Of a DNA stretch of 64,000 nucleotides, positions 1 to 64,000 are shown in pieces. The first letter of the stretch is position 1. Every line of letters begins with the position of its first letter. The stretch spans positions 186,001-250,000 of the forward strand of contig NZ_JAZIFX010000001.1 of the NCBI RefSeq assembly GCF_036634175.1. Direction: 5' to 3'. This DNA comes from Streptomyces sp. P9-A2 (GTDB taxonomy: Bacteria; Actinomycetota; Actinomycetes; Streptomycetales; Streptomycetaceae). A program made the position numbers and the translations under genes. The notes below the pieces were generated by a model, which was given only the letters and a program-made list of their open reading frames with translations, made no database searches and was not told the origin of the DNA.

Positions 1-810
1 GAGACGCAGTCCATCAAGGACGAGGCGGCGAAGCGGGGCGTCAAGCTGCTGACGGCCAACGCCCAGTCGCAGTTCTCCAAGCAGATCAGCGACGTCCAGG
101 ACCTGCTCGCCAAGGGCGTCGACCTGCTGGTCGTCGCGCCGCTCAACTCCGACGGCTGGGACCCGGTGCTGCAGGCCGCCGCCGCCAAGAAGGTCCCGAT
201 CGTCACGATCGACCGCAAGATCAACGCCACGGCCTGCGAGGACTACGTCTCCTTCATCGCCTCGGACTTCGTCGAGCAGGGCCGGCGCGCCGCCGACCTG
301 ATGATCGAGGCCACGGGCGGCAAGGGCGAGATCGCGATCCTGCTGGGCGCGGCCGGCAACAACGTCACCACCGAACGCACCAAGGGCTTCAAGGACCGCG
401 TGGCCGAGAAGGCTCCCGGCCTGAAGGTCGTCTCCGAGCAGACCGGTGACTTCGCCCGGGAGAAGGGCCAGCAGGTCACCGAGCAGCTCATCCAGTCCAA
501 GCCCGGTATCAAGGGCATCTACGCGGAGAACGACGAGATGGGCCTGGGCGCGGTGGCCGCGCTCAAGGGCGCGGGCAAGAAGGCCGGCGACGTCGAGATC
601 GTCACGGTCGACGGCACGCGCAACGCCGTGCAGGGCATCGTGGACGGCTGGATCACCGGCGTGGTCGAGTCCAACCCGCGGTTCGGCCCGCTGGCGTTCG
701 AGACGCTGGACACCTTCACCCAGGGCAAGGAAGTGGCCCAGGACATCATCATCGAGGACGGCGCCTACGACACCGGCAACGCCGAGCGGGACCTCGGCAG
801 GGCCTACTGA
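1..810 (+). CDS. ytfQ: Galactofuranose-type sugar-binding protein of ABC importer (5' end outside window)
   Basis: Extracellular solute-binding lipoprotein of the ribose/galactose type (periplasmic-binding fold I); the first residues and signal peptide lie before base 1. The visible 269 codons carry VVAPLNSDGWDPVL and VTIDRKI, then SDFVEQGR, TERTKGF, TGDFAREKG, IYAENDEMGLGA and VTVDGT. The order and wording of these blocks match my memory of E. coli YtfQ (galactofuranose binding) more closely than RbsB. It is the first of four co-directional importer genes; a GC hairpin follows the stop. Substrate is inferred; binding-protein family is secure. Confidence 0.85.
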   Translation, partial: ETQSIKDEAAKRGVKLLTANAQSQFSKQISDVQDLLAKGVDLLVVAPLNSDGWDPVLQAAAAKKVPIVTIDRKINATACEDYVSFIASDFVEQGRRAADLMIEATGGKGEIAILLGAAGNNVTTERTKGFKDRVAEKAPGLKVVSEQTGDFAREKGQQVTEQLIQSKPGIKGIYAENDEMGLGAVAALKGAGKKAGDVEIVTVDGTRNAVQGIVDGWITGVVESNPRFGPLAFETLDTFTQGKEVAQDIIIEDGAYDTGNAERDLGRAY

Positions 811-816
811 TCCCCC

Positions 817-846
817 GCGGGGCCCGGCCTTCCCGGCGGGCCCCGC
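817..846 (+). terminator. Intra-operon hairpin (partial terminator or mRNA stabiliser)
   Basis: GCGGGGCCCG and CGGGCCCCGC form a 10-bp perfect stem around a 10-base loop, 7 bases after the binding-protein stop and 45 bases before the ATPase start. There is no T-run. Such hairpins often let the binding protein be made in excess over the membrane subunits; that role is inferred. Confidence 0.55.
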
Positions 847-891
847 CACCACGTCACCCCTCACTTCCTGACCCACTTCCTGGAGGCACAG

Positions 892-2463
892 GTGGCTCCC
901 CCCGCCGAAGTCCTCGCCGTCCGCGGACTGAGCAAGACCTTCCCCGGCGTCCGGGCCCTGGACGACGTGGACCTGACCCTGCACCCGGGCGAGGTGCACG
1001 CCCTGATCGGCGAGAACGGCGCCGGCAAGTCGACCCTCATCAAGCTGCTCACCGGGGTCTACCGGCCCGACGCCGGTGACATCGTTTTCCAGGGCCGTGA
1101 CGTCTCCTTCGCCACTCCGCTGGAGGCGCAGAAGGCCGGGATCTCGACCATCTACCAAGAGGTCAACCTCATCCCGCTGCTGAGCGTGGCCCGCAACCTC
1201 TTCCTCGGCCGCGAGCCGCGCACCCGCTTCGGCCTGCTGGACTTCGCCCGCATGCACAAGGAGGCCGAGGAGACGCTGCGCGCCTACGGGGTCCGGGTGG
1301 ACGTCCGCCTGCCGCTGCGCGCCCTCGGGGTGGGCGCCCAGCAGATGGTCGCCCTGGCCCGCGCGGTGGCCACCGAGGCACGCGTGGTCATCATGGACGA
1401 ACCGACCTCCTCCCTCGAATCGCGGGAGGTCGAGACACTTTTCTCGGTGATCCGGCGGCTGCGCGACGACGGCATCGCGGTCGTCTACGTCAGTCACCGT
1501 CTGGACGAGCTGTACGCCGTGTGCGACACGGTCACCGTGCTGCGCGACGGACGCCGGGTCCATCACGGCCGGCTCGCCGACCTCGACCGTCTCTCCCTGG
1601 TGTCGACCATGCTGGGCCGGGAGCTGGGCGAGGTCCGCGAGGAGGGCCTGACCAAGTTCACCGGCGACCACCACGCGGCCGGCGCCCAGCCCGTACTTGA
1701 GGCACGGGATCTGACGGTCCCGCATCGGCTGCGGGGCGTGTCCGTTCAGATCCGGCCCGGCGAGGTCGTGGGGCTCGGCGGGCTCCTCGGATCCGGGCGG
1801 ACCGAGACGGCCAAGGCCATCGCCGGTGCGCTGGCGACGAGTTCGGGCCGGGTCGTGGTGGCCGGTGTGCCACTGCGCGGCGGGTCCACACCCGCCGCCA
1901 TCCGGGCCGGCGTCAGTCTGCTGCCCGAGGACCGCAAGAGCGAGGGCATCGTGCCCGGTCTCTCGGTCCGCGAGAACATCGCGCTGGCCGTGCTGCCCCG
2001 GCTGTCCCGCTTCGGCCTGGTCTCCGAGGCACGCGTCGACCGTGTCGTCGACACGTTCATCGAGCGGCTGCGCATCAAGGCGTCCTCACCGCACCAGAAG
2101 GTCGGTGAACTGTCCGGCGGCAACCAGCAGAAGGTGCTGCTCGCCCGCTGGCTGGCGATGAACCCCAAGGTGCTGCTGCTGGACGAGCCCACCCGGGGCA
2201 TCGACGTCGGGGCCAAGGCCGAGGTGCAAAAGCTCGTGGACGAACTGGCCGAGGACGGCCTGGCCGTCCTGCTCATCTCCTCCGATCCGGAGGAACTGAT
2301 CGAAGGGTCCGACCGCGTGGTCGTACTGAAGGACGGTGCGGTCGTCGGCGAGCTGGCCGGCGACGAGGTCACCGAGGACACACTCATGCGCACCATCGCC
2401 GGGCACGCCCCGGCCGGACACACGGCCGGGGCCGCTGCCGGGGAGGAGGCCGTCGATGGCTGA
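892..2463 (+). CDS. ytfR: Sugar ABC importer ATPase with two nucleotide-binding domains (YtfR/RbsA type)
   Basis: Cytoplasmic energy-coupling subunit, 523 aa, the usual length for RbsA/YtfR proteins. Domain 1 has Walker A GENGAGKST (about residue 41), a degenerate signature GAQQMVALARA and Walker B VVIMDEPTSSL. Domain 2 has the lysine-less Walker A GLLGSGRTE typical of this subfamily, signature LSGGNQQKVLLAR and Walker B VLLLDEPTRGID. The GTG start is preceded by GGAGG. Its stop overlaps the next permease start by 8 bases, indicating translational coupling. Confidence 0.93.
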   Translation: MAPPAEVLAVRGLSKTFPGVRALDDVDLTLHPGEVHALIGENGAGKSTLIKLLTGVYRPDAGDIVFQGRDVSFATPLEAQKAGISTIYQEVNLIPLLSVARNLFLGREPRTRFGLLDFARMHKEAEETLRAYGVRVDVRLPLRALGVGAQQMVALARAVATEARVVIMDEPTSSLESREVETLFSVIRRLRDDGIAVVYVSHRLDELYAVCDTVTVLRDGRRVHHGRLADLDRLSLVSTMLGRELGEVREEGLTKFTGDHHAAGAQPVLEARDLTVPHRLRGVSVQIRPGEVVGLGGLLGSGRTETAKAIAGALATSSGRVVVAGVPLRGGSTPAAIRAGVSLLPEDRKSEGIVPGLSVRENIALAVLPRLSRFGLVSEARVDRVVDTFIERLRIKASSPHQKVGELSGGNQQKVLLARWLAMNPKVLLLDEPTRGIDVGAKAEVQKLVDELAEDGLAVLLISSDPEELIEGSDRVVVLKDGAVVGELAGDEVTEDTLMRTIAGHAPAGHTAGAAAGEEAVDG

Positions 2464-3418
2464 AGCCGCCCTCCGCACCGCGCCACTGGACCGGACCCGC
2501 GTCCTGCGGTGGCTGCAGACCTACGGGGTCTACGCCGGCGTGGCGCTGCTCCTCGTCGTCAACATCGCCGTCACTCCGCACTTCCTGTCCTCGGAGAACT
2601 TCCGCACCCAGGCCGTGCAGGTGGCCCCCGTCATCATCGTCGCGATCGGGATGGCCCTGGTCATCGGCACCGAGGGCATCGACCTGTCGGTCGGTGCGGT
2701 GATGGCCCTCGCGGCGTCCGTGACGGCCCTCTACCTCGGCTACGGCCTCCTGCCGGCACTGCTGGTGGTGGCGGTGTTCGCCGCCGCGATCGGGCTGGCC
2801 AACGGGGCGCTGGTCGCCCTCGTCGGGGTACAGCCGATCGTGGCCACCCTGGCGCTCATGGTCGGCGGCCGGGGTCTCGCACTGGTGCTGCTGCCGCAGC
2901 TGGAGGAGCTGCGCAACCCGGGGCTCGCCTCCCTGGGCTCCGGTGCCGTGCTGGGCGTCCCGTACCTGATCCTCGTCGCGGCCGCCCTGGCACTGCTGGC
3001 GGCGTTCGTGGTGCGCCGCACCACGTTCGGACGCCAGCTCCTCGCCATCGGCGACAGCCGGCCCGCGGCGCAGCTGGCCGGCCTGCCGGTGCGGCGCGTG
3101 CTGATCATCGTGTACGTGCTGTGCGCGCTGCTCGCGGCCGTGGCGGGCGTCCTGGCCACCGCGCGGCTCCAGGCCAGCGACCCGACCTCGCTGGGCAATC
3201 TGATGGAACTGTCCGCCATCACCGCCGTCGTGGTCGGCGGAACCCCGCTGACCGGCGGCCGGGTCAACATCGCCGGCACCGTGGCGGGAGCCGTCCTCAT
3301 CCAGCTGCTCACCGCCACCCTCATCAAGCACGACCTGCCGCCGTCGTGGACCCAGATCGCGCAGGCCATAGTGATCGTGTGCGCGGTCTACGCGGCACGG
3401 GGACGGGGGAAGCGATGA
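2456..3418 (+). CDS. ytfT: Sugar ABC importer permease 1 (YtfT type)
   Basis: Polytopic inner-membrane permease, 320 aa, BPD_transp_2 family. About eight to ten hydrophobic segments follow a short N-terminal tail; the family loop EGIDLSVGAVMAL, the mid block VGVQPIVATLALMVGGRG and the C-terminal VVVGGTPLTGGRVN are clear and read like YtfT. The ATG at 2456 lies inside the ATPase gene end, and the stop overlaps the next ATG as ATGA. A longer upstream reading frame is open, but the overlap and the normal permease N-terminus favour this start. Confidence 0.9.
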   Translation: MAEAALRTAPLDRTRVLRWLQTYGVYAGVALLLVVNIAVTPHFLSSENFRTQAVQVAPVIIVAIGMALVIGTEGIDLSVGAVMALAASVTALYLGYGLLPALLVVAVFAAAIGLANGALVALVGVQPIVATLALMVGGRGLALVLLPQLEELRNPGLASLGSGAVLGVPYLILVAAALALLAAFVVRRTTFGRQLLAIGDSRPAAQLAGLPVRRVLIIVYVLCALLAAVAGVLATARLQASDPTSLGNLMELSAITAVVVGGTPLTGGRVNIAGTVAGAVLIQLLTATLIKHDLPPSWTQIAQAIVIVCAVYAARGRGKR

Positions 3419-4449
3419 CCGCCACGAAGACGGACGTGCCCGTGACCGCCGTGGGCGGCGAACCGCCGAGGAGCGCCGGGTCCGAGGGCTCCGCGCGCAA
3501 GGAGCGGCTGAGCGGCCTGGTCCAGCAGCACGGGGCGCTGGCCGTACTGGTGATCGTCTCCCTGGTGGCGTCGTTCAGCTTCGACTCCTTCGCCACCGGG
3601 GACAACGTCGGCAACATGGCGACGAGTTCGGCGTTCCTGGCGATCGTCGCGCTCGGGATGACCTTCGTCATCATCACCGGGGGCATCGACCTGTCGGTCG
3701 GCTCCCTGTTCGCCCTGGGCGGTGTCCTGGCGGCCTGGGGATCGCGGCACGGAACTCTGGTGGCGCTGCTGCTGCCCCTGGTGGTGTGCGGCGGGATCGG
3801 CGTGGTCAACGGGCTGCTGGTGGCCCGTTCCCGGCTGGCGCCGTTCATCGTCACCCTGGCGTCGATGCTCGGGGCGCGCGGTCTGATGCTGGCCCTCACC
3901 GACGAGGGCGCCGAGACGTATCTGATCGGCAAGGGCTCCTTCCTCGCCGAACTCGGCCAGGGCACCACCTTCGGCGTCGGCAACCCGGTGTGGATCACCC
4001 TGGCGCTGTTCGCCGCGGGCGCCGTCGCACTGCGCCGCACCCGCTTCGGGCAGCATGTGTACGCGGTCGGCGGCAACGAGGACGCCGCGGCCCTGATGGG
4101 CACTCCGGTGGACCGTACGAAGATCCTCGTCTACACGCTGTCCGGACTGCTGGCCGGTCTTGCGGGCGCGCTGAACGCGGCGTGGCTCGCCTCCGGGGTG
4201 ACCATCCTCGGCAACGGGATGGAACTCGAGGCCATCGCCGCCGTCGTGATCGGCGGCACCTTGCTCACCGGCGGCCTCGGTTTCGTCAGCGGCTCCCTGG
4301 TGGGCGTCCTGCTGCTCAAGGTGATCCAGAACGTCATCAACCAGATCGGCTCCCTGGACTCCTCCTACCAGCAGGTCGTCAGCGGCGCCTTCCTGGCCGT
4401 CGTGGTCGTCGCCCAGACCTGGCTGGGCCGCAGACGCCAGTTGCTCTGA
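3415..4449 (+). CDS. yjfF: Sugar ABC importer permease 2 (YjfF type)
   Basis: Second BPD_transp_2 permease, 344 aa, starting in an ATGA overlap with the first. Key blocks GMTFVIITGGIDLSVGS, RTRFGQHVYAVGGN, AALMG and VVIGGTLLTGGLG resemble E. coli YjfF. Two different permeases plus one dual ATPase is the arrangement of the YtfQRT-YjfF galactofuranose importer, whereas ribose importers normally use one permease as a homodimer. An N-terminal hydrophilic extension of about 45 residues precedes the first membrane helix. Confidence 0.9.
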   Translation: MTATKTDVPVTAVGGEPPRSAGSEGSARKERLSGLVQQHGALAVLVIVSLVASFSFDSFATGDNVGNMATSSAFLAIVALGMTFVIITGGIDLSVGSLFALGGVLAAWGSRHGTLVALLLPLVVCGGIGVVNGLLVARSRLAPFIVTLASMLGARGLMLALTDEGAETYLIGKGSFLAELGQGTTFGVGNPVWITLALFAAGAVALRRTRFGQHVYAVGGNEDAAALMGTPVDRTKILVYTLSGLLAGLAGALNAAWLASGVTILGNGMELEAIAAVVIGGTLLTGGLGFVSGSLVGVLLLKVIQNVINQIGSLDSSYQQVVSGAFLAVVVVAQTWLGRRRQLL

Positions 4450-4454
4450 AGCTC

Positions 4455-4497
4455 CGGACACGGCAGCCCTCCCTCCCCGGACCGGCTGCCGTGTCCG
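4455..4497 (+). terminator. Terminator after importer operon
   Basis: A perfect 14-bp stem CGGACACGGCAGCC / GGCTGCCGTGTCCG encloses a 15-base loop and is followed by TCTTTC. It starts 6 bases after the last importer stop, so the downstream glycosidase probably has its own promoter. Confidence 0.75.
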
Positions 4498-4515
4498 TCT
4501 TTCGGGGCGGCCGGC

Positions 4516-4560
4516 TCCCGCGCACACGCACGGGAACCGGCGGTCCCGCGCACACGCACG
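4516..4560 (+). repeat. Pair of 17-bp direct repeats before GH2 gene
   Basis: TCCCGCGCACACGCACG occurs exactly twice, at 4516-4532 and 4544-4560, 28 bases start to start. The pair lies between the importer terminator and the GH2 ribosome-binding site at about 4579. It could be a paired regulator site or a simple duplication. Confidence 0.6.
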
Positions 4561-4590
4561 TGTACCGCCCCCACTCTCCGAGGAGGCACG

Positions 4591-6954
4591 ATGCGTCGAA
4601 TACCCGTACCGCGTCCACCGGTTCACGGGCCAGGACACCGGCGGTGGTGGGTCACCACCGCGCTGATGGTGCTGGCCCTGTTCGGCTCCGCGGCCCTCAC
4701 CGGGTCCGCCACCGCTACTGCCGCACCCCAGGCGTGGACGCCCAGACCCGCGCCGATGACCACCCCCTGGACCAACCAGGTCCCCGTCGACACACCCCTG
4801 CCCGAGTACCCCCGCCCCCAGCTCACCCGCCCCGACTGGGCCAATCTCAACGGCATCTGGGACTTCGCCGTCACCTCGGCCGACGCCGGCCGGCCGGCGT
4901 CGTTCCCCGAGCAGATCCGGGTGCCGTTCGTGGCCGAGTCCGCGCTGTCCGGCGTCCAGCGCCGGATCACGCAGAACGACAAGCTCTGGTACAAGCGCAC
5001 CTTCACCGTGCCGTCCGGCTGGGACGGCCGCCGGGTGCAGCTCCACTTCGGCGCCAGTGACTGGCGCACGACCGTGTGGGTCAACGACCGGCAGGCCGGC
5101 GCGCCGCACAGCGGCGGCTTCGACGCGTTCTCCTACGACATCACCGACCTGCTCGGCAGTGGCACCAACACCGTCGTCGTCTCCGTGTGGGACCCGACCC
5201 AGACCGGCGGTCAGGCCGTGGGCAAGCAGCGGATCAACGACGTGACACCGCATCCGGGCGGTGGCATCTTCTACACCGCCGCGTCCGGCATCTGGCAGAC
5301 GGTGTGGCTCGAACCCACGGCGCCCGCGCACATCACCCGCCTCGACATGGTTCCCGACCTGGTGAACAACCGGCTCAAGGTCACGGTGCGGGGCGCCGGG
5401 ACGAACGGCCACCAGGCCCGGATCACCGTCTCCACCGGCGGCAGCACGGTGGGCACCGCCACCGGCCCCGTCGGCAGCGAGTTCACCGTGCCGGTGCCCT
5501 CCGCACGGCGGTGGACCCCGGACGATCCCTTCCTCTACGACGTACGGGCGGATCTGCTCTCCGGCGGCACGACGGCCGACTCCGTCGGCAGCTACACCGG
5601 GATGCGCTCCGTCGGTGTCGCCCGCGTCGGGGGTGTCCTGCGTCCCGTCCTCAACGGCGAGTTCGTCTTCCAGACCGGCACCCTGGACCAGGGCTACTGG
5701 CCGGACGGCATCTACACCGCGCCCAGCGACGCCGCCCTCCGGTACGACCTGCAGAAGCACAAGGACCTCGGCTTCAACATGGTCCGCAAGCACATCAAGG
5801 TGGAGTCTCAGCGCTGGTTCTACCACGCGGACCGGCTCGGCCTGCTGGTGTGGCAGGACATGCCGTCCATGGACCTGCGCACACCGGACGCGGCCGCCCG
5901 TACCCAGTGGGAGACCGAGTACGACCGCGTCATCGACCAGCACCGCAGCTCGCCCTCGGTGGTGATGTGGGTCAACCAGAACGAGGGCTGGGGCCAGTAC
6001 GACCAGGCCCGCATCGCGAACGAGGTGAAGGCGTACGACCCGTCCCGCCTGGTGAACAATATGAGCGGTGTCAACTGCTGCGGCTCCGTCGACGGCGGCA
6101 ACGGGGACGTCGTCGACCACCACGTCTACGTCGGTCCCGGCACCACGGTGCCCGACGCCGGCCGGGCGGCCGTCCTCGGCGAGTACGGGGGCCTCGGGCT
6201 GAAGGTGCCCGGTCACGAGTGGTATCCCGGCGGCGGGTTCAGCTACGAGGACCAGCCGGACGCGGCTCACCTCGACAACCGGTTCGTCGGCCTGCTGGAC
6301 GCGATCCGCGAGGTACGGCTGCCACGGGGCCTGTCCGGCGCGGTCTACACCGAGATCACCGACGTGGAGAACGAGGCCAACGGCCTGCTCACCTACGACC
6401 GTCAGGTCGTGAAGGTCGACGAGGCACGGGTGAGGGCCGCCAACCGCGCCCTGATCGACGCGTCCCGATCGCCGTCTGCACCCGTCACCCTGCCGGCCGG
6501 CCAGTACCGGTCCCTCGGTGTGACGACACCGGGGTTGGCGAACCGGTATGTGCGCCACCAGGACGGCGCGGTGTTCACCGAGGCCGTGGACGGCGGCAGC
6601 AGTGCGCTGCTGAAGAACGACGCCACCTGGAGGATCGTCCCCGGCCTCGCCGACGGCTCCTGCTACTCGTTCAAGTCGCGGAACTATCCCGGCGAGTATC
6701 TGCGGCACCGCGATTACCGCGTGTACAAGGAGTCCGGCAGCGGCGACCTGTTCCGGGCGGACGCCACCTTCTGCCCGGTACGCGGCGCGAACGGGGCGGT
6801 ACGGCTGTCCGCCCACAACTTCCCCGAGCAGTATCTGCGCCACTACGACGCCCGGTTGTGGCTGGCCACCCCGGGCGGTACGCACACCTGGGACAGTCCC
6901 GCTCTGTTCACGGAGGACACCACCTGGACCGTGGCGGCGCCCTGGGCACCGTGA
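4591..6954 (+). CDS. Secreted GH2 glycosidase with C-terminal AbfB (CBM42-like) domain
   Basis: 787 aa exported enzyme: arginine-rich start, hydrophobic stretch VTTALMVLALFGSAALTG and an Ala-rich cleavage region. Residues about 60-620 are GH2 (sugar-binding, Ig-like and TIM-barrel domains); the acid/base Glu is in NQNEGWG (about 465) and the likely nucleophile in GEYGG (about 531). Residues about 635-787 form an AbfB domain with repeated RYVRH / EYLRH / QYLRH motifs, a family that binds arabinofuranose side chains. RBS GAGGAGG precedes the ATG. Context with a YtfQRT-YjfF importer suggests beta-galactofuranosidase or alpha-arabinofuranosidase activity rather than beta-galactosidase; this is inference. 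Confidence 0.88.
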   Translation: MRRIPVPRPPVHGPGHRRWWVTTALMVLALFGSAALTGSATATAAPQAWTPRPAPMTTPWTNQVPVDTPLPEYPRPQLTRPDWANLNGIWDFAVTSADAGRPASFPEQIRVPFVAESALSGVQRRITQNDKLWYKRTFTVPSGWDGRRVQLHFGASDWRTTVWVNDRQAGAPHSGGFDAFSYDITDLLGSGTNTVVVSVWDPTQTGGQAVGKQRINDVTPHPGGGIFYTAASGIWQTVWLEPTAPAHITRLDMVPDLVNNRLKVTVRGAGTNGHQARITVSTGGSTVGTATGPVGSEFTVPVPSARRWTPDDPFLYDVRADLLSGGTTADSVGSYTGMRSVGVARVGGVLRPVLNGEFVFQTGTLDQGYWPDGIYTAPSDAALRYDLQKHKDLGFNMVRKHIKVESQRWFYHADRLGLLVWQDMPSMDLRTPDAAARTQWETEYDRVIDQHRSSPSVVMWVNQNEGWGQYDQARIANEVKAYDPSRLVNNMSGVNCCGSVDGGNGDVVDHHVYVGPGTTVPDAGRAAVLGEYGGLGLKVPGHEWYPGGGFSYEDQPDAAHLDNRFVGLLDAIREVRLPRGLSGAVYTEITDVENEANGLLTYDRQVVKVDEARVRAANRALIDASRSPSAPVTLPAGQYRSLGVTTPGLANRYVRHQDGAVFTEAVDGGSSALLKNDATWRIVPGLADGSCYSFKSRNYPGEYLRHRDYRVYKESGSGDLFRADATFCPVRGANGAVRLSAHNFPEQYLRHYDARLWLATPGGTHTWDSPALFTEDTTWTVAAPWAP

Positions 6955-7039
6955 GCGGTGTGCGGCACCCGGGGTGACGGGCGGTGGCGGTCCCCGGTCC
7001 GTCACCGCCCGCGCGTCCCGGGCGGTGCTCCCCGACGGA

Positions 7040-7077
7040 GGGAGGGTGCGGATGCCGGACGGCATCCGCACCCTCCC
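7040..7077. terminator. Bidirectional terminator between convergent GH2 genes
   Basis: A perfect 17-bp stem (7040-7056 with 7061-7077) closes a GGAC tetraloop, lying between two converging stops. It lacks a strong T-run on either strand, usual for Streptomyces. Confidence 0.85.
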
Positions 7078-7131
7078 GCTACCGCCGGGACCGTCGGCAG
7101 GCGCGGTCGCCCGTGCCTGCCGACAACCCGC

Positions 7132-10100
7132 CTACGGCTTCTCCCGGTCGTGCAGGGCGCTCACCTCCTCGGCGGTGAGCGCCCTGTCGTACGCGTGGAC
7201 CTCGTCCACCGCGCCGTCCCAGAAGTCGGTGTCGCCGCCGTTCCACTGGGCGCGGCCCACGGCGAGCGGTCCGGAGCCGACGTAGGCGGGGCCGGCGGTG
7301 GAGGTCGCCGCCGGTTCGCCGTCGACGTAGAGGTCGATCTCGCCCCGCGCGTCGTCACGGACACCGACGAGGTGGTACCAGCGGCCCGTGTCCGGCTTCG
7401 TCTCCAGCCGGGCGCGCTTCCCGTCGGGGGTGCTGAAGGCGAAGGCGCCCTGCCCGTACTGCAGGTAGAAGGGGCTGGCCTGGCGCCGCCCGTCCTGACT
7501 GATCGCGGTGGCGTAGTTGCCGGGGAGCGAGTCGAGCCTGACCCAGCCGGCGACGGAGTAGCTGCCGGTGGTGTCGAGCACGGGGCCGTCGGTCTCGGCG
7601 TGCTGCCCCTGCCCGTCGAACTCGAGCGCGCTGCCGCTGACGCCGGGGGTCCAGCCGGCGCCTCCGGTGAGCGTCAGGGGCTTGCCGTTGGGGCCGCCGT
7701 CCTTCGCGGTCGTGCCGGTGCCCTCGTCGAGGGTCCAGTGGCCGCCGCCCTTCAGCTGCTCCCGCTCGCCCGCGGCGGCGCCGGCCGCGATGACCTTACG
7801 GTTGGCCTCGCGCACCCGGACCGGGTCGACCTTGATCTCCCGGCGGTCGTAGGTGTAGAGGCCGTTGAGCTCGTTCTCCAGGTCGGTGATTTGTGTGTAC
7901 ACCGAACCGGAGAGTTCGGCGGCGGCCTGGTCGAGGTAGAACCGCTCGGTGTTCTCCACGTACTTGCGGGTCAGCGCCTCCTTGTCGGCGACCCCGCTGT
8001 AGATCACCGTCGGCGTGCCCGGCCACATGTGGCCCGGGGTGCGCAGGGTGAAGCCGCCGTGCTCGCCGTCCATGGCCGCCCGGTGGTCGGGGAACGGCGG
8101 GTCGTCGTTGTTGTAGTCGTGGTGGTCGATGATGTCGCCCTTGCCCGAGTCACCCTTGGAGTTGCAGCAGTTGACACCGCTGTGGGCGTTGACGACGCGG
8201 GAGGGGTCGGCGGCCTTCACCGACTCGGCGATGCGACCGCTCTCCTCGCGGTTCCACTCGCCCCAGCCCTCGTTGAAAACGATCCAGCCGATGACCGAGG
8301 GCGAGTTGTGGTGCTGGCGCATCATCTCGCGGCCCTGGTCGACGAAGGCCTTCTGGCCGGTCTCGTTGGTGATGTTCCCGGAGACGAAGTCCTGCCAGAC
8401 CAGCAGGCCGAGCTTGTCGGCGTGGTAGAACCAGCGCGCCGGCTCCACCTTGATGTGCTTGCGGACGGCGTTGAACCCGAGCTTCTTGTGCGCCTCGAGG
8501 TCGAAGGCCAGCGCCTTGTCGCTGGGGGCGGTGTAGAGGCCGTCGGGCCAGAAGCCCTGGTCGAGGGTGGCGAGGGAGAAGACGGGCTTCCCGTTGAGCA
8601 CCAGCTTCTGGTAGCCGCCGACCTCCTCGATCCCGATCTCGCGCATGCCGAAGTAACTGCCGACCCTGTCGGCCGACCTGCCGTCGGTCAGTCTGACGTC
8701 GAGGTCGTAGAGGTAGGGGTCGTCGGGGCTCCACAGGTGCTGTTTCTTCACGGGGAGGTGGAGCCGGCGGTTGGCGGGCCCGCTGGCCTTGCCGACGACC
8801 TTCCCCCGGGCGTCGCGGGCGACGGCCTCCACGCGCGCCTTCCCGGAGGCGCCCTCGGACTCGACGGTCACCGCCAGGCTGCTGGTGTCGATGTCGGGCG
8901 TGGTGACGACGTTGTCGATGGCCGTGTCGGCGACGGGCTCCATCCAGACCGTCTGCCAGATCCCGGACGACTGGGTGTAGAAGATGCCGCTGGGGCTGGT
9001 GTGCTGCTTGCCCGTCGGCTGGTCGGCGCCGCCGGTGTCGGTGACCGCGACCACGACCTCCTGCGCTCCTCTGTCCTTGAGCGCGTCGGTGATGTCGGCG
9101 CTGAACGCGGTGTAGCCACCGGTGTGTTCGGCGACCTTCTTGCCGTTGACCCAGACGCGGGCCTGGTAGTCCACGGCGCCGAAGTGGAGCTTCAGCCGCT
9201 TGCCCTGGCCGACCTTCCAGTTCTTCGGCACTTCGACGAGCCTGCGGTAGAACATGTGGTCCTCGTGCCGTTCGAGCCCGGACAGCTGGGACTCGACGGG
9301 GAACGGCACGGTGATCTTCTCGTTCAGGTTCCTGCCGAAGACCGGCTGCTCGCCCGCCTTCGCGCCGCTGAACTGCCAGGTCCCGTTGAGGTTCTTCCAC
9401 TGGGAGCGCACCTGCTGCGGCCGGGGGTGCTCCGGCAGCGGGTTCTTCCTGTCCAGCTTGTCGGCCCACGGTGTGGTGAGCCGGTGACCGGAGGCGTTCG
9501 TGGCGTAGCGGACGATCCGGGGCACGGTCCTGCCGCCTGCCGTCAGCCCGCCTTCGCCGTCGTAGGTGAACCGGACCTGCTGGTTCTTCTGGACGGGCTT
9601 CGAGAGCGTGACGAGGAGGGAGGTACGGTCGCCGGGTACGGCCTTCACCGACGTGACCGGCATGGCGGTCGTGTCGGCCTCGATCTTCAGGTGCTCCGCG
9701 ACCTCGTCGAGGTCACCGACCCGTTCCTCGAAGCGGGCGCGCAGCCGCTTCCCGTCCTCGGCGACCGACAGGTCCACCGGAAAGACCTCGAAGCCTGCGG
9801 GCGGTGTGAACGCCGACTCGGGGACGAGTTGCTTGGGCGTCGTCGGGCTCGACCAGCGCAGGAACATGTTCGACCCGCCGAGGTCCTGGAACATCTCCAG
9901 CCGGAAGGTGTGCTTCTCACCGGCGGCCAGCCTGATCGGCTCGCTGGTCTGCTCCCTGTCCCAGTCCGGCTCCCAGTGGTCGATGACCGGCTTGTCGTCG
10001 ACGAAGAGGCGGAATCCGTTGTCGCCGGTGGCGTGGAACGTGTAGTCGCCGGTCGCCGGTGCCTCGATCTGCCCCGTCCAGCGGGCGGTCGTGTGCTCCG

Positions 10101-10395
10101 TCCTCCCGGTCAGTTCCTCGAAGGTGCTCGTCAGGCCGGAGAAGTTGATCTGCGGTTCCAGGAGGGTCCCACCGAGCTCGGCGAAGTCCCTGGCTCCCGG
10201 CGCGGACATGCTGAAGTACTCGCCCTTCAGGCCGTGCTGCTGGACAGCGGCATCGGCTGCCGCGCCGGCGGTACGCGCGGACGTGCTGCTGCTCGCGGGT
10301 TCCGCGGCCGCCGCGGCGCTCGTGGGCAGGACCAGGGCCGCGGCGGTCAGCAGAGCCCACCACCGGGCTCTCGGGCGGGTGTGTTGTCTTGTCAT
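7132..10395 (-). CDS. Large secreted GH2 glycosidase with PA14 and LamG-like domains
   Basis: 1087 aa exported enzyme with signal peptide ARWWALLTAAALVLPTSAAAAA. Residues about 50-200 are a PA14 domain (LKGEYFS, ARWTGQIEAPATGDYTF, LFVDDKPVIDHW, MFLRWSSP). Residues about 310-860 are GH2, related to the convergent 4591-6954 enzyme (shared TTPWA, NPLPEHPRPQ, NLNGTWQF, LDQGFWPDGLYTAPSD); acid/base Glu is about 709 in FNEGWGEW and the nucleophile about 778 in GEHGG. Residues about 890-1080 are a LamG/concanavalin-like module. Two carbohydrate-contacting modules suggest action on an insoluble glycan. No LacI regulator lies within the window. Confidence 0.88.
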   Translation of the reverse strand: MTRQHTRPRARWWALLTAAALVLPTSAAAAAEPASSSTSARTAGAAADAAVQQHGLKGEYFSMSAPGARDFAELGGTLLEPQINFSGLTSTFEELTGRTEHTTARWTGQIEAPATGDYTFHATGDNGFRLFVDDKPVIDHWEPDWDREQTSEPIRLAAGEKHTFRLEMFQDLGGSNMFLRWSSPTTPKQLVPESAFTPPAGFEVFPVDLSVAEDGKRLRARFEERVGDLDEVAEHLKIEADTTAMPVTSVKAVPGDRTSLLVTLSKPVQKNQQVRFTYDGEGGLTAGGRTVPRIVRYATNASGHRLTTPWADKLDRKNPLPEHPRPQQVRSQWKNLNGTWQFSGAKAGEQPVFGRNLNEKITVPFPVESQLSGLERHEDHMFYRRLVEVPKNWKVGQGKRLKLHFGAVDYQARVWVNGKKVAEHTGGYTAFSADITDALKDRGAQEVVVAVTDTGGADQPTGKQHTSPSGIFYTQSSGIWQTVWMEPVADTAIDNVVTTPDIDTSSLAVTVESEGASGKARVEAVARDARGKVVGKASGPANRRLHLPVKKQHLWSPDDPYLYDLDVRLTDGRSADRVGSYFGMREIGIEEVGGYQKLVLNGKPVFSLATLDQGFWPDGLYTAPSDKALAFDLEAHKKLGFNAVRKHIKVEPARWFYHADKLGLLVWQDFVSGNITNETGQKAFVDQGREMMRQHHNSPSVIGWIVFNEGWGEWNREESGRIAESVKAADPSRVVNAHSGVNCCNSKGDSGKGDIIDHHDYNNDDPPFPDHRAAMDGEHGGFTLRTPGHMWPGTPTVIYSGVADKEALTRKYVENTERFYLDQAAAELSGSVYTQITDLENELNGLYTYDRREIKVDPVRVREANRKVIAAGAAAGEREQLKGGGHWTLDEGTGTTAKDGGPNGKPLTLTGGAGWTPGVSGSALEFDGQGQHAETDGPVLDTTGSYSVAGWVRLDSLPGNYATAISQDGRRQASPFYLQYGQGAFAFSTPDGKRARLETKPDTGRWYHLVGVRDDARGEIDLYVDGEPAATSTAGPAYVGSGPLAVGRAQWNGGDTDFWDGAVDEVHAYDRALTAEEVSALHDREKP

Positions 10396-10542
10396 CGAAC
10401 CTTTCCTCGCGCAGGGGGCATGGAGACAGGACGAAACGGGACTGCGTCATTTGAACGGCCTTACCGGCGACGGGTGTTCACCGGCGGTCGGTGCGGGCCC
10501 GCCGGTACCGCACGGCACCGGCGCTGCGATGGCCAGAGACCC

Positions 10543-10557
10543 TTTCAACGTTGGAAA
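10543..10557. promoter_or_regulatory. LacI-like operator upstream of GH2 gene
   Basis: TTTCAACGTTGGAAA contains the perfect 8-bp palindrome CAACGTTG and near-symmetric arms. A central CG in an A/T-flanked palindrome is typical of LacI-family operators that control glycosidase genes. It is about 150 bases upstream of the start at 10395. Confidence 0.5.
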
Positions 10558-10715
10558 TTCACTGTGCAGCGGAATGACAACACGTCACCGAACGGCTGTC
10601 CAGACTTCGCGCACAGCTGGCTGCCCGTCAGGAACCCGCGCAGCCGGGGCACAAGGAGGCGAGAGCCGCCGCGGCGGGCCACGGAGGACCACGGCGGATC
10701 GCGGCGGCGCAGACC

Positions 10716-11519
10716 TCAGGGAATACGGGCGACTCCGACGTACAACGGGATCTGTTCACTTCGGCTGTGCTGCTCCCCGGGATCCGGGTGCCAGCGCTCC
10801 GCGAGCTCTATGCCGGGGTCGATCAACTCGAGTCCCGCGAAGAACCTGGCGAACTCGTCGCGTGACCGGACCTGGGCGGAGGTCCCTCCCTTGCGGTAGA
10901 CCTCGACGACACGCTCCCAGGTCTCGGCGTCGAAGTCTCCTGTCGCGTGGGAGAGAGCCAGATAGCTGCCGGGGGCAAGGGACTTGAGCAGTTCGGACAC
11001 GATCCGGTAGGGGTCGTCCTCCTCTGCCACCAGGTGCAGCAAGGCCACCAGGGACAGGGTGACCGGCTGCTCGAAGTCGAGGGTCTCTCTCGCCGCCGCG
11101 AGGATCTTCTCCGGCTCCCTCGCGTCGGCCTGTATGTAGGCGGTACCGCCCTCCGGCGTGCTGTGCAGGAGCGCCTCGGAATGCCTGAGGACGATCGGGT
11201 CGTTGTCCGCGTACACCACGCGGGCCTCGGGTGCGACTCTCTGGACGATCTGGTGGAGATTGGGTTCGGTGGGTATTCCCGTGCCGATGTCGAGGAACTG
11301 ACGGACGCCCCGCTCCGCGACCAGCCGGGCGGCCCGGTGCATGAAGTCGCGGTTGGCCCGAGCCATTTCCTTCACCGCGGGGAAGAAGGAGATCACTTTC
11401 TCGGCGGCTTCCCAGTCGACGGGATAGTTGTCCTTTCCGCCGAGGAAGTAGTCGTACATGCGGGCCGACTGGGGTTTGCTGGTGTCGATGTCGTCCGCGT
11501 TGAATCCCGCTTCTGTCAC
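10716..11519 (-). CDS. SAM-dependent methyltransferase, DUF574/Methyltransf_19 family
   Basis: 267 aa protein of the family very expanded in Streptomyces. N-terminal signature SARMYDYFLGGKDNYPVD, SAM-binding FLDIGTGIPT and acidic VVYADNDPIVL are all present. The physiological substrate of the family is unknown to me. GTG start with GGAGGAA 4 bases away. A paralogue occurs at 49598-50401, sharing the YNYLLGGKDNYPVD-type motif. It lies downstream of and on the same strand as the XRE/DUF397 pair, but separated by about 100 bases. Confidence 0.9.
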   Translation of the reverse strand: MTEAGFNADDIDTSKPQSARMYDYFLGGKDNYPVDWEAAEKVISFFPAVKEMARANRDFMHRAARLVAERGVRQFLDIGTGIPTEPNLHQIVQRVAPEARVVYADNDPIVLRHSEALLHSTPEGGTAYIQADAREPEKILAAARETLDFEQPVTLSLVALLHLVAEEDDPYRIVSELLKSLAPGSYLALSHATGDFDAETWERVVEVYRKGGTSAQVRSRDEFARFFAGLELIDPGIELAERWHPDPGEQHSRSEQIPLYVGVARIP

Positions 11520-11622
11520 TTCATTCCTCCGCTACGGCATCGGCGTGGTGATTCATTTCATTCAACCGGTACTGATCAGTGCGCTCACGAAGGGACGCGC
11601 CCCAGTACGTTCCAGCCAGGTC

Positions 11623-11856
11623 TCAGGCAACCAGGAAGTCGACCGCTCCCGACTTGGCCGCTCTGACCAGATCGGCGATCGCGGCGGTGGTGCAGATGAG
11701 GGCGGGGCCGTCGGGGTCCGTCGACTGCCTCAGCGCCACCCTCCCCCCGCCGAGTTTCTTCACCTCGACACAGTTTCCGTTATTGCTGCCGCTCCACGGT
11801 TTGTGCCACCCCTCGGTTCCCAGATCACCTGTGGCGTTCATCGTGTGCTTCATCAT
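11623..11856 (-). CDS. DUF397 protein (Scr2-like partner of XRE regulator)
   Basis: 77 aa acidic small protein with WHKPWSGSNNGNCVEV and the closing IADLVRAAKSGAVDFL typical of DUF397. Its ATG overlaps the XRE stop as ATGA, so the two are co-translated. XRE/DUF397 pairs (for example Scr1/Scr2 in S. coelicolor, from memory) behave as toxin-antitoxin-like or signalling pairs that affect antibiotic production and sporulation. DNA-binding is not expected for this partner. Confidence 0.88.
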   Translation of the reverse strand: MMKHTMNATGDLGTEGWHKPWSGSNNGNCVEVKKLGGGRVALRQSTDPDGPALICTTAAIADLVRAAKSGAVDFLVA

Positions 11857-12719
11857 TCCCACTCCTTGCGGACGTCCGAAAGGAATTCCCTGGTGCGCCC
11901 CTTGGACATGGCTTGGGCGCTCATCCGGTCGAGCACTTCGCGGTGCAGCGCGACTTCCCTCCGGTCTTCGCTGTACTGGGCGCCGCCGAGATTGTCCGTT
12001 CCGACGATGTCCGGGAAATCCGGCATCGGAAGACGGAAGAGAGTGAAGGGGCCGAAGGCGCCCGGGTGCAGTCCGGCGGTGAAGGGCAGCACCTGAAGTG
12101 TGACGTTCGACAGGTCCGTCACCTCGATCAGACGGTCGATCTGGGCCTTCATGACCTCGTGTCCGCCGGCCGGCCGCCGCAGGACGGTCTCGTCCATGAC
12201 GATCCACAGCCGGGGCGCAGCCGGGCTCCGGCGGGTGAGCAGCGCCTGACGCTCCATCCGCAGTGCCACACGCCGGGTCAGTTCCTCCGGCGTCGGGTGG
12301 GGCCGGCTCAGCCTCAGGACGTCGCGGGCGTAGTCCTCGGTCTGGAGGAGTCCCGGGACGACGTGGGGTTCGTAACCCCGTATGTGGGTGGCCGAGTTCT
12401 CCAGGCTGACGTGCACCGCGAACCAGTCCGGCAGGGCGTCACGGTAACTCTTCCACCAGCCGGGCTGGTTGGCCTGGTCGGTCAGGGCGAGGAACTCCCG
12501 GGCCTCGTCCTCCGGTACGCCGTAGATCTCCAACAGCGCCTTGACCGTGGCCCACTTCAGGGTGACCTTGGCCTGCTCCGTCCTGGTGACCGTGGTGTGG
12601 GCCTGGCGCAGCCTGGCACCGACGTCCTGTGCCGAGAGGCCCTTGGCCCGCCGAAGTTCCTGGAGCCGTCTGCCCAGAACCATCTGAAGAACGGTCGGGG
12701 CCGACCGCGGTGCGCTCAC
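11853..12719 (-). CDS. XRE-family regulator with DUF5753 (Scr1-like)
   Basis: 288 aa. Residues about 10-65 form a helix-turn-helix (LGRRLQELRRAKGLSAQDVG, then TVTRTEQAK); the remaining 200 residues carry the DUF5753 block (VPGLLQTEDYARDVL, RMERQALLTR, WIVMDETVLRR, LQVLPF). The frame is open to 12881, but a GTG at 12719 has GAGGAGG about 7 bases upstream and gives the family's usual N-terminus. It overlaps the DUF397 gene by ATGA and is divergent from the HATPase gene, a common Streptomyces trio. Confidence 0.9.
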   Translation of the reverse strand: MSAPRSAPTVLQMVLGRRLQELRRAKGLSAQDVGARLRQAHTTVTRTEQAKVTLKWATVKALLEIYGVPEDEAREFLALTDQANQPGWWKSYRDALPDWFAVHVSLENSATHIRGYEPHVVPGLLQTEDYARDVLRLSRPHPTPEELTRRVALRMERQALLTRRSPAAPRLWIVMDETVLRRPAGGHEVMKAQIDRLIEVTDLSNVTLQVLPFTAGLHPGAFGPFTLFRLPMPDFPDIVGTDNLGGAQYSEDRREVALHREVLDRMSAQAMSKGRTREFLSDVRKEWE

Positions 12720-12975
12720 GTCGCATGCCTCCTCGAACGGCCGGTCGCCGAGCAGTCTGCCACGGGCCCCACCCCGCGGACAGGCGCACAGCGAGGTTGC
12801 GCACTGTGCAAAGTGACGGGTTGCCAGAGCGCTCGCGGGGCAACCATAGTGACGGGGTGACCAGGTTTCCCCGGACCGCACGCCAGGCGCCGGCTACGCC
12901 TGGCCACGTGGACACCTGTCATGACCGCTCCCCCAGCTCACGGCATCCGGTGTTCCCCCACGTTAGGAATCGTTC

Positions 12976-13434
12976 GTGGCCTTAACCGACGCCACCCCCA
13001 CGGCCGGTGGCACCCCTCCCCCCGACCTCGGCGGCGCCGCCTGCCGAGCCGCCTACTTCCTGCCCTCCGACCGCAGAACCGTCGGGAGGGCCCGTCACCT
13101 CGTGACGGAGCAGCTCGACGTCTGGGGTGTCGTCCCGGACACCTGCGACACAGCGGCCCTTGTGGTGAGCGAGCTTCTCACCAACGCCGTCCTCCACACG
13201 AGCAGCCGGAGAGTCGCCTGCACCCTGGGAGCCACACCGGACCTGGTGCTGATCCAGGTCACGGACGACGGCAGCGGTCCGTCCGTGCCCCGGACGCGAC
13301 GGGCCGATGCCCGGGACGAGGCAGGACGCGGGCTGCTGCTGGTCAAGGCGATGTCGGAACGCTGGGGGGTGGAGGTCACCGAATACGGGGACGGCCGGAC
13401 CGTATGGGCGACGCTGCGCACGACCCGGCCCTGA
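12976..13434 (+). CDS. RsbW-like ATP-binding regulatory protein (HATPase_c_2)
   Basis: 152 aa single-domain GHKL ATPase resembling anti-sigma-factor kinases. N box SELLTNAVLHT, G1 box VTDDGSGP and G2 box GRGLLLVKAMSERWG are visible. Residues about 25-35 hold the AAYFLPSDRRTVGRAR motif seen in the Streptomyces subgroup. GTG start. Its divergent pairing with the XRE-DUF397 operon suggests a shared signalling function; no sigma factor or anti-anti-sigma gene is adjacent. Confidence 0.85.
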   Translation: MALTDATPTAGGTPPPDLGGAACRAAYFLPSDRRTVGRARHLVTEQLDVWGVVPDTCDTAALVVSELLTNAVLHTSSRRVACTLGATPDLVLIQVTDDGSGPSVPRTRRADARDEAGRGLLLVKAMSERWGVEVTEYGDGRTVWATLRTTRP

Positions 13435-13528
13435 GCCCACAGCCGCACAGCCGGTCCGCCCGGCCGTCGCCGCCCGGTCCGCGCTCTGACATCATGAACC
13501 AAACGGAACTCCGCTCCGGAATGAGGGT

Positions 13529-13545
13529 ACGGAACCACGTTCCGT
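13529..13545. promoter_or_regulatory. Palindromic operator before TetR gene
   Basis: ACGGAAC-CAC-GTTCCGT has perfect 7-bp arms and sits 33 bases upstream of the TetR GTG. A weaker related sequence (CGGAACTCCGCTCCGGA) lies just upstream at 13504-13520. Autoregulation by the TetR product is the simplest reading. Confidence 0.55.
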
Positions 13546-13577
13546 GCAGCAGGTCCGGCGGCGGAGGGAGCGACACG

Positions 13578-14180
13578 GTGAGCGACACCGACGGCAGGGA
13601 CAGCGAGGAAGCGGGGCGCGCGGGCCGGCCCAAGCGGACGGACGCCCGGCGCAACGAGAAGGCGCTGCTCGACGCGGCGGCCACCGTCTTCGTCACGTCG
13701 GGCGTGGATGCGCCGGTGCGCGACATCGCGGCCGAGGCCGGTGTCGGGGTGGGCACGATCTACCGCCACTTCCCGACCCGGGCGGATCTCATCATCGCCG
13801 TCTACCGGCACCAGGTCGAGGCCTGCGCCGAGGCCGGCCCGGCCCTCCTGGAGAGCAGCGCGACGCCGTACGCGGCGCTGCGGGAATGGATCGGTCTCTT
13901 CGTCGACTTCCTGGTCACCAAGCACGGACTCGCCGGTGTGCTGCAGTCCGACAACGCCGGCTTCGAGACGCTGCACGCCTACTTCCTCGACCGGCTCGTG
14001 CCCGTGTGTTCCCAACTGCTCGCCACCGCGGCCGCGGCCGGTGAGATCCGCCCCGACGTGGAGGCCTACGCGCTCATGCGCGGCGTGGGGAACCTCTGCA
14101 TCGGCGCGGACAGCGATCCCCGCTACGACGCACGCCCGCTGGTCGACCTCCTGATCACCGGGCTGCGGCAACCGCGCTGA
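13578..14180 (+). CDS. TetR-family regulator
   Basis: 200 aa. The N-terminal helix-turn-helix reads PVRDIAAEAGVGVGTIYRHFPTRADL; the C-terminal ligand domain is of the kind with a FVDFLVTKHGLAG region, common in Streptomyces repressors. An ATG at 13494 is in frame, but the palindrome at 13529 would then fall inside the gene; the GTG at 13578 has GGAGGGAG 9 bases upstream and is preferred. No likely target operon is next to it; it may act on itself or at a distance. Confidence 0.85.
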   Translation: MSDTDGRDSEEAGRAGRPKRTDARRNEKALLDAAATVFVTSGVDAPVRDIAAEAGVGVGTIYRHFPTRADLIIAVYRHQVEACAEAGPALLESSATPYAALREWIGLFVDFLVTKHGLAGVLQSDNAGFETLHAYFLDRLVPVCSQLLATAAAAGEIRPDVEAYALMRGVGNLCIGADSDPRYDARPLVDLLITGLRQPR

Positions 14181-14318
14181 CGCCCGTGGGTGCCCCTTCT
14201 CGCCGCTACGTTTCCATGCCGGCCGGCCGCGGCCATGAAGCACCGGCTGCGGCCTCCCCGGGTGGGAGACTGCCGGGATGATCGACCGCGCGTTCGCCGT
14301 CCGCCTCGTCGAGGCGTA

Positions 14319-14388
14319 GTGGGAGCGGTGCAGTGGGAGCGGTGCAGTGGGAGCGGTGCAGTGGGAGCGGTGCAGTGGGAGCGGTGCA
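14319..14388. repeat. Five perfect 14-bp tandem repeats
   Basis: GTGGGAGCGGTGCA is repeated five times without a mismatch in the intergenic space between the TetR and DinB-like genes. The 14-base period is not a multiple of three and the block lies outside supported genes. The rest of 14181-14495 shows nothing I can assign. Confidence 0.9.
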
Positions 14389-14495
14389 GTTCGCCGATGG
14401 CGACCTGGGCGCCGCCGCCGCCGCTGCGGCTGAGCAGTGCCACGGGAATCCGCAGTCGTGCCGGCACCGCCCGCAGGACCTCACTCCCCGGCCGG

Positions 14496-15095
14496 TCAGC
14501 GGTTGCCGGCCTCCCTCGCCGCCTGCTCCAGCCGGTCTCGGTGGGCCTCCCACCAGGCAGCGTCATCGGACGGCAGGGCGCTCGCTCCCTTCCCCCAGCC
14601 GACGGCCCCGTCGATGAGCTCCCGCAGGATGTCCGCGTGGCCGGCGTGCCGGTGGGTGTCGGCGATCACGCGCACCAGGAGGTGGTGCAGTGTGGTCTCG
14701 CTCCGCTCCTTCGGCCACCACGGGACATGGCCGACGGTGTCGAGCGCGAGTGCCGCGAACGTGCTGTCCGCGTGCTCCCAGGCACGGTGGTAGAGCGCGA
14801 CGATCTCCTCGCGCGACTCGTCCGCGGTGGCCCACATGTCCGCGTTGGGTTCGGCGTCCTGCGTGTACCACCAGGACGGCGGATCCTGATGGAAGAACGG
14901 CCGGCCGAACACGTCGCCGAAGTAACCCAGTTCCACTCCGGCGGCGTGCTTGACCAGCCCCAGCAGGTTGGTACCGGTGGGCGTCAGCGGGCGGCGGACG
15001 TCGTACTCCGGGAGCCCTTCGAGTTTCCACACCAGGGCTTCCCTGGCGTCCTGCAGATACCGGGTCAGGTCCGCTTTCGGGTTCGGTTCCGTCAT
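14496..15095 (-). CDS. DinB-like / DUF664 protein
   Basis: 199 aa four-helix-bundle protein of the DinB/YfiT superfamily (many bind a divalent metal and act in thiol transfer). Visible motifs: TNLLGLVKHAAGVELGYFGD, with the first metal His, and LVRVIADTHRHAGHADILRE with the last pair of His. The start at 15095 (MTEPNPKADL) is preferred over an upstream in-frame site because the family begins about ten residues before the first helix. The substrate is unknown. Confidence 0.87.
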   Translation of the reverse strand: MTEPNPKADLTRYLQDAREALVWKLEGLPEYDVRRPLTPTGTNLLGLVKHAAGVELGYFGDVFGRPFFHQDPPSWWYTQDAEPNADMWATADESREEIVALYHRAWEHADSTFAALALDTVGHVPWWPKERSETTLHHLLVRVIADTHRHAGHADILRELIDGAVGWGKGASALPSDDAAWWEAHRDRLEQAAREAGNR

Positions 15096-15161
15096 GCCCC
15101 GCAGTCTCGCACCGGGCACTGACAGCCGGGCGTCCGGCGCCGAGGGCCAGGGCGGCCGGGG

Positions 15162-16748
15162 TCATCGTCCGAGGGCGGAGGAGAACGCGTTGCGGATGTC
15201 GGACTTCGACGGCGTGACGTACTTGTCCGAGGGGATGACGCCGTAGGTGAAGAAGAGCGACGGGCAGGTGGAGCCGCTGATCTGCACCGTGCGGTCGACG
15301 ACGCGCTTGCCGGTGCGCAGCGCGTACACCTTCACCGGGAGCGAGATCCTGCGGAACGTGACGTCGGTGATCCGCCCGCTGGTCTCGCTGCGGTAGGGGC
15401 AGGTGCGGACGGCGCTCCCGAAGCCCTGTTGGCCCACGCACACCACCAGTGAGGCCTTCGCCGCGTCGGTGGTCCGCCAGGCGCCGGGAAGCTTGCCCGA
15501 GTGCTCGCTGTCTCCCAGGAACAGGGACCGGCCGGAGCCCGCGCGGCGGGCGGGAGCCCCCTCGTACTTCGCCGGATCCTCGCAGTAGCGGTTCTCGCGC
15601 ACCAACTCCTGCACCTCGTCCAGTTGCAGGGCCAGCACGGCCTTCCTGATCGCCTTGCGGGCCCGGCCCTCATGGCTGTCGCCGGGGTACTCGTCCAGCA
15701 GCCGCTGGTAGCGGGACTCCGCCTGCGACCACTCCTGCGTGCCCATCAGGGCGTCGCCGCAGCCCATCAGTGCGGCCGGAGCGAGCCGGTCGGCGGTCTC
15801 GGAGGAACGGTCCAGGACCTGCTGACCCGGCTCGGACTCCCGGTCTCCGAGCCAGTCCGTGATCCGGACCGTCTCGCAGGCGTCGTCGGTGGGCAGCCCG
15901 TCCAGGAAACGGTCCAGGGAGGCCCCGACCGTGGCGTCGTTGCGGGAGTCCTCCTTCAGGATCGAGGCCAGCAGGCGGAAGCCCGAGGTCAGGTCGTCCT
16001 GGTCGCCGTTCAGTCCGGCGGCCAGCCGGGTTTGCGCCGTTTCCAGTCGCTCACAGGTGTCGACCGCCGTGTCGCCGCGTGCGGCCACCGGGGCCGCGGC
16101 GAGCCTGTGCCCCGCCCACACCCGTTCCTGGGCCTTGGTCACCGCCCCGCAGTCACCGTCCGCGCGTGCCCGGGCGATGTCGTCCTCGATGCCGTGGGCG
16201 TCGAACCGCAGCAGCCCCACCCCCAGCAGCACCGCGACGGAGAGGCCGAGCGCGACCAGGCGCTGCGCCGTCCGCGGGCTGCCCCTCCGACGCCGGGCGA
16301 GCAGCCATCCGTGCGCCACGACCGCCGCCCACCACAGCAGCAGGAGCACCTCGCTCCAGGTATCGGCGGTCGCGGCCGTCGTCCAGACCAGCGCGAGGGT
16401 GACCACCGCGGCGGTCCAGAACAATCCATGGCGGCGCATCAGCAGATAGCCCACCCCCAGGAGGGACGCGTTGCCGAGAGCGACCGCGAGCGGATCGTGC
16501 CGCACCGGATCCTGGAACGACGCTCCCTGCGACGGCGGGTCGTGGGCGGGCGGGCCCGGCAGATCCTGCGGGGCCCCGGGGCTGTGCGGAGGTGCGGGCG
16601 GCCGGGTCGGAATCGACGGCGCGGGCGGTTCGGTCGGCTTCGGTGGTGCGGAGGGGTCGGTCGGCACAGGTGGTGCGAAGGGGTCGGTCGGCACAGGTGG
16701 CGCGGACGGGTCGTCGTCCGGTCCGGTGGGCGGCGGCGGAAAGGTCAT
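15162..16748 (-). CDS. Membrane protein with proline-rich N-terminus and TPR-like C-terminal region
   Basis: 528 aa, family not recognised. Residues 1-75 are Pro-rich with the repeating PSAPPVPTDPFAPP pattern; about 95-190 contain three or four membrane helices (LLGVGYLLMRR, AAVVTLALVWTTAATADTW, LVALGLSVAVLLGVGLL). The outer part has regularly spaced Cys and a TPR-like stretch (EWSQAESRYQRLLDEYPGD). The C-terminal third is probably a small extracytoplasmic domain. The ATG at 16748 gives a typical Pro-rich start; the frame is open further upstream. Confidence 0.75.
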   Translation of the reverse strand: MTFPPPPTGPDDDPSAPPVPTDPFAPPVPTDPSAPPKPTEPPAPSIPTRPPAPPHSPGAPQDLPGPPAHDPPSQGASFQDPVRHDPLAVALGNASLLGVGYLLMRRHGLFWTAAVVTLALVWTTAATADTWSEVLLLLWWAAVVAHGWLLARRRRGSPRTAQRLVALGLSVAVLLGVGLLRFDAHGIEDDIARARADGDCGAVTKAQERVWAGHRLAAAPVAARGDTAVDTCERLETAQTRLAAGLNGDQDDLTSGFRLLASILKEDSRNDATVGASLDRFLDGLPTDDACETVRITDWLGDRESEPGQQVLDRSSETADRLAPAALMGCGDALMGTQEWSQAESRYQRLLDEYPGDSHEGRARKAIRKAVLALQLDEVQELVRENRYCEDPAKYEGAPARRAGSGRSLFLGDSEHSGKLPGAWRTTDAAKASLVVCVGQQGFGSAVRTCPYRSETSGRITDVTFRRISLPVKVYALRTGKRVVDRTVQISGSTCPSLFFTYGVIPSDKYVTPSKSDIRNAFSSALGR

Positions 16749-17030
16749 CGGTCCCCCAGGTGACGATCGTCGTACGGGGCGGGACGGGCGTGTCACGGCT
16801 CGTCCGGCAGGCGGGAGTGCCGCGCGCGGCTCCCGCTTCCTCCACAGGCCGGCTCTCCAAGGCGTCCCCGCCCTCCCCGGCACCTCCATTCCACCGCGTT
16901 CCAGCGTTGATCAGCACCCCTGCGGCAGCACTGAATCATCCCCAACCAGCTTGTACAGCAGGCCCGTTGCCCTTTTTACCGTTTCGCCGACCGGCTGGTG
17001 CCCCCGTCACGGGCCGCCGCGGCCAGGTGT

Positions 17031-17427
17031 CAGCCGGTGCGACGGCGGATCGACTTGAAGGCGGCGTATCGGGCCAGGCCCTCGACGGAACTCCTCACGG
17101 GCGATCCGCATGTCCGCCTCCGGGGCACCTCGTCCTCGGGCCCCCTGGGCCGGCCGGCGCCGTGGAGGAGGACCGCGGGCGGCACGACGTCGTGGTCGGC
17201 TTCGGAGCGCGGATCGCACAGCGCGGCGGCGGGTCCGTAGGAGAGCAGGTGTGGTGGCCGTCGTCGCTCCGTCCAGGAAGGTGGTCGACGGCCGGTCGCC
17301 GTACGGCGTCGTCCTCGGGCCCGAAGCCCACGGTGCCGGGTGCGTCCGCCCGGCCGGGGAGGGGGCCGGGGGCGTCCTCCCCGAGCCGGTCGGTGGCCGG
17401 TTCCCGGCGGGACGGCGCCTTGGTCAT
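17031..17427 (-). pseudogene. Decayed gene downstream of pobA-like gene
   Basis: An ATG at 17427 overlaps the monooxygenase stop by ATGA, a start typical of an operon gene. It reads in one frame to about 17247 and then good GC-rich third positions move to another minus frame (LSYGPAAALCDPR...) ending at a TGA at 17031. I read this as a real gene with a frameshift near 17246, or a sequencing slip. The product was not recognised. The flanking 16749-17030 shows nothing I can support. Confidence 0.35.
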
Positions 17428-18629
17428 CGCCCTTCCGGCCAGCCCGTGTAGGCCTCGGCGAGGTAGGTCGAGCCCGCGGTCGAGCCGGTCACCGCGGCCA
17501 GCTCGCCCTCCTGGCGCCGTATGTCGAAGGGGGTGGCTTCCGGCAGGGTGTGCAGCATGGTGGTCATCCAGTACGAGAAGTGCTGGGCCTTCCAGACCCG
17601 GCCGAGCGCCCGTTCGCTGTAGGTCCCCAGTGGGGCGGTGTCACCGCTCGCGACCGCTCGCTCGAGTTCCTCGGCCAGGACCCGCACATCGGCGAGCGCC
17701 AGGTTGAGACCCTTGGCGCCGGTCGGCGGCACCGTGTGCGCGGCATCGCCGGCCAGCACCAGCCGCCCGTGGTGCATCGGCTCCTGGACGAAGCTGCGGA
17801 ACGGAAGCACCGTCCTCGAGGTGATCGGCCCCTCCTTGAGGGTGTGCCCGTTGGCTCCCACACGGGACTGCAGTTCCTCCCAGATCCGGTCGTCGGACCA
17901 GGCGGCGGCGTCCTCGGCGGGGTCGCACTGGAAGTACATCCGCTGGACGGTCTCGGTGCGCCGGCTGATCAGCGCGAAGCCGCGCGGCGAGTGGTTGTAG
18001 ATCAGCTCCGGAGCACTGGGCGGCGCCTCGGCGAGGATGCCGAACCAGGCGAACGGATACTCGCGGAAGTACTGCGTGCGCCGGGCCTGTGGCACCTCGC
18101 GACGGCACAGGCTGCGTGACCCGTCGGCGCCCACCAGGAAGTCCGCACGTATCTCGTGGGCGGTGCCGTCGGCGTCGGTGAACCGCATGGCCGGGGTGTC
18201 GGAGGTGAGGCCGTCCACCGACACCCCGGTGACGCCGAACCGGACGTCGCCGCCGTCGCGCTCGCGGGCGTCGGCGAGGTCGATGAAGACGTCCGTCTGG
18301 GGGTAGAGCTGGGTCGAGGCGCCGACCAGGCCCTGGAAGTCGATCCGGTGGGCGCCTCCTTTGAAGGCCAGTTCTATCCCGTCGTGGCGGTGGCCGTCGC
18401 GGTGCACCCGGTCACCGACGCCGGTGCCGGCCAGCAGGTCGACCGAGTCCTGCTCGAGGATCCCGGCGCGGTGGGTCTCCTCGATCTCGCGGCGGCTGCG
18501 CAGATCGACCGCTACGGAGTCGATCTCGGCACGGGCGAGCAGATGGGAGAGCATGAGCCCGGCGGGGCCGGCACCGACGATGCCGATCTGCGTACGACTG
18601 TGGACGCGCGAGGATGACATGGTCGACAT
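17424..18629 (-). CDS. pobA: 4-hydroxybenzoate 3-monooxygenase
   Basis: Flavin-dependent aromatic hydroxylase, 401 aa, giving protocatechuate from 4-hydroxybenzoate with NAD(P)H and O2. FAD Rossmann motif IVGAGPAGLMLSHLL, the PobA-type RAGILEQDSVDLL, DG motif LVGADGSRSLCR and the second FAD motif LAGDAAHTVPPTGAKGLNLA are all present. Length matches PobA (about 390). The ATG at 18629 has a weak RBS; 18620 is an alternative. No protocatechuate ring-cleavage genes are in the window. Confidence 0.88.
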   Translation of the reverse strand: MSTMSSSRVHSRTQIGIVGAGPAGLMLSHLLARAEIDSVAVDLRSRREIEETHRAGILEQDSVDLLAGTGVGDRVHRDGHRHDGIELAFKGGAHRIDFQGLVGASTQLYPQTDVFIDLADARERDGGDVRFGVTGVSVDGLTSDTPAMRFTDADGTAHEIRADFLVGADGSRSLCRREVPQARRTQYFREYPFAWFGILAEAPPSAPELIYNHSPRGFALISRRTETVQRMYFQCDPAEDAAAWSDDRIWEELQSRVGANGHTLKEGPITSRTVLPFRSFVQEPMHHGRLVLAGDAAHTVPPTGAKGLNLALADVRVLAEELERAVASGDTAPLGTYSERALGRVWKAQHFSYWMTTMLHTLPEATPFDIRRQEGELAAVTGSTAGSTYLAEAYTGWPEGR

Positions 18630-18769
18630 TCTGCGTCCGTCCGGGCCGCCGGGCCAGGGACCTCTTCCGTCCGGTGGAGACGGATCGGCCGTCGCGGGCC
18701 CGGCCCATAATGGCCGGCCGAAGAGCGATCCGTGTTTCACACGGCTGACGGAGCAGGGCGGTAAGGAAC

Positions 18770-19168
18770 ATGTGGCCACGGGTCGGCGGTATGCGCGCAC
18801 TGGAACTCGGCACCCCGGACGGACTGCGTGATGAGCTGAACTCTCTCGTTCTGGCCGGACGGAAGACCGCCACGACCGGCCTGCTGGCCGAGTACGTCGA
18901 GGAGACCGAGGGGCTGGAGTTCGTCGGTGAGCGGCTGGCCCTGCTGGACGACGACGGCCGTGCCGTCGCCACGATCGAGATCACCGGTGTGGATCTGACG
19001 TCCTTCGCGGAGGTCACATGGGAGCACGCCGCCGCCGAGGGCGAGGGCGACGCTTCCCTCGAGGACTGGCGGGCCGGCCATCGCCGCTTCTGGGAGCGCG
19101 AGGGCACCCCGGTGGAGGACGGCACTCCCCTCGTGTGCCTGACCTTCCGGGTGGTGCGGGCCGCCTGA
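18770..19168 (+). CDS. ASCH-domain protein
   Basis: 132 aa. The ASCH fold is indicated by LVLAGRKTATTGLL (the GxKxxT-type ligand motif), LLDDDGRAVATIEITGVD and the C-terminal TPLVCLTFRVV strand. ASCH proteins are proposed RNA or modified-nucleotide binders; some are amidohydrolases. The ATG at 18770 has AAGGA 3 bases upstream; MRALEL at 18791 is an alternative start. Divergent from the monooxygenase gene. Confidence 0.85.
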   Translation: MWPRVGGMRALELGTPDGLRDELNSLVLAGRKTATTGLLAEYVEETEGLEFVGERLALLDDDGRAVATIEITGVDLTSFAEVTWEHAAAEGEGDASLEDWRAGHRRFWEREGTPVEDGTPLVCLTFRVVRAA

Positions 19169-19202
19169 CCCTCCCGGCGATCCCTCGTCCTCTCCTCCCG
19201 AC

Positions 19203-19241
19203 GACACCGCCGTCCCTGCTCACAGCGGGGGCGGCGGTGTC
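19203..19241 (+). terminator. Terminator after ASCH gene
   Basis: GACACCGCC and GGCGGTGTC pair, with further G/C pairing inside (CCC with GGG), across a 21-base interior. It lies 35 bases after the ASCH stop. Confidence 0.65.
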
Positions 19242-19335
19242 CTGCTGCGGGTCGGCCTTCGCCCTCGGCGTAGCAGACCTCCGCTTCGGACCAGTGGAGA
19301 TCCGGCGTCCGTCCGTCCGTCCCGGAAACCAAACC

Positions 19336-19364
19336 TAGACAGGTGTCAAATTTTTGGTTAGGTT
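19336..19364 (+). promoter_or_regulatory. Promoter with palindrome for SDR-hydrolase-P450 operon
   Basis: TAGACA (19336-19341) and TAGGTT (19359-19364) are 17 bases apart, a housekeeping-type promoter in an unusually A/T-rich patch. The palindrome GACAGGTGTC (19338-19347) overlaps the -35 element, and AACCTA / TAGGTT arms flank the spacer, as expected for repression. The TetR gene at 23915-24499 is a candidate regulator. Confidence 0.55.
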
Positions 19365-19441
19365 GGCCGGACTTCACCCGCTGGAAGGCAGAACTTGCCG
19401 TGACGCGGCAGGTCCACACCTCAACGACGAGGGGATCGACT

Positions 19442-20254
19442 ATGGAACTCGACGGCAGGATCGCGGTCGTGACCGGTGCGGCATCGGGCATGGGCCTGGC
19501 CGCCGTGAAGGCCCTGGCGGGAGCCGGCGCCACGGTCTACGGAATGGATCTGAGGCAGGAGAATCTCGACCGCGCCTTCGACGGCCTGGAGCGGGTTCGG
19601 GGCCATGCCGCGGACGTGTCCGACTCCGCCGCGGTGAACCGGGTCTTCGACCGGGTCCGGGAGGACCACGGCCGGCTGCACATCCTCGTGAACGCCGCCG
19701 GTGTCGCCACGCCGAACAAGGAGAAGCAGGCGTGGGTGGACGGGATCAACCACCGGATGACCGAGTCCTCCAAGACCGGTGAGACCTACCACCCGGAGTT
19801 CCTGGGCGGCATCTCCGACGAGGACTTCGACCGGGTCGTCGCGATCAACCTCAACGGCACCTTCTACGCGATCCGTGCCGCCGTGCCGCTGCTGAAGGAG
19901 AGCGGCAGCGGTTCGATCATCAACTTCGCCTCCGTGGCAGGGCTCATCGGTCTGCCGATGCCCGCCTACTACCCGGCGTCCAAGGCCGCGGTCGTGGGCC
20001 TCACCAAGGCGGTCGCGGCCGAACTCGCCCCGTTCGACATCCGGGTCAACGCCCTGGCCCCGGCCGGCATCAGGACCCCCATGCTCACGGCGTCCGGCGA
20101 CGACCACGTCCAGGCGCTGCTCTCCCTCCAGCCGCTGAAGCGGCTGGCGGAGCCCGACGAGATCGGCCGCACGGTTCTCTTCCTCGCCTCGGACGCGGCG
20201 GGGCACTACACCGGCCAGACGCTGGCGCCCTCCGGCGGCGCCCTCATGCTCTGA
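19442..20254 (+). CDS. Short-chain dehydrogenase/reductase
   Basis: 270 aa NAD(P)-dependent oxidoreductase: cofactor motif VVTGAASGMGLAAVKAL, NNAG-type ILVNAAGVATP, catalytic Ser in INFASVAG and YxxxK in AYYPASKAAVVGLTKA. The acidic residue in YGMDLRQEN after strand 2 suggests NAD preference. An insertion of about 35 residues follows the NAAG motif. ATG 19442 has GAGGGGA upstream. First gene of a tightly spaced operon (44 and 19 bases to the next genes); it may oxidise an alcohol made by the P450. Confidence 0.9.
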   Translation: MELDGRIAVVTGAASGMGLAAVKALAGAGATVYGMDLRQENLDRAFDGLERVRGHAADVSDSAAVNRVFDRVREDHGRLHILVNAAGVATPNKEKQAWVDGINHRMTESSKTGETYHPEFLGGISDEDFDRVVAINLNGTFYAIRAAVPLLKESGSGSIINFASVAGLIGLPMPAYYPASKAAVVGLTKAVAAELAPFDIRVNALAPAGIRTPMLTASGDDHVQALLSLQPLKRLAEPDEIGRTVLFLASDAAGHYTGQTLAPSGGALML

Positions 20255-20298
20255 CGCGCCTCGCCGACACCCTCAGCACACCGGACGGAGAAGAACCA

Positions 20299-21513
20299 GT
20301 GCAGCACACCGAGGCCCCTGAACCCACTGTCGCCCTCACCGGGACGCCCGGCGTCGAACGCCGCCTCCTCGAGGTCCTGGACCACACCATCCGCGCGGAC
20401 ATCGCGGACGGCGCCTACCACGGGGCGAACATCATCGTGGCCCGCCACGGCCGGGTCGCCCTGCGGGGCACCTACGGTCTGGCCGATGTCGACACCGGCC
20501 GCCCGACCCGGCGCGACGACGTCTACCGCATCCTGTCCATGTCCAAGGGCTTCACCAACGCTCTGGTCTTCCGGGCGCTCAGCGAGGGCAGGCTGATGCT
20601 CTCCACGCGTGTCGTCGACCTCATTCCCGAGTTCTTCGGCACCGAGCCGTTCCGTGCGGCGCGCAAGGACCGGATCAACCTCGCCCATCTGCTCACGCAC
20701 CGGGCCGGCATGCCCGCCACGCCCAACCCGGGCCTGGGCCCTGAGGGCTTCGCCGTGCTCGCCGATGTCATCGAGGCACTGGCCGGCGTCGACGTCGTGC
20801 ACGAGCCGGGCACGAACCTGAACTACTCGGCGGCCATCAACCACGCGCTCATGGGCGAGATGGCCCGGCGCGCCTACGGTGCCGACTCGTTCCGGGAGCT
20901 CATGCGGGAGAAGGTCTTCGACCCCGTCGGCATGGCACACACCCGGTTCGGGATGCCCGAGAAATGGCGTGACCAGGGCGTGCCGCTGAAGGTCATCGTC
21001 GCCAACGACTCCTGGCTCAAGCCCGAGGACATCGAGTGCCTCAACGACGTCATCGACCGCGAGGACGCCGAGATGCCGTGGGTCGGCGCGGTGTCCACCA
21101 TCGACGACGTCTTCGCGTTCACCGAAATGCTGCGCAACAAGGGGCGCACCGCTTCCGGGGAGCAGCTCATCGGGGAGTCGGTGCTGGACTTCGCCGTGAC
21201 CAACCAGACCGGCGACCAGATCAACGACCTGTACGGGATGGTCGCCGCCGCCCGCAAGTGGGACCTCCCGCCGGGGAACATGGGCCTGGGCATGGCCCTT
21301 GCCGGCACGGGGACGCACGCGCGTTTCTTCGGCCCCTTCGTCTCCCCGGGCACCTTCGGCTCGTACGGGGCCGGTTCCTCCCTGCTGTGGGTGGACCCCG
21401 CCTCGGGCATGTCCTTCTGTTTCCTCTCCTCCGGGGTGATGGACGAGGGGGACAACGTCGCCCGGTTCCAGAAGCTCTCGTCGATCGCCGCCTCCGCGGC
21501 AACCAGCGTCTGA
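20299..21513 (+). CDS. Serine hydrolase, class C beta-lactamase/EstB-like
   Basis: 404 aa without a signal peptide, so probably cytoplasmic. The acyl-enzyme motif SMSK (about residue 80, in YRILSMSKGFTNAL) and YSA in LNYSAAINHALMGE are those of EstB-type esterases and class C beta-lactamase relatives. GTG start with GGAG. Its place between an SDR and a self-sufficient P450 suggests hydrolysis of an ester or lactone substrate in a degradation pathway rather than resistance. Confidence 0.88.
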   Translation: MQHTEAPEPTVALTGTPGVERRLLEVLDHTIRADIADGAYHGANIIVARHGRVALRGTYGLADVDTGRPTRRDDVYRILSMSKGFTNALVFRALSEGRLMLSTRVVDLIPEFFGTEPFRAARKDRINLAHLLTHRAGMPATPNPGLGPEGFAVLADVIEALAGVDVVHEPGTNLNYSAAINHALMGEMARRAYGADSFRELMREKVFDPVGMAHTRFGMPEKWRDQGVPLKVIVANDSWLKPEDIECLNDVIDREDAEMPWVGAVSTIDDVFAFTEMLRNKGRTASGEQLIGESVLDFAVTNQTGDQINDLYGMVAAARKWDLPPGNMGLGMALAGTGTHARFFGPFVSPGTFGSYGAGSSLLWVDPASGMSFCFLSSGVMDEGDNVARFQKLSSIAASAATSV

Positions 21514-21532
21514 CCAGCGAAAGGACCAGGCC

Positions 21533-23803
21533 ATGACGTCACTGCAGGAAGAGGCCCGCCCGGTGGGCCGCTGCCCCGTCGCCCACGGTTTCGACGCGAT
21601 GGGCGACGACTACTACCGCGACCCGGCCGGTCACCTGGCCACGGTCCGGGACACCTCGCCGGTGTTCTGGTACCCGCACCTCAACGCGTGGATCGTGACG
21701 CGGCGGGACGACTGTCTCACCGTTCTCTCGGACTGGCGGACCTACTCCTCGGCAGCGAACTCGGCCGCGGACGTGCCGGAGAAGCACCACGGGATCTACC
21801 CGCCGGATCTCGTGTCGAAGATGATCGTGGGGCAGGACCCGCCCGGCCACACGGATGCTCGTTCCGTGGCCCAGCGGGGCTTCGTCAAGGAGCGCATGGA
21901 CCGGCTGCAGCCGGAGATCGAGGCCAGGGCGCACCGCATCATCGACCGGTTCGAGAACCGGGGTTCGGCGAATCTGCTCGAGGAGTACTCGCTGGAGCTG
22001 ACGACCCAGACGATCATGGCGCTGCTGGGTCTCGGCTACGAGCACGAGGCGATGCTGCGGCAGTTGCGCGACGACCTGTTCGCCGTGCTGTCGTCCGCGC
22101 ACGAGCCGCTGCCCGAGCCGGGGCGCAGTGAGGTGTGGGACCGCTTCGTCGAGGCCAACCTGACGCTGCGTGCCATCGTGGACGAACGACGCGACTCCGA
22201 CGCGGACGACATCATCTCCGTGATGGCGTCGGCCAGGGCGAAGGACGGCTCGTACGCGCTGCCCACGCCGCAGATCGCCCTGCATGTCTCCGAGTTCGCC
22301 GCGGCCGGCACGGACACCACCGCCCAGGCGATGACCAACGCGGTGATCTTCCTTTCCCAGAACCCCCAGGCGTTGCAGGACGCGCTCGCCGAACCGGAGC
22401 TGTGGCCCCGGGTCTTCGAGGAGACGGTGCGGCGCCGCCCGTCCTCGACGTTCACCTCCCGCCGGGTGACACGCGACGTGGAGCTGTCGGGCGTGAAGAT
22501 CTCGGCCGGTGACATGGTGTGGGTCGCGCTGGCCTCGGCCAACACCGACCCCCTGCACGTCGACCGTCCCTTCGAGTTCGACATCCACCGCCCCGACCCC
22601 GAGGATCACCTGGCCTTCACCGCCGGACGGCACACCTGCCTGGGCAATCCGCTCGCCCGGGTCCAGGGGGCGACAGGGCTGCGGGTGCTCTTCGAACGGC
22701 TGCCGTCGCTGCGTCCCGACGACACCGACGAGCTGGACTTCCTGCGCATGGCCCTGCTCCCGGTACGCCGTTCGCTGCACGTGCACTGGGACGTCGCGGA
22801 CGTCGAGCGGTCCCGGACGCGCACCGTGCGCACGCTCGACCTGGAGGTGATGGAACGCACCGAGGCGTCGGACGGCGTCGTCGCCCTGACCCTGAGCCAC
22901 CCGGACGGCGGGGACCTGCCGCCGTGGAAGGCCGGCGCCCACATCGACGTCCATGTACCCCGGGGGGACAGTGGGGACAACGGGGAGGACGAGCCGTGGG
23001 TGCGCCAGTACTCGCTGGCCTCCGACCCCGAGGACCGCACCACGTACCGCATCGGTGTGCTGCGGGAGGAGGCCGGCCGGGGCGGGTCGGCGGCGGTGCA
23101 CGACGCGCTGACCGCCGGGTCCCGGGTCACCGTGTCCTGGCCGCGCAACAACTTCCGGCTCCTGCCCTCGCCCCGCTATCTCTTCGTCGCCGGGGGCATC
23201 GGCATCACCCCGGTCCTGCCCATGATCAGGGAGGCCGAGCGTGCCGGGGCCGAGTGGGACCTCGTCTACGGCGGGCGCACCCGCACGTCGATGGCCTTCT
23301 GCGACGAGCTGGCCGCCCACGGCGGCCGGGTCACGCTGGTCCCGCAGGACCGGGACGGGCTGATCGACCTGGCCGGTCTGCTCGGTGAGGTGCGTGACGA
23401 CACGCTCGTCTACGCGTGCGGGCCCGAGCCCCTGTTGCGCGCCGTCGAGGAGAACACCGCCCACTGGCCGAAGAACTCCCTGCGCATGGAGCGGTTCGCT
23501 CCCAAGCCCGTGGAACGCACCCTTCCCGACACTCCGTTCCAGGTGGAGTTCGCGGAGTCGGGGACGGTCGTCGAGGTCGGCGCGGACGAGACGATCCTTC
23601 AGGCCGCGGAGAAGGCCGGGCTGCCGACGGTGTCCTCGTGCAAGACCGGGACGTGCGGCACCTGCGAGACGCGCATCGTCTCCGGCCGCGCCGACCACCG
23701 GGACTCGATCCTCACCGCGTCGGAACAGGAGACCAACGAGACCATGCTGATCTGCGTGTCCCGGGCCGAGGCCGGGTGCCCGCGGCTGGTGCTCGGCGGC
23801 TGA
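21533..23803 (+). CDS. Self-sufficient cytochrome P450, CYP116B-like fusion with FMN/2Fe-2S reductase
   Basis: 756 aa single-chain monooxygenase. P450 domain residues 1 to about 425: I-helix AAGTDTTAQ (about 257), ExxR in EETVRRR, heme-ligand loop FTAGRHTCLGNPLAR (about 361). Residues about 440-660 are a phthalate-dioxygenase-reductase-like domain (flavin RQYSLAS, NAD GGIGITPVLPM). The C-terminal plant-type ferredoxin carries CKTGTCGTC and a distant fourth Cys. This order matches CYP116B (P450RhF-type) enzymes of about 780 aa. Third gene of the operon; terminated by the hairpin at 23835. Confidence 0.93.
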   Translation: MTSLQEEARPVGRCPVAHGFDAMGDDYYRDPAGHLATVRDTSPVFWYPHLNAWIVTRRDDCLTVLSDWRTYSSAANSAADVPEKHHGIYPPDLVSKMIVGQDPPGHTDARSVAQRGFVKERMDRLQPEIEARAHRIIDRFENRGSANLLEEYSLELTTQTIMALLGLGYEHEAMLRQLRDDLFAVLSSAHEPLPEPGRSEVWDRFVEANLTLRAIVDERRDSDADDIISVMASARAKDGSYALPTPQIALHVSEFAAAGTDTTAQAMTNAVIFLSQNPQALQDALAEPELWPRVFEETVRRRPSSTFTSRRVTRDVELSGVKISAGDMVWVALASANTDPLHVDRPFEFDIHRPDPEDHLAFTAGRHTCLGNPLARVQGATGLRVLFERLPSLRPDDTDELDFLRMALLPVRRSLHVHWDVADVERSRTRTVRTLDLEVMERTEASDGVVALTLSHPDGGDLPPWKAGAHIDVHVPRGDSGDNGEDEPWVRQYSLASDPEDRTTYRIGVLREEAGRGGSAAVHDALTAGSRVTVSWPRNNFRLLPSPRYLFVAGGIGITPVLPMIREAERAGAEWDLVYGGRTRTSMAFCDELAAHGGRVTLVPQDRDGLIDLAGLLGEVRDDTLVYACGPEPLLRAVEENTAHWPKNSLRMERFAPKPVERTLPDTPFQVEFAESGTVVEVGADETILQAAEKAGLPTVSSCKTGTCGTCETRIVSGRADHRDSILTASEQETNETMLICVSRAEAGCPRLVLGG

Positions 23804-23834
23804 CTCCGGCGGCGCCGCCCGCTTCCTCCCGCCG

Positions 23835-23873
23835 CTCCGTCGGGAAACCCGTGACCCGGGTTTCCCGACGGAG
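23835..23873. terminator. Bidirectional terminator between P450 fusion and TetR
   Basis: Perfect 17-bp stem (CTCCGTCGGGAAACCCG with its complement) around a 5-base loop TGACC, located between two convergent genes. Confidence 0.85.
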
Positions 23874-23914
23874 TCATGTCGGCCGCCCCGGCCGCCCCGG
23901 CCTGGCCGGCCGTC

Positions 23915-24499
23915 TCAGTCGTCGAACAGCTGGGCCCATTGCCGGGCCAGCGAGGTGAGGATCAGTTCCTCCCGCTCCTTGTGGCCGCGGATGTACAGGA
24001 AGTAGAAGTTGCGCTCCAGGCTCATCATGAGCGTGGCCATGTGCACTTCGCGTTCCGTCCGCTCATCCTCCGTCCCACCGTCGAGATGGAGCGCGGCGTG
24101 GGCCGACGAGACACGCTGGATCAGGCCCAGCCACTCCTCGAGCACCTCTTGGTCGATGGCCATGGCCTGGTCGACGGCCTCGAACTCCGTGGCGTAGCGC
24201 AGCCACATCCCGCGGGCGGTCCCCAGCCACTCCCGCAGGGCCTCGGGGGTGTGCCCCGGCATCCCGTCCAGCACTTCGTAGAGCTCGGCGACCTCGGCCT
24301 CGATCTCGGTCATGCGGGCCCTGATGATCTGGGACTTGCTGTTGAAGTACAGGTACAGGTTGGCCCGGCTGCTGCCGGCCGCGGCCGCGATCTGGGCCAT
24401 GGACGTGCTCCCGTAGCCCCGTTCCTTGAAGAGGCGCAGAGCCTCGTCGACGAAACGCTGACGCGTGGCAATGCTCTTGGCCGTGCGGTTGGCTGCCAT
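23915..24499 (-). CDS. TetR-family regulator
   Basis: 194 aa. The helix-turn-helix is STSMAQIAAAAGSSRANLYLYFNSK; the C-terminal part is of the family with conserved RYATEFEAVDQA. ATG 24499 gives a normal TetR N-terminus; GTG 24517 is an alternative. It is convergent with the P450 operon and divergent from the sugar dehydrogenase, whose shared upstream region has two inverted CCGTACGG boxes. It could control either or both. Confidence 0.88.
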   Translation of the reverse strand: MAANRTAKSIATRQRFVDEALRLFKERGYGSTSMAQIAAAAGSSRANLYLYFNSKSQIIRARMTEIEAEVAELYEVLDGMPGHTPEALREWLGTARGMWLRYATEFEAVDQAMAIDQEVLEEWLGLIQRVSSAHAALHLDGGTEDERTEREVHMATLMMSLERNFYFLYIRGHKEREELILTSLARQWAQLFDD

Positions 24500-24625
24500 G
24501 CGGAGTACCTGGCTCACAGAAAGAAGCTGACGGATCGAAACACCCGGGGGTCGCCGGGAACAGCGCCCGGCTCACCCGCCGAGGGGCGGGGCGGTACGGC
24601 ACTGCCGGTGAAGTGTAGCCATTCG

Positions 24626-24725
24626 GGTGAACCGTACGGTGGGGACACTCCACGGTGCCATGCCGGTCGGGTTCGGTGGGCGCCTGATCGCGGCGGCCCC
24701 GACCGGTCCCACCGTACGGAACACC
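24626..24725. promoter_or_regulatory. Two facing operator boxes between tetR and sugar dehydrogenase genes
   Basis: GGTGAACCGTACGGTGGG (24626-24643) and the inverse of GGTGTTCCGTACGGTGGG (24708-24725) match at 16 of 18 positions and face each other 64 bases apart. Each contains the perfect palindrome CCGTACGG. The spacing would allow a loop. The remainder of the 24500-24957 gap shows no gene. Confidence 0.65.
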
Positions 24726-24957
24726 TGGGAACAGCATGCCGCCCGTCGGCAGCCGAGGAAGTCCCGACTCATCTCCTGCCAGGGGCATTTGAAGCTGCTC
24801 GGCCCACCGTCGAGCGGGGTGGCGTCCGGGCGGGTCCGCGTCCCGGCCGCAGCCTCCCCCTCACCCGAACGGCGCAACAAAGCGGCACCCGGAGCGCCAA
24901 AACGTAAGCGGAACGTGATGCTTCGAACGCGGGGGGTGGCCCACCGGAAGGAACCAC

Positions 24958-26460
24958 ATGCACCACATACTGCGCGGGCCGGTGACGACTGCGCTCGTCC
25001 TGGCCCTCGGCGCATCTCTGTCCGGCGCCGCTGTCACGGGCGGAGACCCCGCCGCGAACGGGAACACGGACGCCGCGACCCCTCCGTCCCACACCACCGC
25101 GCCGCCTGTGTCACCCGCCTCGGGGACGTTCACCAAGCGGGTCGTGGCCACCGGGCTGAACGACCCCTACGAGATCGTCCGGGCCCCCGACGGAGCCCTG
25201 TGGGTCACCGAGAAGACCGGCAAGAAGGTCACCCGCGTCGACCCGAAGACCGGCGTCAAGACCACCCTGCTCAGCCTGCCGGAGGCCGTTCACAGCGAGG
25301 GCGGGCAGGACGGCGTGCTCGGCCTCGCCCTGGAGGAGCACGAGTCCGGCGCGCTGTACGCGTACGTCGCCTACAGCTACGACATCGACTCCACCCCGGG
25401 CGTGCAGGCCCGCACGAAGATCGAGCGCTACACCTACGACGCCGGCCGGCAGCGGCTGCACAGCCCGAAGGCCGTCATCGCCGGCATGCCGTCCGGCAAC
25501 GACCACCAGTCGGCGCGGCTGCGCCTGGGACCGGACGGCAAGCTGTACTACACCATCGGTGACCAGGGCGTGAACCAGTTCGGCAGCACCTGCAGGCCCA
25601 GCTACACCATGCGGCTGCCCACCGCCCACGAGGTCGAGGGTCTGGACTGGATCGCCTACCAGGGCAAGACCCTGCGGCTGGACACCGACGGCTCCATCCC
25701 CTCGGACAACCCGGTCCTCGACGGCGTGCGCAGCCACGTCTACACCTACGGGCACCGCAACGCGCAGGGCCTGGCCTTCGGCCCCGACGGCACGCTCTAC
25801 TCGAACGAGCAGGGCCCGAAGACCGACGACGAGATCAACATCCTGACCAAGGGCACCAACTACGGCTGGCCGAACGTCTCGGGGTACCGCGACGACAAGG
25901 CCTACGTCTACGCCAACTGGTCCGCCTCCTGGCCGACGCCGTGCGACGAGCTGACCTTCAGCAACTTCGAGATCCCCGCGACGGTCCCCGTGCAGGAGGA
26001 GAGCGACTTCGCCCGGCCCTTCATGGACCCGATCCACACCTTCGGCACCGTGGGCTCGGACTTCCGGTTCCAGAACCCCACATGCGCCCAGGGCGAGATG
26101 TGGTCGGTGTGCTGGCCCACCATCGCGCCCTCCAGCTTCGAGCACTACGGGACATCCAGGAAGTCCGCCGGGGCCACCGGAGAGGGCCTCCCCGGCTGGA
26201 ACGACTCCCTGGTGATGACCACCCTCAAGGACGGCACCGTCTACCGCGTCGACCTCACGCCGGACGGCCGGGACGTCAGCAACGTCACCAAGCTCATCAC
26301 GGAGGAGAACCGCTTCCGTGACACGGAGTTCAGCGCCGACGGCAGGTCCCTCTTCGCCGCGACCGACTCCGCGGGCCCCGTCCGCGACCAGCGGGGCGCT
26401 CCGTCGACCGACCCGCTGGAGAACCCGGGCGCGATCATCGAGTACCGCTGGGAGAGCTGA
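24958..26460 (+). CDS. Secreted PQQ-dependent soluble glucose/aldose dehydrogenase
   Basis: 500 aa exported beta-propeller (GSDH family). A signal peptide (TALVLALGASLSGAAV) is followed by a Pro/Thr-rich linker to about residue 50. Blocks of soluble glucose dehydrogenase are visible: LWVTEKTGKKV, SEGGQDGVLGLAL, GNDHQSARLRLGPDGKLYYTIGDQG, HEVEGLDW, VYTYGHRNAQGLAFGPDG, NEQGPKTDDEIN and GTNYGWP. The His in GNDHQ corresponds to the catalytic base. RBS AAGGAA precedes the ATG. No PQQ biosynthesis genes are in the window. Likely oxidises sugars outside the membrane. Confidence 0.88.
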   Translation: MHHILRGPVTTALVLALGASLSGAAVTGGDPAANGNTDAATPPSHTTAPPVSPASGTFTKRVVATGLNDPYEIVRAPDGALWVTEKTGKKVTRVDPKTGVKTTLLSLPEAVHSEGGQDGVLGLALEEHESGALYAYVAYSYDIDSTPGVQARTKIERYTYDAGRQRLHSPKAVIAGMPSGNDHQSARLRLGPDGKLYYTIGDQGVNQFGSTCRPSYTMRLPTAHEVEGLDWIAYQGKTLRLDTDGSIPSDNPVLDGVRSHVYTYGHRNAQGLAFGPDGTLYSNEQGPKTDDEINILTKGTNYGWPNVSGYRDDKAYVYANWSASWPTPCDELTFSNFEIPATVPVQEESDFARPFMDPIHTFGTVGSDFRFQNPTCAQGEMWSVCWPTIAPSSFEHYGTSRKSAGATGEGLPGWNDSLVMTTLKDGTVYRVDLTPDGRDVSNVTKLITEENRFRDTEFSADGRSLFAATDSAGPVRDQRGAPSTDPLENPGAIIEYRWES

Positions 26461-26573
26461 CCCGGTACGCCTCGGCCCGCTCCAGTACATCGAGGAACGC
26501 ACGAAGTCGTCCTCGCCCCGTCCGGCCGGTGCCTCGCACCGGTCCGGGCTCCAAAGGGGCGAGGACACTTCCC

Positions 26574-26604
26574 GTCCCGCACGGGCCGGGCAGCCGTGCG
26601 GGAC
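26574..26604. terminator. Terminator between convergent genes
   Basis: GTCCCGCACGG and CCGTGCGGGAC make an 11-bp perfect stem with a 9-base loop, between the dehydrogenase stop and the RibD-like stop. Confidence 0.7.
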
Positions 26605-26620
26605 TGCCGGTGCACAACCC

Positions 26621-27232
26621 CTACGTGTCGGCGCCGTACGTCCCGTACTCGGGTGGTCCCGTTGTTTCGTAGGTGTGGACCGCCAGGCCGCGTGGTGTCG
26701 TCTCGTGTCGGACGAGGCGCAGGCCGGTCGGGGCGGTGCCGGCCGGGAAGAGACGGCGGCCGGTGCCGACCAGCACGGGGGCGATCACCAGGCGCAGTTC
26801 GTCGATCAGGCCGGCGGCCAGCAGGGACTGGGACAGCCGGGCGCTGCCGTGGAGCTGCAGCTCACGGCCCGGCCGCCGCTTCAGGTCGGCGACCTGCGCG
26901 GGGACGTCGCCGGCAAGGATAGTGCTCGGGTTCCAGTCGGCCTCGGTCAGGGTGTGGGAGGCCACGTACTTCGGCAGACCGTTCATGAGGGGGCCGAAGG
27001 GCGGGTCGGTCATCTTCGGCCAGTCCCGCGCGAAGTTCACGTACGTACGGCGACCCAGCAGCAGGGCGTCCGCCCTGCCGAGCCAGGTGGCGGCCAGCTG
27101 TTCGAAGGCCCCGTCCAGGTACGGCACGAACCAGCCGCCCCGGGTGAATCCGTCGCCGGTGTCCTCGTCCGGTGACCCCGGGCCCTGGTAGACGCCGTCC
27201 AGCGTCAGGAACTGCGTCAGCGTCAGCTTCAT
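26621..27232 (-). CDS. Dihydrofolate reductase-like RibD C-terminal domain protein
   Basis: 203 aa stand-alone RibD_C reductase, probably cytoplasmic and NADPH-binding. MKLTLTQFLTLDGVYQGPG, LLLGRRTYVNFARDWP, KYVASHTL, LQLHGSARLSQSLLAAGLIDELRLVIAPVLVGTGRRLF are the family landmarks. ATG 27232 matches the conserved N-terminus, with GAGGAGAGGA upstream, although the frame is open to 27424. The physiological substrate of these stand-alone proteins is not known. Confidence 0.9.
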   Translation of the reverse strand: MKLTLTQFLTLDGVYQGPGSPDEDTGDGFTRGGWFVPYLDGAFEQLAATWLGRADALLLGRRTYVNFARDWPKMTDPPFGPLMNGLPKYVASHTLTEADWNPSTILAGDVPAQVADLKRRPGRELQLHGSARLSQSLLAAGLIDELRLVIAPVLVGTGRRLFPAGTAPTGLRLVRHETTPRGLAVHTYETTGPPEYGTYGADT

Positions 27233-27673
27233 CGCGCACCGGTCCTCTCCTCGACGGGACGGCGCCCCTCGCGGTCCCTCACTGTTCTCCACCTCCTTGG
27301 ACAGTGTGGCGCGCGAGAACTCATCGGTTCGGGCACCGCCTTCCGACGCGGCGCCGCACGGCGGGACGGCTGCGCGCCGGTGCGGCACCTCGCGCGTCCG
27401 GTGGTGTGTGCGCACGTCGTGCACGATGTGCGCCGATACCGCGAGTGCCGCATGAACTTTGTGATACGCCCCGCACTGTTCGTCAAAGCGTTACCGCAGA
27501 GCGGTGCCTCTCAAACTGGTTCATCTCCTCATGTACCAGGCTCACCCGCGGCATCGCCGTGGTCGGGCCCACCGTCCGGCTGGAGCTCGACGTACAGGCC
27601 CTGTACCGGACCCATGCCACCCCGGCACCGCCCCGGTAGGGACGACGCCAGGGTCGCACCGGGCCGCGGCCGG
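27233..27673. other. Intergenic region without a recognised gene
   Basis: About 440 bases between two genes on the minus strand. It is patchier in base composition than its surroundings, with an A/T-richer stretch around 27450-27540. Short frames are open on both strands, but none has a convincing start, codon bias and family match. It may hold the promoter of the RibD-like gene. Confidence 0.5.
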
Positions 27674-28942
27674 TCAGCGCAGCGGGTCGAACGGCGCGAG
27701 CTGCGCGGGGCGTTCGCCGGTGACCATCGTCTCGGCGAGCAGCAGTCCGGTGGCCGGGCCGAGGGTGATGCCCCACATGCCGTGGCCGCCCGCGGCGAAG
27801 ACCCGGGGTGAGCGGGTGCGGCCGATCAGGGGAAGTCCGTCGGTCGTGCACGGGCGTGAGCCGACCCACTCGTCCTTGCGGGCGTCCAGGTCGGCCCCGC
27901 GCAGCAGCGGGCGGGCCGCCTCGGCGATGGCGTTGATCCGCCGGGCGTCCAGGGGCGCTTCCGGCTTGCGGAACTCCATCATTCCGGCGACGCGCAGCCG
28001 GTCGCCGAGCGGCGTGCAGGCGACGCGCTGTCCGGGGAAGTAGACCGGTCCGGACGGCACGTGCTCGACCGGGACGCTGAAGCTGTACCCCCGGCCGGCC
28101 TGTACGAGGGAGCGGACGCCGAACTTTTTGGCGTGCCGGCCGAGCCAGGCTCCGGTGGCCAGGACCACCGCGTCGAAGCGTCGGTTCTGGCCGTCACCGG
28201 TCAGGACGGTGACACCGGTGGCCGCGTCCCGCACATCGGTGACCTCCGTGTTCTCCCGGATCTCCCCGCCCCGGGCACGGACCGCGTCGGCCAGGGAGTG
28301 CACGAAGTGTCCCGGGTCGATGTAGCGCTGACCGTGCAGCCGGATCGCCGCGCCGATCTCGTCCGAGAGGGACGGCTCGACCCCCCGGGCCTCGTCTCCG
28401 TCGAGGATGTCGAACTCCATGCTCTGGCCCGCGGCGTGGATCTGTTCGAGTTCCTCCAGCAGAACCCGGCGCTCCCCGGCCGTGCGGTAGGCCGCGAGGA
28501 AGGACTTGGCGTCGAGGGTGCGCGCCTCGACGCCTCCTTCGGCCAGCAGGTCGAAGGAGGACAGCGACAGGCCGTTGATGGGGACGAGCGCGCGCATCGC
28601 GCGCAGCCACCGTGTCGCGGTGCTGTTGCGGGCGAATCCTGCCAGGAACCTGAGCAGGCCGGGGTTCGCGCTGGGCGGGACGTAGACCGGGGAGGACGGG
28701 CTGAGCACCGCTCGCAGGCCGTAGCTGAGGACCGCGGGTTCGGGCAACGGTGTCGCCAGTCCGGGGGTGAGCCATCCGGCGTTGCCCCAGGACGATCCGG
28801 CGGCCACTCCCGCGCGGTCGTACACGGTGACGTCGACCCCTCGCTCCTGCAGGAACCAGGCGGTGGACAGTCCGACCATGCCGGCGCCGACGACGGCGAC
28901 GGAGCGGGGGTCGGAGTGTGCGGGCGAGGGCGTGCGGGCCAT
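27674..28942 (-). CDS. FAD-dependent amino-acid oxidoreductase (DadA-like)
   Basis: 422 aa DAO-family flavoenzyme. Dinucleotide motif VAVVGAGMVGLSTAWFLQERG, then GSSWGNAGWLTPG, the block YIDPGHFVHSLADAVRARGGEI and the C-terminal CTTDGLPLIGRT ... AGGHGMWGITLGPATGLLLAE resemble D-amino-acid dehydrogenase and related oxidases. ATG 28942 has GGAGAAGAGG about 7 bases upstream. Divergent from a PucR-type regulator, which supports a catabolic role. The exact amino acid substrate is not evident. Confidence 0.88.
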   Translation of the reverse strand: MARTPSPAHSDPRSVAVVGAGMVGLSTAWFLQERGVDVTVYDRAGVAAGSSWGNAGWLTPGLATPLPEPAVLSYGLRAVLSPSSPVYVPPSANPGLLRFLAGFARNSTATRWLRAMRALVPINGLSLSSFDLLAEGGVEARTLDAKSFLAAYRTAGERRVLLEELEQIHAAGQSMEFDILDGDEARGVEPSLSDEIGAAIRLHGQRYIDPGHFVHSLADAVRARGGEIRENTEVTDVRDAATGVTVLTGDGQNRRFDAVVLATGAWLGRHAKKFGVRSLVQAGRGYSFSVPVEHVPSGPVYFPGQRVACTPLGDRLRVAGMMEFRKPEAPLDARRINAIAEAARPLLRGADLDARKDEWVGSRPCTTDGLPLIGRTRSPRVFAAGGHGMWGITLGPATGLLLAETMVTGERPAQLAPFDPLR

Positions 28943-29123
28943 GCGAAACCTCTTCTCCAAGGCGGTGATGTCTCCGATGGTGAGCCCGGTCCGCCCGGTT
29001 GTCTTTGTGCTGCGCGGCCAATGAAAGGCGGATCGATGATGCTCAGGGCACTGCGCACGGGAGTCACAATGGGGGCATGACCCTGCGCATGAGCCGTTCC
29101 TCTCCCACCACGGGGTACCAGTG

Positions 29124-30797
29124 ATGATCACGGTTACCGATCTCGTGGACTCCCTGGGCGCCGGCTTCCTCCGTACGGTCGTGGCGGCCAGGGACGCCGA
29201 AGTGCACGACATCGCCCTGGCCGAGCCCGGCGACGCCGGGGGGCAGCCGGGGGAACTCGTCCTGGGGGTGGGCGTGACCGACCGGGCGGAGGCCCTCGCT
29301 CTGCTGGAGCGGGCCGCACGGGCGGCGGCCGGGGGCGTCGTTCTCAAGAGCCCCTTCGCCGGCGATCCCCAGGTGGCCCGCGCCACTCGCGAGCTGGCGG
29401 GCCCCGCCCTGGTCGAACTGCAGCCGCACACCTCATGGGCGCATGTCGTCTGGCTGCTGCGAGGTGTCATCGACCGGGCCGCCGCGCCCGACACCGGTCG
29501 CCTCGGTACGCCCGGACCGCACGTCGACCTGTTCGCGCTGGCCGACGCGGCTGCCGAGATCATCGACGCGCCCGTGACGGTGGAGGACGCGCAGTCCCGG
29601 GTTCTCGCGTACTCCGCACGGCAGGACACCACCGATCCGGCGAGGGTCTCCACCATCGTGGGACGACGCGTCCCGCCGGAGACCCTCACCCATTTCCGGG
29701 CCGGCGGTGTCTTCCGCAGGCTCGCCCGCTCCAGCGACCCCATCTGGACCCCGGCGGGCCCCGACGGCACGCTGCCCCGGCTGATCATCCCGGTGCGGGC
29801 CGGCGGCGAGTGGCTCGGCTCGATCTGGGCGGTGGTCGGCCCTCCGGTCCCGGAGGAGCGCATCCGGGAGCTCGGCGAGGTGGCCTCGGTCCTCGCCCTG
29901 CATCTGCTGCGGCTGCGCGCCGAGGCGGGTATCGCACGGCGGGTGTCGACCGGCCGGCTGCGGGCGGCCCTGCGCGAGGGAGCCGCACCGGGCCCGGGCG
30001 CGCTTCCCGGACCCGGCACGCTGCCTGCCCTGCCGGCGGGCCCCTGGCGGGTGGTGGCCTTCGGGTCGCCCTACGAGGCCGGCGACGTACGCAGGCAGCT
30101 GGATCTGTGGGAGTCCGTCGTACGCCGCTTCGGCTGGCACGAGCCCTTGCTGACCGACATCGACGGGTCGCTGTTCGGCCTGGTCACCGAGCGACCGCGC
30201 GGCAGACGGCCGGTCACGGCCGGCGGCATGGCCGACGCCGGTGCGGGCACCCTCGACTGGCTCCGCCATGTGCTCGGTGAGGTCCACTCGCGCGATGCCG
30301 GCCTGTACGCCGTCGCGGGGGGCCCTGCCCACTCCCCCGACCGGTTGCCCCGTTCCACCGCGGAGGCCGGGGAGCTCCACCGGCTGGTCATCATGGGCCG
30401 GCTCCCGCTCCACGGCACGACGGGGATCGTCCTGATGGAGGACGCCTGGGACGCCGTGGTCGTGGAGCGTGCCACGGCGGCCGTCGGGATCGACACGGGC
30501 CTGCTCGGCGGCCCGCTCGCCGTGCTGCGCGCGCACGACGAGGAGCACGGCACGCCGTACCGCGCGACGCTCGCGGCCTGGCTGGACCACTTCGGTGACC
30601 CGCAGAGCGCCGCGCGGCTGCTGCGGATCCACCCCAACACTCTGCGGTACCGGCTGCGCAAGCTCGACGAGGTGGCCCCGGTGGACCTGTCCTCTCCCCG
30701 CGTGCGGCTGGCTCTGCGGCTGCAGCTCACGGCGATGGACGGGTCGCCGGCCCGGGGCGAGGCTCCCGGTCCTTCCTCGCCGCCGCCCCGTCCGTGA
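29124..30797 (+). CDS. PucR-family transcriptional regulator
   Basis: 557 aa. An N-terminal PucR sensor-like domain (residues 1-120), a GAF-like middle (about 150-270, SRVLAYSARQ) and a C-terminal helix-turn-helix (HFGDPQSAARLLRIHPNTLRYRLRKLDE) are in the family order. Start at ATG 29124, with in-frame GTG 29121 as alternative. Divergently transcribed from the FAD amino-acid oxidoreductase, so probably its activator; PucR proteins commonly respond to amino acids or purines. Confidence 0.9.
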   Translation: MITVTDLVDSLGAGFLRTVVAARDAEVHDIALAEPGDAGGQPGELVLGVGVTDRAEALALLERAARAAAGGVVLKSPFAGDPQVARATRELAGPALVELQPHTSWAHVVWLLRGVIDRAAAPDTGRLGTPGPHVDLFALADAAAEIIDAPVTVEDAQSRVLAYSARQDTTDPARVSTIVGRRVPPETLTHFRAGGVFRRLARSSDPIWTPAGPDGTLPRLIIPVRAGGEWLGSIWAVVGPPVPEERIRELGEVASVLALHLLRLRAEAGIARRVSTGRLRAALREGAAPGPGALPGPGTLPALPAGPWRVVAFGSPYEAGDVRRQLDLWESVVRRFGWHEPLLTDIDGSLFGLVTERPRGRRPVTAGGMADAGAGTLDWLRHVLGEVHSRDAGLYAVAGGPAHSPDRLPRSTAEAGELHRLVIMGRLPLHGTTGIVLMEDAWDAVVVERATAAVGIDTGLLGGPLAVLRAHDEEHGTPYRATLAAWLDHFGDPQSAARLLRIHPNTLRYRLRKLDEVAPVDLSSPRVRLALRLQLTAMDGSPARGEAPGPSSPPPRP

Positions 30798-30836
30798 CGG
30801 CTCGCGGCCTCATCCGGTCGGCCACTGAAAGTACGT

Positions 30837-30860
30837 TCATCAAAAATGAGTCATTGATGA
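30837..30860. promoter_or_regulatory. Nested palindrome upstream of AhpD-like gene
   Basis: TCATCA and TGATGA (30837-30842, 30855-30860) flank the inner palindrome ATGA-G-TCAT (30846-30854). The patch is very A/T-rich and lies 41 bases upstream of the GTG start, where a repressor would block a promoter. The bound protein is unknown. Confidence 0.5.
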
Positions 30861-30900
30861 TAGGACAGGAGGTCAGATACCGCGCGTCGAGGGAGTTCAC

Positions 30901-31398
30901 GTGACCGAGCAGGCAGCTGAGACCACCGACGGGCGGGTGTTCGTCGACCGGCAGAGCCCGGACGCCTATCGCGCACTGTCGGCCACGGCCGAGGCGGTGC
31001 GCAAGGTCGCGGCCGACGCCGGGCTGGACCGCATCCTCGTCGAGCTGATCAACATCCGGGTCTCCCAGCTCAACGCGTGCGCGTTCTGCCTCGGTCTGCA
31101 CACCACGAGGGCGCTGCGCGCCGGTGAGACCACACAGCGCCTGGGCGTGCTGCCCGCCTGGCGCGACACCGAACTGTTCGACCCTCGCGAGCGTGCCGCG
31201 CTGGCGCTGGCCGAGGCGACCACCCTTCCCGCGGACGCGGACGCGCAGACCACCGCCTACCGCATAGCCCGCCCCGTACTGTCGGAGGACGAGATCTCCG
31301 CCGTGATCTGGGTGGCGATCACCATGAACGCCTTCAACCGGGTCTCGGTCCTGAGCAAGCACCCGGTGCGCAGCCGTGCCGCGGCACCGGCCGGCTGA
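30901..31398 (+). CDS. Carboxymuconolactone decarboxylase/AhpD-like protein
   Basis: 165 aa helical protein. The redox motif CAFCLGLHT (CxxC followed by His three residues later) is the AhpD peroxidase active-site pattern, and LVELINIRVSQLNACAFC is the family helix. A peroxidase or alkylhydroperoxidase role is more likely than ring-cleavage decarboxylation. GTG start with GAGGGA. The A/T-rich palindrome at 30837 lies upstream. No obvious operon partner. Confidence 0.9.
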   Translation: MTEQAAETTDGRVFVDRQSPDAYRALSATAEAVRKVAADAGLDRILVELINIRVSQLNACAFCLGLHTTRALRAGETTQRLGVLPAWRDTELFDPRERAALALAEATTLPADADAQTTAYRIARPVLSEDEISAVIWVAITMNAFNRVSVLSKHPVRSRAAAPAG

Positions 31399-31552
31399 AG
31401 GCCCCCGCGGGCCTGCTGTGGCCTCACGTTCTGCCCTGGCCCCATCGACCACGCGCAGGGGTGGGACCGGTACCAGGGACGCAGTCGTCCGGTTCCGGAC
31501 CTAGGTCTTCGGCCTGTTACGTCGCCGTGGCGCCGCGCCTACCGTCCTGACC

Positions 31553-32641
31553 ATGGACACGACGGGCATGCTCGACGAAGCACTCCAGCGACTGCACCGC
31601 TGCGGGCCGGAGCGGCTCGGACGGCTCACCAATCACGCACCGATGGCCGTCGAGGCCCTGGCCGCGCGAGGGCGGGCCGGTTCGGTGCACCGCTGGCTCG
31701 ACCTGTACGCACGCAAGCTCGAGGAGTTCCCGGCCGGGGGCGAGCCGGTCACGACGGCCAACTGGCCTTCGGCGCTCGGCGATCCCCGCCGTGCCGCCGA
31801 CTGGATCGGCTATTTCGGCCGAGAGGTCGCCGAACGCCCCTGGCGTGACGTGCTGACCGAGTGGTGGCCCCGTCTCCTGCCCGGTCTGTACGGCGGTTCC
31901 ACCCATCCGGTGATCCGGGTGGGGCACGCCGTGCGGACGCTCCTGGTCGGCGAGGCCACCGAGCCGCGCCTGGCCGAACTCGGGCACGGCCTCGGCTACT
32001 GGGCCGCCCGCCATCGTCCCGTCGCGGATCTCGCCTCGTTGCCCGGCTCGGACAGCGCCGCCGCGGCGATGGACGCGGTGACGCCCATCGCCGTGCAGGA
32101 CGGCGGCTTCGCCGACCGGCTCCGGCGCGTCACCGGCCTGCCGGTGTGGGCGGCAGCGGTCACGGACCCGGACGAGGCCCGCGATCGCCTCGCCGAACTG
32201 GTGCGGGCGGCGACCCACCGGTACGCCACGCATGGCCACGGCGAGGAGACGATGCTGGTCCACGCTGCCACGGCCCCCAATGCCGTACTGCGCAGCCTGC
32301 CCGCGCTCCCGCGTGCCCTGTGGGTGCCGAGTCTGCGGGCCGCCTGGACGGCGTCCGCGGCGGTGACCGCGATGTACGCGCCCCGCTCCCCCGTCGCGTA
32401 CGCCGCGCCGGGGATTGTCACCCCCGAGGAGGTCTTCGAACGGGCGCCGGCGCACGGCGACGAACACGTCATCAAGCTGACGGACACGGCCCTCGACGTC
32501 GGCGACGAACCGGCTCTGGCGGCGGCCCTGCGCGCCGTCGAGCTGAGCGAACCCCTGGTCCAGGACGCGTCGCGCGGCCGGGCAGCACTGTTCACGCCGG
32601 GCCGCAGCGGCGGCGGAGCAGTTCCACGCCGGGGCCCGTGA
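31553..32641 (+). CDS. Questin oxidase-like protein (DUF4243)
   Basis: 362 aa. NHAPMAVEALAARGR, HRWLDLYARKLEEFP, YFGREVAERPWRDVL, PRLLPGLYGGSTHPVIRVGHAVR and GLGYWAARH are the conserved blocks of the questin-oxidase family, relatives of a fungal Baeyer-Villiger-type ring-opening enzyme. In bacteria their substrates are mostly unknown. No Shine-Dalgarno sequence is visible, and TACCGT sits 7 bases before the ATG, so translation may be leaderless. The 3' end overlaps the convergent gene by 50 bases. Confidence 0.85.
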   Translation: MDTTGMLDEALQRLHRCGPERLGRLTNHAPMAVEALAARGRAGSVHRWLDLYARKLEEFPAGGEPVTTANWPSALGDPRRAADWIGYFGREVAERPWRDVLTEWWPRLLPGLYGGSTHPVIRVGHAVRTLLVGEATEPRLAELGHGLGYWAARHRPVADLASLPGSDSAAAAMDAVTPIAVQDGGFADRLRRVTGLPVWAAAVTDPDEARDRLAELVRAATHRYATHGHGEETMLVHAATAPNAVLRSLPALPRALWVPSLRAAWTASAAVTAMYAPRSPVAYAAPGIVTPEEVFERAPAHGDEHVIKLTDTALDVGDEPALAAALRAVELSEPLVQDASRGRAALFTPGRSGGGAVPRRGP

Positions 32642-33260
32642 GGTCGTCGCAGTACACCGCGCGTCCCGTCATGGCCATCACCAGGGCCACGGTCGGGCCG
32701 GACACCAGGGGTCCGGAACCGGTGGTGAAGGGACCGTCGTCGGCGACGAGCCGCAGGCCGCCGATCCGGCCCTTGGCCACGACGACCTGGTCCGTGCTCC
32801 GGTAGTACTCGGCGACCCGTGTGACGACGTCGGCCGGATGGTCGCGACGGATGCCCAGCGGGCGCCGGATGTCCTCTCCGTGCACGATCGTCTCGCCCAG
32901 CATGGCGATGACGGGCAAAGGGGGCTTGGTCGTGCTCGGGACGGCACGCCGGAACCGGTCGAGGGTCTCGGCCGGAGTCGCGCCCATCTGCTCGGCCAGC
33001 CGCATGGCCACCTGCTTGTCGAAGTCGAACCGGCAGCGGATCACCCCGGCCAGCCAGCGCGGCCCGTTCAGGCTCGCGCCCGCGGTGAGGTGCGCCAGCA
33101 CCTCGCGCACGGTCAGGCCGGTGCACAGTGACGGCGTCACCCACCGCTCGTCGGTCAGTCCGGCGAGATCGGCCGCCAGCGCCGCGCGTTCCGCGTGGAC
33201 CGAGGGCCAGATGGCCGTCCCGCGGATACGGCGGCCTGTCGTGGGTTCGGGATGGGGCAT
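32592..33260 (-). CDS. Maleylpyruvate isomerase-like / DinB-fold mycothiol-dependent protein
   Basis: 222 aa of the TIGR03083 / MDMPI_N superfamily. WPSVHAERAALAADLAGLTDERW, VREVLAHLTAGASLNG with a metal-binding His, and MLGETIVHGEDIRRPLGI with the C-terminal His/Asp group are visible. Such proteins are usually mycothiol-dependent transferases or isomerases. ATG 33260 gives the normal N-terminus. It overlaps the convergent questin-oxidase-like gene and is divergent from the hydrolase. Confidence 0.88.
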   Translation of the reverse strand: MPHPEPTTGRRIRGTAIWPSVHAERAALAADLAGLTDERWVTPSLCTGLTVREVLAHLTAGASLNGPRWLAGVIRCRFDFDKQVAMRLAEQMGATPAETLDRFRRAVPSTTKPPLPVIAMLGETIVHGEDIRRPLGIRRDHPADVVTRVAEYYRSTDQVVVAKGRIGGLRLVADDGPFTTGSGPLVSGPTVALVMAMTGRAVYCDDLTGPGVELLRRRCGPA

Positions 33261-33393
33261 GCGGGCAGGTCTCCTGTCACGGGGCGTACGGCTCGGGTGT
33301 GGCCGGCGTGCTCTCGGTTCGTGAGGGAGACTCCCGGTCCGGGACGAAGTCATCGGTCGCCGATGAGTTCCGGAGGCCGGGCCGGTCTCCCTG

Positions 33394-34197
33394 GTGTACG
33401 ACGACAACGTTCCCGGGACGGATGTGACGACCGTGCAAAGCGGTTCCGCCTACGCCGAGGTCAACGGTCTCGAGATGTACTACGAGGTCCACGGCGTCGA
33501 CCGCGCGCCCCGGCGCCCGCTGGTGCTGCTGCACGGCGGGGTCCTCACGGTCGGGCTGTCCTTCGGTGCCGTGCTGCCCGCCCTGGCCGCCGACCGGCCG
33601 GTGGTCGCTCCCGAACTGCAGGGACACGGGCACACCGCCGACATCGACCGCGCCATGAGGGTGCCGGATCTGGCTTTTGACGTGGTGGCACTGCTCGACG
33701 CGATCGGTGTCGAAGAGGCCGATTTCCTCGGGTACAGCCTCGGCGGGCTGATCGCCCTCGAGATCGGGGTCAGGCATCCCGGGCGGGTGGGGCGGCTCGT
33801 GCTCGCCGCCGCCCAGTACACGCAGGACGGCGTCCATGAGGAGGTCCGTACCCCCGGCCACAGCTCACCGCGGCTGCCCGGCGAGGCGGACTTCCGGGAG
33901 ATGGCCGACGCGTACGCAGCGAGCGCGCCGTATCCCGAGCGCTTCGAGGATCTCCTCGCCAAGTGCTCCGCGGCGGCGCACGCCCCGCTGCCCTGGACCG
34001 CCGACGACCTGCGCGGGCTGACCGCTCCCACACTGCTGGTCATCGGCGACACCGACTTCGTACGGGTCGAGCACGCCGCCGAGATGCAGCGGCTGATTCC
34101 GCGGTCGCGGCCGGCCGTGCTGCCCGCCACCACGCACATGACGCTGATGCGGCGGACGTCCCTGCTCCTGCCACTGCTGGACGAGTTCCTCGGCTGA
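33394..34197 (+). CDS. Alpha/beta hydrolase
   Basis: 267 aa. Oxyanion motif LVLLHGGVLTVG, nucleophile elbow GYSLGG, acid LVIGDTDFV and catalytic His in TTHMTLM form the complete triad. Cytoplasmic, substrate unknown. The GTG at 33394 is used here; GTG 33424 (MTTVQSGSAYAEVNG) is an equally good N-terminus. Divergent from the DinB-fold gene. Confidence 0.88.
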   Translation: MYDDNVPGTDVTTVQSGSAYAEVNGLEMYYEVHGVDRAPRRPLVLLHGGVLTVGLSFGAVLPALAADRPVVAPELQGHGHTADIDRAMRVPDLAFDVVALLDAIGVEEADFLGYSLGGLIALEIGVRHPGRVGRLVLAAAQYTQDGVHEEVRTPGHSSPRLPGEADFREMADAYAASAPYPERFEDLLAKCSAAAHAPLPWTADDLRGLTAPTLLVIGDTDFVRVEHAAEMQRLIPRSRPAVLPATTHMTLMRRTSLLLPLLDEFLG

Positions 34198-34255
34198 GCA
34201 CCAGCGGCGGGAACCGGGACGACCGGCGCGCGGCAGGCGGCGGGCGGCGGGCGGC

Positions 34256-37200
34256 TCAGGCGAGTTCCACGAGGAGGTCGCCGCCCTCCACCTGCTGGAT
34301 GCGGTTGATGGCCAGCCGGCTCACCGTGCCGGACTTCGGGGCGGTGATCGCGGCCTCCATCTTCATCGCCTCGATGGTGGCCACCGTGGCACCGGCCGCC
34401 ACCTCGTCGCCCTCGGCGACCGCGAGGGTCACCACTCCGGCGAACGGCGCCGCGACATGGCCGGGGTCGCTGCGGTCGGCCTTCTCGGTGACCGGGACGT
34501 CGGAGGCGGCGGCCCGGTCGCGGACCTGGATCGGCCGCATCTGACCGTTCAGGGTGGACATCACGGTGCGCATGCCGCGCTCGTCGGCGTCGCCCACGGC
34601 CTGGAGTTCGATGAGCAGCCGCACCCCGGGGTCGAGGTCGACGGTGTACTCCTTGTCGGGGCGCAGTCCGTAGAAGAAGGCCTTGCTGTCCAGGACGCTG
34701 GTGTCGCCGAAGGTCTGCCGGTGCGTCTCGAACTCGCGGGCCGGACCGGCGAACAGCAGGCGGTTGAGCGTGGACCGGCGGTCCTTCGCCAGCCCGGCGC
34801 GGTCGTCCGCGCTCAGTTCCCGCACCGGCTTGGCCTCGGCGCGGCCGCGCAGTGCCTTGGTCCGGAACGGCTCGGGCCAGCCGCCGGGCGGGGTGCCGAG
34901 TTCGCCGCGCAGGAAGCCGATGACGGAGTCGGGGATGTCGAACCGGTCCGGGTCCTGCTCGAAGTCCCGCGGGGACACCCCGGCGCCCACCAGGTGCAGG
35001 GCCAGGTCGCCGACCACCTTCGACGAGGGGGTCACCTTGACGAGGCGGCCGAGGATCCGGTCGGCGGCGGCGTACATCGCCTCGATGTCCTCGAAGCGGT
35101 CGCCCAGGCCGAGGGCGATGGCCTGGGTGCGCAGGTTGGAGAGCTGCCCGCCGGGGATCTCGTGGTGGTAGACACGGCCGGTGGGTGAGGCCAGGCCCGC
35201 TTCGAAGGGGGCGTAGACCTTGCGGACACTCTCCCAGTACGGCTCCAGGTCGCCGACGGCCTGGAGGTCGAGGCCGGTGGGCCGGTCCGAGTGGTCGGTC
35301 GCCGCGACGATCGCCGACAGGCTGGGCTGCGAGGTGGTGCCCGCCATGGACGCCACCGCTCCGTCGACGGCGTCCGCTCCGGCCTGGATGGCGGCGAGGT
35401 AGGTGGCGAGCTGCCCGCCGGAGGTGTCGTGGGTGTGCAGGTGGACCGGCAGGTCGAACTCCCGGCGCAGGGCGGACACCAGGGTCGCCGCCGCGGGTGC
35501 CCTCAGCAGGCCGGCCATGTCCTTGACGGCCAGGACGTGCGCGCCCGCGGCCACGATCTGCTCGGCCAGGCGCAGGTAGTAGTCCAGGGTGTAGAGCCGC
35601 TCGGACGGGTCGGACAGGTCGGAGGTGTAGCACAGGGCGACCTCCGCGACGGCCGTCCCGGTCTCCCGTACGGCGTCGATGGCGGGCCGCATCTGGTTGA
35701 CGTCGTTGAGCGCGTCGAAGATGCGGAAGACGTCGATGCCGGTGGCCGCCGCCTCCTGGACGAAGGCGTCGGTCACCTCGGTCGGGTAGGGCGTGTAGCC
35801 CACGGTGTTGCGGCCGCGCAGCAGCATCTGGAGGCAGATGTTCGGCACGGCTTCGCGCAGGGCGGCCAGGCGTTCCCAGGGGTCCTCGGCGAGGAAGCGC
35901 AGGGCGACGTCGTAGGTGGCGCCGCCCCAGCACTCCAGGGAGAGCAGCTCGGGCAGGGTGCGCGCCACCACGGGGGCGACGGCGAGCAGGTCCTTGGTGC
36001 GGACCCGGGTGGCGAGCAGCGACTGGTGGGCGTCGCGGAAGGTGGTGTCGGTGACGCCGACGGTGGGTGAGGCGCGCAGCCGGCTCGCGAACCCCTCGGG
36101 GCCCAGTTCCGCGAGCAGTTGCCGGGACCCGGGCGCCGGCTCGGCCGCGGTCGGCCGGGGCAGCTTGGTGGTGGGGTCGATCAGCTCGGGCCGCTCGCCG
36201 TGCGGCTTGTTGACCGTGACGTCGGCGAGGTAGGTCAGCAGCTTCGTGCCGCGGTCTGCGGAGTGGCGTGCGGTGAGCAGGTGCGGGCGCTGCTCGATGA
36301 ACGACGTGGTGACCCGGCCGGCCTGGAACTCCGGGTCGTCGAGCACGGCCTGGAGGAAGGGGATGTTGGTGGAGACGCCGCGGATGCGGAACTCGGCCAC
36401 GGCGCGCCGGGCCCGGCCCACGGCGGTGGCGAAGTCCCGGCCCCGGCAGGTCAGTTTCACCAGCATGGAGTCGAAGTGGGCGCTGATCTCCGTACCGGCG
36501 TGGGTGGTGCCGCCGTCCAGGCGGATGCCGGAGCCGCCGGGCGAGCGGTAGGCGCTGATCTGCCCGGTGTCGGGGCGGAAGCCGTTGGCCGGGTCCTCGG
36601 TGGTGATGCGGCACTGCAGCGCGGCGCCGCGCAGGGTGATGTTCTCCTGGGCGAGTCCGAGGTCGGCGAGGGTCTCGCCGGCGGCGATGCGCAGCTGCGC
36701 CTGTACGAGGTCGACGTCGGTGACCTCCTCGGTCACCGTGTGCTCGACCTGGATGCGGGGGTTCATCTCGATGAAGACGTGGTTCCCGTCGCGGTCGACG
36801 AGGAATTCCACGGTGCCGGCGTTGCGGTAGCCGATCTGGCGGGCGAAGCGCACGGCGTCGGCGCAGATCCTGTCCCGCAGCTCCGGGTCGAGGTTCGGCG
36901 CGGGCGCGAGTTCGATCACCTTCTGGTGGCGGCGCTGCACCGAGCAGTCACGCTCGAAGAGGTGGATGACGTTGCCCTCGCCGTCGGCGAGGATCTGCAC
37001 CTCGATGTGGCGGGGATCGACGACAGCCCGCTCCAGGAAGACCGTGGGGTCGCCGAACGCGGACGCGGCCTCCCGTGAGGCCGCCTCGATGGACTCCCGC
37101 AGCTGGGCGGGTTCCTCGACCCGGCGCATCCCGCGCCCGCCACCGCCGGCGACCGCCTTGACGAACACGGGGAAGCCGATGTCGTCGGCGGCGCGCACGA

Positions 37201-37630
37201 GTTCCTCCACGTCGGTGGAGGGCTCCGAGGAGCCGAGCACCGGCACGTCCGCCGCGCGGGCCGCGGCGACGGCGCGCGCCTTGTTCCCGGTCAGCTCCAG
37301 GATCCGGGCGCTCGGTCCGACGAAGGTGATGCCCGCCTCTTCGCACGCCAGGGCCAGCTCGGGGTTCTCGGACAGGAATCCGTAGCCCGGGTAGACGGCG
37401 TCGGCGCCCGCCCGGCGGGCCGCACCGACGATCTCCTCGACGGAGAGATAGGCGCGCACCGGATGCCCGACCTGGCCGATCTGGTACGCCTCGTCCGCCT
37501 TGAGCCGGTGGAGCGAGTTGCGGTCCTCGTGGGGGAAGACCGCGACCGTTCGGGCACCCAGCTCGTAGCCCGCGCGGAACGCCCTGATCGCGATCTCACC
37601 ACGGTTGGCTACCAGCACCTTGCGGAACAT
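34256..37630 (-). CDS. pyc: Pyruvate carboxylase
   Basis: 1124 aa biotin enzyme that makes oxaloacetate from pyruvate, bicarbonate and ATP to refill the TCA cycle. N-terminal biotin carboxylase (MFRKVLVANRGEIAIRAFRA, ATP loop GGGGRGMR, IEVQILAD, MNPRIQVEHTVTEEVTD); central carboxyltransferase (DTTFRDAHQSLLATR, metal-binding HLHTHDT); C-terminal biotinyl domain with the biotinylated Lys in EAMKME. The length equals single-chain Pyc of other actinomycetes. ATG 37630 starts at the conserved motif, though the frame is open to 37708. Confidence 0.97.
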   Translation of the reverse strand: MFRKVLVANRGEIAIRAFRAGYELGARTVAVFPHEDRNSLHRLKADEAYQIGQVGHPVRAYLSVEEIVGAARRAGADAVYPGYGFLSENPELALACEEAGITFVGPSARILELTGNKARAVAAARAADVPVLGSSEPSTDVEELVRAADDIGFPVFVKAVAGGGGRGMRRVEEPAQLRESIEAASREAASAFGDPTVFLERAVVDPRHIEVQILADGEGNVIHLFERDCSVQRRHQKVIELAPAPNLDPELRDRICADAVRFARQIGYRNAGTVEFLVDRDGNHVFIEMNPRIQVEHTVTEEVTDVDLVQAQLRIAAGETLADLGLAQENITLRGAALQCRITTEDPANGFRPDTGQISAYRSPGGSGIRLDGGTTHAGTEISAHFDSMLVKLTCRGRDFATAVGRARRAVAEFRIRGVSTNIPFLQAVLDDPEFQAGRVTTSFIEQRPHLLTARHSADRGTKLLTYLADVTVNKPHGERPELIDPTTKLPRPTAAEPAPGSRQLLAELGPEGFASRLRASPTVGVTDTTFRDAHQSLLATRVRTKDLLAVAPVVARTLPELLSLECWGGATYDVALRFLAEDPWERLAALREAVPNICLQMLLRGRNTVGYTPYPTEVTDAFVQEAAATGIDVFRIFDALNDVNQMRPAIDAVRETGTAVAEVALCYTSDLSDPSERLYTLDYYLRLAEQIVAAGAHVLAVKDMAGLLRAPAAATLVSALRREFDLPVHLHTHDTSGGQLATYLAAIQAGADAVDGAVASMAGTTSQPSLSAIVAATDHSDRPTGLDLQAVGDLEPYWESVRKVYAPFEAGLASPTGRVYHHEIPGGQLSNLRTQAIALGLGDRFEDIEAMYAAADRILGRLVKVTPSSKVVGDLALHLVGAGVSPRDFEQDPDRFDIPDSVIGFLRGELGTPPGGWPEPFRTKALRGRAEAKPVRELSADDRAGLAKDRRSTLNRLLFAGPAREFETHRQTFGDTSVLDSKAFFYGLRPDKEYTVDLDPGVRLLIELQAVGDADERGMRTVMSTLNGQMRPIQVRDRAAASDVPVTEKADRSDPGHVAAPFAGVVTLAVAEGDEVAAGATVATIEAMKMEAAITAPKSGTVSRLAINRIQQVEGGDLLVELA

Positions 37631-37754
37631 GTTGATCCCTTCAGCCTGCCCGGTGACGAAGACCATCGTGTCGGTGACGGGCCCGGTGCGCCATGTGAGC
37701 CGGGCCACTCGTCACGCGCCGGACGAGGTTGCCGCTTCGGCGCCGTGGGGCACG

Positions 37755-38546
37755 TCAGTGTGCGGGGGTGGCGTCCTGACGGGCGGGGTGGCCGAGCCAG
37801 TAACCGAAACCCCGGCGGGTGCGGATCAGCGCGGGGTGTTCCTTGTCCACCTTGAGCCTCAGTCGGGAGACGAGCTTCTCGATGGCCGAGTTGGCCCGGT
37901 ACTCGCCCCACACGTGCCGGCTGATCTGCTCCTTCGACAGCACGCGTTCGGCGTTGGCCAGCAGGTGGCTCAGGAGACGGTATTCGGCGGGGGTGAGGTC
38001 GAGCTGTCTGGACCCGCGCCATGCCTGGCAGGCGGCGTCGTCCAGGACCAGGTCGCCGTAGCAGTGCATCCCCTGCTGCTCGGGGGCACGGCCGCGCAGC
38101 AGGACCTGGGCCCTGGCCAGGAATTCGGTGATCCGCACCGGCTTGGTGACGTAGTCCTCGCCGCTCGGGCCGAGTTCGGGCAGGAGGCTGTGGAGGAAGT
38201 CGCAGGTGGTCAGGAACAGCAGCGGCGGCCGGTCCGCGGGCGCCACGCGCCGCCCCCGGGTGAAGCCGATCAGGTCGGGCAGGGTGGCGTCCAGGACCAC
38301 CAGGTCGAAGCGGTGTTCCGTGAATCGCACCATCCCGTCGGCCGCGGTCCCCGCGGTGCAGACCCGGTGGCCCACCAACTCGAGTGCGGTGGCGATCAGT
38401 TCGGTCACCGAGGGGTCCTGTTCGACGACCAGGACGTGCCGCCCGCGGCCGCGGGGCGGCCACGCTCCTTCTCCGAGGAAGCAGCCCGCCGGATGGCCGG
38501 TGCCCCGGTACCCGGGGAGGCCGGTCGGGCGGGGCGCGGCCGTCAT
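37755..38546 (-). CDS. Orphan OmpR-type response regulator
   Basis: 263 aa. The receiver (about 37-155) has phosphoacceptor Asp in LVVLDATLP, Thr in LLFLTT and Lys in TKPVR; the usual Asp pair after strand 1 is EQD here, so the acidic pocket is altered. The winged-helix domain follows (LDLTPAEYRLLSHLLANAERVLSKEQI, RLRLKVDKEHPALIRTRRGFGYWL). The start overlaps the MarR stop by ATGA. No histidine kinase is adjacent. An N-terminal extension of about 35 residues precedes the receiver. Confidence 0.88.
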   Translation of the reverse strand: MTAAPRPTGLPGYRGTGHPAGCFLGEGAWPPRGRGRHVLVVEQDPSVTELIATALELVGHRVCTAGTAADGMVRFTEHRFDLVVLDATLPDLIGFTRGRRVAPADRPPLLFLTTCDFLHSLLPELGPSGEDYVTKPVRITEFLARAQVLLRGRAPEQQGMHCYGDLVLDDAACQAWRGSRQLDLTPAEYRLLSHLLANAERVLSKEQISRHVWGEYRANSAIEKLVSRLRLKVDKEHPALIRTRRGFGYWLGHPARQDATPAH

Positions 38547-39049
38547 GGCTCGAGGCCGGCCTCGGCCCGGGCCTCGAAGTCGCCCACCGTGCGAGGAAAG
38601 AGCCCGGAGAGCAGCCGGAGGTCCTCGGGCGACCGGTCCGCCGGCGCCACCCGCATGCTTCGGAGGCTCACTTCCCGCATCCGGTCGGCGGCGGCCGGTC
38701 CGGCCTCGGCGAGCCGGACACGCCGGTCCTCCGGATCGGGGACCCGCCGTACGTAGCCGTCCTTCTCCAACTGCCCGAGCTGCCGGGTGACATGGGACGC
38801 CTCCACGGAGAGGCGGGCCACCGGCTTCCCGGGGCGCAGCGGGTCGCTCCCGGCGGCGTGCCGCAGGATCGCCGCGGCGGCCCGGTGCAGCGGCGGCCCG
38901 GCCACGGCCATCAGGCGCTCGTGCTGCCGGACCCGGCCCACCGGGCAGGCGACACGGGCGAGGGCCCGCTCGGTCTCGACCGGATCCGGCGAGGCGGGTA
39001 CGGATACCCCTGCGGGCGCGGATACCACTGCGGGCTGCGGGACGGACAT
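38543..39049 (-). CDS. MarR-family regulator
   Basis: 168 aa. The winged helix reads ARLSVEASHVTRQLGQLEKDGYVRRVPDPEDRRVRLAEAG. It is divergent from the P450 operon and translationally coupled to the response regulator by ATGA. A palindrome CTTGACTGAGTTAAG begins 19 bases upstream of its start, a likely self-operator that could also govern the P450 promoter. Confidence 0.88.
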   Translation of the reverse strand: MSVPQPAVVSAPAGVSVPASPDPVETERALARVACPVGRVRQHERLMAVAGPPLHRAAAAILRHAAGSDPLRPGKPVARLSVEASHVTRQLGQLEKDGYVRRVPDPEDRRVRLAEAGPAAADRMREVSLRSMRVAPADRSPEDLRLLSGLFPRTVGDFEARAEAGLEP

Positions 39050-39067
39050 GTGGTTACCGTAGAGTTA

Positions 39068-39082
39068 CTTGACTGAGTTAAG
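39068..39082. promoter_or_regulatory. MarR-type operator in divergent promoter region
   Basis: CTTGACTGAGTTAAG is an inverted repeat with one mismatched pair. On the minus strand TTGCTT and TACGGT, 18 bases apart, could be the MarR promoter, placing the palindrome between the -35 and -10. Confidence 0.55.
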
Positions 39083-39303
39083 CAAGGTGGGCGCAGGCCT
39101 TCTCACTCCCGCGTCACCCCCACTCCGCCACCGGACCCTTCGTATGACGTGAATCACGTCAGGCTGAGGTCAGGAAACTGACCGGAAGGTGTCAGCCCGC
39201 TCCGCTTCCATGCCCGGTGGCCGAGCTTTCCGATTCCACAACTCCTGCTTCCTTTACGGCCGTTCCAGCCGGAAGCGCTCCCCCACGTCATGTAGGAGAT
39301 GCC

Positions 39304-40545
39304 ATGCCCGAGGCCCTGTCCTGCCCTGCCGGCGGCACCGCCGAGGAGTTGCCCGAGTATCCGCTGCCGCGGGCGGCGCAGTGCCCTCTGGCCCCGGCCC
39401 CGGCCGCGCAGGAGCTGCGGGCGGAGCGCCCGGTCACGAAGGTCCGCATCTGGAACGGCAGTACGCCCTGGCTGGTCACCCGGCACGCCGACCAGCGTGC
39501 CCTCCTGCCCGACCCCCGGGTGAGCGACGACGACCTCGACCCCGGCTTCCCCCATGTCAACGCCCACCGGGCGATGATCGCCCTGGCCACACCCCGGCTG
39601 ATCACGAACACGGACGCGCCGGAGCACACCCGGCTGCGCCGGACCGTCAACGGCCCGTTCCTGGTCAAGCGGATCGAGAGGATGCGGGCCCCGGTCCAGA
39701 AAATCGTCGATGACCTGATCGACACGATGCTGGCGGGCCCCCACCCGGTCGACCTGCTCACGGCGTTCGCGCTGCCGGTGCCGTCGCTGGTCATCGCCGA
39801 ACTGCTCGGGGTGCCCTATGAGGACCACGACTTCTTCCAGCGCAGCAGCAGCCTGGTCCTGGACGGCGCCGCGGCGCCCGAGGAGGCCCGGAGGGTCAGC
39901 GGTGAGCTGGCCGCCTATCTGAACGACCTGATCAGGCGGAAGACGGACGACCCGGGCGAGGATGTGCTCTCCGAGATGGCCGGCCGGGTCCGCGACGGGG
40001 AGATGTCGCACACCGAGGCCGTCCACATGGGCGTGGCGATGCTGATCGCCGGCCACGAGACGACCGCGACGATGATCAGCCTCGGCACCCTGGCGCTGTT
40101 CGAGCACCCCGACCAGCTCGCCCTGTTGCGGGAGACCGACGACCCGAAGCTGGTCGCGAACGCGGTGGACGAGCTGCTGCGCTACCTGACCATCGTCCAG
40201 ACCGGTGTGCGCCGGGTCGCCAAGGAGGACATCGAACTCGGCTCGGTGGTCATCCGCAAGGGCGAGGGCATCGTCTTCGACCTGCACGCGGCGAACTGGG
40301 ACCCGGAGGCGTTCCCCGAGGCCGGACGGCTGGACCTCACCCGCCCCGCCCGGGTCCACCAGGCGTTCGGCTACGGGCCCCACCAGTGCCTGGGCCAGAA
40401 CCTGGCCCGGCTGGAACTCCAGGTCGCCTACGGCACCCTCTACCGCCGCATCCCCACCCTGCGCGCGGCCGCCCCGATCGAGGACCTTTCCTTCGACCGC
40501 ACCGGGACGACGTACGGCGTCCACAGCCTGCCCGTCACCTGGTGA
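39304..40545 (+). CDS. Cytochrome P450 (three-component type)
   Basis: 413 aa soluble P450. I-helix oxygen-binding AGHETTATM, ExxR in ELLRYL and heme-ligand loop FGYGPHQCLGQNLAR are present; overall it resembles Streptomyces CYP105/107 enzymes. ATG 39304 is chosen because TAGGAG lies 6 bases upstream; the frame is open to 39217. It is followed by its own ferredoxin (55-base gap) and reductase, a complete electron chain. Substrate unknown. Confidence 0.93.
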   Translation: MPEALSCPAGGTAEELPEYPLPRAAQCPLAPAPAAQELRAERPVTKVRIWNGSTPWLVTRHADQRALLPDPRVSDDDLDPGFPHVNAHRAMIALATPRLITNTDAPEHTRLRRTVNGPFLVKRIERMRAPVQKIVDDLIDTMLAGPHPVDLLTAFALPVPSLVIAELLGVPYEDHDFFQRSSSLVLDGAAAPEEARRVSGELAAYLNDLIRRKTDDPGEDVLSEMAGRVRDGEMSHTEAVHMGVAMLIAGHETTATMISLGTLALFEHPDQLALLRETDDPKLVANAVDELLRYLTIVQTGVRRVAKEDIELGSVVIRKGEGIVFDLHAANWDPEAFPEAGRLDLTRPARVHQAFGYGPHQCLGQNLARLELQVAYGTLYRRIPTLRAAAPIEDLSFDRTGTTYGVHSLPVTW

Positions 40546-40600
40546 CCGGCCCCGCCCCCACCCCCACCGCACGACCGGCAGAACCGGAAGGACCGACCGA

Positions 40601-40807
40601 GTGACAACGACGCGTGTGGAACTGGACGAACCCAAGTGCGTGGCGTCGGGACAGTGCGTCCTGGCCGCCCCCGACGTCTTCGACCAGCGGGACGACGACG
40701 GAGTGGCGGTCCTGCTGGAGGAGTACCCCGGTGAGGAACTGCTCCACGACGCGCGCCAGGCCGAGGCGGTCTGCCCGGCCGCGGCGATCCGCCTGGTGGA
40801 GCGGTGA
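40601..40807 (+). CDS. Ferredoxin, 3Fe-4S type
   Basis: 68 aa. VELDEPKCVASGQCVLAAPDVF and AEAVCPAAAI supply the three cysteines of a [3Fe-4S] P450 ferredoxin. GTG start with GGAAGGA about 10 bases away. It passes electrons from the reductase, whose GTG overlaps its stop as GTGA, to the upstream P450. Confidence 0.92.
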   Translation: MTTTRVELDEPKCVASGQCVLAAPDVFDQRDDDGVAVLLEEYPGEELLHDARQAEAVCPAAAIRLVER

Positions 40808-42042
40808 GACGCGTCGTGGTCGTCGGCGCATCGGCCGCCGGACTCGCTGCGGCCGAGACCCTGCGCCGGGCGGGCCACGACGGCCCGCTCACCCTCGTCG
40901 GTGACGAGCCGCACGTCCCGTACGACCGTCCTCCGCTGTCCAAGCAGATCCTCTCCGGCGCGTGGCCGACCGGACGGCTGCCGTTGCGCCGGGACGAGGA
41001 CCTCGACGCCCTGGACCTGGACCTGAGGCTGGGAACGGCGGCGACCGGGCTGGACCTGGCGGACCGCACGGTCCGGCTGGCCGACGGGTCGCGGGTGCCC
41101 TACGACGGGCTGATCGTGGCCACGGGCGTGCGTCCCCGGCGGCTGCCCGGCGAGGGAGCGCACGTCCTGCGCACGCTGGACGACGCCCTCGCGCTGCGTG
41201 ACGTGCTGACGCCGGGCACCAGGCTCGTCGTGGTGGGCGCCGGGTTCCTCGGTGCCGAGGCCGCCGCCGTCGCCCGGGGCCTGGGCGCCCATGTCACCCT
41301 GCTCGAGCCGTCTCCCGCCCCGCTGGCCCACGCCGTCGGCACCGAGGTCGGCGGGATGCTCTCCCGCGTCCATCTCGACCACGGCGTGGAGTTGCGCACC
41401 TCGGTCACCGTGACGGAGGTGACCGAGGACGGCGTGCGGCTGGCCGGCGGCGAGGTGGTCGAGGCCGACGAGATCCTGGTCGCCGTCGGTTCGCTGCCGA
41501 ACACCGGCTGGCTCGCGGAGAGCGGGCTGGCGCTCGGCGACGGCGTGATCTGCGACGAGTACTGCGAGGCCGCACCGGGGGTGTACGCGGCCGGTGACAT
41601 CGCCCGCTGGTACAACCCGCTGTTCGGGACGTCGATGCGGATCGAGCACCGTACGAACGCCGCCGAGCAGGGCATGGCCGCCGCGCGCAACCTGCTCGCC
41701 GCGCCGGAGGCGCGCACGCCGTTCGCGCCCGTTCCGTACTTCTGGTCCGACCAGTACGGCCTGCGGATCCAGGCTTACGGCTACCTGCGCGGCCACGACG
41801 AAGTCACCGTCGTGGACGGGGACACGGCCGGGCGGCGGTTCGTCGCCGCCTACCGCAGGGGCGGAAGACTCACCGGCGCACTGGCGGTGGGCATGCCGCC
41901 CAGGGCCGTCCGCGCCTGGCGGAAGGCCGTCGCGGACGGTACGGCCTGGCACGAGGCCGTACGGGACGAGGCTGCCGCCCCCGACGGCCTCATCGGCATC
42001 GGTCATCACCACGGCAAGGAGACCTCCCATGCACGACAGTAG
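40804..42042 (+). CDS. NAD(P)H ferredoxin reductase (FAD)
   Basis: 412 aa. N-terminal FAD motif RRVVVVGASAAGLAAAETLRRAG, then VPYDRPPLSKQIL, the NAD motif RLVVVGAGFLGAEAAAVARGLG and the C-terminal GVYAAGDIARWYN. Family: ferredoxin reductases of oxygenase systems. Overlaps the ferredoxin by GTGA and the following SDR gene by 14 bases. Confidence 0.92.
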   Translation: MRRVVVVGASAAGLAAAETLRRAGHDGPLTLVGDEPHVPYDRPPLSKQILSGAWPTGRLPLRRDEDLDALDLDLRLGTAATGLDLADRTVRLADGSRVPYDGLIVATGVRPRRLPGEGAHVLRTLDDALALRDVLTPGTRLVVVGAGFLGAEAAAVARGLGAHVTLLEPSPAPLAHAVGTEVGGMLSRVHLDHGVELRTSVTVTEVTEDGVRLAGGEVVEADEILVAVGSLPNTGWLAESGLALGDGVICDEYCEAAPGVYAAGDIARWYNPLFGTSMRIEHRTNAAEQGMAAARNLLAAPEARTPFAPVPYFWSDQYGLRIQAYGYLRGHDEVTVVDGDTAGRRFVAAYRRGGRLTGALAVGMPPRAVRAWRKAVADGTAWHEAVRDEAAAPDGLIGIGHHHGKETSHARQ

Positions 42043-42871
42043 GGACGACCGGTCGCGTGACGTGGTCGTCGTCACCGGAGCGGGCGGGATGGGGTCGGCG
42101 GTCGCCCGACGGCTGGGCAGCGGGCGGACGCTGATCCTCGCCGACGCGTCCCGCGCCCGGCTGGACGAAACGGTGGACGCGCTGCGCGCCGAGGGGTACG
42201 CGGTACGGGGCGTGCCGACCGACGTCCGCGACCGTGCGGCGGTGGAGCGACTGGCCCGGACCGCGGCCGGGGCGGGGCGGATCACGGCCGTCGTGCACAC
42301 GGCCGGGGTGGCCGCCGCGACCGCCTCGGTGTCCAGGATTCTCGAGGTCGACCTGCTCGGCACGGTGTACGTCATCGAGGCTTTCGAGCAGGTGGCCGTC
42401 CGTGGCACGTCGCTGGTCTGCGTCGCCAGCGTCGCCGGGCACATGGCCTCGATCGGCGCCGAGGACGAGGCCTCCCTGGCCACGGCACCCGCGGACCGGC
42501 TGCTGGGCCTGGACGCGGTCACCGGCCTCGGCGACGATCCGACGGCCGCCTACATCCTGGCCAAACGGGCGAATCTCCTGCGGGTGCAGGCCGCCGCCCT
42601 CGCGTGGAGCCGGCTCGGCGCCCGCGTCAACACGGTCAGTCCGGGCATCGTCGCCACCGCGATGGCGACGGCGGAGGCCGACGCGGACTCCGACGGGCAC
42701 ATGATGAGAATGCTCGACGCGTGCGGCGCCGGCCGCCCTGGTACACCCGCCGAGATCGCCGACGCGGTGGCCTTCCTCACGGATCCGCACTCCTCGTACA
42801 TCACCGGCGCAGACCTGCTCGTCGACGGCGGTCAGACGGCATGGATCCGGCACCACATGCCCCGCGGGTGA
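42029..42871 (+). CDS. Short-chain dehydrogenase/reductase with a shifted active-site region
   Basis: 280 aa, last gene of the P450 operon. The cofactor motif VVVVTGAGGMGSAVARRLG is clear, and VASVAG gives the catalytic Ser; YILAKRANLLRVQAAAL provides YxxxK. An insertion of about 30 residues lies between these, and the NNAG motif is replaced by VHTAGVAAA. RBS AAGGAGA precedes the ATG inside the reductase 3' end. It may oxidise the P450 product. Confidence 0.9.
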   Translation: MHDSRDDRSRDVVVVTGAGGMGSAVARRLGSGRTLILADASRARLDETVDALRAEGYAVRGVPTDVRDRAAVERLARTAAGAGRITAVVHTAGVAAATASVSRILEVDLLGTVYVIEAFEQVAVRGTSLVCVASVAGHMASIGAEDEASLATAPADRLLGLDAVTGLGDDPTAAYILAKRANLLRVQAAALAWSRLGARVNTVSPGIVATAMATAEADADSDGHMMRMLDACGAGRPGTPAEIADAVAFLTDPHSSYITGADLLVDGGQTAWIRHHMPRG

Positions 42872-43162
42872 CGGCGCTTCGGGGCCGGGAGGTCAGGGCG
42901 CGAGGCCGGCTGCCTCATGCGGGCAAGGGCGCGTCAGGAGGACAGCCCGGGAGATCTGAGCCTCCCTGCCGGGCCGGCGCCCTACGGACACTCCGACGGC
43001 GACGGGCCACTCCGGCGGATGGACGGCGGGCGCTGGCCCGGCAGACGGCAGACGACAGACGGCAGGGGCGCGTTTCCGCAGGTGGTAAATCGGTGTCCCG
43101 GACAGCCCGGTACCGGGATCATGGACCGGCCCCTGACGCGCAACTGTTGAGGAACCGCCCCC

Positions 43163-43813
43163 ATGCCGGTGCCTGCCGACCCGACGATCCTCCACCCGAT
43201 GCCCGAGCACCCGCGGGTGGTGCTGCTCAGGCCGCTGGTGCGGTCCCCGCTGATCGAGGTCGGGGAGTACTCGTACTACGACGACCCGGACGACCCGACC
43301 GCGTTCGAGACGCGCAACGTGCTCTACCACTACGGGCCCGAGAAGCTGGTCATCGGAAAGTTCTGCGCGCTGGGCACGGGAGTGCGGTTCCTCATGAACG
43401 GCGCCAACCACCGGATGGACGGCCCCTCCACCTTTCCCTTCCCCACCATGGGCGGCTCGTGGTCCGAACACTTCGACCTGCTCACCGGCCTGCCCGACCG
43501 GGGTGACACCGTCGTCGGCAACGACGTCTGGTTCGGTCACGGCACCACGGTGCTGCCGGGCGTACGGATCGGACACGGCGCCGTCATCGGCGCCGGTGCC
43601 GTGGTCACCGGCGACGTGCCCGACTACGGCATCGTCGGGGGCAATCCGGCCCGCCTCATCCGCACCCGCTACGGCCCCCGGGACGTCATGCGCCTGCTGG
43701 CGGTGGCCTGGTGGGACTGGCCCGCGGAGCACATCACCGGCCATGTTCGGACGATCATGTCGGGGAGCATCGCCGATCTGGAGTCAGCCGCCCCTGACCT
43801 CCCGCCCGTGTGA
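43163..43813 (+). CDS. Xenobiotic O-acetyltransferase, Vat/CatB-like
   Basis: 216 aa left-handed beta-helix enzyme. The catalytic His is about residue 83 in NGANHRMDG, as in streptogramin A (Vat) and CatB acetyltransferases. Hexapeptide turns NDVWFGHGTTVLPGVRIGHGAVIGAGAVVTGDV and the GGNPARLIR tail follow. Acetyl-CoA is the donor. RBS GAGGA. It stands alone; resistance to a streptogramin-like or aminoglycoside compound is possible but untested. The gap 42872-43162 holds nothing recognised. Confidence 0.88.
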   Translation: MPVPADPTILHPMPEHPRVVLLRPLVRSPLIEVGEYSYYDDPDDPTAFETRNVLYHYGPEKLVIGKFCALGTGVRFLMNGANHRMDGPSTFPFPTMGGSWSEHFDLLTGLPDRGDTVVGNDVWFGHGTTVLPGVRIGHGAVIGAGAVVTGDVPDYGIVGGNPARLIRTRYGPRDVMRLLAVAWWDWPAEHITGHVRTIMSGSIADLESAAPDLPPV

Positions 43814-43986
43814 CGCGCGTCCAGTCGTACGAACGACCGCGGGGCGCGCCGGATGCGGCCGGGTACCCCGAACGGGTAAGGAGTATCCGGCTCCGCGACG
43901 GATCCTCTCCCGCGTGGTCGGAGTCGGCCGGGGGTGCGACGCTGGGATGGAGAGGTGTCCGCGGACGGCAGCCGGGAGGGAATGCG

Positions 43987-45465
43987 ATGGGACGCGACGT
44001 CCCGGCGCTGGTGTTCACCCGTGAGGACCGCCGCCGGTACCGGATCAAGATGCAGGAGTGCCTCGACACGTTCGCGCAGATGCTGCGGGAAGCACGGTTC
44101 GAGTCCGAGCGGCCCCAGGTGGGACTGGAGATCGAGCTGAACCTGGTCGACGACCGGGCGGAGCCGGCCATGCGCAACAACGATGCGCTCGAAGTGATCG
44201 CGGACCCCGCCTGGTCCACGGAGCTGGGACGGTTCAACCTCGAGATCAACGTTCCGCCGCGGCGGCTGACGGCGGGCGGACCCGACTCCTGGGAGTCCGA
44301 GATCCGTACCGCGCTGAACCACGCCGAGAAGCGCGCGAAGTCGGTCGGCACGCATCTGATCATGACCGGGATCCTGCCGACGCTGCGGCAGGAGGACGCG
44401 GGTGAGTCGGCGCTGTCGGAGAACCCGCGCTACCGGCTGCTCAACGACCAGATCTTCGCGGCCCGGGGCGAGGACCTGCACATCGAGGTGGACGGCCTCG
44501 ACCGGCTGCGCACCTATGCGGACACGATCACTCCCGAGGCCGCCTGCACCAGTACCCAGTTCCATCTGCAGGTGTACCCGGAGCAGTTCGCCGACTACTG
44601 GAACGCGGCGCAGTCGATCGCCGGGGTCCAGATCGCCCTGGCCGCCAACTCGCCGTTCCTGTTCGGCAGGGAACTGTGGCACGAGACCCGCATCCCGCTG
44701 TTCGAACAGGCCACCGACACCCGTCCCCAGGAGATCAAGGTGCAGGGGGTACGGCCCCGGGTGTGGTTCGGGGAGCGGTGGATCAACAGCGTTTTCGACC
44801 TCTTCGAGGAGAACCTGCGGTACTTCCCGGCGCTGCTCCCGCTGTGCGACGAGCAGGATCCCGCAGAGACGCTGGACCGGGGCGACATCCCCGAACTGGG
44901 CGAGCTGACCCTGCACAACGGCACCATCTACCGCTGGAACCGCCCGGTCTACGCCATCGCGCACGACAAGCCGCATGTGCGGGTGGAGAACCGGGTCCTT
45001 CCCGCCGGCCCGACCGTCGCCGACACGCTGGCCAACGGCGCGTTCTACTACGGGCTCACCCGAGCCCTGGTGGAGGAGGAACGGCCCGTATGGTCCCGGA
45101 TGTCCTTCTCGGCCGCCGAGGAGAACCTGCACACGGCGGCACGGCACGGCATCGAAGCCCGGCTGTACTGGCCCGGGATGGGCGAGGTGCCGGTGCCCGA
45201 GCTGGTGCTGCGACGGCTGCTCCCACTGGCGCACCGCGGGCTGGAGCTCTCCGGGATGGACGAGGCCTGGCGGGAGCCGCTGCTCGGCATCATCGAGCAG
45301 CGCTGCGTCACCGGGCGCAACGGGGCGGTGTGGCAGAAGGAGATGTTCCACCACATCGACGCCACGGCCCACTGCGGCCGCCATGAGGCCCTGCGCCGGA
45401 TGACGCAGCAGTACATCGACTACATGCATCTCAACGCCCCGGTGCACACCTGGCCCGTCGACTGA
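43987..45465 (+). CDS. GCS2-family carboxylate-amine ligase
   Basis: 492 aa. VGLEIELNLVD, ELGRFNLEINVPPRRLT, ACTSTQFHLQVYPEQFADYWNAAQSIAGVQIALAANSPF and RVENRVLPAGPTVADTLANGAFYYG are family blocks of ATP-dependent glutamate-cysteine-ligase-like enzymes (YbdK group). ATG 43987 has GGAGGGAAT upstream; the frame is open to 43810. Actinomycetes make mycothiol rather than glutathione, so the acceptor may not be cysteine. Two bases downstream begins a truncated PPOX gene. Confidence 0.88.
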   Translation: MGRDVPALVFTREDRRRYRIKMQECLDTFAQMLREARFESERPQVGLEIELNLVDDRAEPAMRNNDALEVIADPAWSTELGRFNLEINVPPRRLTAGGPDSWESEIRTALNHAEKRAKSVGTHLIMTGILPTLRQEDAGESALSENPRYRLLNDQIFAARGEDLHIEVDGLDRLRTYADTITPEAACTSTQFHLQVYPEQFADYWNAAQSIAGVQIALAANSPFLFGRELWHETRIPLFEQATDTRPQEIKVQGVRPRVWFGERWINSVFDLFEENLRYFPALLPLCDEQDPAETLDRGDIPELGELTLHNGTIYRWNRPVYAIAHDKPHVRVENRVLPAGPTVADTLANGAFYYGLTRALVEEERPVWSRMSFSAAEENLHTAARHGIEARLYWPGMGEVPVPELVLRRLLPLAHRGLELSGMDEAWREPLLGIIEQRCVTGRNGAVWQKEMFHHIDATAHCGRHEALRRMTQQYIDYMHLNAPVHTWPVD

Positions 45466-45603
45466 CCCGTCCCGGGCGGCAAGGAGGTACTGCGCGTCAA
45501 CGGACACGCCCGCATCCTGACGGACGCGCCGTTCTTCGACGACATGACCGCCGACGGCCGCCGCCCGGCGCTCGCCGTACTCCTGGAGATCGACGAGATC
45601 TAC
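45466..45603 (+). pseudogene. Truncated PPOX-family gene, middle part (before inversion breakpoint)
   Basis: From about 45466 the sequence reads PGGKEVLRVNGHARI, LTDAPFFDDM and ALAVLLEIDEIY, the middle of a pyridoxamine-5-phosphate-oxidase-like flavoprotein of the MSMEG_1061 type. The N-terminal half is absent and the start is missing. The reading stops in TAC at 45603. Its continuation (LHCPQSLRRSGVWDPTTW) is on the opposite strand at 46767-46841. Confidence 0.7.
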
Positions 45604-45605
45604 TG

Positions 45606-45725
45606 GCCATCATGTCGCTGTACTCCACCGGCAAGGGCCAGGCCCGCTGGACCATGCGCTGGAAGACCGCCCTGAATACCTTCGACATCACCTTTGACGG
45701 CCGACTCTCCGCAGCCCGTCAGTAA
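45606..45725 (+). pseudogene. IS256 transposase, detached C-terminal end
   Basis: Plus-strand AIMSL, STGKGQARWTMRWKTALNTF, DITFDGRLSAARQ and a stop. This is the C-terminal block of an actinomycete IS256-family transposase and is exactly what is missing from the minus-strand transposase ending at 46842, which stops matching after AALKCVYL. An inversion between the two explains both. Confidence 0.75.
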
Positions 45726-45738
45726 CCCCAACCACCCT

Positions 45739-45764
45739 GATTGCACCGCTCGTTCGACAGACCC
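45739..45764. repeat. Terminal inverted repeat of the rearranged IS256 element
   Basis: GATTGCACCGCTCGTTCGAC(...)CCC, 26 bases, agrees at 19 positions with the element's other end at 48023-48048 (AGTTACACCGATCGTTTTAC...). It now lies in the same orientation on this strand because its segment was inverted. No 8-9 bp target duplication is seen. The DNA from 45767 to 46004 shows no gene. Confidence 0.6.
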
Positions 45765-46004
45765 GGACTTGGCTCCCTCTGACACCCCACGGCCACTCGC
45801 GGGCGAGGGGTGCGTGGGCGCGGGGACGAGGGGACGTTCCCTGGAGGGCGGGACGCCGGCCCCTGGGGCGTACGACAGGCGCACATGGGGTTCGTGTGAG
45901 CCCTGTACGCGCCCCCACGCCCGTGCGGAGAATGCAGTGTCCATGATCATGCAGCGGAGTGGCCGGTTCCGTCGGCCGAAGCCCAGGAAAGCAGGTCGAC
46001 CGCC

Positions 46005-46727
46005 ATGCTCTTGCGTCTTCCCACATCCCTGACCGAAGCACAGAACTGCATGGCAGAGGGAGCGGTGCCCATCGGCGGAGCCACTCTCGTGTGGGCGCTC
46101 TGGCAGCGGGACGGCTTCCCCGAGCAGGCGATGTCCCTGCGCAGCCTGCCGGAGGCCAACATACTCGAGCGCGAGGCGTTGGGCGCGGCCGTCCTGCTGC
46201 ACCGCATCGACGACCGGATACCGGAGGTCCTGCGCGGTGCGGCCTCCACCGTGGGCACCGGCGCAGTGCGCCGGACGGCAACGGTCGGCGGCAACATCGT
46301 GGGCAGCACCCTGCGATGTCTGCTGCCGGCGGCGCTCGTCCTGGACACCCGCGCCATGGTGCTGGACCGGGACGGAACCTTCGAGACGGATCTGGCCGAG
46401 GTGGTGGCCAAGCGCCATCTGCTGCTCAGCCTGCACTGGCGCGCCCCGATGACCAGCGGGTACCACAAGGCGCCCGCCGAAGCGGGCGGACCGCCGCCCC
46501 TCGTCGTCGCCACCGCCGTGCATGCCGAGGAGGACGGACGACGCAGGGTCCGCGTCGCGGTCCGTGACGGCTACGAGGTGATCGGCGGGAGCACGGACTG
46601 CACGGCCGGCACGGACGAGACGCTGCGGGCCCTGGACGCCACGGATCTCGGTTCGCTGACCCCGAAGATCGGCGACGTGATGCGCAGGAAGGTGACCGAG
46701 GTCCTCATCCAAACCGCCGACGGCTGA
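46005..46727 (+). CDS. Molybdenum hydroxylase FAD-binding subunit (CoxM/XdhB-like), orphan
   Basis: 240 aa. FAD_binding_5 is indicated by PIGGATLVW, the GAVRRTATVGGNIVGSTLR phosphate-binding loop and ALVLDTRAMVLDRDG; the C-terminal CO_deh_flav_C-like domain follows. Such subunits work with an iron-sulfur and a Mo-binding subunit, neither of which is here. It is shorter than the family norm of about 290. It lies inside the inverted segment and was probably transcribed the other way earlier. Perhaps a relic or a recruited FAD protein. Confidence 0.8.
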   Translation: MLLRLPTSLTEAQNCMAEGAVPIGGATLVWALWQRDGFPEQAMSLRSLPEANILEREALGAAVLLHRIDDRIPEVLRGAASTVGTGAVRRTATVGGNIVGSTLRCLLPAALVLDTRAMVLDRDGTFETDLAEVVAKRHLLLSLHWRAPMTSGYHKAPAEAGGPPPLVVATAVHAEEDGRRRVRVAVRDGYEVIGGSTDCTAGTDETLRALDATDLGSLTPKIGDVMRRKVTEVLIQTADG

Positions 46728-46766
46728 CGGCCCCGACCCCCGGAGGCGTCACCGGCCCCGTAGGGC

Positions 46767-46841
46767 TCAGCCGGCCACGGGAACGTGCCAGGTCGTGGGG
46801 TCCCAGACACCGGACCGGCGCAGCGACTGCGGGCAGTGCAG
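46767..46841 (-). pseudogene. PPOX-family gene, C-terminal end on opposite strand
   Basis: Minus-strand LHCPQSLRRSGVWDPTTWHV and a stop at 46767. Joined to EIDEIY at 45603 it restores the expected C-terminus of the PPOX protein. At present it is only the read-through tail of the broken IS256 transposase. Confidence 0.7.
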
Positions 46842-48000
46842 GTAGACGCATTTCAAGGCCGCGGTCTCGTTCGGGAAGTGGCCGCGGGCCTTGGCTGCTC
46901 GCCGGATCCTGGCGTTCACCGACTCGATGGCGTTCGTGGTGCAGACGATGCGTCGGATCTCGGTGTCGAACCGGAGGAACGGCGTGAACTCTTCCCACGC
47001 GTTCTCCCGGAGCCGGACGATCGCCGGATACTTCTTGCCCCACACGTCGACGAACTCCGCGAACCTATCGAGCGCGGCCTCCTCGGTCGAAGCGGTGTAA
47101 ACGGGCTTGAGGAGCTTGGCGATCTTGTCCCAGTCCTGGCGGGCGGCATAACGGAAGGAGTTCCGCGGCAGGTGGACCACACAGGTCCGGACGATCGTCC
47201 TCGGCCAGACCGTTTCGACCGTGTCGGGCAGGCCTTTGAGACCGTCGCAGACAAGCATGAGGACGTCGTTCACGCCGCGATTCTTGATCTCGGTGAGGAC
47301 GTGCATCCAGTGCTTGGCGCCCTCTCCGCCGTCTCCGGCCCACAGGCCCACAGGCCCACAGGCCCAGGATGTCCCGCCGGCCCTCGACGGTGACGGCCAG
47401 GGCCACACAGATCGGCCGATTCGCCACGGCGCCGTCGCGGATCTTCACGTGGACGGCGTCGAGGGACCGGTTCTGCCGTTCGGCCATGCCGTCCATGACC
47501 TTGTCGGTGATCGTGGAGATGGTCCGGCGGGAAACTTCGGCGCCATAGACCTCGGCCAGATGGGCCTGGACCTCACCGGTCGTCAGACCCTTCGCGGACA
47601 GAGAGATCACCACCTCGTCCACGCCGGACAGGCGCTTCCGCCGCTTCTTGACGATCTTCGGCTCGAAGCTGCCCTCGCGGACGCGGGGCACGGTTATCTC
47701 GACCGGGCCGACGTTCGTCAGCACGGTCTTGGCCCGGGTCCCGTTCCGGCTGTTGCCGCCGTTCTTCCCGGCAGGGTCGTGCTTGTCATAGCCGAGGTGG
47801 TCGGTGATCTCGCCTTCGAGGGCGGACTCCAGGAGCCGCTTGGTCAGCTGCTGGAGCAGCCCGCCTTCTCCGGTCAGCTGCAGCCCCTCGGCCTGGGCGC
47901 GGCCGACCGACTCGTCGATGAGCTGGTCGGCCGCGCCCTTCGCCGGCTGCGGCTCAGCGGCCTTGACGGACTCGTCCTCGGTCACGTTGTCGCTGGTCAT
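46842..48000 (-). pseudogene. IS256-family transposase, frameshifted and missing its C-terminus
   Basis: Mutator-type transposase. N-terminal part from ATG 48000 (GEITDHLGYDKHDPAGKNGG, VPRVREGSFEPKIVKKRR, DDE Asp in DAVHVKIRDG) runs to GRRDILGLWA, where three copies of an 8-bp unit shift the frame; the second frame gives GDGGEGAKHW, Asp in LVCDGLKGLPD and Glu in CTTNAIESVNARIRR, up to AALKCVYL near 46842. One unit would encode the normal GLWAGDGGEG. The true last 40 residues are at 45606-45725. Confidence 0.85.
47337..47360. repeat. Three copies of 8-bp unit inside IS256 transposase
   Basis: GGCCCACA repeats three times perfectly. A single copy keeps the transposase frame; two extra copies add 16 bases and shift it by +1. 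A further copy (24 extra) would restore the frame with 8 added residues. Confidence 0.9.
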
Positions 48001-48133
48001 CGATGCGTCTTCCCTGATCAGGAGTTACACCGATCGTTTTACAGTCCCGACGCCGACCGGTGCTGAAGCGCGGCGTGCCAAGCGGGGCCTGGATACGCCC
48101 GATCGACAAATCTTCGGGCAGGTGTCGGGTCGC

Positions 48134-48514
<381 letters not shown>

Positions 48515-48620
48515 TCATGCGACGGGGGGATGGCATCTCGGCTGCCGTTTCCTTGGGCCGGACGGGCGATACTGCGCCTCTCCTGTTACTCGCAGTGCAT
48601 CCGAGGCGTCCGCGCCGACC

Positions 48621-49267
48621 TGAACCTTCCCCGTGCATGTCGGACACTCAATGCTTACGCCGCGAGAGCGTGTCCTTGCTCGTGTCGCTGCCGGATCTCC
48701 AGCGGGGTCAGGTAGTCCCACATCGGATGCTTCCGCAGCCGCCTGCGGTTGTAGAAGGTCTCGTTGAACGCGAAGATCTCGGCGTGTGCGGTGGCCCGAT
48801 CGGGCCGTGTGCGGGTGCCGACCGCGGCCGGCGGCCGTCACCAGCGCGTCGACGACCAGGGACGCCCGGTGATGGCCGGCCATCGAACAACCCACGATCT
48901 CGCGGGTTGCCAGGTCCAGTCAGGTCGCCGGATACAGCAGGCCCTCACCGGTGGCGATGAACGTGATGTCACCGACCAGCCGCATGCCGGGCCCGGGTCG
49001 GTGAAGTCGCGGCCGAGCAGGTCGGCCGCGGGCACCGCCTTCTTCGCCGGGCGGGTCAGGCCCCGGCGTCTGCGCCGTCAGTCGGCCCGGCGCCCCCTGC
49101 CCACGGTCGACCTGGTCCTGCCTGACCCAGTTGCGCAGCCCCTCGGGGCCAACGCCGAGTTCCCGGGCCACCTCGGTGACGGTCCTGCCGGAGGAGCGGA
49201 CGAGGGCGACCGCGTCCCGCTTGAACTCCTCCGTATACCGCCTACTGCGACTGCTCTTACTTCCCAC
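48621..49267 (-). pseudogene. IS3-family element remnant
   Basis: OrfA start at 49267 (SRRYTEEFKRDAVALVRSSG, helix-turn-helix VTEVARELGVGPEGLRNWV) is fused by deletion to scattered OrfB pieces: PAADLLGRDFTDPGP, VGDITFIATGEG (first DDE Asp), LDLATREIVGCSMAGHHRAS and the end FYNRRRLRKHPMWDYLTP with a stop at 48655. Frames change repeatedly. The bases at 48621-48650 (TGAACCTTCCCCGTGCATGT...) look like the terminal repeat. Not functional. Confidence 0.75.
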
Positions 49268-49465
49268 CTGGCACTACTTCCTCTGGAACCTCACCTCCCA
49301 GTCTCCAGGTGGCCAACGTCGAGGGAAAGCTTCATCGGCCAGCCTCACCCAATCCGCGGCATAGCCCGCAAGTCGCCCGTGTCCATCAAACCGGGGCAAC
49401 TCCAGGCCCTCGTTTGCGTCACGTCTGCCCCTTCCCCGGTTGGCTGCGCCAGGGATTCCGCATCC

Positions 49466-49479
49466 TTACAGCGCTGTAA
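49466..49479. promoter_or_regulatory. Perfect 14-bp palindrome upstream of methyltransferase gene
   Basis: TTACAGCGCTGTAA, a perfect dyad in an otherwise GC-rich gap, about 120 bases upstream of the methyltransferase start. Candidate repressor site. The rest of 49268-49597 contains no recognised gene. Confidence 0.5.
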
Positions 49480-49597
49480 ATGTCCGACCACCAGCAGGCC
49501 GTCGCGGCCCTGGCGGGCATTCCTCAGCCCGAACGAAATCGAGCCGGTATCGCGGTAGTTGACCTACGGAGGCACAGCTCTGTGTGAAGCTTTCCCC

Positions 49598-50401
49598 ATG
49601 ACTCACCCGCGTGAAGAAGTCAGGGCCAGGCTGCAGACCGATCGCCCGCACTCCGCCCGTGTCTGGAACTACCTGCTGGGAGGCAAGGACAACTACCCCG
49701 TCGACAGCGAGGCCGGTGAAGTCATCCTGAAGACCTTCCCGGAGTTCGCCGCCGTCGCGCGGCTGCAGCGGAGGTTCCTCGCGCGCGCCGTGCGCTTCCT
49801 CTCGGGCGAGGCCGGTGTCCGCCAGTTCCTCGACATCGGCACCGGACTGCCCACCGCCGACAACACACACGAACTGGCCCAGCGCATCGCGCCGGAGAGC
49901 CGCATCGTGTACGTCGACAACGACCCCCTCGTCCTGGTGCACGCGCAGGCCCTGCTCACCAGCAGCACCGAGGGCGCCTGCGCCTACGTCGACGCCGACG
50001 CCAGGGACCCGGAACGCATCCTCGCCGAAGCAGCGAAGACCCTGGACCTCAGCCGCCCGGTCGCCCTGACCATGCTGGGCATCATGGGGCAGATCTCCGA
50101 CGCCGAGCGCCCCGCCGACCTGGTGAGCACGCTGATGTCGGCCCTGCCCTCGGGCAGCTACCTGGCCCTGAGTGACGGCACGAACACCAACGAGGCGCTC
50201 AACACCGCGGTCGGGGTCTACAACGGGCAGTCGGCCAACACCTACCACCTGCGGTCACCGCAGGAGATCGCCTCCTTCTTCGCCGGGCTGGAGCTGGTGG
50301 AGCCGGGGGTCGTGTCCACGGCCGCTTGGCGCCCGGACGCCGACCGGGCCGAGGAGGACACGGCCGACGTCTCCGTCTGCGGTGTCGCGGTCAAGAAGTG
50401 A
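49598..50401 (+). CDS. SAM-dependent methyltransferase, DUF574/Methyltransf_19 family (second copy)
   Basis: 267 aa paralogue of 10716-11519. SARVWNYLLGGKDNYPVDSE, FLDIGTGLPTADNTHE, RIVYVDNDPLVLVHAQALL and the later LVSTLMSALPSGSYLALSDG cover the family. ATG 49598 gives the expected N-terminus; GGAGG lies 26 bases upstream, too far to decide, and a TTG at 49559 is the only longer option. Function unknown. Flanked by IS debris on both sides but itself intact. Confidence 0.88.
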   Translation: MTHPREEVRARLQTDRPHSARVWNYLLGGKDNYPVDSEAGEVILKTFPEFAAVARLQRRFLARAVRFLSGEAGVRQFLDIGTGLPTADNTHELAQRIAPESRIVYVDNDPLVLVHAQALLTSSTEGACAYVDADARDPERILAEAAKTLDLSRPVALTMLGIMGQISDAERPADLVSTLMSALPSGSYLALSDGTNTNEALNTAVGVYNGQSANTYHLRSPQEIASFFAGLELVEPGVVSTAAWRPDADRAEEDTADVSVCGVAVKK

Positions 50402-50561
50402 CCCGGCCTGCCGCTCGGTAGTCCCGCGGAGGCTGCGGGTGCCGATACATCATCCGGCCAGGTCAGAAGCTTGATCGTCGACGACGGGGCTTCCGTGCTG
50501 CCTCACCGCTCGCGCCCGTGCTGTGCACGTGGACGGCAATCGGGCGGCATCATGACCTGTC

Positions 50562-50651
50562 GTGCTGCCGCGCCTGGCCTCCCTCGCCGTGACCAACGCC
50601 TTCACCCTCCTGCACCTGCTACCGAGGAGCGAGCGGGACAAAGGCATCGAG
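50562..50651 (+). pseudogene. Integrase/transposase N-terminal fragment
   Basis: From GTG 50562 about 30 codons read LPRLASLAVTNAFTLL, HLLPRSERDKGIE, matching the start of a transposase group common in actinomycetes (the following family text would be ILVLRHQ). It then breaks off 17 bases before the WGR gene stop. The rest of 50402-50561 holds nothing assigned. Confidence 0.45.
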
Positions 50652-50668
50652 AGGGCGCTGGCGCCCTC

Positions 50669-52117
50669 TCAGAGCAGCCGCCGGATGTCACCGCGGACCC
50701 GGTAGAAGCCGCCGGCCGCCGGGTGCAGCGCATCCACGACATAGCGGGCTCCGGGCTCTCGGATCGCGCGCGGGAACTGCACGTTCCACGACGAGTCGTA
50801 CCCCTCGGACACCACGTGCACTCGCAGGCGGGCGGAGTCCTGAACACATTGGACGACGATCGACCCGGCCGGGGCCTGGGACACCGCGCTCACCGCGCTC
50901 GCCGTCGTGGCCGGTGCGTAGGCCGGCAGCGCCTCGGCGAGCTTGACGTCCCGCGCGACCGGCACCGTGCCCTGCTGGGCCGCGGAGACGGCCGCCTCGC
51001 TCGCGTCGACGCACACCAGTGAGCCGTCGGTGGTGACCAGGTACAGCCGCTCGTCCCGGTACTGCATCGACAGGGCCGAGCCGCCGCCCGTGCCGAGCTT
51101 CCACAGCCGGGTGCCGTCCTGGTCGAAGCAGTAGACGGACGACGCCGCGTCACCGGCGAACACGAACCGGCCGCCGGGCGAGGTGGCGCACGAGTACACG
51201 GCGCCGTCACAGGCGTAGGTGGCCTCGATGGCCCCGCTCGCCTTCGACAGCCGCTGCACCACGCGGTGGGCCGTGCCCGCGTACACGGTGTCGTCCTCCT
51301 GCCAGCCGAACAGCACACCGCCGCGGGTGGGGGTGTGCCACAACTCGCCGCCCCCGTCGGGCGCGTAGGCGGTGACGCCACGCTGATGACCGTGGTAGAC
51401 GGCCCGGTCGTCGGCGCGCACCATCCAGGCGTGCTCGCCCTGGCTGCGACGGGACCACTGGTGCTCGTCCTCGTGGTCGATGACGGTGAGCTTGCCGTCG
51501 CGGTCCGAGACGTCCAGCACACCCTCGTGGATGTCCAGCCAGAAGATGTCGACGTCCGCGGCGATGTCGTACGCCGCGAACGGCAGCTTGGAGGACAGGT
51601 CGTAGACCTTGCCGTCGTCGCAGCCCGCGTAGATCCAGAAGTCGTCGGCGACCAGGCACTTCACGCCGTCCGGCAGGTTGAAGCGGGCCAGCACCCGGCC
51701 GTCGTGGCCCAGGGTGTACACGTCGCCGGCCTGGTTGCCGACCCAGCAGTGCTCGTCGTCGACGTGGATGCCGAACGCCGCGGAACCGGTACCGAACCGC
51801 CACAGCACGGGGGCCACGGCACGCGCGGTGGACGGGGCGGACGTCACCTGGCGCCGGGTCACCGCGCGCGGCGCGCGCTGCCCGGGGACGGCGGGAGCGT
51901 AGCCCTTGCGGACCTTCTCGCCGACCTTCTTGGCGGCTGCGGCCCGCGCCTTGTCGGCCGAGGGAAAGCTGGTGACCTGGGTCTGCCCCGAGGCGCCTAT
52001 CCGCCCGTAACGGACGGTCACCATCGATGCATTGACGGTCACTTCATAGAACTTGTGCGCAGTGCCGTCATCCTGCGACAGCTCCAGATACGTCGTCGAC
52101 ACCGACCCGCCAGACAT
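50669..52117 (-). CDS. WGR-domain protein with PQQ-like beta-propeller
   Basis: 482 aa cytoplasmic protein. Residues about 5-85 are a WGR domain (TTYLELSQDDGTAHKFYEVTVN, TVRYGRIGASGQTQVTSF), a module that in PARPs and MolR-like proteins recognises nucleic acid. Residues about 120-410 form repeats of a PQQ/WD40-like propeller (VLWRFGTG, VGNQAGDVYTLGHDGRVLARF, YAGCDDGKVYDL, LWKLGTGGGSALSMQY). The tail resembles a small beta domain. Start at ATG 52117 with GGGGAGGG; the frame is open to 52303. Divergent from the PKS-NRPS gene. Confidence 0.85.
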   Translation of the reverse strand: MSGGSVSTTYLELSQDDGTAHKFYEVTVNASMVTVRYGRIGASGQTQVTSFPSADKARAAAAKKVGEKVRKGYAPAVPGQRAPRAVTRRQVTSAPSTARAVAPVLWRFGTGSAAFGIHVDDEHCWVGNQAGDVYTLGHDGRVLARFNLPDGVKCLVADDFWIYAGCDDGKVYDLSSKLPFAAYDIAADVDIFWLDIHEGVLDVSDRDGKLTVIDHEDEHQWSRRSQGEHAWMVRADDRAVYHGHQRGVTAYAPDGGGELWHTPTRGGVLFGWQEDDTVYAGTAHRVVQRLSKASGAIEATYACDGAVYSCATSPGGRFVFAGDAASSVYCFDQDGTRLWKLGTGGGSALSMQYRDERLYLVTTDGSLVCVDASEAAVSAAQQGTVPVARDVKLAEALPAYAPATTASAVSAVSQAPAGSIVVQCVQDSARLRVHVVSEGYDSSWNVQFPRAIREPGARYVVDALHPAAGGFYRVRGDIRRLL

Positions 52118-52388
52118 GACAGAACCCTCCCCGGAGCGGGCCGCCGGCCGTTCCGGCAGGTCCCACTGTCCGAACCGTAGGCGGCGCCACTGACAATGGA
52201 CCGCCGGTGCTCCATACGCGGAAGCAACCTGTCCCGGTTCCTGCGAGTCCCACATATCGCTTGCCTCTGTCGTCCCGACGCCCGGTCTCGTCCCGCTGCT
52301 CACCTCACCGCCTTCCGGCCTCCCTGCCTCATCCCCTCATCGCCCCGGCGCCACCGCGCGTCCGCGGCTTCGGACCCACCACGAACGA

Positions 52389-55300
52389 ATGAACGGACCC
52401 ATGAACACCGCGACCCTGCTGGACGTCCTGCTGGACGCCGCCCACCAGTCCCCCGACCAGCTGATCGTCCATGTCCGGGGCGACGGCGGCGAGACGGTCG
52501 TCACCTTCCGGGAGCTCGTGGCCGAGTCGCTGCGCGTCGCGGGCGGTCTTCGTACCGCGGGCGTCGCGCCGGGCACCTGCGTTCCGGTGCTCGCGGAGCA
52601 CAGTGCGGACTTCCAGCCCATGTTCTGGGGCGTGCTCGCGGCCGGTCTGGTGCCGGTGCCGCTCGCGCCCGACGTGCGGCGGGTCCGGCCGGTGTGGGAG
52701 CAGCTCGGCCGCCCCCCGGTCGTGGTGGACGCGGCCTGCGCGCCGGTGGCCGCCGAACTCCCGGACGATGCCCGGATCCTGCGGCTCGACGTGCTGCGGG
52801 AGGGCCCTGCGCCGGCCTCCCCCGCCACGCCGGATCCGGACGGACTGGCCTTCCTGCAGTTCTCGTCCGGCAGCACGGGGGCGCCCAAGGGCGTGGAGCT
52901 GACCCACAGGGCCGTGCTGGCGAACCTGCGGCAGCTGACCGAGGCTTCCGCCCTCACGGAGCAGGACGTGGTGGTCAGCTGGATGCCGTACTTCCACGAC
53001 ATGGGGCTCATCGGCACGCATCTGGCACCGCTGGCCGCGCGGGCCAAGCAGGTGAAGATCGGTCCCCTGTCGTTCGCGAAGAATCCCCGGCTGTGGTTCG
53101 ACGTGGCCGCCGCGCATCGGGGCACCGTCCTCTCGGCCGCCAACTTCGCGCTGGCGCTGACCCTGCGCCGGGTTCCCGAGGAGGTGTTCGCCTCCCTGGA
53201 CCTGAGCGCGGTCCGGCTGATCACGGTGGGGGCCGAACCGATCTCGGCGACGGTGTGGCGGGACTTCGCCGCCAGGACCCGCGCCTCGGGGCTGGATCCG
53301 CGGGCGGCGACGCCCGTGTACGGGCTGGCCGAGGCGACGCTGGCCGTGGCGTTCCCGCCGTTGGGCGAGGTGGCCGCGCCGGTGACCGTGGAACGTGCCG
53401 CCCTCGGCCGGGGCCGCGTGGTGGACGGGGAACCCGGTGGTGACGCGGCGGAGTCGGTGGAACTGATGGACGTCGGGGTGCCGGTGCCGGGCTGCTCGGT
53501 GCGGATCACCGACGAAGCCGGCCGGCCGCTGGGCGACCGGCGGGTGGGGCACATCGAGGTGAGCGGGCCGCAGATCGCCCGCGGCTACCACGGCCTGCCG
53601 GACGTGACGGCGCGGTCCTTCACCGACGGGTGGTTGCGCACCGGTGACCTGGGCTTCCTCCGGGACGGCCGGCTGTGTGTCAGTGGCCGGTTCAAGGACG
53701 TCCTGTTCGTCAACGGCCGTACGTTCCACGCCCCGGACCTGGAGGAGGTGGCGTCCGGCACACCGGGGGTACCGGCCGGGACGACGGTGGTGGTCGGGTC
53801 GACCGATCCGGTGTCCGGCGGGGAGCGGGTAGCGGTGTTCGTCGCCTGGGCGCGGCCGCCGCGTACCGCCTCCGAGGTGCTGAACCGGGTCGCGCGGCGG
53901 ATCCGCGCGGCGCTGGGCCACGACGACGTGCGGGTGTTCGCCCTGCCGCCGTCCGCGTTCCCCCGGACGACGAGCGGCAAGGTGCAGCGGCAGCGGATGC
54001 GGTCCCGGTTCGAGGCGGACGGGTACCGGCCGTCGGCTCGTTCCGGTACGGCGGCGGGCTCGGGTGCCGTGGCGGGTGATCCGGTGGAACGGTCTCAGCG
54101 ACCGTCGTCGTCCGGGGACCGGCGGGCAGTGCCCCGTTCCCGTGGGGACGTGCGACGGGTGGTGCGTGAGGTGTGGGCTGCGGTCCTGGGACTGTCCGAG
54201 GCGTCGTTCGGGGACCGGGACCGGTTCGCCGAACTGGGCGGCACCTCGCTGCGGGCCATGGAGGCGCTCGCCTCGCTGGAACGTTCCCTCGGTGTCTCGC
54301 TGGGTCCGGCGGTGATGCGCAACGACACCGTCGCCACGCTCACCGACCATCTCATGGGCGTCGTCGAGGCGGACGGCACAGGGGCGGACGACACACGGGC
54401 GGGCGGCGCCGGGACGGGCGGGCGAAAGGCCGCGTCCGCTGCCGGCGGGGCGTCCGCGACCGCCGTGGTGGGGCTGGCCTGCCGGTTCCCGGGGGCCGAC
54501 ACGCCGGAGGAGTTCTGGGACCTGCTCACCGCCGGCCGCGACACCGTGTCCGCGGTGCCCCCGGACCGCTGGGGCACGGGTCGCCGGCACACGGACGGCT
54601 CCAGGGGACTCGAGGCGACCGGCCGCTGGGGTGCGTTCCTGGACGACCCCGCCGCCTTCGACGCCGCCCACTTCGGCATCGGCGACGAGGAGGCGCGCGC
54701 GCTGGACCCGCAGGCGCGCGTCTTCCTCGAACTCGCCCACGAGGCGTTGGAACGCGCCGGGTACGCCGGACCCCGCCGCCGGGCCCTGCGGACCGGGGTC
54801 TTCGCCGCCGTCGGCGACAGCGGCTACCGGCAGCTCCTGGCGGACGCGGACACCGCCGGTACGCCGCCGACCGCCACGGCCCTGACCGGCAATCTCCCCA
54901 ACCTGGTCGCCGCACGGCTGGCGCACTGCCTCGACCTGGACGGACCGGCGCTCGTCGTGGACACGGCGTGTTCCTCGGGTCTGGTGGCGCTGCACCTGGC
55001 CCGGCGCAGTCTCGCGGACGGCGAGTGCGACGTCGCGGTCGTGGGCGGGGTCAACCTGCATCTCACCGCGTCGGCGCACCAGGCCCTGGAGGCGGCCAAG
55101 GCCCTGTCGCCGACCGGGCGCAGCCGTGCCTTCAGCTCGTCGGCCGACGGGTTCGTGCCCGGCGAGGGCGGCGCGGTCCTCGTCCTGCGGCGGCTCGACG
55201 AGGCCCGGCGGGACGACGACGAGGTCCTGGCCGTCGTGCGCGGCACCGCCGTCAACAACGACGGTACGTCGCTGAGCCTGATGGCACCCAACCCGCTGCG

Positions 55301-58300
55301 CCAGCGCGAGGTGATCGGCCGCGCCTACGAGCAGTGCGGGGTCGACCCGGCGTCGGTCTCGTACGTCGAGGCCCACGGCACGGGTACGGCCGTCGGCGAT
55401 CCGATCGAACTGCGGTCCCTCGCCCATGCCTTCCCGGCCCGCCCGGACGGCCGTCCCCGGCTGCTCGGCTCGGTGAAGACCAACATCGGGCACCTGCTGA
55501 ACGCGGCGGCGCTCCCCTCGCTCGTGAAGGTGGTGCTGGCCCTCGGGCACGGGCGCCTCCCGGCCTCGCTGCATCACACACCGGTCTCGCCCGCCGTCGA
55601 GCAGTCGGGGTTCGCCCCGGTGACGGAGGTGACGGCCTGGGAGTCGTCCGGGCCGCGCAGGGCGGGGATCAACGCCTTCGGCTTCGGCGGCACCAACGCG
55701 CACGCCGTTCTGGAGCAGGCACCACCGCGCACGGCGGACGCGCCGCGCGGGGACGACCGGACGGTGGACCGGAACGACTCCGGCCCGAGCCTGCTCACTC
55801 TCTCGGCGGGCAGTGCGGCCGGGCTCGACGCGTGGACGGCGCGCATCTCGGACCATCTGGGCGAGCACCCGGAGTTCGAGGAGGCGGACGTCTGTGGGGC
55901 GGCGGGTGCCGCACGCGACGAACGGCCGCACCGTCTCGCCGTCGTGGCCGTCGGCGACCTGCGCGAACGGCTCGCCTCGGTACGCGCCGCCGACGGCTCG
56001 CCCGTGCGGGGCGCGGCCGCCGGGACGGTGACGCACCGGCCCCGGACCGTCTACGTGTTCCCCGGTCAGGGCGGTCTGCGACCGGGGCAGGGGCGGGAGT
56101 TGTACGCCACGGCGCCCGTGTACCGCGCGACGCTGGACGAGGCGTCGGGGCTGGTGGGAGCCGTGCACGGGCGGGAGTTGACGGCCTGGTGCGTGGACGG
56201 CGACATCGGCGACGACGCGCTCGCCGCGACCGAGGTGGCGCAGCCGCTGCTGGTGGCGCACGGCGTCGCGCTCGCCCGGCAGTTGGCGGCTTGGGGGGTC
56301 CGGCCCGACGCGCTGATCGGACACAGCGTCGGCGAACTGACGGCTGCCTGCGTCGGCGGCATGCTGTCGCTGTCCGACGCGGTGCTGTTCGCGGCGGAAC
56401 GGGGACGGCTCATGGGCGGGTCGACCGCACCGGGTGCCATGGCGGCGGTACGGGGCGCCGAGGAAGGCGAGGTGGAGTCGCTGGTGGCCGCGTCCCCGGA
56501 CGACCTCGCGGTGGCGGCGTACAACGGCCCCGGCCGGCTGGTGCTGTCCGGCTCCCCGGACGCGGTCCGGCGGGCGTCGGAGCGGCTCACCGGGCACGGC
56601 GCGACGGTCCGTCCGCTGACGGTGCCGCGCGCCTTCCACTCGCCCCTGATGGAGCCGGTCGCGCACGCTTTGAGCAGTGCGGCGCGCAGGCTGACGGTGT
56701 CGGCTCCCGAACTCGCCGTGATGAGTACACTCACCGCCGCGTGGCAGCCTCGGCTGGATCCGGACCATCTACGGGAACACGCCGTGCGACCGGTGCTGTT
56801 CGGCCGGGCCGTGGAGCGTCTGCTGGACGAGGGCTACGACACGTTCGTGGAACTCGGGACGGGTGAGAACCTCGCGGGTCCGATCCGGGCGGTGGCCGCC
56901 GGTCGCCGGGTCGACGGCGCGGCGCACGGCGCTCTTGTGGTGTCCGCCCCCGCAGCACCGTTCGACGGCTCAGAAGCGCCGGGCGGAGCACGGGAGTTGA
57001 TGGATACGGTGGCGCGACTGTGGGTGCGCGGGGTGCCCCTCGACCGTACGGCGCTCGACGCGGGGGCCCGCAGGGTGCCGCTGCCGCCGTACCCGTACCA
57101 GCGGCGCAGGCACTGGCCCGAGCCCGATGCGCGCGGACTACTGCACCGCGTCGAGTGGCGGCCCGCTCCCCTGCCCGGCGACGACCTTCCCTTTTCCGGC
57201 CTTCCCACTGCCGGCCTTCCCGGCCCGGTGCTGGTGACCGGAGCGGACGCCTCGGCGGTACGCCGGACGGCGGACGGGCTCGCGGCCCTCGGCATACGGG
57301 CGGTCACGGCCGGCCACGGTGATGTCCGTCCACAGGCCGTGGTCCTCCTCGGCCGCCGGGTCCGGCGGGACGCGCCGGACCCGGCGAACCCGGCGGGCGG
57401 CCTCGACGCGGAGCTGCGGCAGGCGGTCGCGGCGTTCCGGGAAGCCCTCGCGTCGCTGGACCGGGCCGGGGCCCGCCGACTGCTGGTCGTGACCGAGGAC
57501 GCGCACGTCACCGGGCACGGTGCGGAGCAGCCGGTGCCGGCGCAGGCGGTCCTGGGCGGTCTGGCCCTGGCCGTGCCGGAGGAGTCGGCCGGCGTGGTCG
57601 CGAACTGGGTGGACCTCTCGTCCCACGCCCTCCCCGACGCTCCCGACGCTCCCGACGCTCCCGACGCTCCCGACGCCGAAGGCTGGCTGCGTTGCCTGGC
57701 TGCCGAGTTGACGGCGCCGCAGGCGACGGGAGCGATCGCCTGGCGGGCCGGACAGCGCCTTGTGCGTTCCGTCGCGCCGGGACCGGGGCAAGGGCCGGGT
57801 CCGGTGGGAGAACCGGGCGGACGTGACCGCCCGGAGCGGCTGCCGGCCGACGGTACGTTTCTGATCACGGGCGGCGCCGGGGGCATCGGGTCCGCCCTGG
57901 CCCGGGACCTGGCGGGCCGGGGCCGGCCGGTCCTGGTGCTGGTGGGACGTTCCCCGCACCCGCCCGCGGGCCTGTTGAAGGAGCTCGCCGGTCTTGGTGC
58001 CGAGGCCCGCTACGTCATGGCGGACCTCACGGTGCCCGGTGACGTGGAGCGGCTCGTGGGCGAACTGCCGCCGCTGGATGCCGTGTTCCACGCAGCCGGT
58101 GTCGTACGGCCCGGCAGCCTGCGCGGGGCGGACATGCCGGAGACCGTGGAGGCGCTGGGCGCGAAGACCCTCGGCACGGTGCTGCTGTCCGGGGCACTGC
58201 GGCGGCACGGTCAACGTCCGGGGGTGTGCGTCGCGTTCTCCTCGGTGTCGTCGGTGCTGCACGGCCTGGCGGGTGCGCTGGGTTCCTACGCCGCGGCGAA

Positions 58301-61300
58301 CGCCTTCCTCGACTCCTTCGCCGGAGCCGAGTCCCTGGCGGGCCGGCCCTGGCTGTCGGTGAACCTGGGTCCGTTCGCCGAAACCGGCCTCGCGGTCACC
58401 GCGGGCGCCGGGGCACTCGCCGCCGGTGCGGGCGGTGGGGGCCGTCCTCTGGCAACCGCGTCCGCGCTGGCCGCACTGCGGGCGGCGTGTGCCACCGGCG
58501 CGACGCAGCTGGTCGTCGCCGACCTGGTGCCCGGGGCACAGCCGGCCGCCGCCCCGCCGCGTCCGGTACGGCCCACGGGCGTCGAGAGCGCCGAGAGCAT
58601 CAAGGGCGCCGCCGGGTCGGCCGGCACCGGCCGGCACCGGCCTCCGTTGTCCTCCGGCACCGCTGTCGTCCTGCGGGAACTGCTGGCCCAGTCGCTCGGC
58701 ATCCCGGCATCGGGCGTCGACGACGACACGCCGTTCCTGCGGCTCGGGCTGGACTCGCTGGGCGCCGTCGACCTCGTCAAGCGGCTGGAGCGGAGGCTCG
58801 GACGGCAGCTGCCCACCACGCTCTTCTTCGAACACCGGACGGTGCGCGAACTCTCCGCCCATCTGGACCTGGAGGGGCGCACCGGTGCGCCGTCCCGGGC
58901 AGCGGCGGAGGACCAGGTGGCGGGTGCGGGGAGCGGGCTCGGAGACGGTCCGGGCCATGGGCCCGGGGACGGGAGCAACGACGGACGGGCATTCGCCCTG
59001 ACCCCCGTGCAACTGGCGCTGTACACCAGCAGCCGGTTGCATCCGGACCTCCCGGCCCGGGGTCATCTGCGGCTGACCGTTCGGGGCCCGCTCGACACCG
59101 GTCTGCTGGGCCGGGCGCTGACGGCGCTGACCGAACGGCACGGCATGCTCCGGCTGCGGGTGGAGGCCCCGGACGGGGTTCCCGTGCAGCGTGTGGCGCC
59201 TCCGGTACCGCTGCGGGACTGGTTCGAGGTGCGCGACTGCGCCGCCGACGAGGTGGCCGGTGCCGAGACGGCCGTGTGCAACCGGCCGTTCGACCTGGCG
59301 GCGCTGCCGCCCGTCCGGGCCGTGCTGCTCCGTCAGGATCCGGGGCTCGCCCATCTGGTGCTGGTGGTGCACCACGCTGCGGCGGACGGCTACAGCTTGA
59401 ATGTTCTCGCCGAGGAACTGTCCACCACGTACACCGATCTGTACCACGGACGGCGTCCGCGACAGGCACTTCCCGCACCGGACTTCGCACGGTACGCGTC
59501 GAGCCTGCCACCTTCCGGATCCGCCGAGCGGCAGGCCGACCGGCAGTACTGGGCCGAGCGGCTCGCCACGCGCGGCGAACCCCTCCGGCTGCCCTACGAC
59601 AGCGGTCCCGACACGCCGGCCTCCGACCCGTCCGGCCCGATCGTGCAGTACTACGGCGAGCTCGGCGCGGATCTCACCACCGGCCTGGAAGAACTGGCCG
59701 CCGCGCGGGACGTCTCCCTGTTCCACCTGCTGCTCGCCGCGTATGTGCGCTGTCTGGCCCGCTGGTCGGGGCGCCGGGACGTGGCCGTGAACGTGGCCAG
59801 GGCGCGTCGCGAGGACCGTTTCGACGGTGTGGAACGGCTGGTCGGTCCGCTCGCCGACACCCTTCCCCTGCTCTGTGGGACGGCGGACGACGAGACGGTC
59901 GTCGCCCTGGCGGAGCGGTTGCGCGGGATATGGCTGCGGAGCGAGCAACACGCCGGGCTCAGCAGCCTGGACCTGGCCGCGCTGCTGCCCGGCGCGCGTC
60001 CCGGTGACGGCACCGACCCGCGTGCCGGTTCCAGTACCTGTACCGAAATCGGTACCGGTTTCGGCGACCGCACGGTGAGCCCGGCGGGCTTCAGCTTCGC
60101 TCGCTTCCCGGCGGAGCCGGCCGCCGACTGCCCGGTGGAGATCCGGGCGACCGCGGCCGGCACCGGGTCGGCCGCGACCCGGCTGAGCCTGCTGTGCTGG
60201 GCTGACGGTCCGCAGTTGCGGCTGTCGTGGAACTATCCGGAGCCGCTGTTCCAGCGGACCACCGTGGCACGTCTGGACCGGGAGTTCCGCGCCGAACTGG
60301 CCGCGCTGTGCACACCCCGGCCGTCGCGGCTGTTGCCGGACACCGGCCCCGCACCCGCCCTCGCCCTCGCCCTCGCGCCCACCCCCGCCCCGGCCCCCGC
60401 CTCCGTGGCGCCGCCCTCGTCCGTGCGGAGCGATGGGAGCGTCCCGCTGGTCGCGCGACTGCTCGGCCGGTTCCGGGCGACACCCGGCGCGGTCGCCGTG
60501 GATGCCGCCTATGCCATCGATGCCGCGGACGCCGTGGGCACCACGGACGCTTCGCTCACATACGGGGCGCTCGACCGGGCCTCCGCCCGGCTCGCCGCAC
60601 GCCTGCACGCCCGCGGCGTACGCCCCGGCGATCTGGTCGGGCTGCTCACCGAGCCGGGCGCCGACACCGTCGTCGGTGTCGTGGGCATCCTGCGCGCCGG
60701 GGCCGGCTGGGTCCCGCTCGACCCGGAACACCCCACCGCACGGCTGGCCGGCCAGCTGGCCCGCACCGGCGCGACCACCGTGGTGTGCCACGCCGCCACC
60801 CGGCACACCGCCGCCGCTCTGACGGCCGTACGGGCGGTACCCGTCGTCGACGACAGCCCGCCGGCCACGAGCGCGGACACCGGGGCCGGCGTGACCGCAC
60901 CCGCGACCGCGGCCGCTCCCGCCTCGTCGTCCGACGCCGAGGCGATCGCGTACGTCATCTTCACCTCCGGTTCCACGGGACGCCCGAAGGCGGTGCCGAT
61001 CACTCACCGGGCGATGGAGAACTATCTCGACTGGGCGGTCACCACCTTCGGCTACGGTCCCGGCGACCGCCTCGCGCAGACCGCGTCGCCCTGCTTCGAC
61101 GCCTCGGTACGCCAGTTGCTCGCACCACTTCTGGTCGGCGGCACCGTCGTGACCGTGCCGCGCGGCCTGTTGCGGGATCCCGAGCTGCTCCTCACGCGGG
61201 TCGAGCACGCGCGGGTCACCGTGTGGAGCTCGGTTCCCACACTGTGGGAGCAGTTGCTGTCGGCCGCCGAAAAAAGGGCTCTCCTGTCGGATCCGTGGGT

Positions 61301-61355
61301 CATCGGGTTGCGAGTTGACGGCCGGGTAGTTGAGGTCGGTGGCCGCCGAGGCTGA
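52389..61355 (+). CDS. Hybrid PKS-NRPS: FAAL-ACP-KS-AT-KR-ACP-C-A (interrupted by ISL3)
   Basis: Giant assembly-line enzyme; true sequence ends near residue 2962 and the last 26 codons are IS DNA. Fatty-acyl-AMP ligase 1-560 (FSSGSTGAPKGV); ACP with GGTSL (about 620); KS about 690-1110 (DTACSSG, EAHGTGT, KTNIGHL); AT about 1220-1500 (GHSVGEL with RAFH: malonyl type); KR (TGGAGGIGSALA about 1825, GSYAAANAF about 1965, no LDD motif); ACP GLDSLGA (about 2119); condensation domain HHAAADG (about 2327); adenylation IFTSGSTGRPK (about 2856). Expected chemistry: acyl starter, one malonyl extension to a beta-hydroxy acid, then an amino acid. ATG 52401 is an alternative start. Confidence 0.93.
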   Translation: MNGPMNTATLLDVLLDAAHQSPDQLIVHVRGDGGETVVTFRELVAESLRVAGGLRTAGVAPGTCVPVLAEHSADFQPMFWGVLAAGLVPVPLAPDVRRVRPVWEQLGRPPVVVDAACAPVAAELPDDARILRLDVLREGPAPASPATPDPDGLAFLQFSSGSTGAPKGVELTHRAVLANLRQLTEASALTEQDVVVSWMPYFHDMGLIGTHLAPLAARAKQVKIGPLSFAKNPRLWFDVAAAHRGTVLSAANFALALTLRRVPEEVFASLDLSAVRLITVGAEPISATVWRDFAARTRASGLDPRAATPVYGLAEATLAVAFPPLGEVAAPVTVERAALGRGRVVDGEPGGDAAESVELMDVGVPVPGCSVRITDEAGRPLGDRRVGHIEVSGPQIARGYHGLPDVTARSFTDGWLRTGDLGFLRDGRLCVSGRFKDVLFVNGRTFHAPDLEEVASGTPGVPAGTTVVVGSTDPVSGGERVAVFVAWARPPRTASEVLNRVARRIRAALGHDDVRVFALPPSAFPRTTSGKVQRQRMRSRFEADGYRPSARSGTAAGSGAVAGDPVERSQRPSSSGDRRAVPRSRGDVRRVVREVWAAVLGLSEASFGDRDRFAELGGTSLRAMEALASLERSLGVSLGPAVMRNDTVATLTDHLMGVVEADGTGADDTRAGGAGTGGRKAASAAGGASATAVVGLACRFPGADTPEEFWDLLTAGRDTVSAVPPDRWGTGRRHTDGSRGLEATGRWGAFLDDPAAFDAAHFGIGDEEARALDPQARVFLELAHEALERAGYAGPRRRALRTGVFAAVGDSGYRQLLADADTAGTPPTATALTGNLPNLVAARLAHCLDLDGPALVVDTACSSGLVALHLARRSLADGECDVAVVGGVNLHLTASAHQALEAAKALSPTGRSRAFSSSADGFVPGEGGAVLVLRRLDEARRDDDEVLAVVRGTAVNNDGTSLSLMAPNPLRQREVIGRAYEQCGVDPASVSYVEAHGTGTAVGDPIELRSLAHAFPARPDGRPRLLGSVKTNIGHLLNAAALPSLVKVVLALGHGRLPASLHHTPVSPAVEQSGFAPVTEVTAWESSGPRRAGINAFGFGGTNAHAVLEQAPPRTADAPRGDDRTVDRNDSGPSLLTLSAGSAAGLDAWTARISDHLGEHPEFEEADVCGAAGAARDERPHRLAVVAVGDLRERLASVRAADGSPVRGAAAGTVTHRPRTVYVFPGQGGLRPGQGRELYATAPVYRATLDEASGLVGAVHGRELTAWCVDGDIGDDALAATEVAQPLLVAHGVALARQLAAWGVRPDALIGHSVGELTAACVGGMLSLSDAVLFAAERGRLMGGSTAPGAMAAVRGAEEGEVESLVAASPDDLAVAAYNGPGRLVLSGSPDAVRRASERLTGHGATVRPLTVPRAFHSPLMEPVAHALSSAARRLTVSAPELAVMSTLTAAWQPRLDPDHLREHAVRPVLFGRAVERLLDEGYDTFVELGTGENLAGPIRAVAAGRRVDGAAHGALVVSAPAAPFDGSEAPGGARELMDTVARLWVRGVPLDRTALDAGARRVPLPPYPYQRRRHWPEPDARGLLHRVEWRPAPLPGDDLPFSGLPTAGLPGPVLVTGADASAVRRTADGLAALGIRAVTAGHGDVRPQAVVLLGRRVRRDAPDPANPAGGLDAELRQAVAAFREALASLDRAGARRLLVVTEDAHVTGHGAEQPVPAQAVLGGLALAVPEESAGVVANWVDLSSHALPDAPDAPDAPDAPDAEGWLRCLAAELTAPQATGAIAWRAGQRLVRSVAPGPGQGPGPVGEPGGRDRPERLPADGTFLITGGAGGIGSALARDLAGRGRPVLVLVGRSPHPPAGLLKELAGLGAEARYVMADLTVPGDVERLVGELPPLDAVFHAAGVVRPGSLRGADMPETVEALGAKTLGTVLLSGALRRHGQRPGVCVAFSSVSSVLHGLAGALGSYAAANAFLDSFAGAESLAGRPWLSVNLGPFAETGLAVTAGAGALAAGAGGGGRPLATASALAALRAACATGATQLVVADLVPGAQPAAAPPRPVRPTGVESAESIKGAAGSAGTGRHRPPLSSGTAVVLRELLAQSLGIPASGVDDDTPFLRLGLDSLGAVDLVKRLERRLGRQLPTTLFFEHRTVRELSAHLDLEGRTGAPSRAAAEDQVAGAGSGLGDGPGHGPGDGSNDGRAFALTPVQLALYTSSRLHPDLPARGHLRLTVRGPLDTGLLGRALTALTERHGMLRLRVEAPDGVPVQRVAPPVPLRDWFEVRDCAADEVAGAETAVCNRPFDLAALPPVRAVLLRQDPGLAHLVLVVHHAAADGYSLNVLAEELSTTYTDLYHGRRPRQALPAPDFARYASSLPPSGSAERQADRQYWAERLATRGEPLRLPYDSGPDTPASDPSGPIVQYYGELGADLTTGLEELAAARDVSLFHLLLAAYVRCLARWSGRRDVAVNVARARREDRFDGVERLVGPLADTLPLLCGTADDETVVALAERLRGIWLRSEQHAGLSSLDLAALLPGARPGDGTDPRAGSSTCTEIGTGFGDRTVSPAGFSFARFPAEPAADCPVEIRATAAGTGSAATRLSLLCWADGPQLRLSWNYPEPLFQRTTVARLDREFRAELAALCTPRPSRLLPDTGPAPALALALAPTPAPAPASVAPPSSVRSDGSVPLVARLLGRFRATPGAVAVDAAYAIDAADAVGTTDASLTYGALDRASARLAARLHARGVRPGDLVGLLTEPGADTVVGVVGILRAGAGWVPLDPEHPTARLAGQLARTGATTVVCHAATRHTAAALTAVRAVPVVDDSPPATSADTGAGVTAPATAAAPASSSDAEAIAYVIFTSGSTGRPKAVPITHRAMENYLDWAVTTFGYGPGDRLAQTASPCFDASVRQLLAPLLVGGTVVTVPRGLLRDPELLLTRVEHARVTVWSSVPTLWEQLLSAAEKRALLSDPWVIGLRVDGRVVEVGGRRG
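61269..61276. repeat. Target-site duplication, left copy (ISL3)
   Basis: GAAAAAAG is present here and again at 62692-62699, directly flanking the element's GGCTCTCC ends. An identical 8-bp pair indicates a simple and recent insertion. Confidence 0.95.
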
Positions 61356-62691
61356 GCATCGCGAGGGCGATGAGGGACTTGGGGTCCTTGAAGCCGAAGG
61401 CGATGCGGGTGATCAGTCGGATTTTGGTGTTCATGGACTCGACCAGGCCGTTGCTCAGCCCGTGCTCGGCGGCGGCGGTGATGGCGTCGAAGTGTCTGAC
61501 GATGCTGCGTTGCAGCTCGACGAAGGCCGCTATCCGTGAGCGGCGGGCCCAGAGCACCCAGTCCCACAGCGCCTCGGTGGTGTCGGGGCCCTGCTTGAGG
61601 GCGGTGCGCAGACCTTCCTTGAGCAAGTACGCCCGGTGCAGCAGCGGGTGAGCCTTGGCGATGAAGAGCAGCTGGGCCCGCTGCCCGGCCGTGAGGTCCT
61701 CGGGGTTCTTCCACAGCGCGAAGCGGGCTTTCTTCAGGGACTTTGAGCCCCGGGTGGATCTGCCCTTGCCTCCGCGCTCGGCGTTCCACACCTGACGGCG
61801 CACGACGTCCAGGGCGTCGGTGGTCCACTGAACGACGTGAAAGGGTCCATCACCCGTACCGCCTGCGGGCAGCGCTCGGCGACCACCGTGGAGATCCAGT
61901 CGGCCGCGTCCGCGGACACGTGGGTGAGCTTCGCGGCGCGCTCGTTGCCCAGGGCGTCGAAGAACTTACGCAGGGTGGCCTTGTCCCGGCCGGCCTCAGC
62001 CCAGACCAGACGCCCGGAGTCGTGATCCACCACGACGGTCAGGTACTTGTGGCGCTTCTTGTAGCTGATCTCGTCAATACCGATCCGTCGTAGCCCGGCG
62101 AACAGGTCCACCGACTTCTCGACGTCCGCCCAGACCCGGGCGACGATGTTGCCTACCGTGCGCCACCCGGTCCGCATGAGCTGGGTGACGGACGTCTTGG
62201 AACAGCAGGTCGCCAGCCAGGCCACCTGCGTGTCGAACGCCAGGGTATGTCCGGCGCCGTGTCTCGCCCAGGGAACCGAGGCGACCACTATGCCGTGCTC
62301 GGGGCAGGAGACCCGGGGCGCGTCGGCCTCGAGGAATGCCTGGATGACGCCCAGGTCCAGGGCCCGCCAGCGTCGGCGTCCCTCACCGGCGTCGTACTTC
62401 GCCGCCTTGCGCCGGCAGATCCCGCACCGCTGCCTGTGGCCCTTCGCCGGTCGGACATGCGCCACGATCACCAGCTCACCACCGACACCGCCCTCGGGGT
62501 CGGCCTCCTCGGCCTCGACCTGCTCGATCAGCGTCTTTTCGACACCGAGCAACCGAACCCATATCCTCTTACTTTGCACGCCGTATCCAGGTTTATTCGT
62601 TTCGTACCTTCAGCAGTCGAAACGTACCCCGGGTACGGCGTGTTCTGCGTATCAGCCCTGGTCAACGACCCACGGATCCGACAGGAGAGCC
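61277..62691 (-). mobile_element. ISL3-family insertion sequence
   Basis: 1415 bp. Inverted ends share GGCTCTCCTGTCGGATCCGT and 5 more bases (25 in all), flanked by 8-bp duplications. The only gene is a frameshifted transposase on the minus strand. It lies inside the adenylation domain of the PKS-NRPS gene in antisense orientation. Confidence 0.95.
61300..62579 (-). pseudogene. ISL3-family transposase with one-base frameshift
   Basis: N-terminal part from 62579 has the zinc finger CGICRRKAAKYDAGEGRRRW and a second Cys/His in CPEHG, then catalytic Asp blocks GIDEISYKKRHKYLTVVVD and VSADAADWI to VMDPF. There TTTCACGTCG lacks one C against the expected PFHVVQWTTDALDVV; the other frame continues with RRQVWNAERGGKG and the DDE Glu region NGLVESMNTKIRLITRIAFGF, ending at 61300. 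The break is near 61840. Confidence 0.85.
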
Positions 62692-62700
62692 GAAAAAAGG

Positions 62701-64000
62701 GCACGGAGCAGGGCGGGGCTGCCTGATCTGACGGCGTTGCGGTGGGTGCATGTCGGTGGGGAGGCGCTGCCCGTGGACCATGTGCGCCGCTGGTTCGACC
62801 TGTTCGGGGACGGAGCGCGGATCGCCAACATGTACGGACCCACCGAGACGACCATCAACGCCACCTGCCAGATCCTCGACGCCCGTCCCGGCGACGAGGT
62901 GCGGCAGGTGCCGATCGGGCGCCCCGTGGCCGGTACGGACCTGGAAGTGGTCCGCGCCGACGGAACCGTCTGCGCGCCGGGCGAACCGGGGGAGCTGCTC
63001 ATCTCCGGTGTCGGCCTGACCCCCGGCTACCTGGGCGAACCGGAGCTGACCGCACGGGCGTTCACCGTGCGGGCGGGCCGGCGCTGGTACCGCAGCGGGG
63101 ACCGGGTCCGCCGGTCGGCCGACGGCACCGTGGAGTTCCTCGGCCGGGTCGACGACCAGGTGAAGATCCGCGGGAACCGGGTGGAGCCGGGAGAGGTCGA
63201 GGCGGCGCTCCAGGAGTGTCCCGGGATCGCGCGGGCGGTGGTGGCGGCTCACGAGGGACAGCTGCTCGCCTTCGTCACCCTCCGGCCCTCGGCCGACCGG
63301 CCCGGCACCCGGGAGATACGCCGCCGTCTGGCCGGCGTTCTGCCGTCGTACATGCTCCCGGCCCGGATCACGTGCGTCGACGCGCTGCCCCTCACGGGCA
63401 CCGGCAAGGTCGACCGCCTGGCGCTGGTGGACCCGTCCTCCCGGCCCGGCCCGGCGGTGCCGGACAACGACGGGGCCTCCCCGCCGGTCACGGCGACCGA
63501 ACGACGCGTGGCGGCGATCTGGTCGGACCTGCTCCGGGTGGAACCGGTCCGCCGGGAGGACGACTTCTTCGACCTGGGCGGGGACTCGCTGCTCGTCCTG
63601 CGCGTGTTCGCCCGGCTCGCGGAACACGAAGTGCCGTTGCCCCGGCCGACGGTGATCTACCGTCATCGCACGCTCGCGGAACTGTCCGCGGCCATCGACG
63701 CCGTCGCGACCGAGCCGGAGCCGCGCTCCTCCACCACGGCCTCGGCCTCCGTCTCCGCGCCCCCGGCCGGACAGTCCCTCCCGGCCGGTGACGACCGGAC
63801 GTCCCCTTTCCCCGTCACACCCGGCCAGCGCGGGTTCCTGCTCGCGGAGGCTCTCACGCCGGGCGGCGGGGCCTGGCTGGCACGGATTCGGCTGTCCGGA
63901 CCGCTGGACCCCGAGGTGTTCCAGGCGGCGGTCGACCTGCTGGTGGAGCGGCACGGCATGCTCCGTACCGTCTTTCCCGCCGGGGCCCGTCCGCCCGTCC
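62701..64000 (+). CDS. Hybrid PKS-NRPS continued: A (rest)-PCP-C (open at window end)
   Basis: Frame +1 is open from the insertion scar to base 64000. The adenylation domain resumes with LRWVHVGGEALP, NMYGPTETTINATC, YRSGDRVRR, FLGRVDDQVKIRGNRVEPGEVE and closes with LPLTGTGKVDRLAL. A PCP follows (FFDLGGDSLLVLRVF), then the start of a second condensation domain (FPVTPGQRGFLLAE, LLVERHGMLRTVF). Deleting 61277-62699 rejoins it in frame to 52389. Substrate code read from A4-A5 and the C-terminus: D-A-R-S-V-V-M-I-N (plus Lys), which I cannot assign. Confidence 0.88.

Follow-up and report, generated by a model that had tools for sequence, protein, structure and literature searches.

An ISL3-family element inserted at an A/T run splits a solitary FAAL-PKS-NRPS gene in Streptomyces sp. 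P9-A2, an apparently young loss

The target duplication left by insertion sequences of the ISL3 family is 8 bp long. To our knowledge, ISL3 elements are not known to act as precisely excising switches. A second field of comparison is the release of nonribosomal products by amidation: in the hectoramide B and vatiamide pathways an amidation domain follows the PCP, and amidation in the cyanobacterial pathways is itself presented as a hypothesis (PMC10949194). Both subjects bear on the locus described here, a 64,000-nucleotide stretch of Streptomyces sp. P9-A2 DNA that we call the window, in which an ISL3-family insertion sequence lies inside a synthetase gene whose last domain resembles the carmabin TAD. 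We consider it very probable that the element transposed into an A6 run apparently made in this lineage, within the A domain, that it thereby split a solitary FAAL-PKS-NRPS gene, and that the loss is young.

The insertion sequence occupies window positions 61277–62691 (1,415 bp) and encodes its transposase on the minus strand. Its terminal inverted repeats, 25 nt each, lie at 61277–61301 on the gene's upstream side and at 62667–62691 on the downstream side, and the two ends pair perfectly (25 of 25 positions complementary). Identical plus-strand copies of the 8-bp sequence GAAAAAAG flank the element at 61269–61276 (left) and 62692–62699 (right). The raw direct repeat at the ends of the window element is 14 nt long because the adjoining target bases extend, by coincidence, the GCC/GGC at the ends of the element; a 14-bp duplication was rejected since a second genomic copy and a plasmid copy, described below, show clean 8-bp duplications. 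All three copies with at least 97% identity have exact 8-bp duplications, and chance repeats were ruled out because the same chromosome carries a full second copy (1,416 bp) with a duplication of its own. The Pfam families PF01610, PF13542, and PF14690, which between them cover the DDE_Tnp_ISL3 domain, the ISL3 zinc ribbon, and the HTH, all scored above cut-off, and the transposase of the intact copy reached 258 bits against NCBIfam NF033550 (cut-off 180). These results agree with the initial annotation, made from the letters of the DNA, as to the ISL3 identity, the 25-bp inverted ends, and the identical flanking duplications. It had the anatomy right almost to the base, but its figure of 1,423 bp is the element plus one duplicate rather than the element alone, and it missed a frameshift in the transposase.

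The second copy is located 319 kb from the window copy (G000:C1:566242–567657), and the genome contains no other full copy. Its target duplication, given in the same orientation, is GTAAAAGC, and its transposase is a single frame of 426 residues. The two genomic copies differ solely by one G, in a run of three in the window copy and four in the second, with zero substitutions between them. The second copy splits an LmuA-like gene (locus L008, G000:C1:565000–569000, gene pieces at 475–1218 and 2643–3986), the pieces of which match Lamassu LmuA in PADLOC (E values of 1.5e-66 and 2.7e-114); the same element has likely also broken a phage-defence gene.

The element is rare in Streptomyces: scoring two candidates per genome, we found it in 7 of 392 genomes at E ≤ 1e-50, and, on the same basis, no copy of more than 82% identity among these genomes outside the element's own. 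Streptomyces sp. NBC_00841 has a linear plasmid of 1.5 Mb that carries a 97.5% identical copy, in which the transposase is one long frame and the target duplication is AGAAAAAG. This plasmid copy suggests a mobile source, and the element probably reached this Streptomyces lineage by way of a plasmid or some other mobile DNA. Other transposase genes also flank the locus, one of the Mutator family at window 47065–48000, with a partial profile match only, and one of the IS4/5 type at L007:6373–7257.

The targets of the element share a distinctive base composition. Ten of the 12 loci with a copy were counted (in the alignments of L114 and L117 the element's left end is absent), and all 10 targets contain an A/T run of at least 4, compared with 0.47% of the 8-mers in the window. 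Three of these 10 have exact duplications on both flanks, the flanks of L122 agree at 7 of 8 positions and those of L112 mismatch, and in the other five one flank was read. The element thus follows rare A/T runs. GAAAAAAG holds the sole A/T run of at least 6 in the interrupted gene, whose G+C content is 74.8%, and window positions 1–61268 contain no other A6 or T6. At the same place S. hirsutus has GAGGAAAGG, and the A6 run was absent from all 12 relatives whose site was read, so it seems to have arisen by substitutions in the window lineage and to have made the target. Such a preference explains why a gene of 75% GC was hit at this single spot.

The interrupted gene is encoded on the plus strand. 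Its 5′ part (52389–61276) specifies FAAL-ACP-KS-AT-KR-ACP-C and the first part of A, with active-site motifs present; the reading frame starts at the ATG at 52389 and crosses into the element, where it meets a stop at 61355, giving 2,988 aa. The 3′ part (62701–64000) specifies the rest of A, the PCP, and the start of a second condensation domain (C2), and continues past the window through C2 and a TAD-like domain to the gene's stop at G000:C1:252378. The full domain order is FAAL-ACP-KS-AT-KR-ACP-C-A-PCP-C-TAD-like, and the insertion falls after residue 2,962, between the A motifs A3 (residue 2,859) and A5 (right-half residue 43). Counting codons from the ATG at 52389 puts 61277 at a third codon position, and the right half stays open when read from 62701; by this arithmetic the two halves are in phase. 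In S. hirsutus (L032) the stretches aligned to the two halves lie 3 nt apart, which corresponds to the split codon, and the proposal that removal of the element restores the frame is thereby upheld.

The rest of the gene is undamaged, as had been claimed for the part within the window. No stop was found in the 4,187 codons of both halves (split codon excluded), and a search for frameshifts beyond the insertion, extended past the window to the gene end, found none. All 17 active-site motifs sought were present, with patterns that were composed with the sequence in view, and the last domain has kept all 76 residues that are invariant in 41 relatives. When the last 595 residues were used to search the strain's own genome for a paralogue that might replace the gene, the only match was the gene itself.

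The genes around the synthetase are unrelated to it: a WGR/beta-propeller protein is encoded upstream, and TerB and GH16 proteins are encoded downstream. These three families occur near the gene in 4, 7, and 7, respectively, of 80 named loci (the best 80 of 458 obtained when the right half was used to scan named genomes), close relatives among them, and other neighbors surround the gene in other clades. As the unrelated neighbors recur in close relatives, the gene appears to stand alone in this clade as a one-gene locus, and the idea of a partner gene nearby was rejected because the neighboring genes are unrelated. Elsewhere in the window, positions 39154–42522 hold a frame of 1,122 residues with coding-like base composition, for which neither Pfam nor PADLOC gave a family at E 0.001.

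The site of insertion was then compared across relatives. The best 80 of the 458 loci were supplemented with 19 loci from other genomes of the genus, found with the left flank, and each gene half was aligned separately to the resulting 99 loci. On both sides, 94 of the 99 aligned, and 83 of these are distinct (11 are the same loci found twice). The gap between the aligned stretches in the 94 loci was at most 30 nt, and at most 6 nt beyond what unaligned residues explain. None of the 83 distinct relatives alignable on both sides has the element at this site, and none of the 99 loci contains any match to it, which speaks against an element conserved in relatives. Five loci were unscored: L062, L080, and L110, which meet contig ends; L082, which is broken; and L043, the left side of which did not align. 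Of the 391 other genomes in the genus, 62 gave a strong DNA match to the 1-kb left flank (E ≤ 1.5e-63), a DNA match to this domain being no proof of orthology, and a further scan of 61 genomes gave three with a match, the strain's own genome included. A single frame of at least 3,500 residues is present in 68 of the 80 named loci, again the best 80 of 458. Of the 12 loci that have no such frame, L082 is broken, 10 run in from a contig end, and L083 starts 174 nt from one.

How long ago the gene was lost was estimated from its divergence. The dN/dS ratio against S. hirsutus was 0.34 for the left half and 0.37 for the right, at a dS of 0.12–0.13 (Nei-Gojobori), and comparison with 11 further relatives gave 0.30–0.41 for the window gene and 0.30–0.41 for the intact S. 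hirsutus gene. Since the window gene's ratio is like that of an intact gene, no relaxation is visible and the loss looks young, although pairwise dN/dS is hardly sensitive to a short relaxed phase. With equal branches assumed and indels not counted, the finding of zero stops bounds the neutral time to about 0.013–0.015 substitutions per site, or 22–25% of the lineage's half of the S. hirsutus distance. Dating by the identity of the two genomic copies was dropped because the window copy could be the donor. The description of the loss as recent is carried by the gene's integrity; the lack of stops, taken alone, gives no tighter limit than the 22–25% above. On these sequence comparisons, the pathway would have been active until recently.

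These data also bear on the possibility that the gene was already useless in this clade, the insertion being a neutral late event and not the cause of the loss. In the close relative G316 (L126, G316:C47:11001–31000), whose upstream neighbor region is 93% identical to that of the window, two deletions of about 4.5 and 2.3 kb have removed parts of the syntenic gene, and each shifts the frame; in Streptomyces sp. HM190 (L082, around 9900–10000), a short repetitive stretch that ends in a stop takes the place of part of the same A domain, close to the position of the window's insertion. Judging from these sequences, gene loss is not unique to the window strain in this clade, and G316 seems to have lost the gene independently via two deletions, although the lesions in G316 and HM190 may be assembly errors. 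Against earlier decay in the window lineage itself, the gene there has, insertion aside, no lesion, all the motifs sought, and a dN/dS like that of the S. hirsutus gene, which is intact. We therefore regard prior uselessness as improbable and favor the insertion as the cause of the loss. The suggestion that sister strains may have kept the pathway intact is borne out by S. hirsutus, but apparently not by the close relative G316.

The condition of the window copy's transposase bears on two further alternatives. This copy encodes the transposase on the minus strand in two overlapping frames instead of one: an N-terminal piece of 281 aa (61734–62579) with the zinc ribbon, the HTH, and the beginning of the DDE domain, and, in a different frame, a C-terminal piece of 167 aa (61300–61803) that completes the DDE_Tnp_ISL3 domain. 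Compared with the intact copy, one base is missing adjoining window position 61842. Ten of the 11 loci other than the window copy cover the frameshift site (L114 does not), and all 10 alignments open a gap in the window copy; the intact copy and these alignments together indicate that the window copy lost one base. L113 shows a gap of opposite sign a few bases from the site, and its copy looks damaged too. The base loss created a heptamer, C-CCT-TTC, of the form X-XXY-YYZ on the minus strand (window 61838–61848), which, read by eye, is placed exactly where a −1 slip would restore the transposase frame; it is probably accidental. That the frameshift is itself an assembly error, leaving the element fully autonomous, has some force, as the two copies are distinguished solely by the length of a G run, three versus four, a typical long-read error. 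However, the assembly consists of 2 contigs and the second copy holds the longer run, and we consider such an error rather unlikely. The initial annotation, for its part, had called the insertion reversible, in which case occasional precise excision would let it switch the pathway genetically. Recombination between the 14-nt direct repeats at the element's ends is conceivable, the genome's intact transposase could work in trans, and a −1 slip at C-CCT-TTC would restore the resident frame; yet that resident transposase is frameshifted relative to the intact copy and the other copies covering the site, and the single isolate gave no sign of a locus that was empty or carried a footprint. A reversible switch is thus very improbable.

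Taken together, these results show that an ISL3 element, of which the genome now has two near-identical copies, transposed into the A6 run with an 8-bp duplication and split an enzyme of 4.2 thousand residues between A3 and A5; its arrival through a plasmid or some other mobile DNA and the order of events are inferred. The intact copy elsewhere in the genome would have supplied, or could supply, the transposase. The upstream product is predicted to end in the element and to lack half of A, the PCP, the second C domain, and the release domain, so that the synthetase could not finish or release its product. The truncated 2,988-residue protein would be unable to load an amino acid or release the chain, and the pathway would presumably be off.

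The gene family is widespread in actinobacteria and common in Streptomyces, and it is of more interest than what is otherwise an ordinary insertion. Among the best 80 of the 458 loci are some from Micromonospora, Actinoplanes, and Kineococcus; a search of plasmids gave a single distant match, in Streptomyces fungicidicus (81% identity over 73%). The literature search, as far as its sources extend, returned no paper on the family or its product. In right-half coordinates, the PCP occupies positions 269–332, condensation begins at 371, and the TAD-like domain spans about 850–1225. This last domain has no Pfam match at E 0.001 (L010:2560–3684) and, in 79 of the 80 stretches aligned from the named loci (the best 80 of 458), contains no stop. 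By its own sequence it resembles the TAD of cyanobacterial carmabin biosynthesis (PDB 9e4s, 9e4u, 9e4x, 9e50, and 9e56), and the structure predicted for its S. hirsutus orthologue, with a mean pLDDT of 91.5, matches that domain in fold. We tentatively propose that the family makes a beta-hydroxyacyl amino-acid derivative released by the TAD-like NAD-binding domain, possibly as a primary amide. This proposal, which we would rate at somewhat below even, is a joint one: it includes a widespread actinobacterial one-gene family and a mode of release that we encountered only in cyanobacterial pathways. If it is true, the natural knock-outs (the window strain and G316) beside the intact gene of S. 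hirsutus NRRL B-2713 would offer ready-made comparisons for finding the product.

Set against the carmabin TAD, the window gene differs in having a second condensation domain between the PCP and the TAD-like domain, which accordingly does not follow the PCP directly. Like other members of the ISL3 family, the element has one minus-strand transposase with zinc ribbon, HTH, and DDE_Tnp_ISL3 domains, perfect terminal inverted repeats, and an 8-bp duplication, but the transposase of the window copy is frameshifted; as a kind the element is an ISL3 element, and the window copy is a damaged one. The A/T-run preference was observed in the present element. As in other cases in which insertion sequences inactivate bacterial biosynthetic genes, a simple insertion in the coding region has cost the downstream domains. 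The insertion itself is routine gene loss, and its value lies in providing a natural knock-out of a common actinobacterial synthetase gene. The mechanism is no different from that of those other cases; only the target, a solitary FAAL-PKS-NRPS, sets this one apart.
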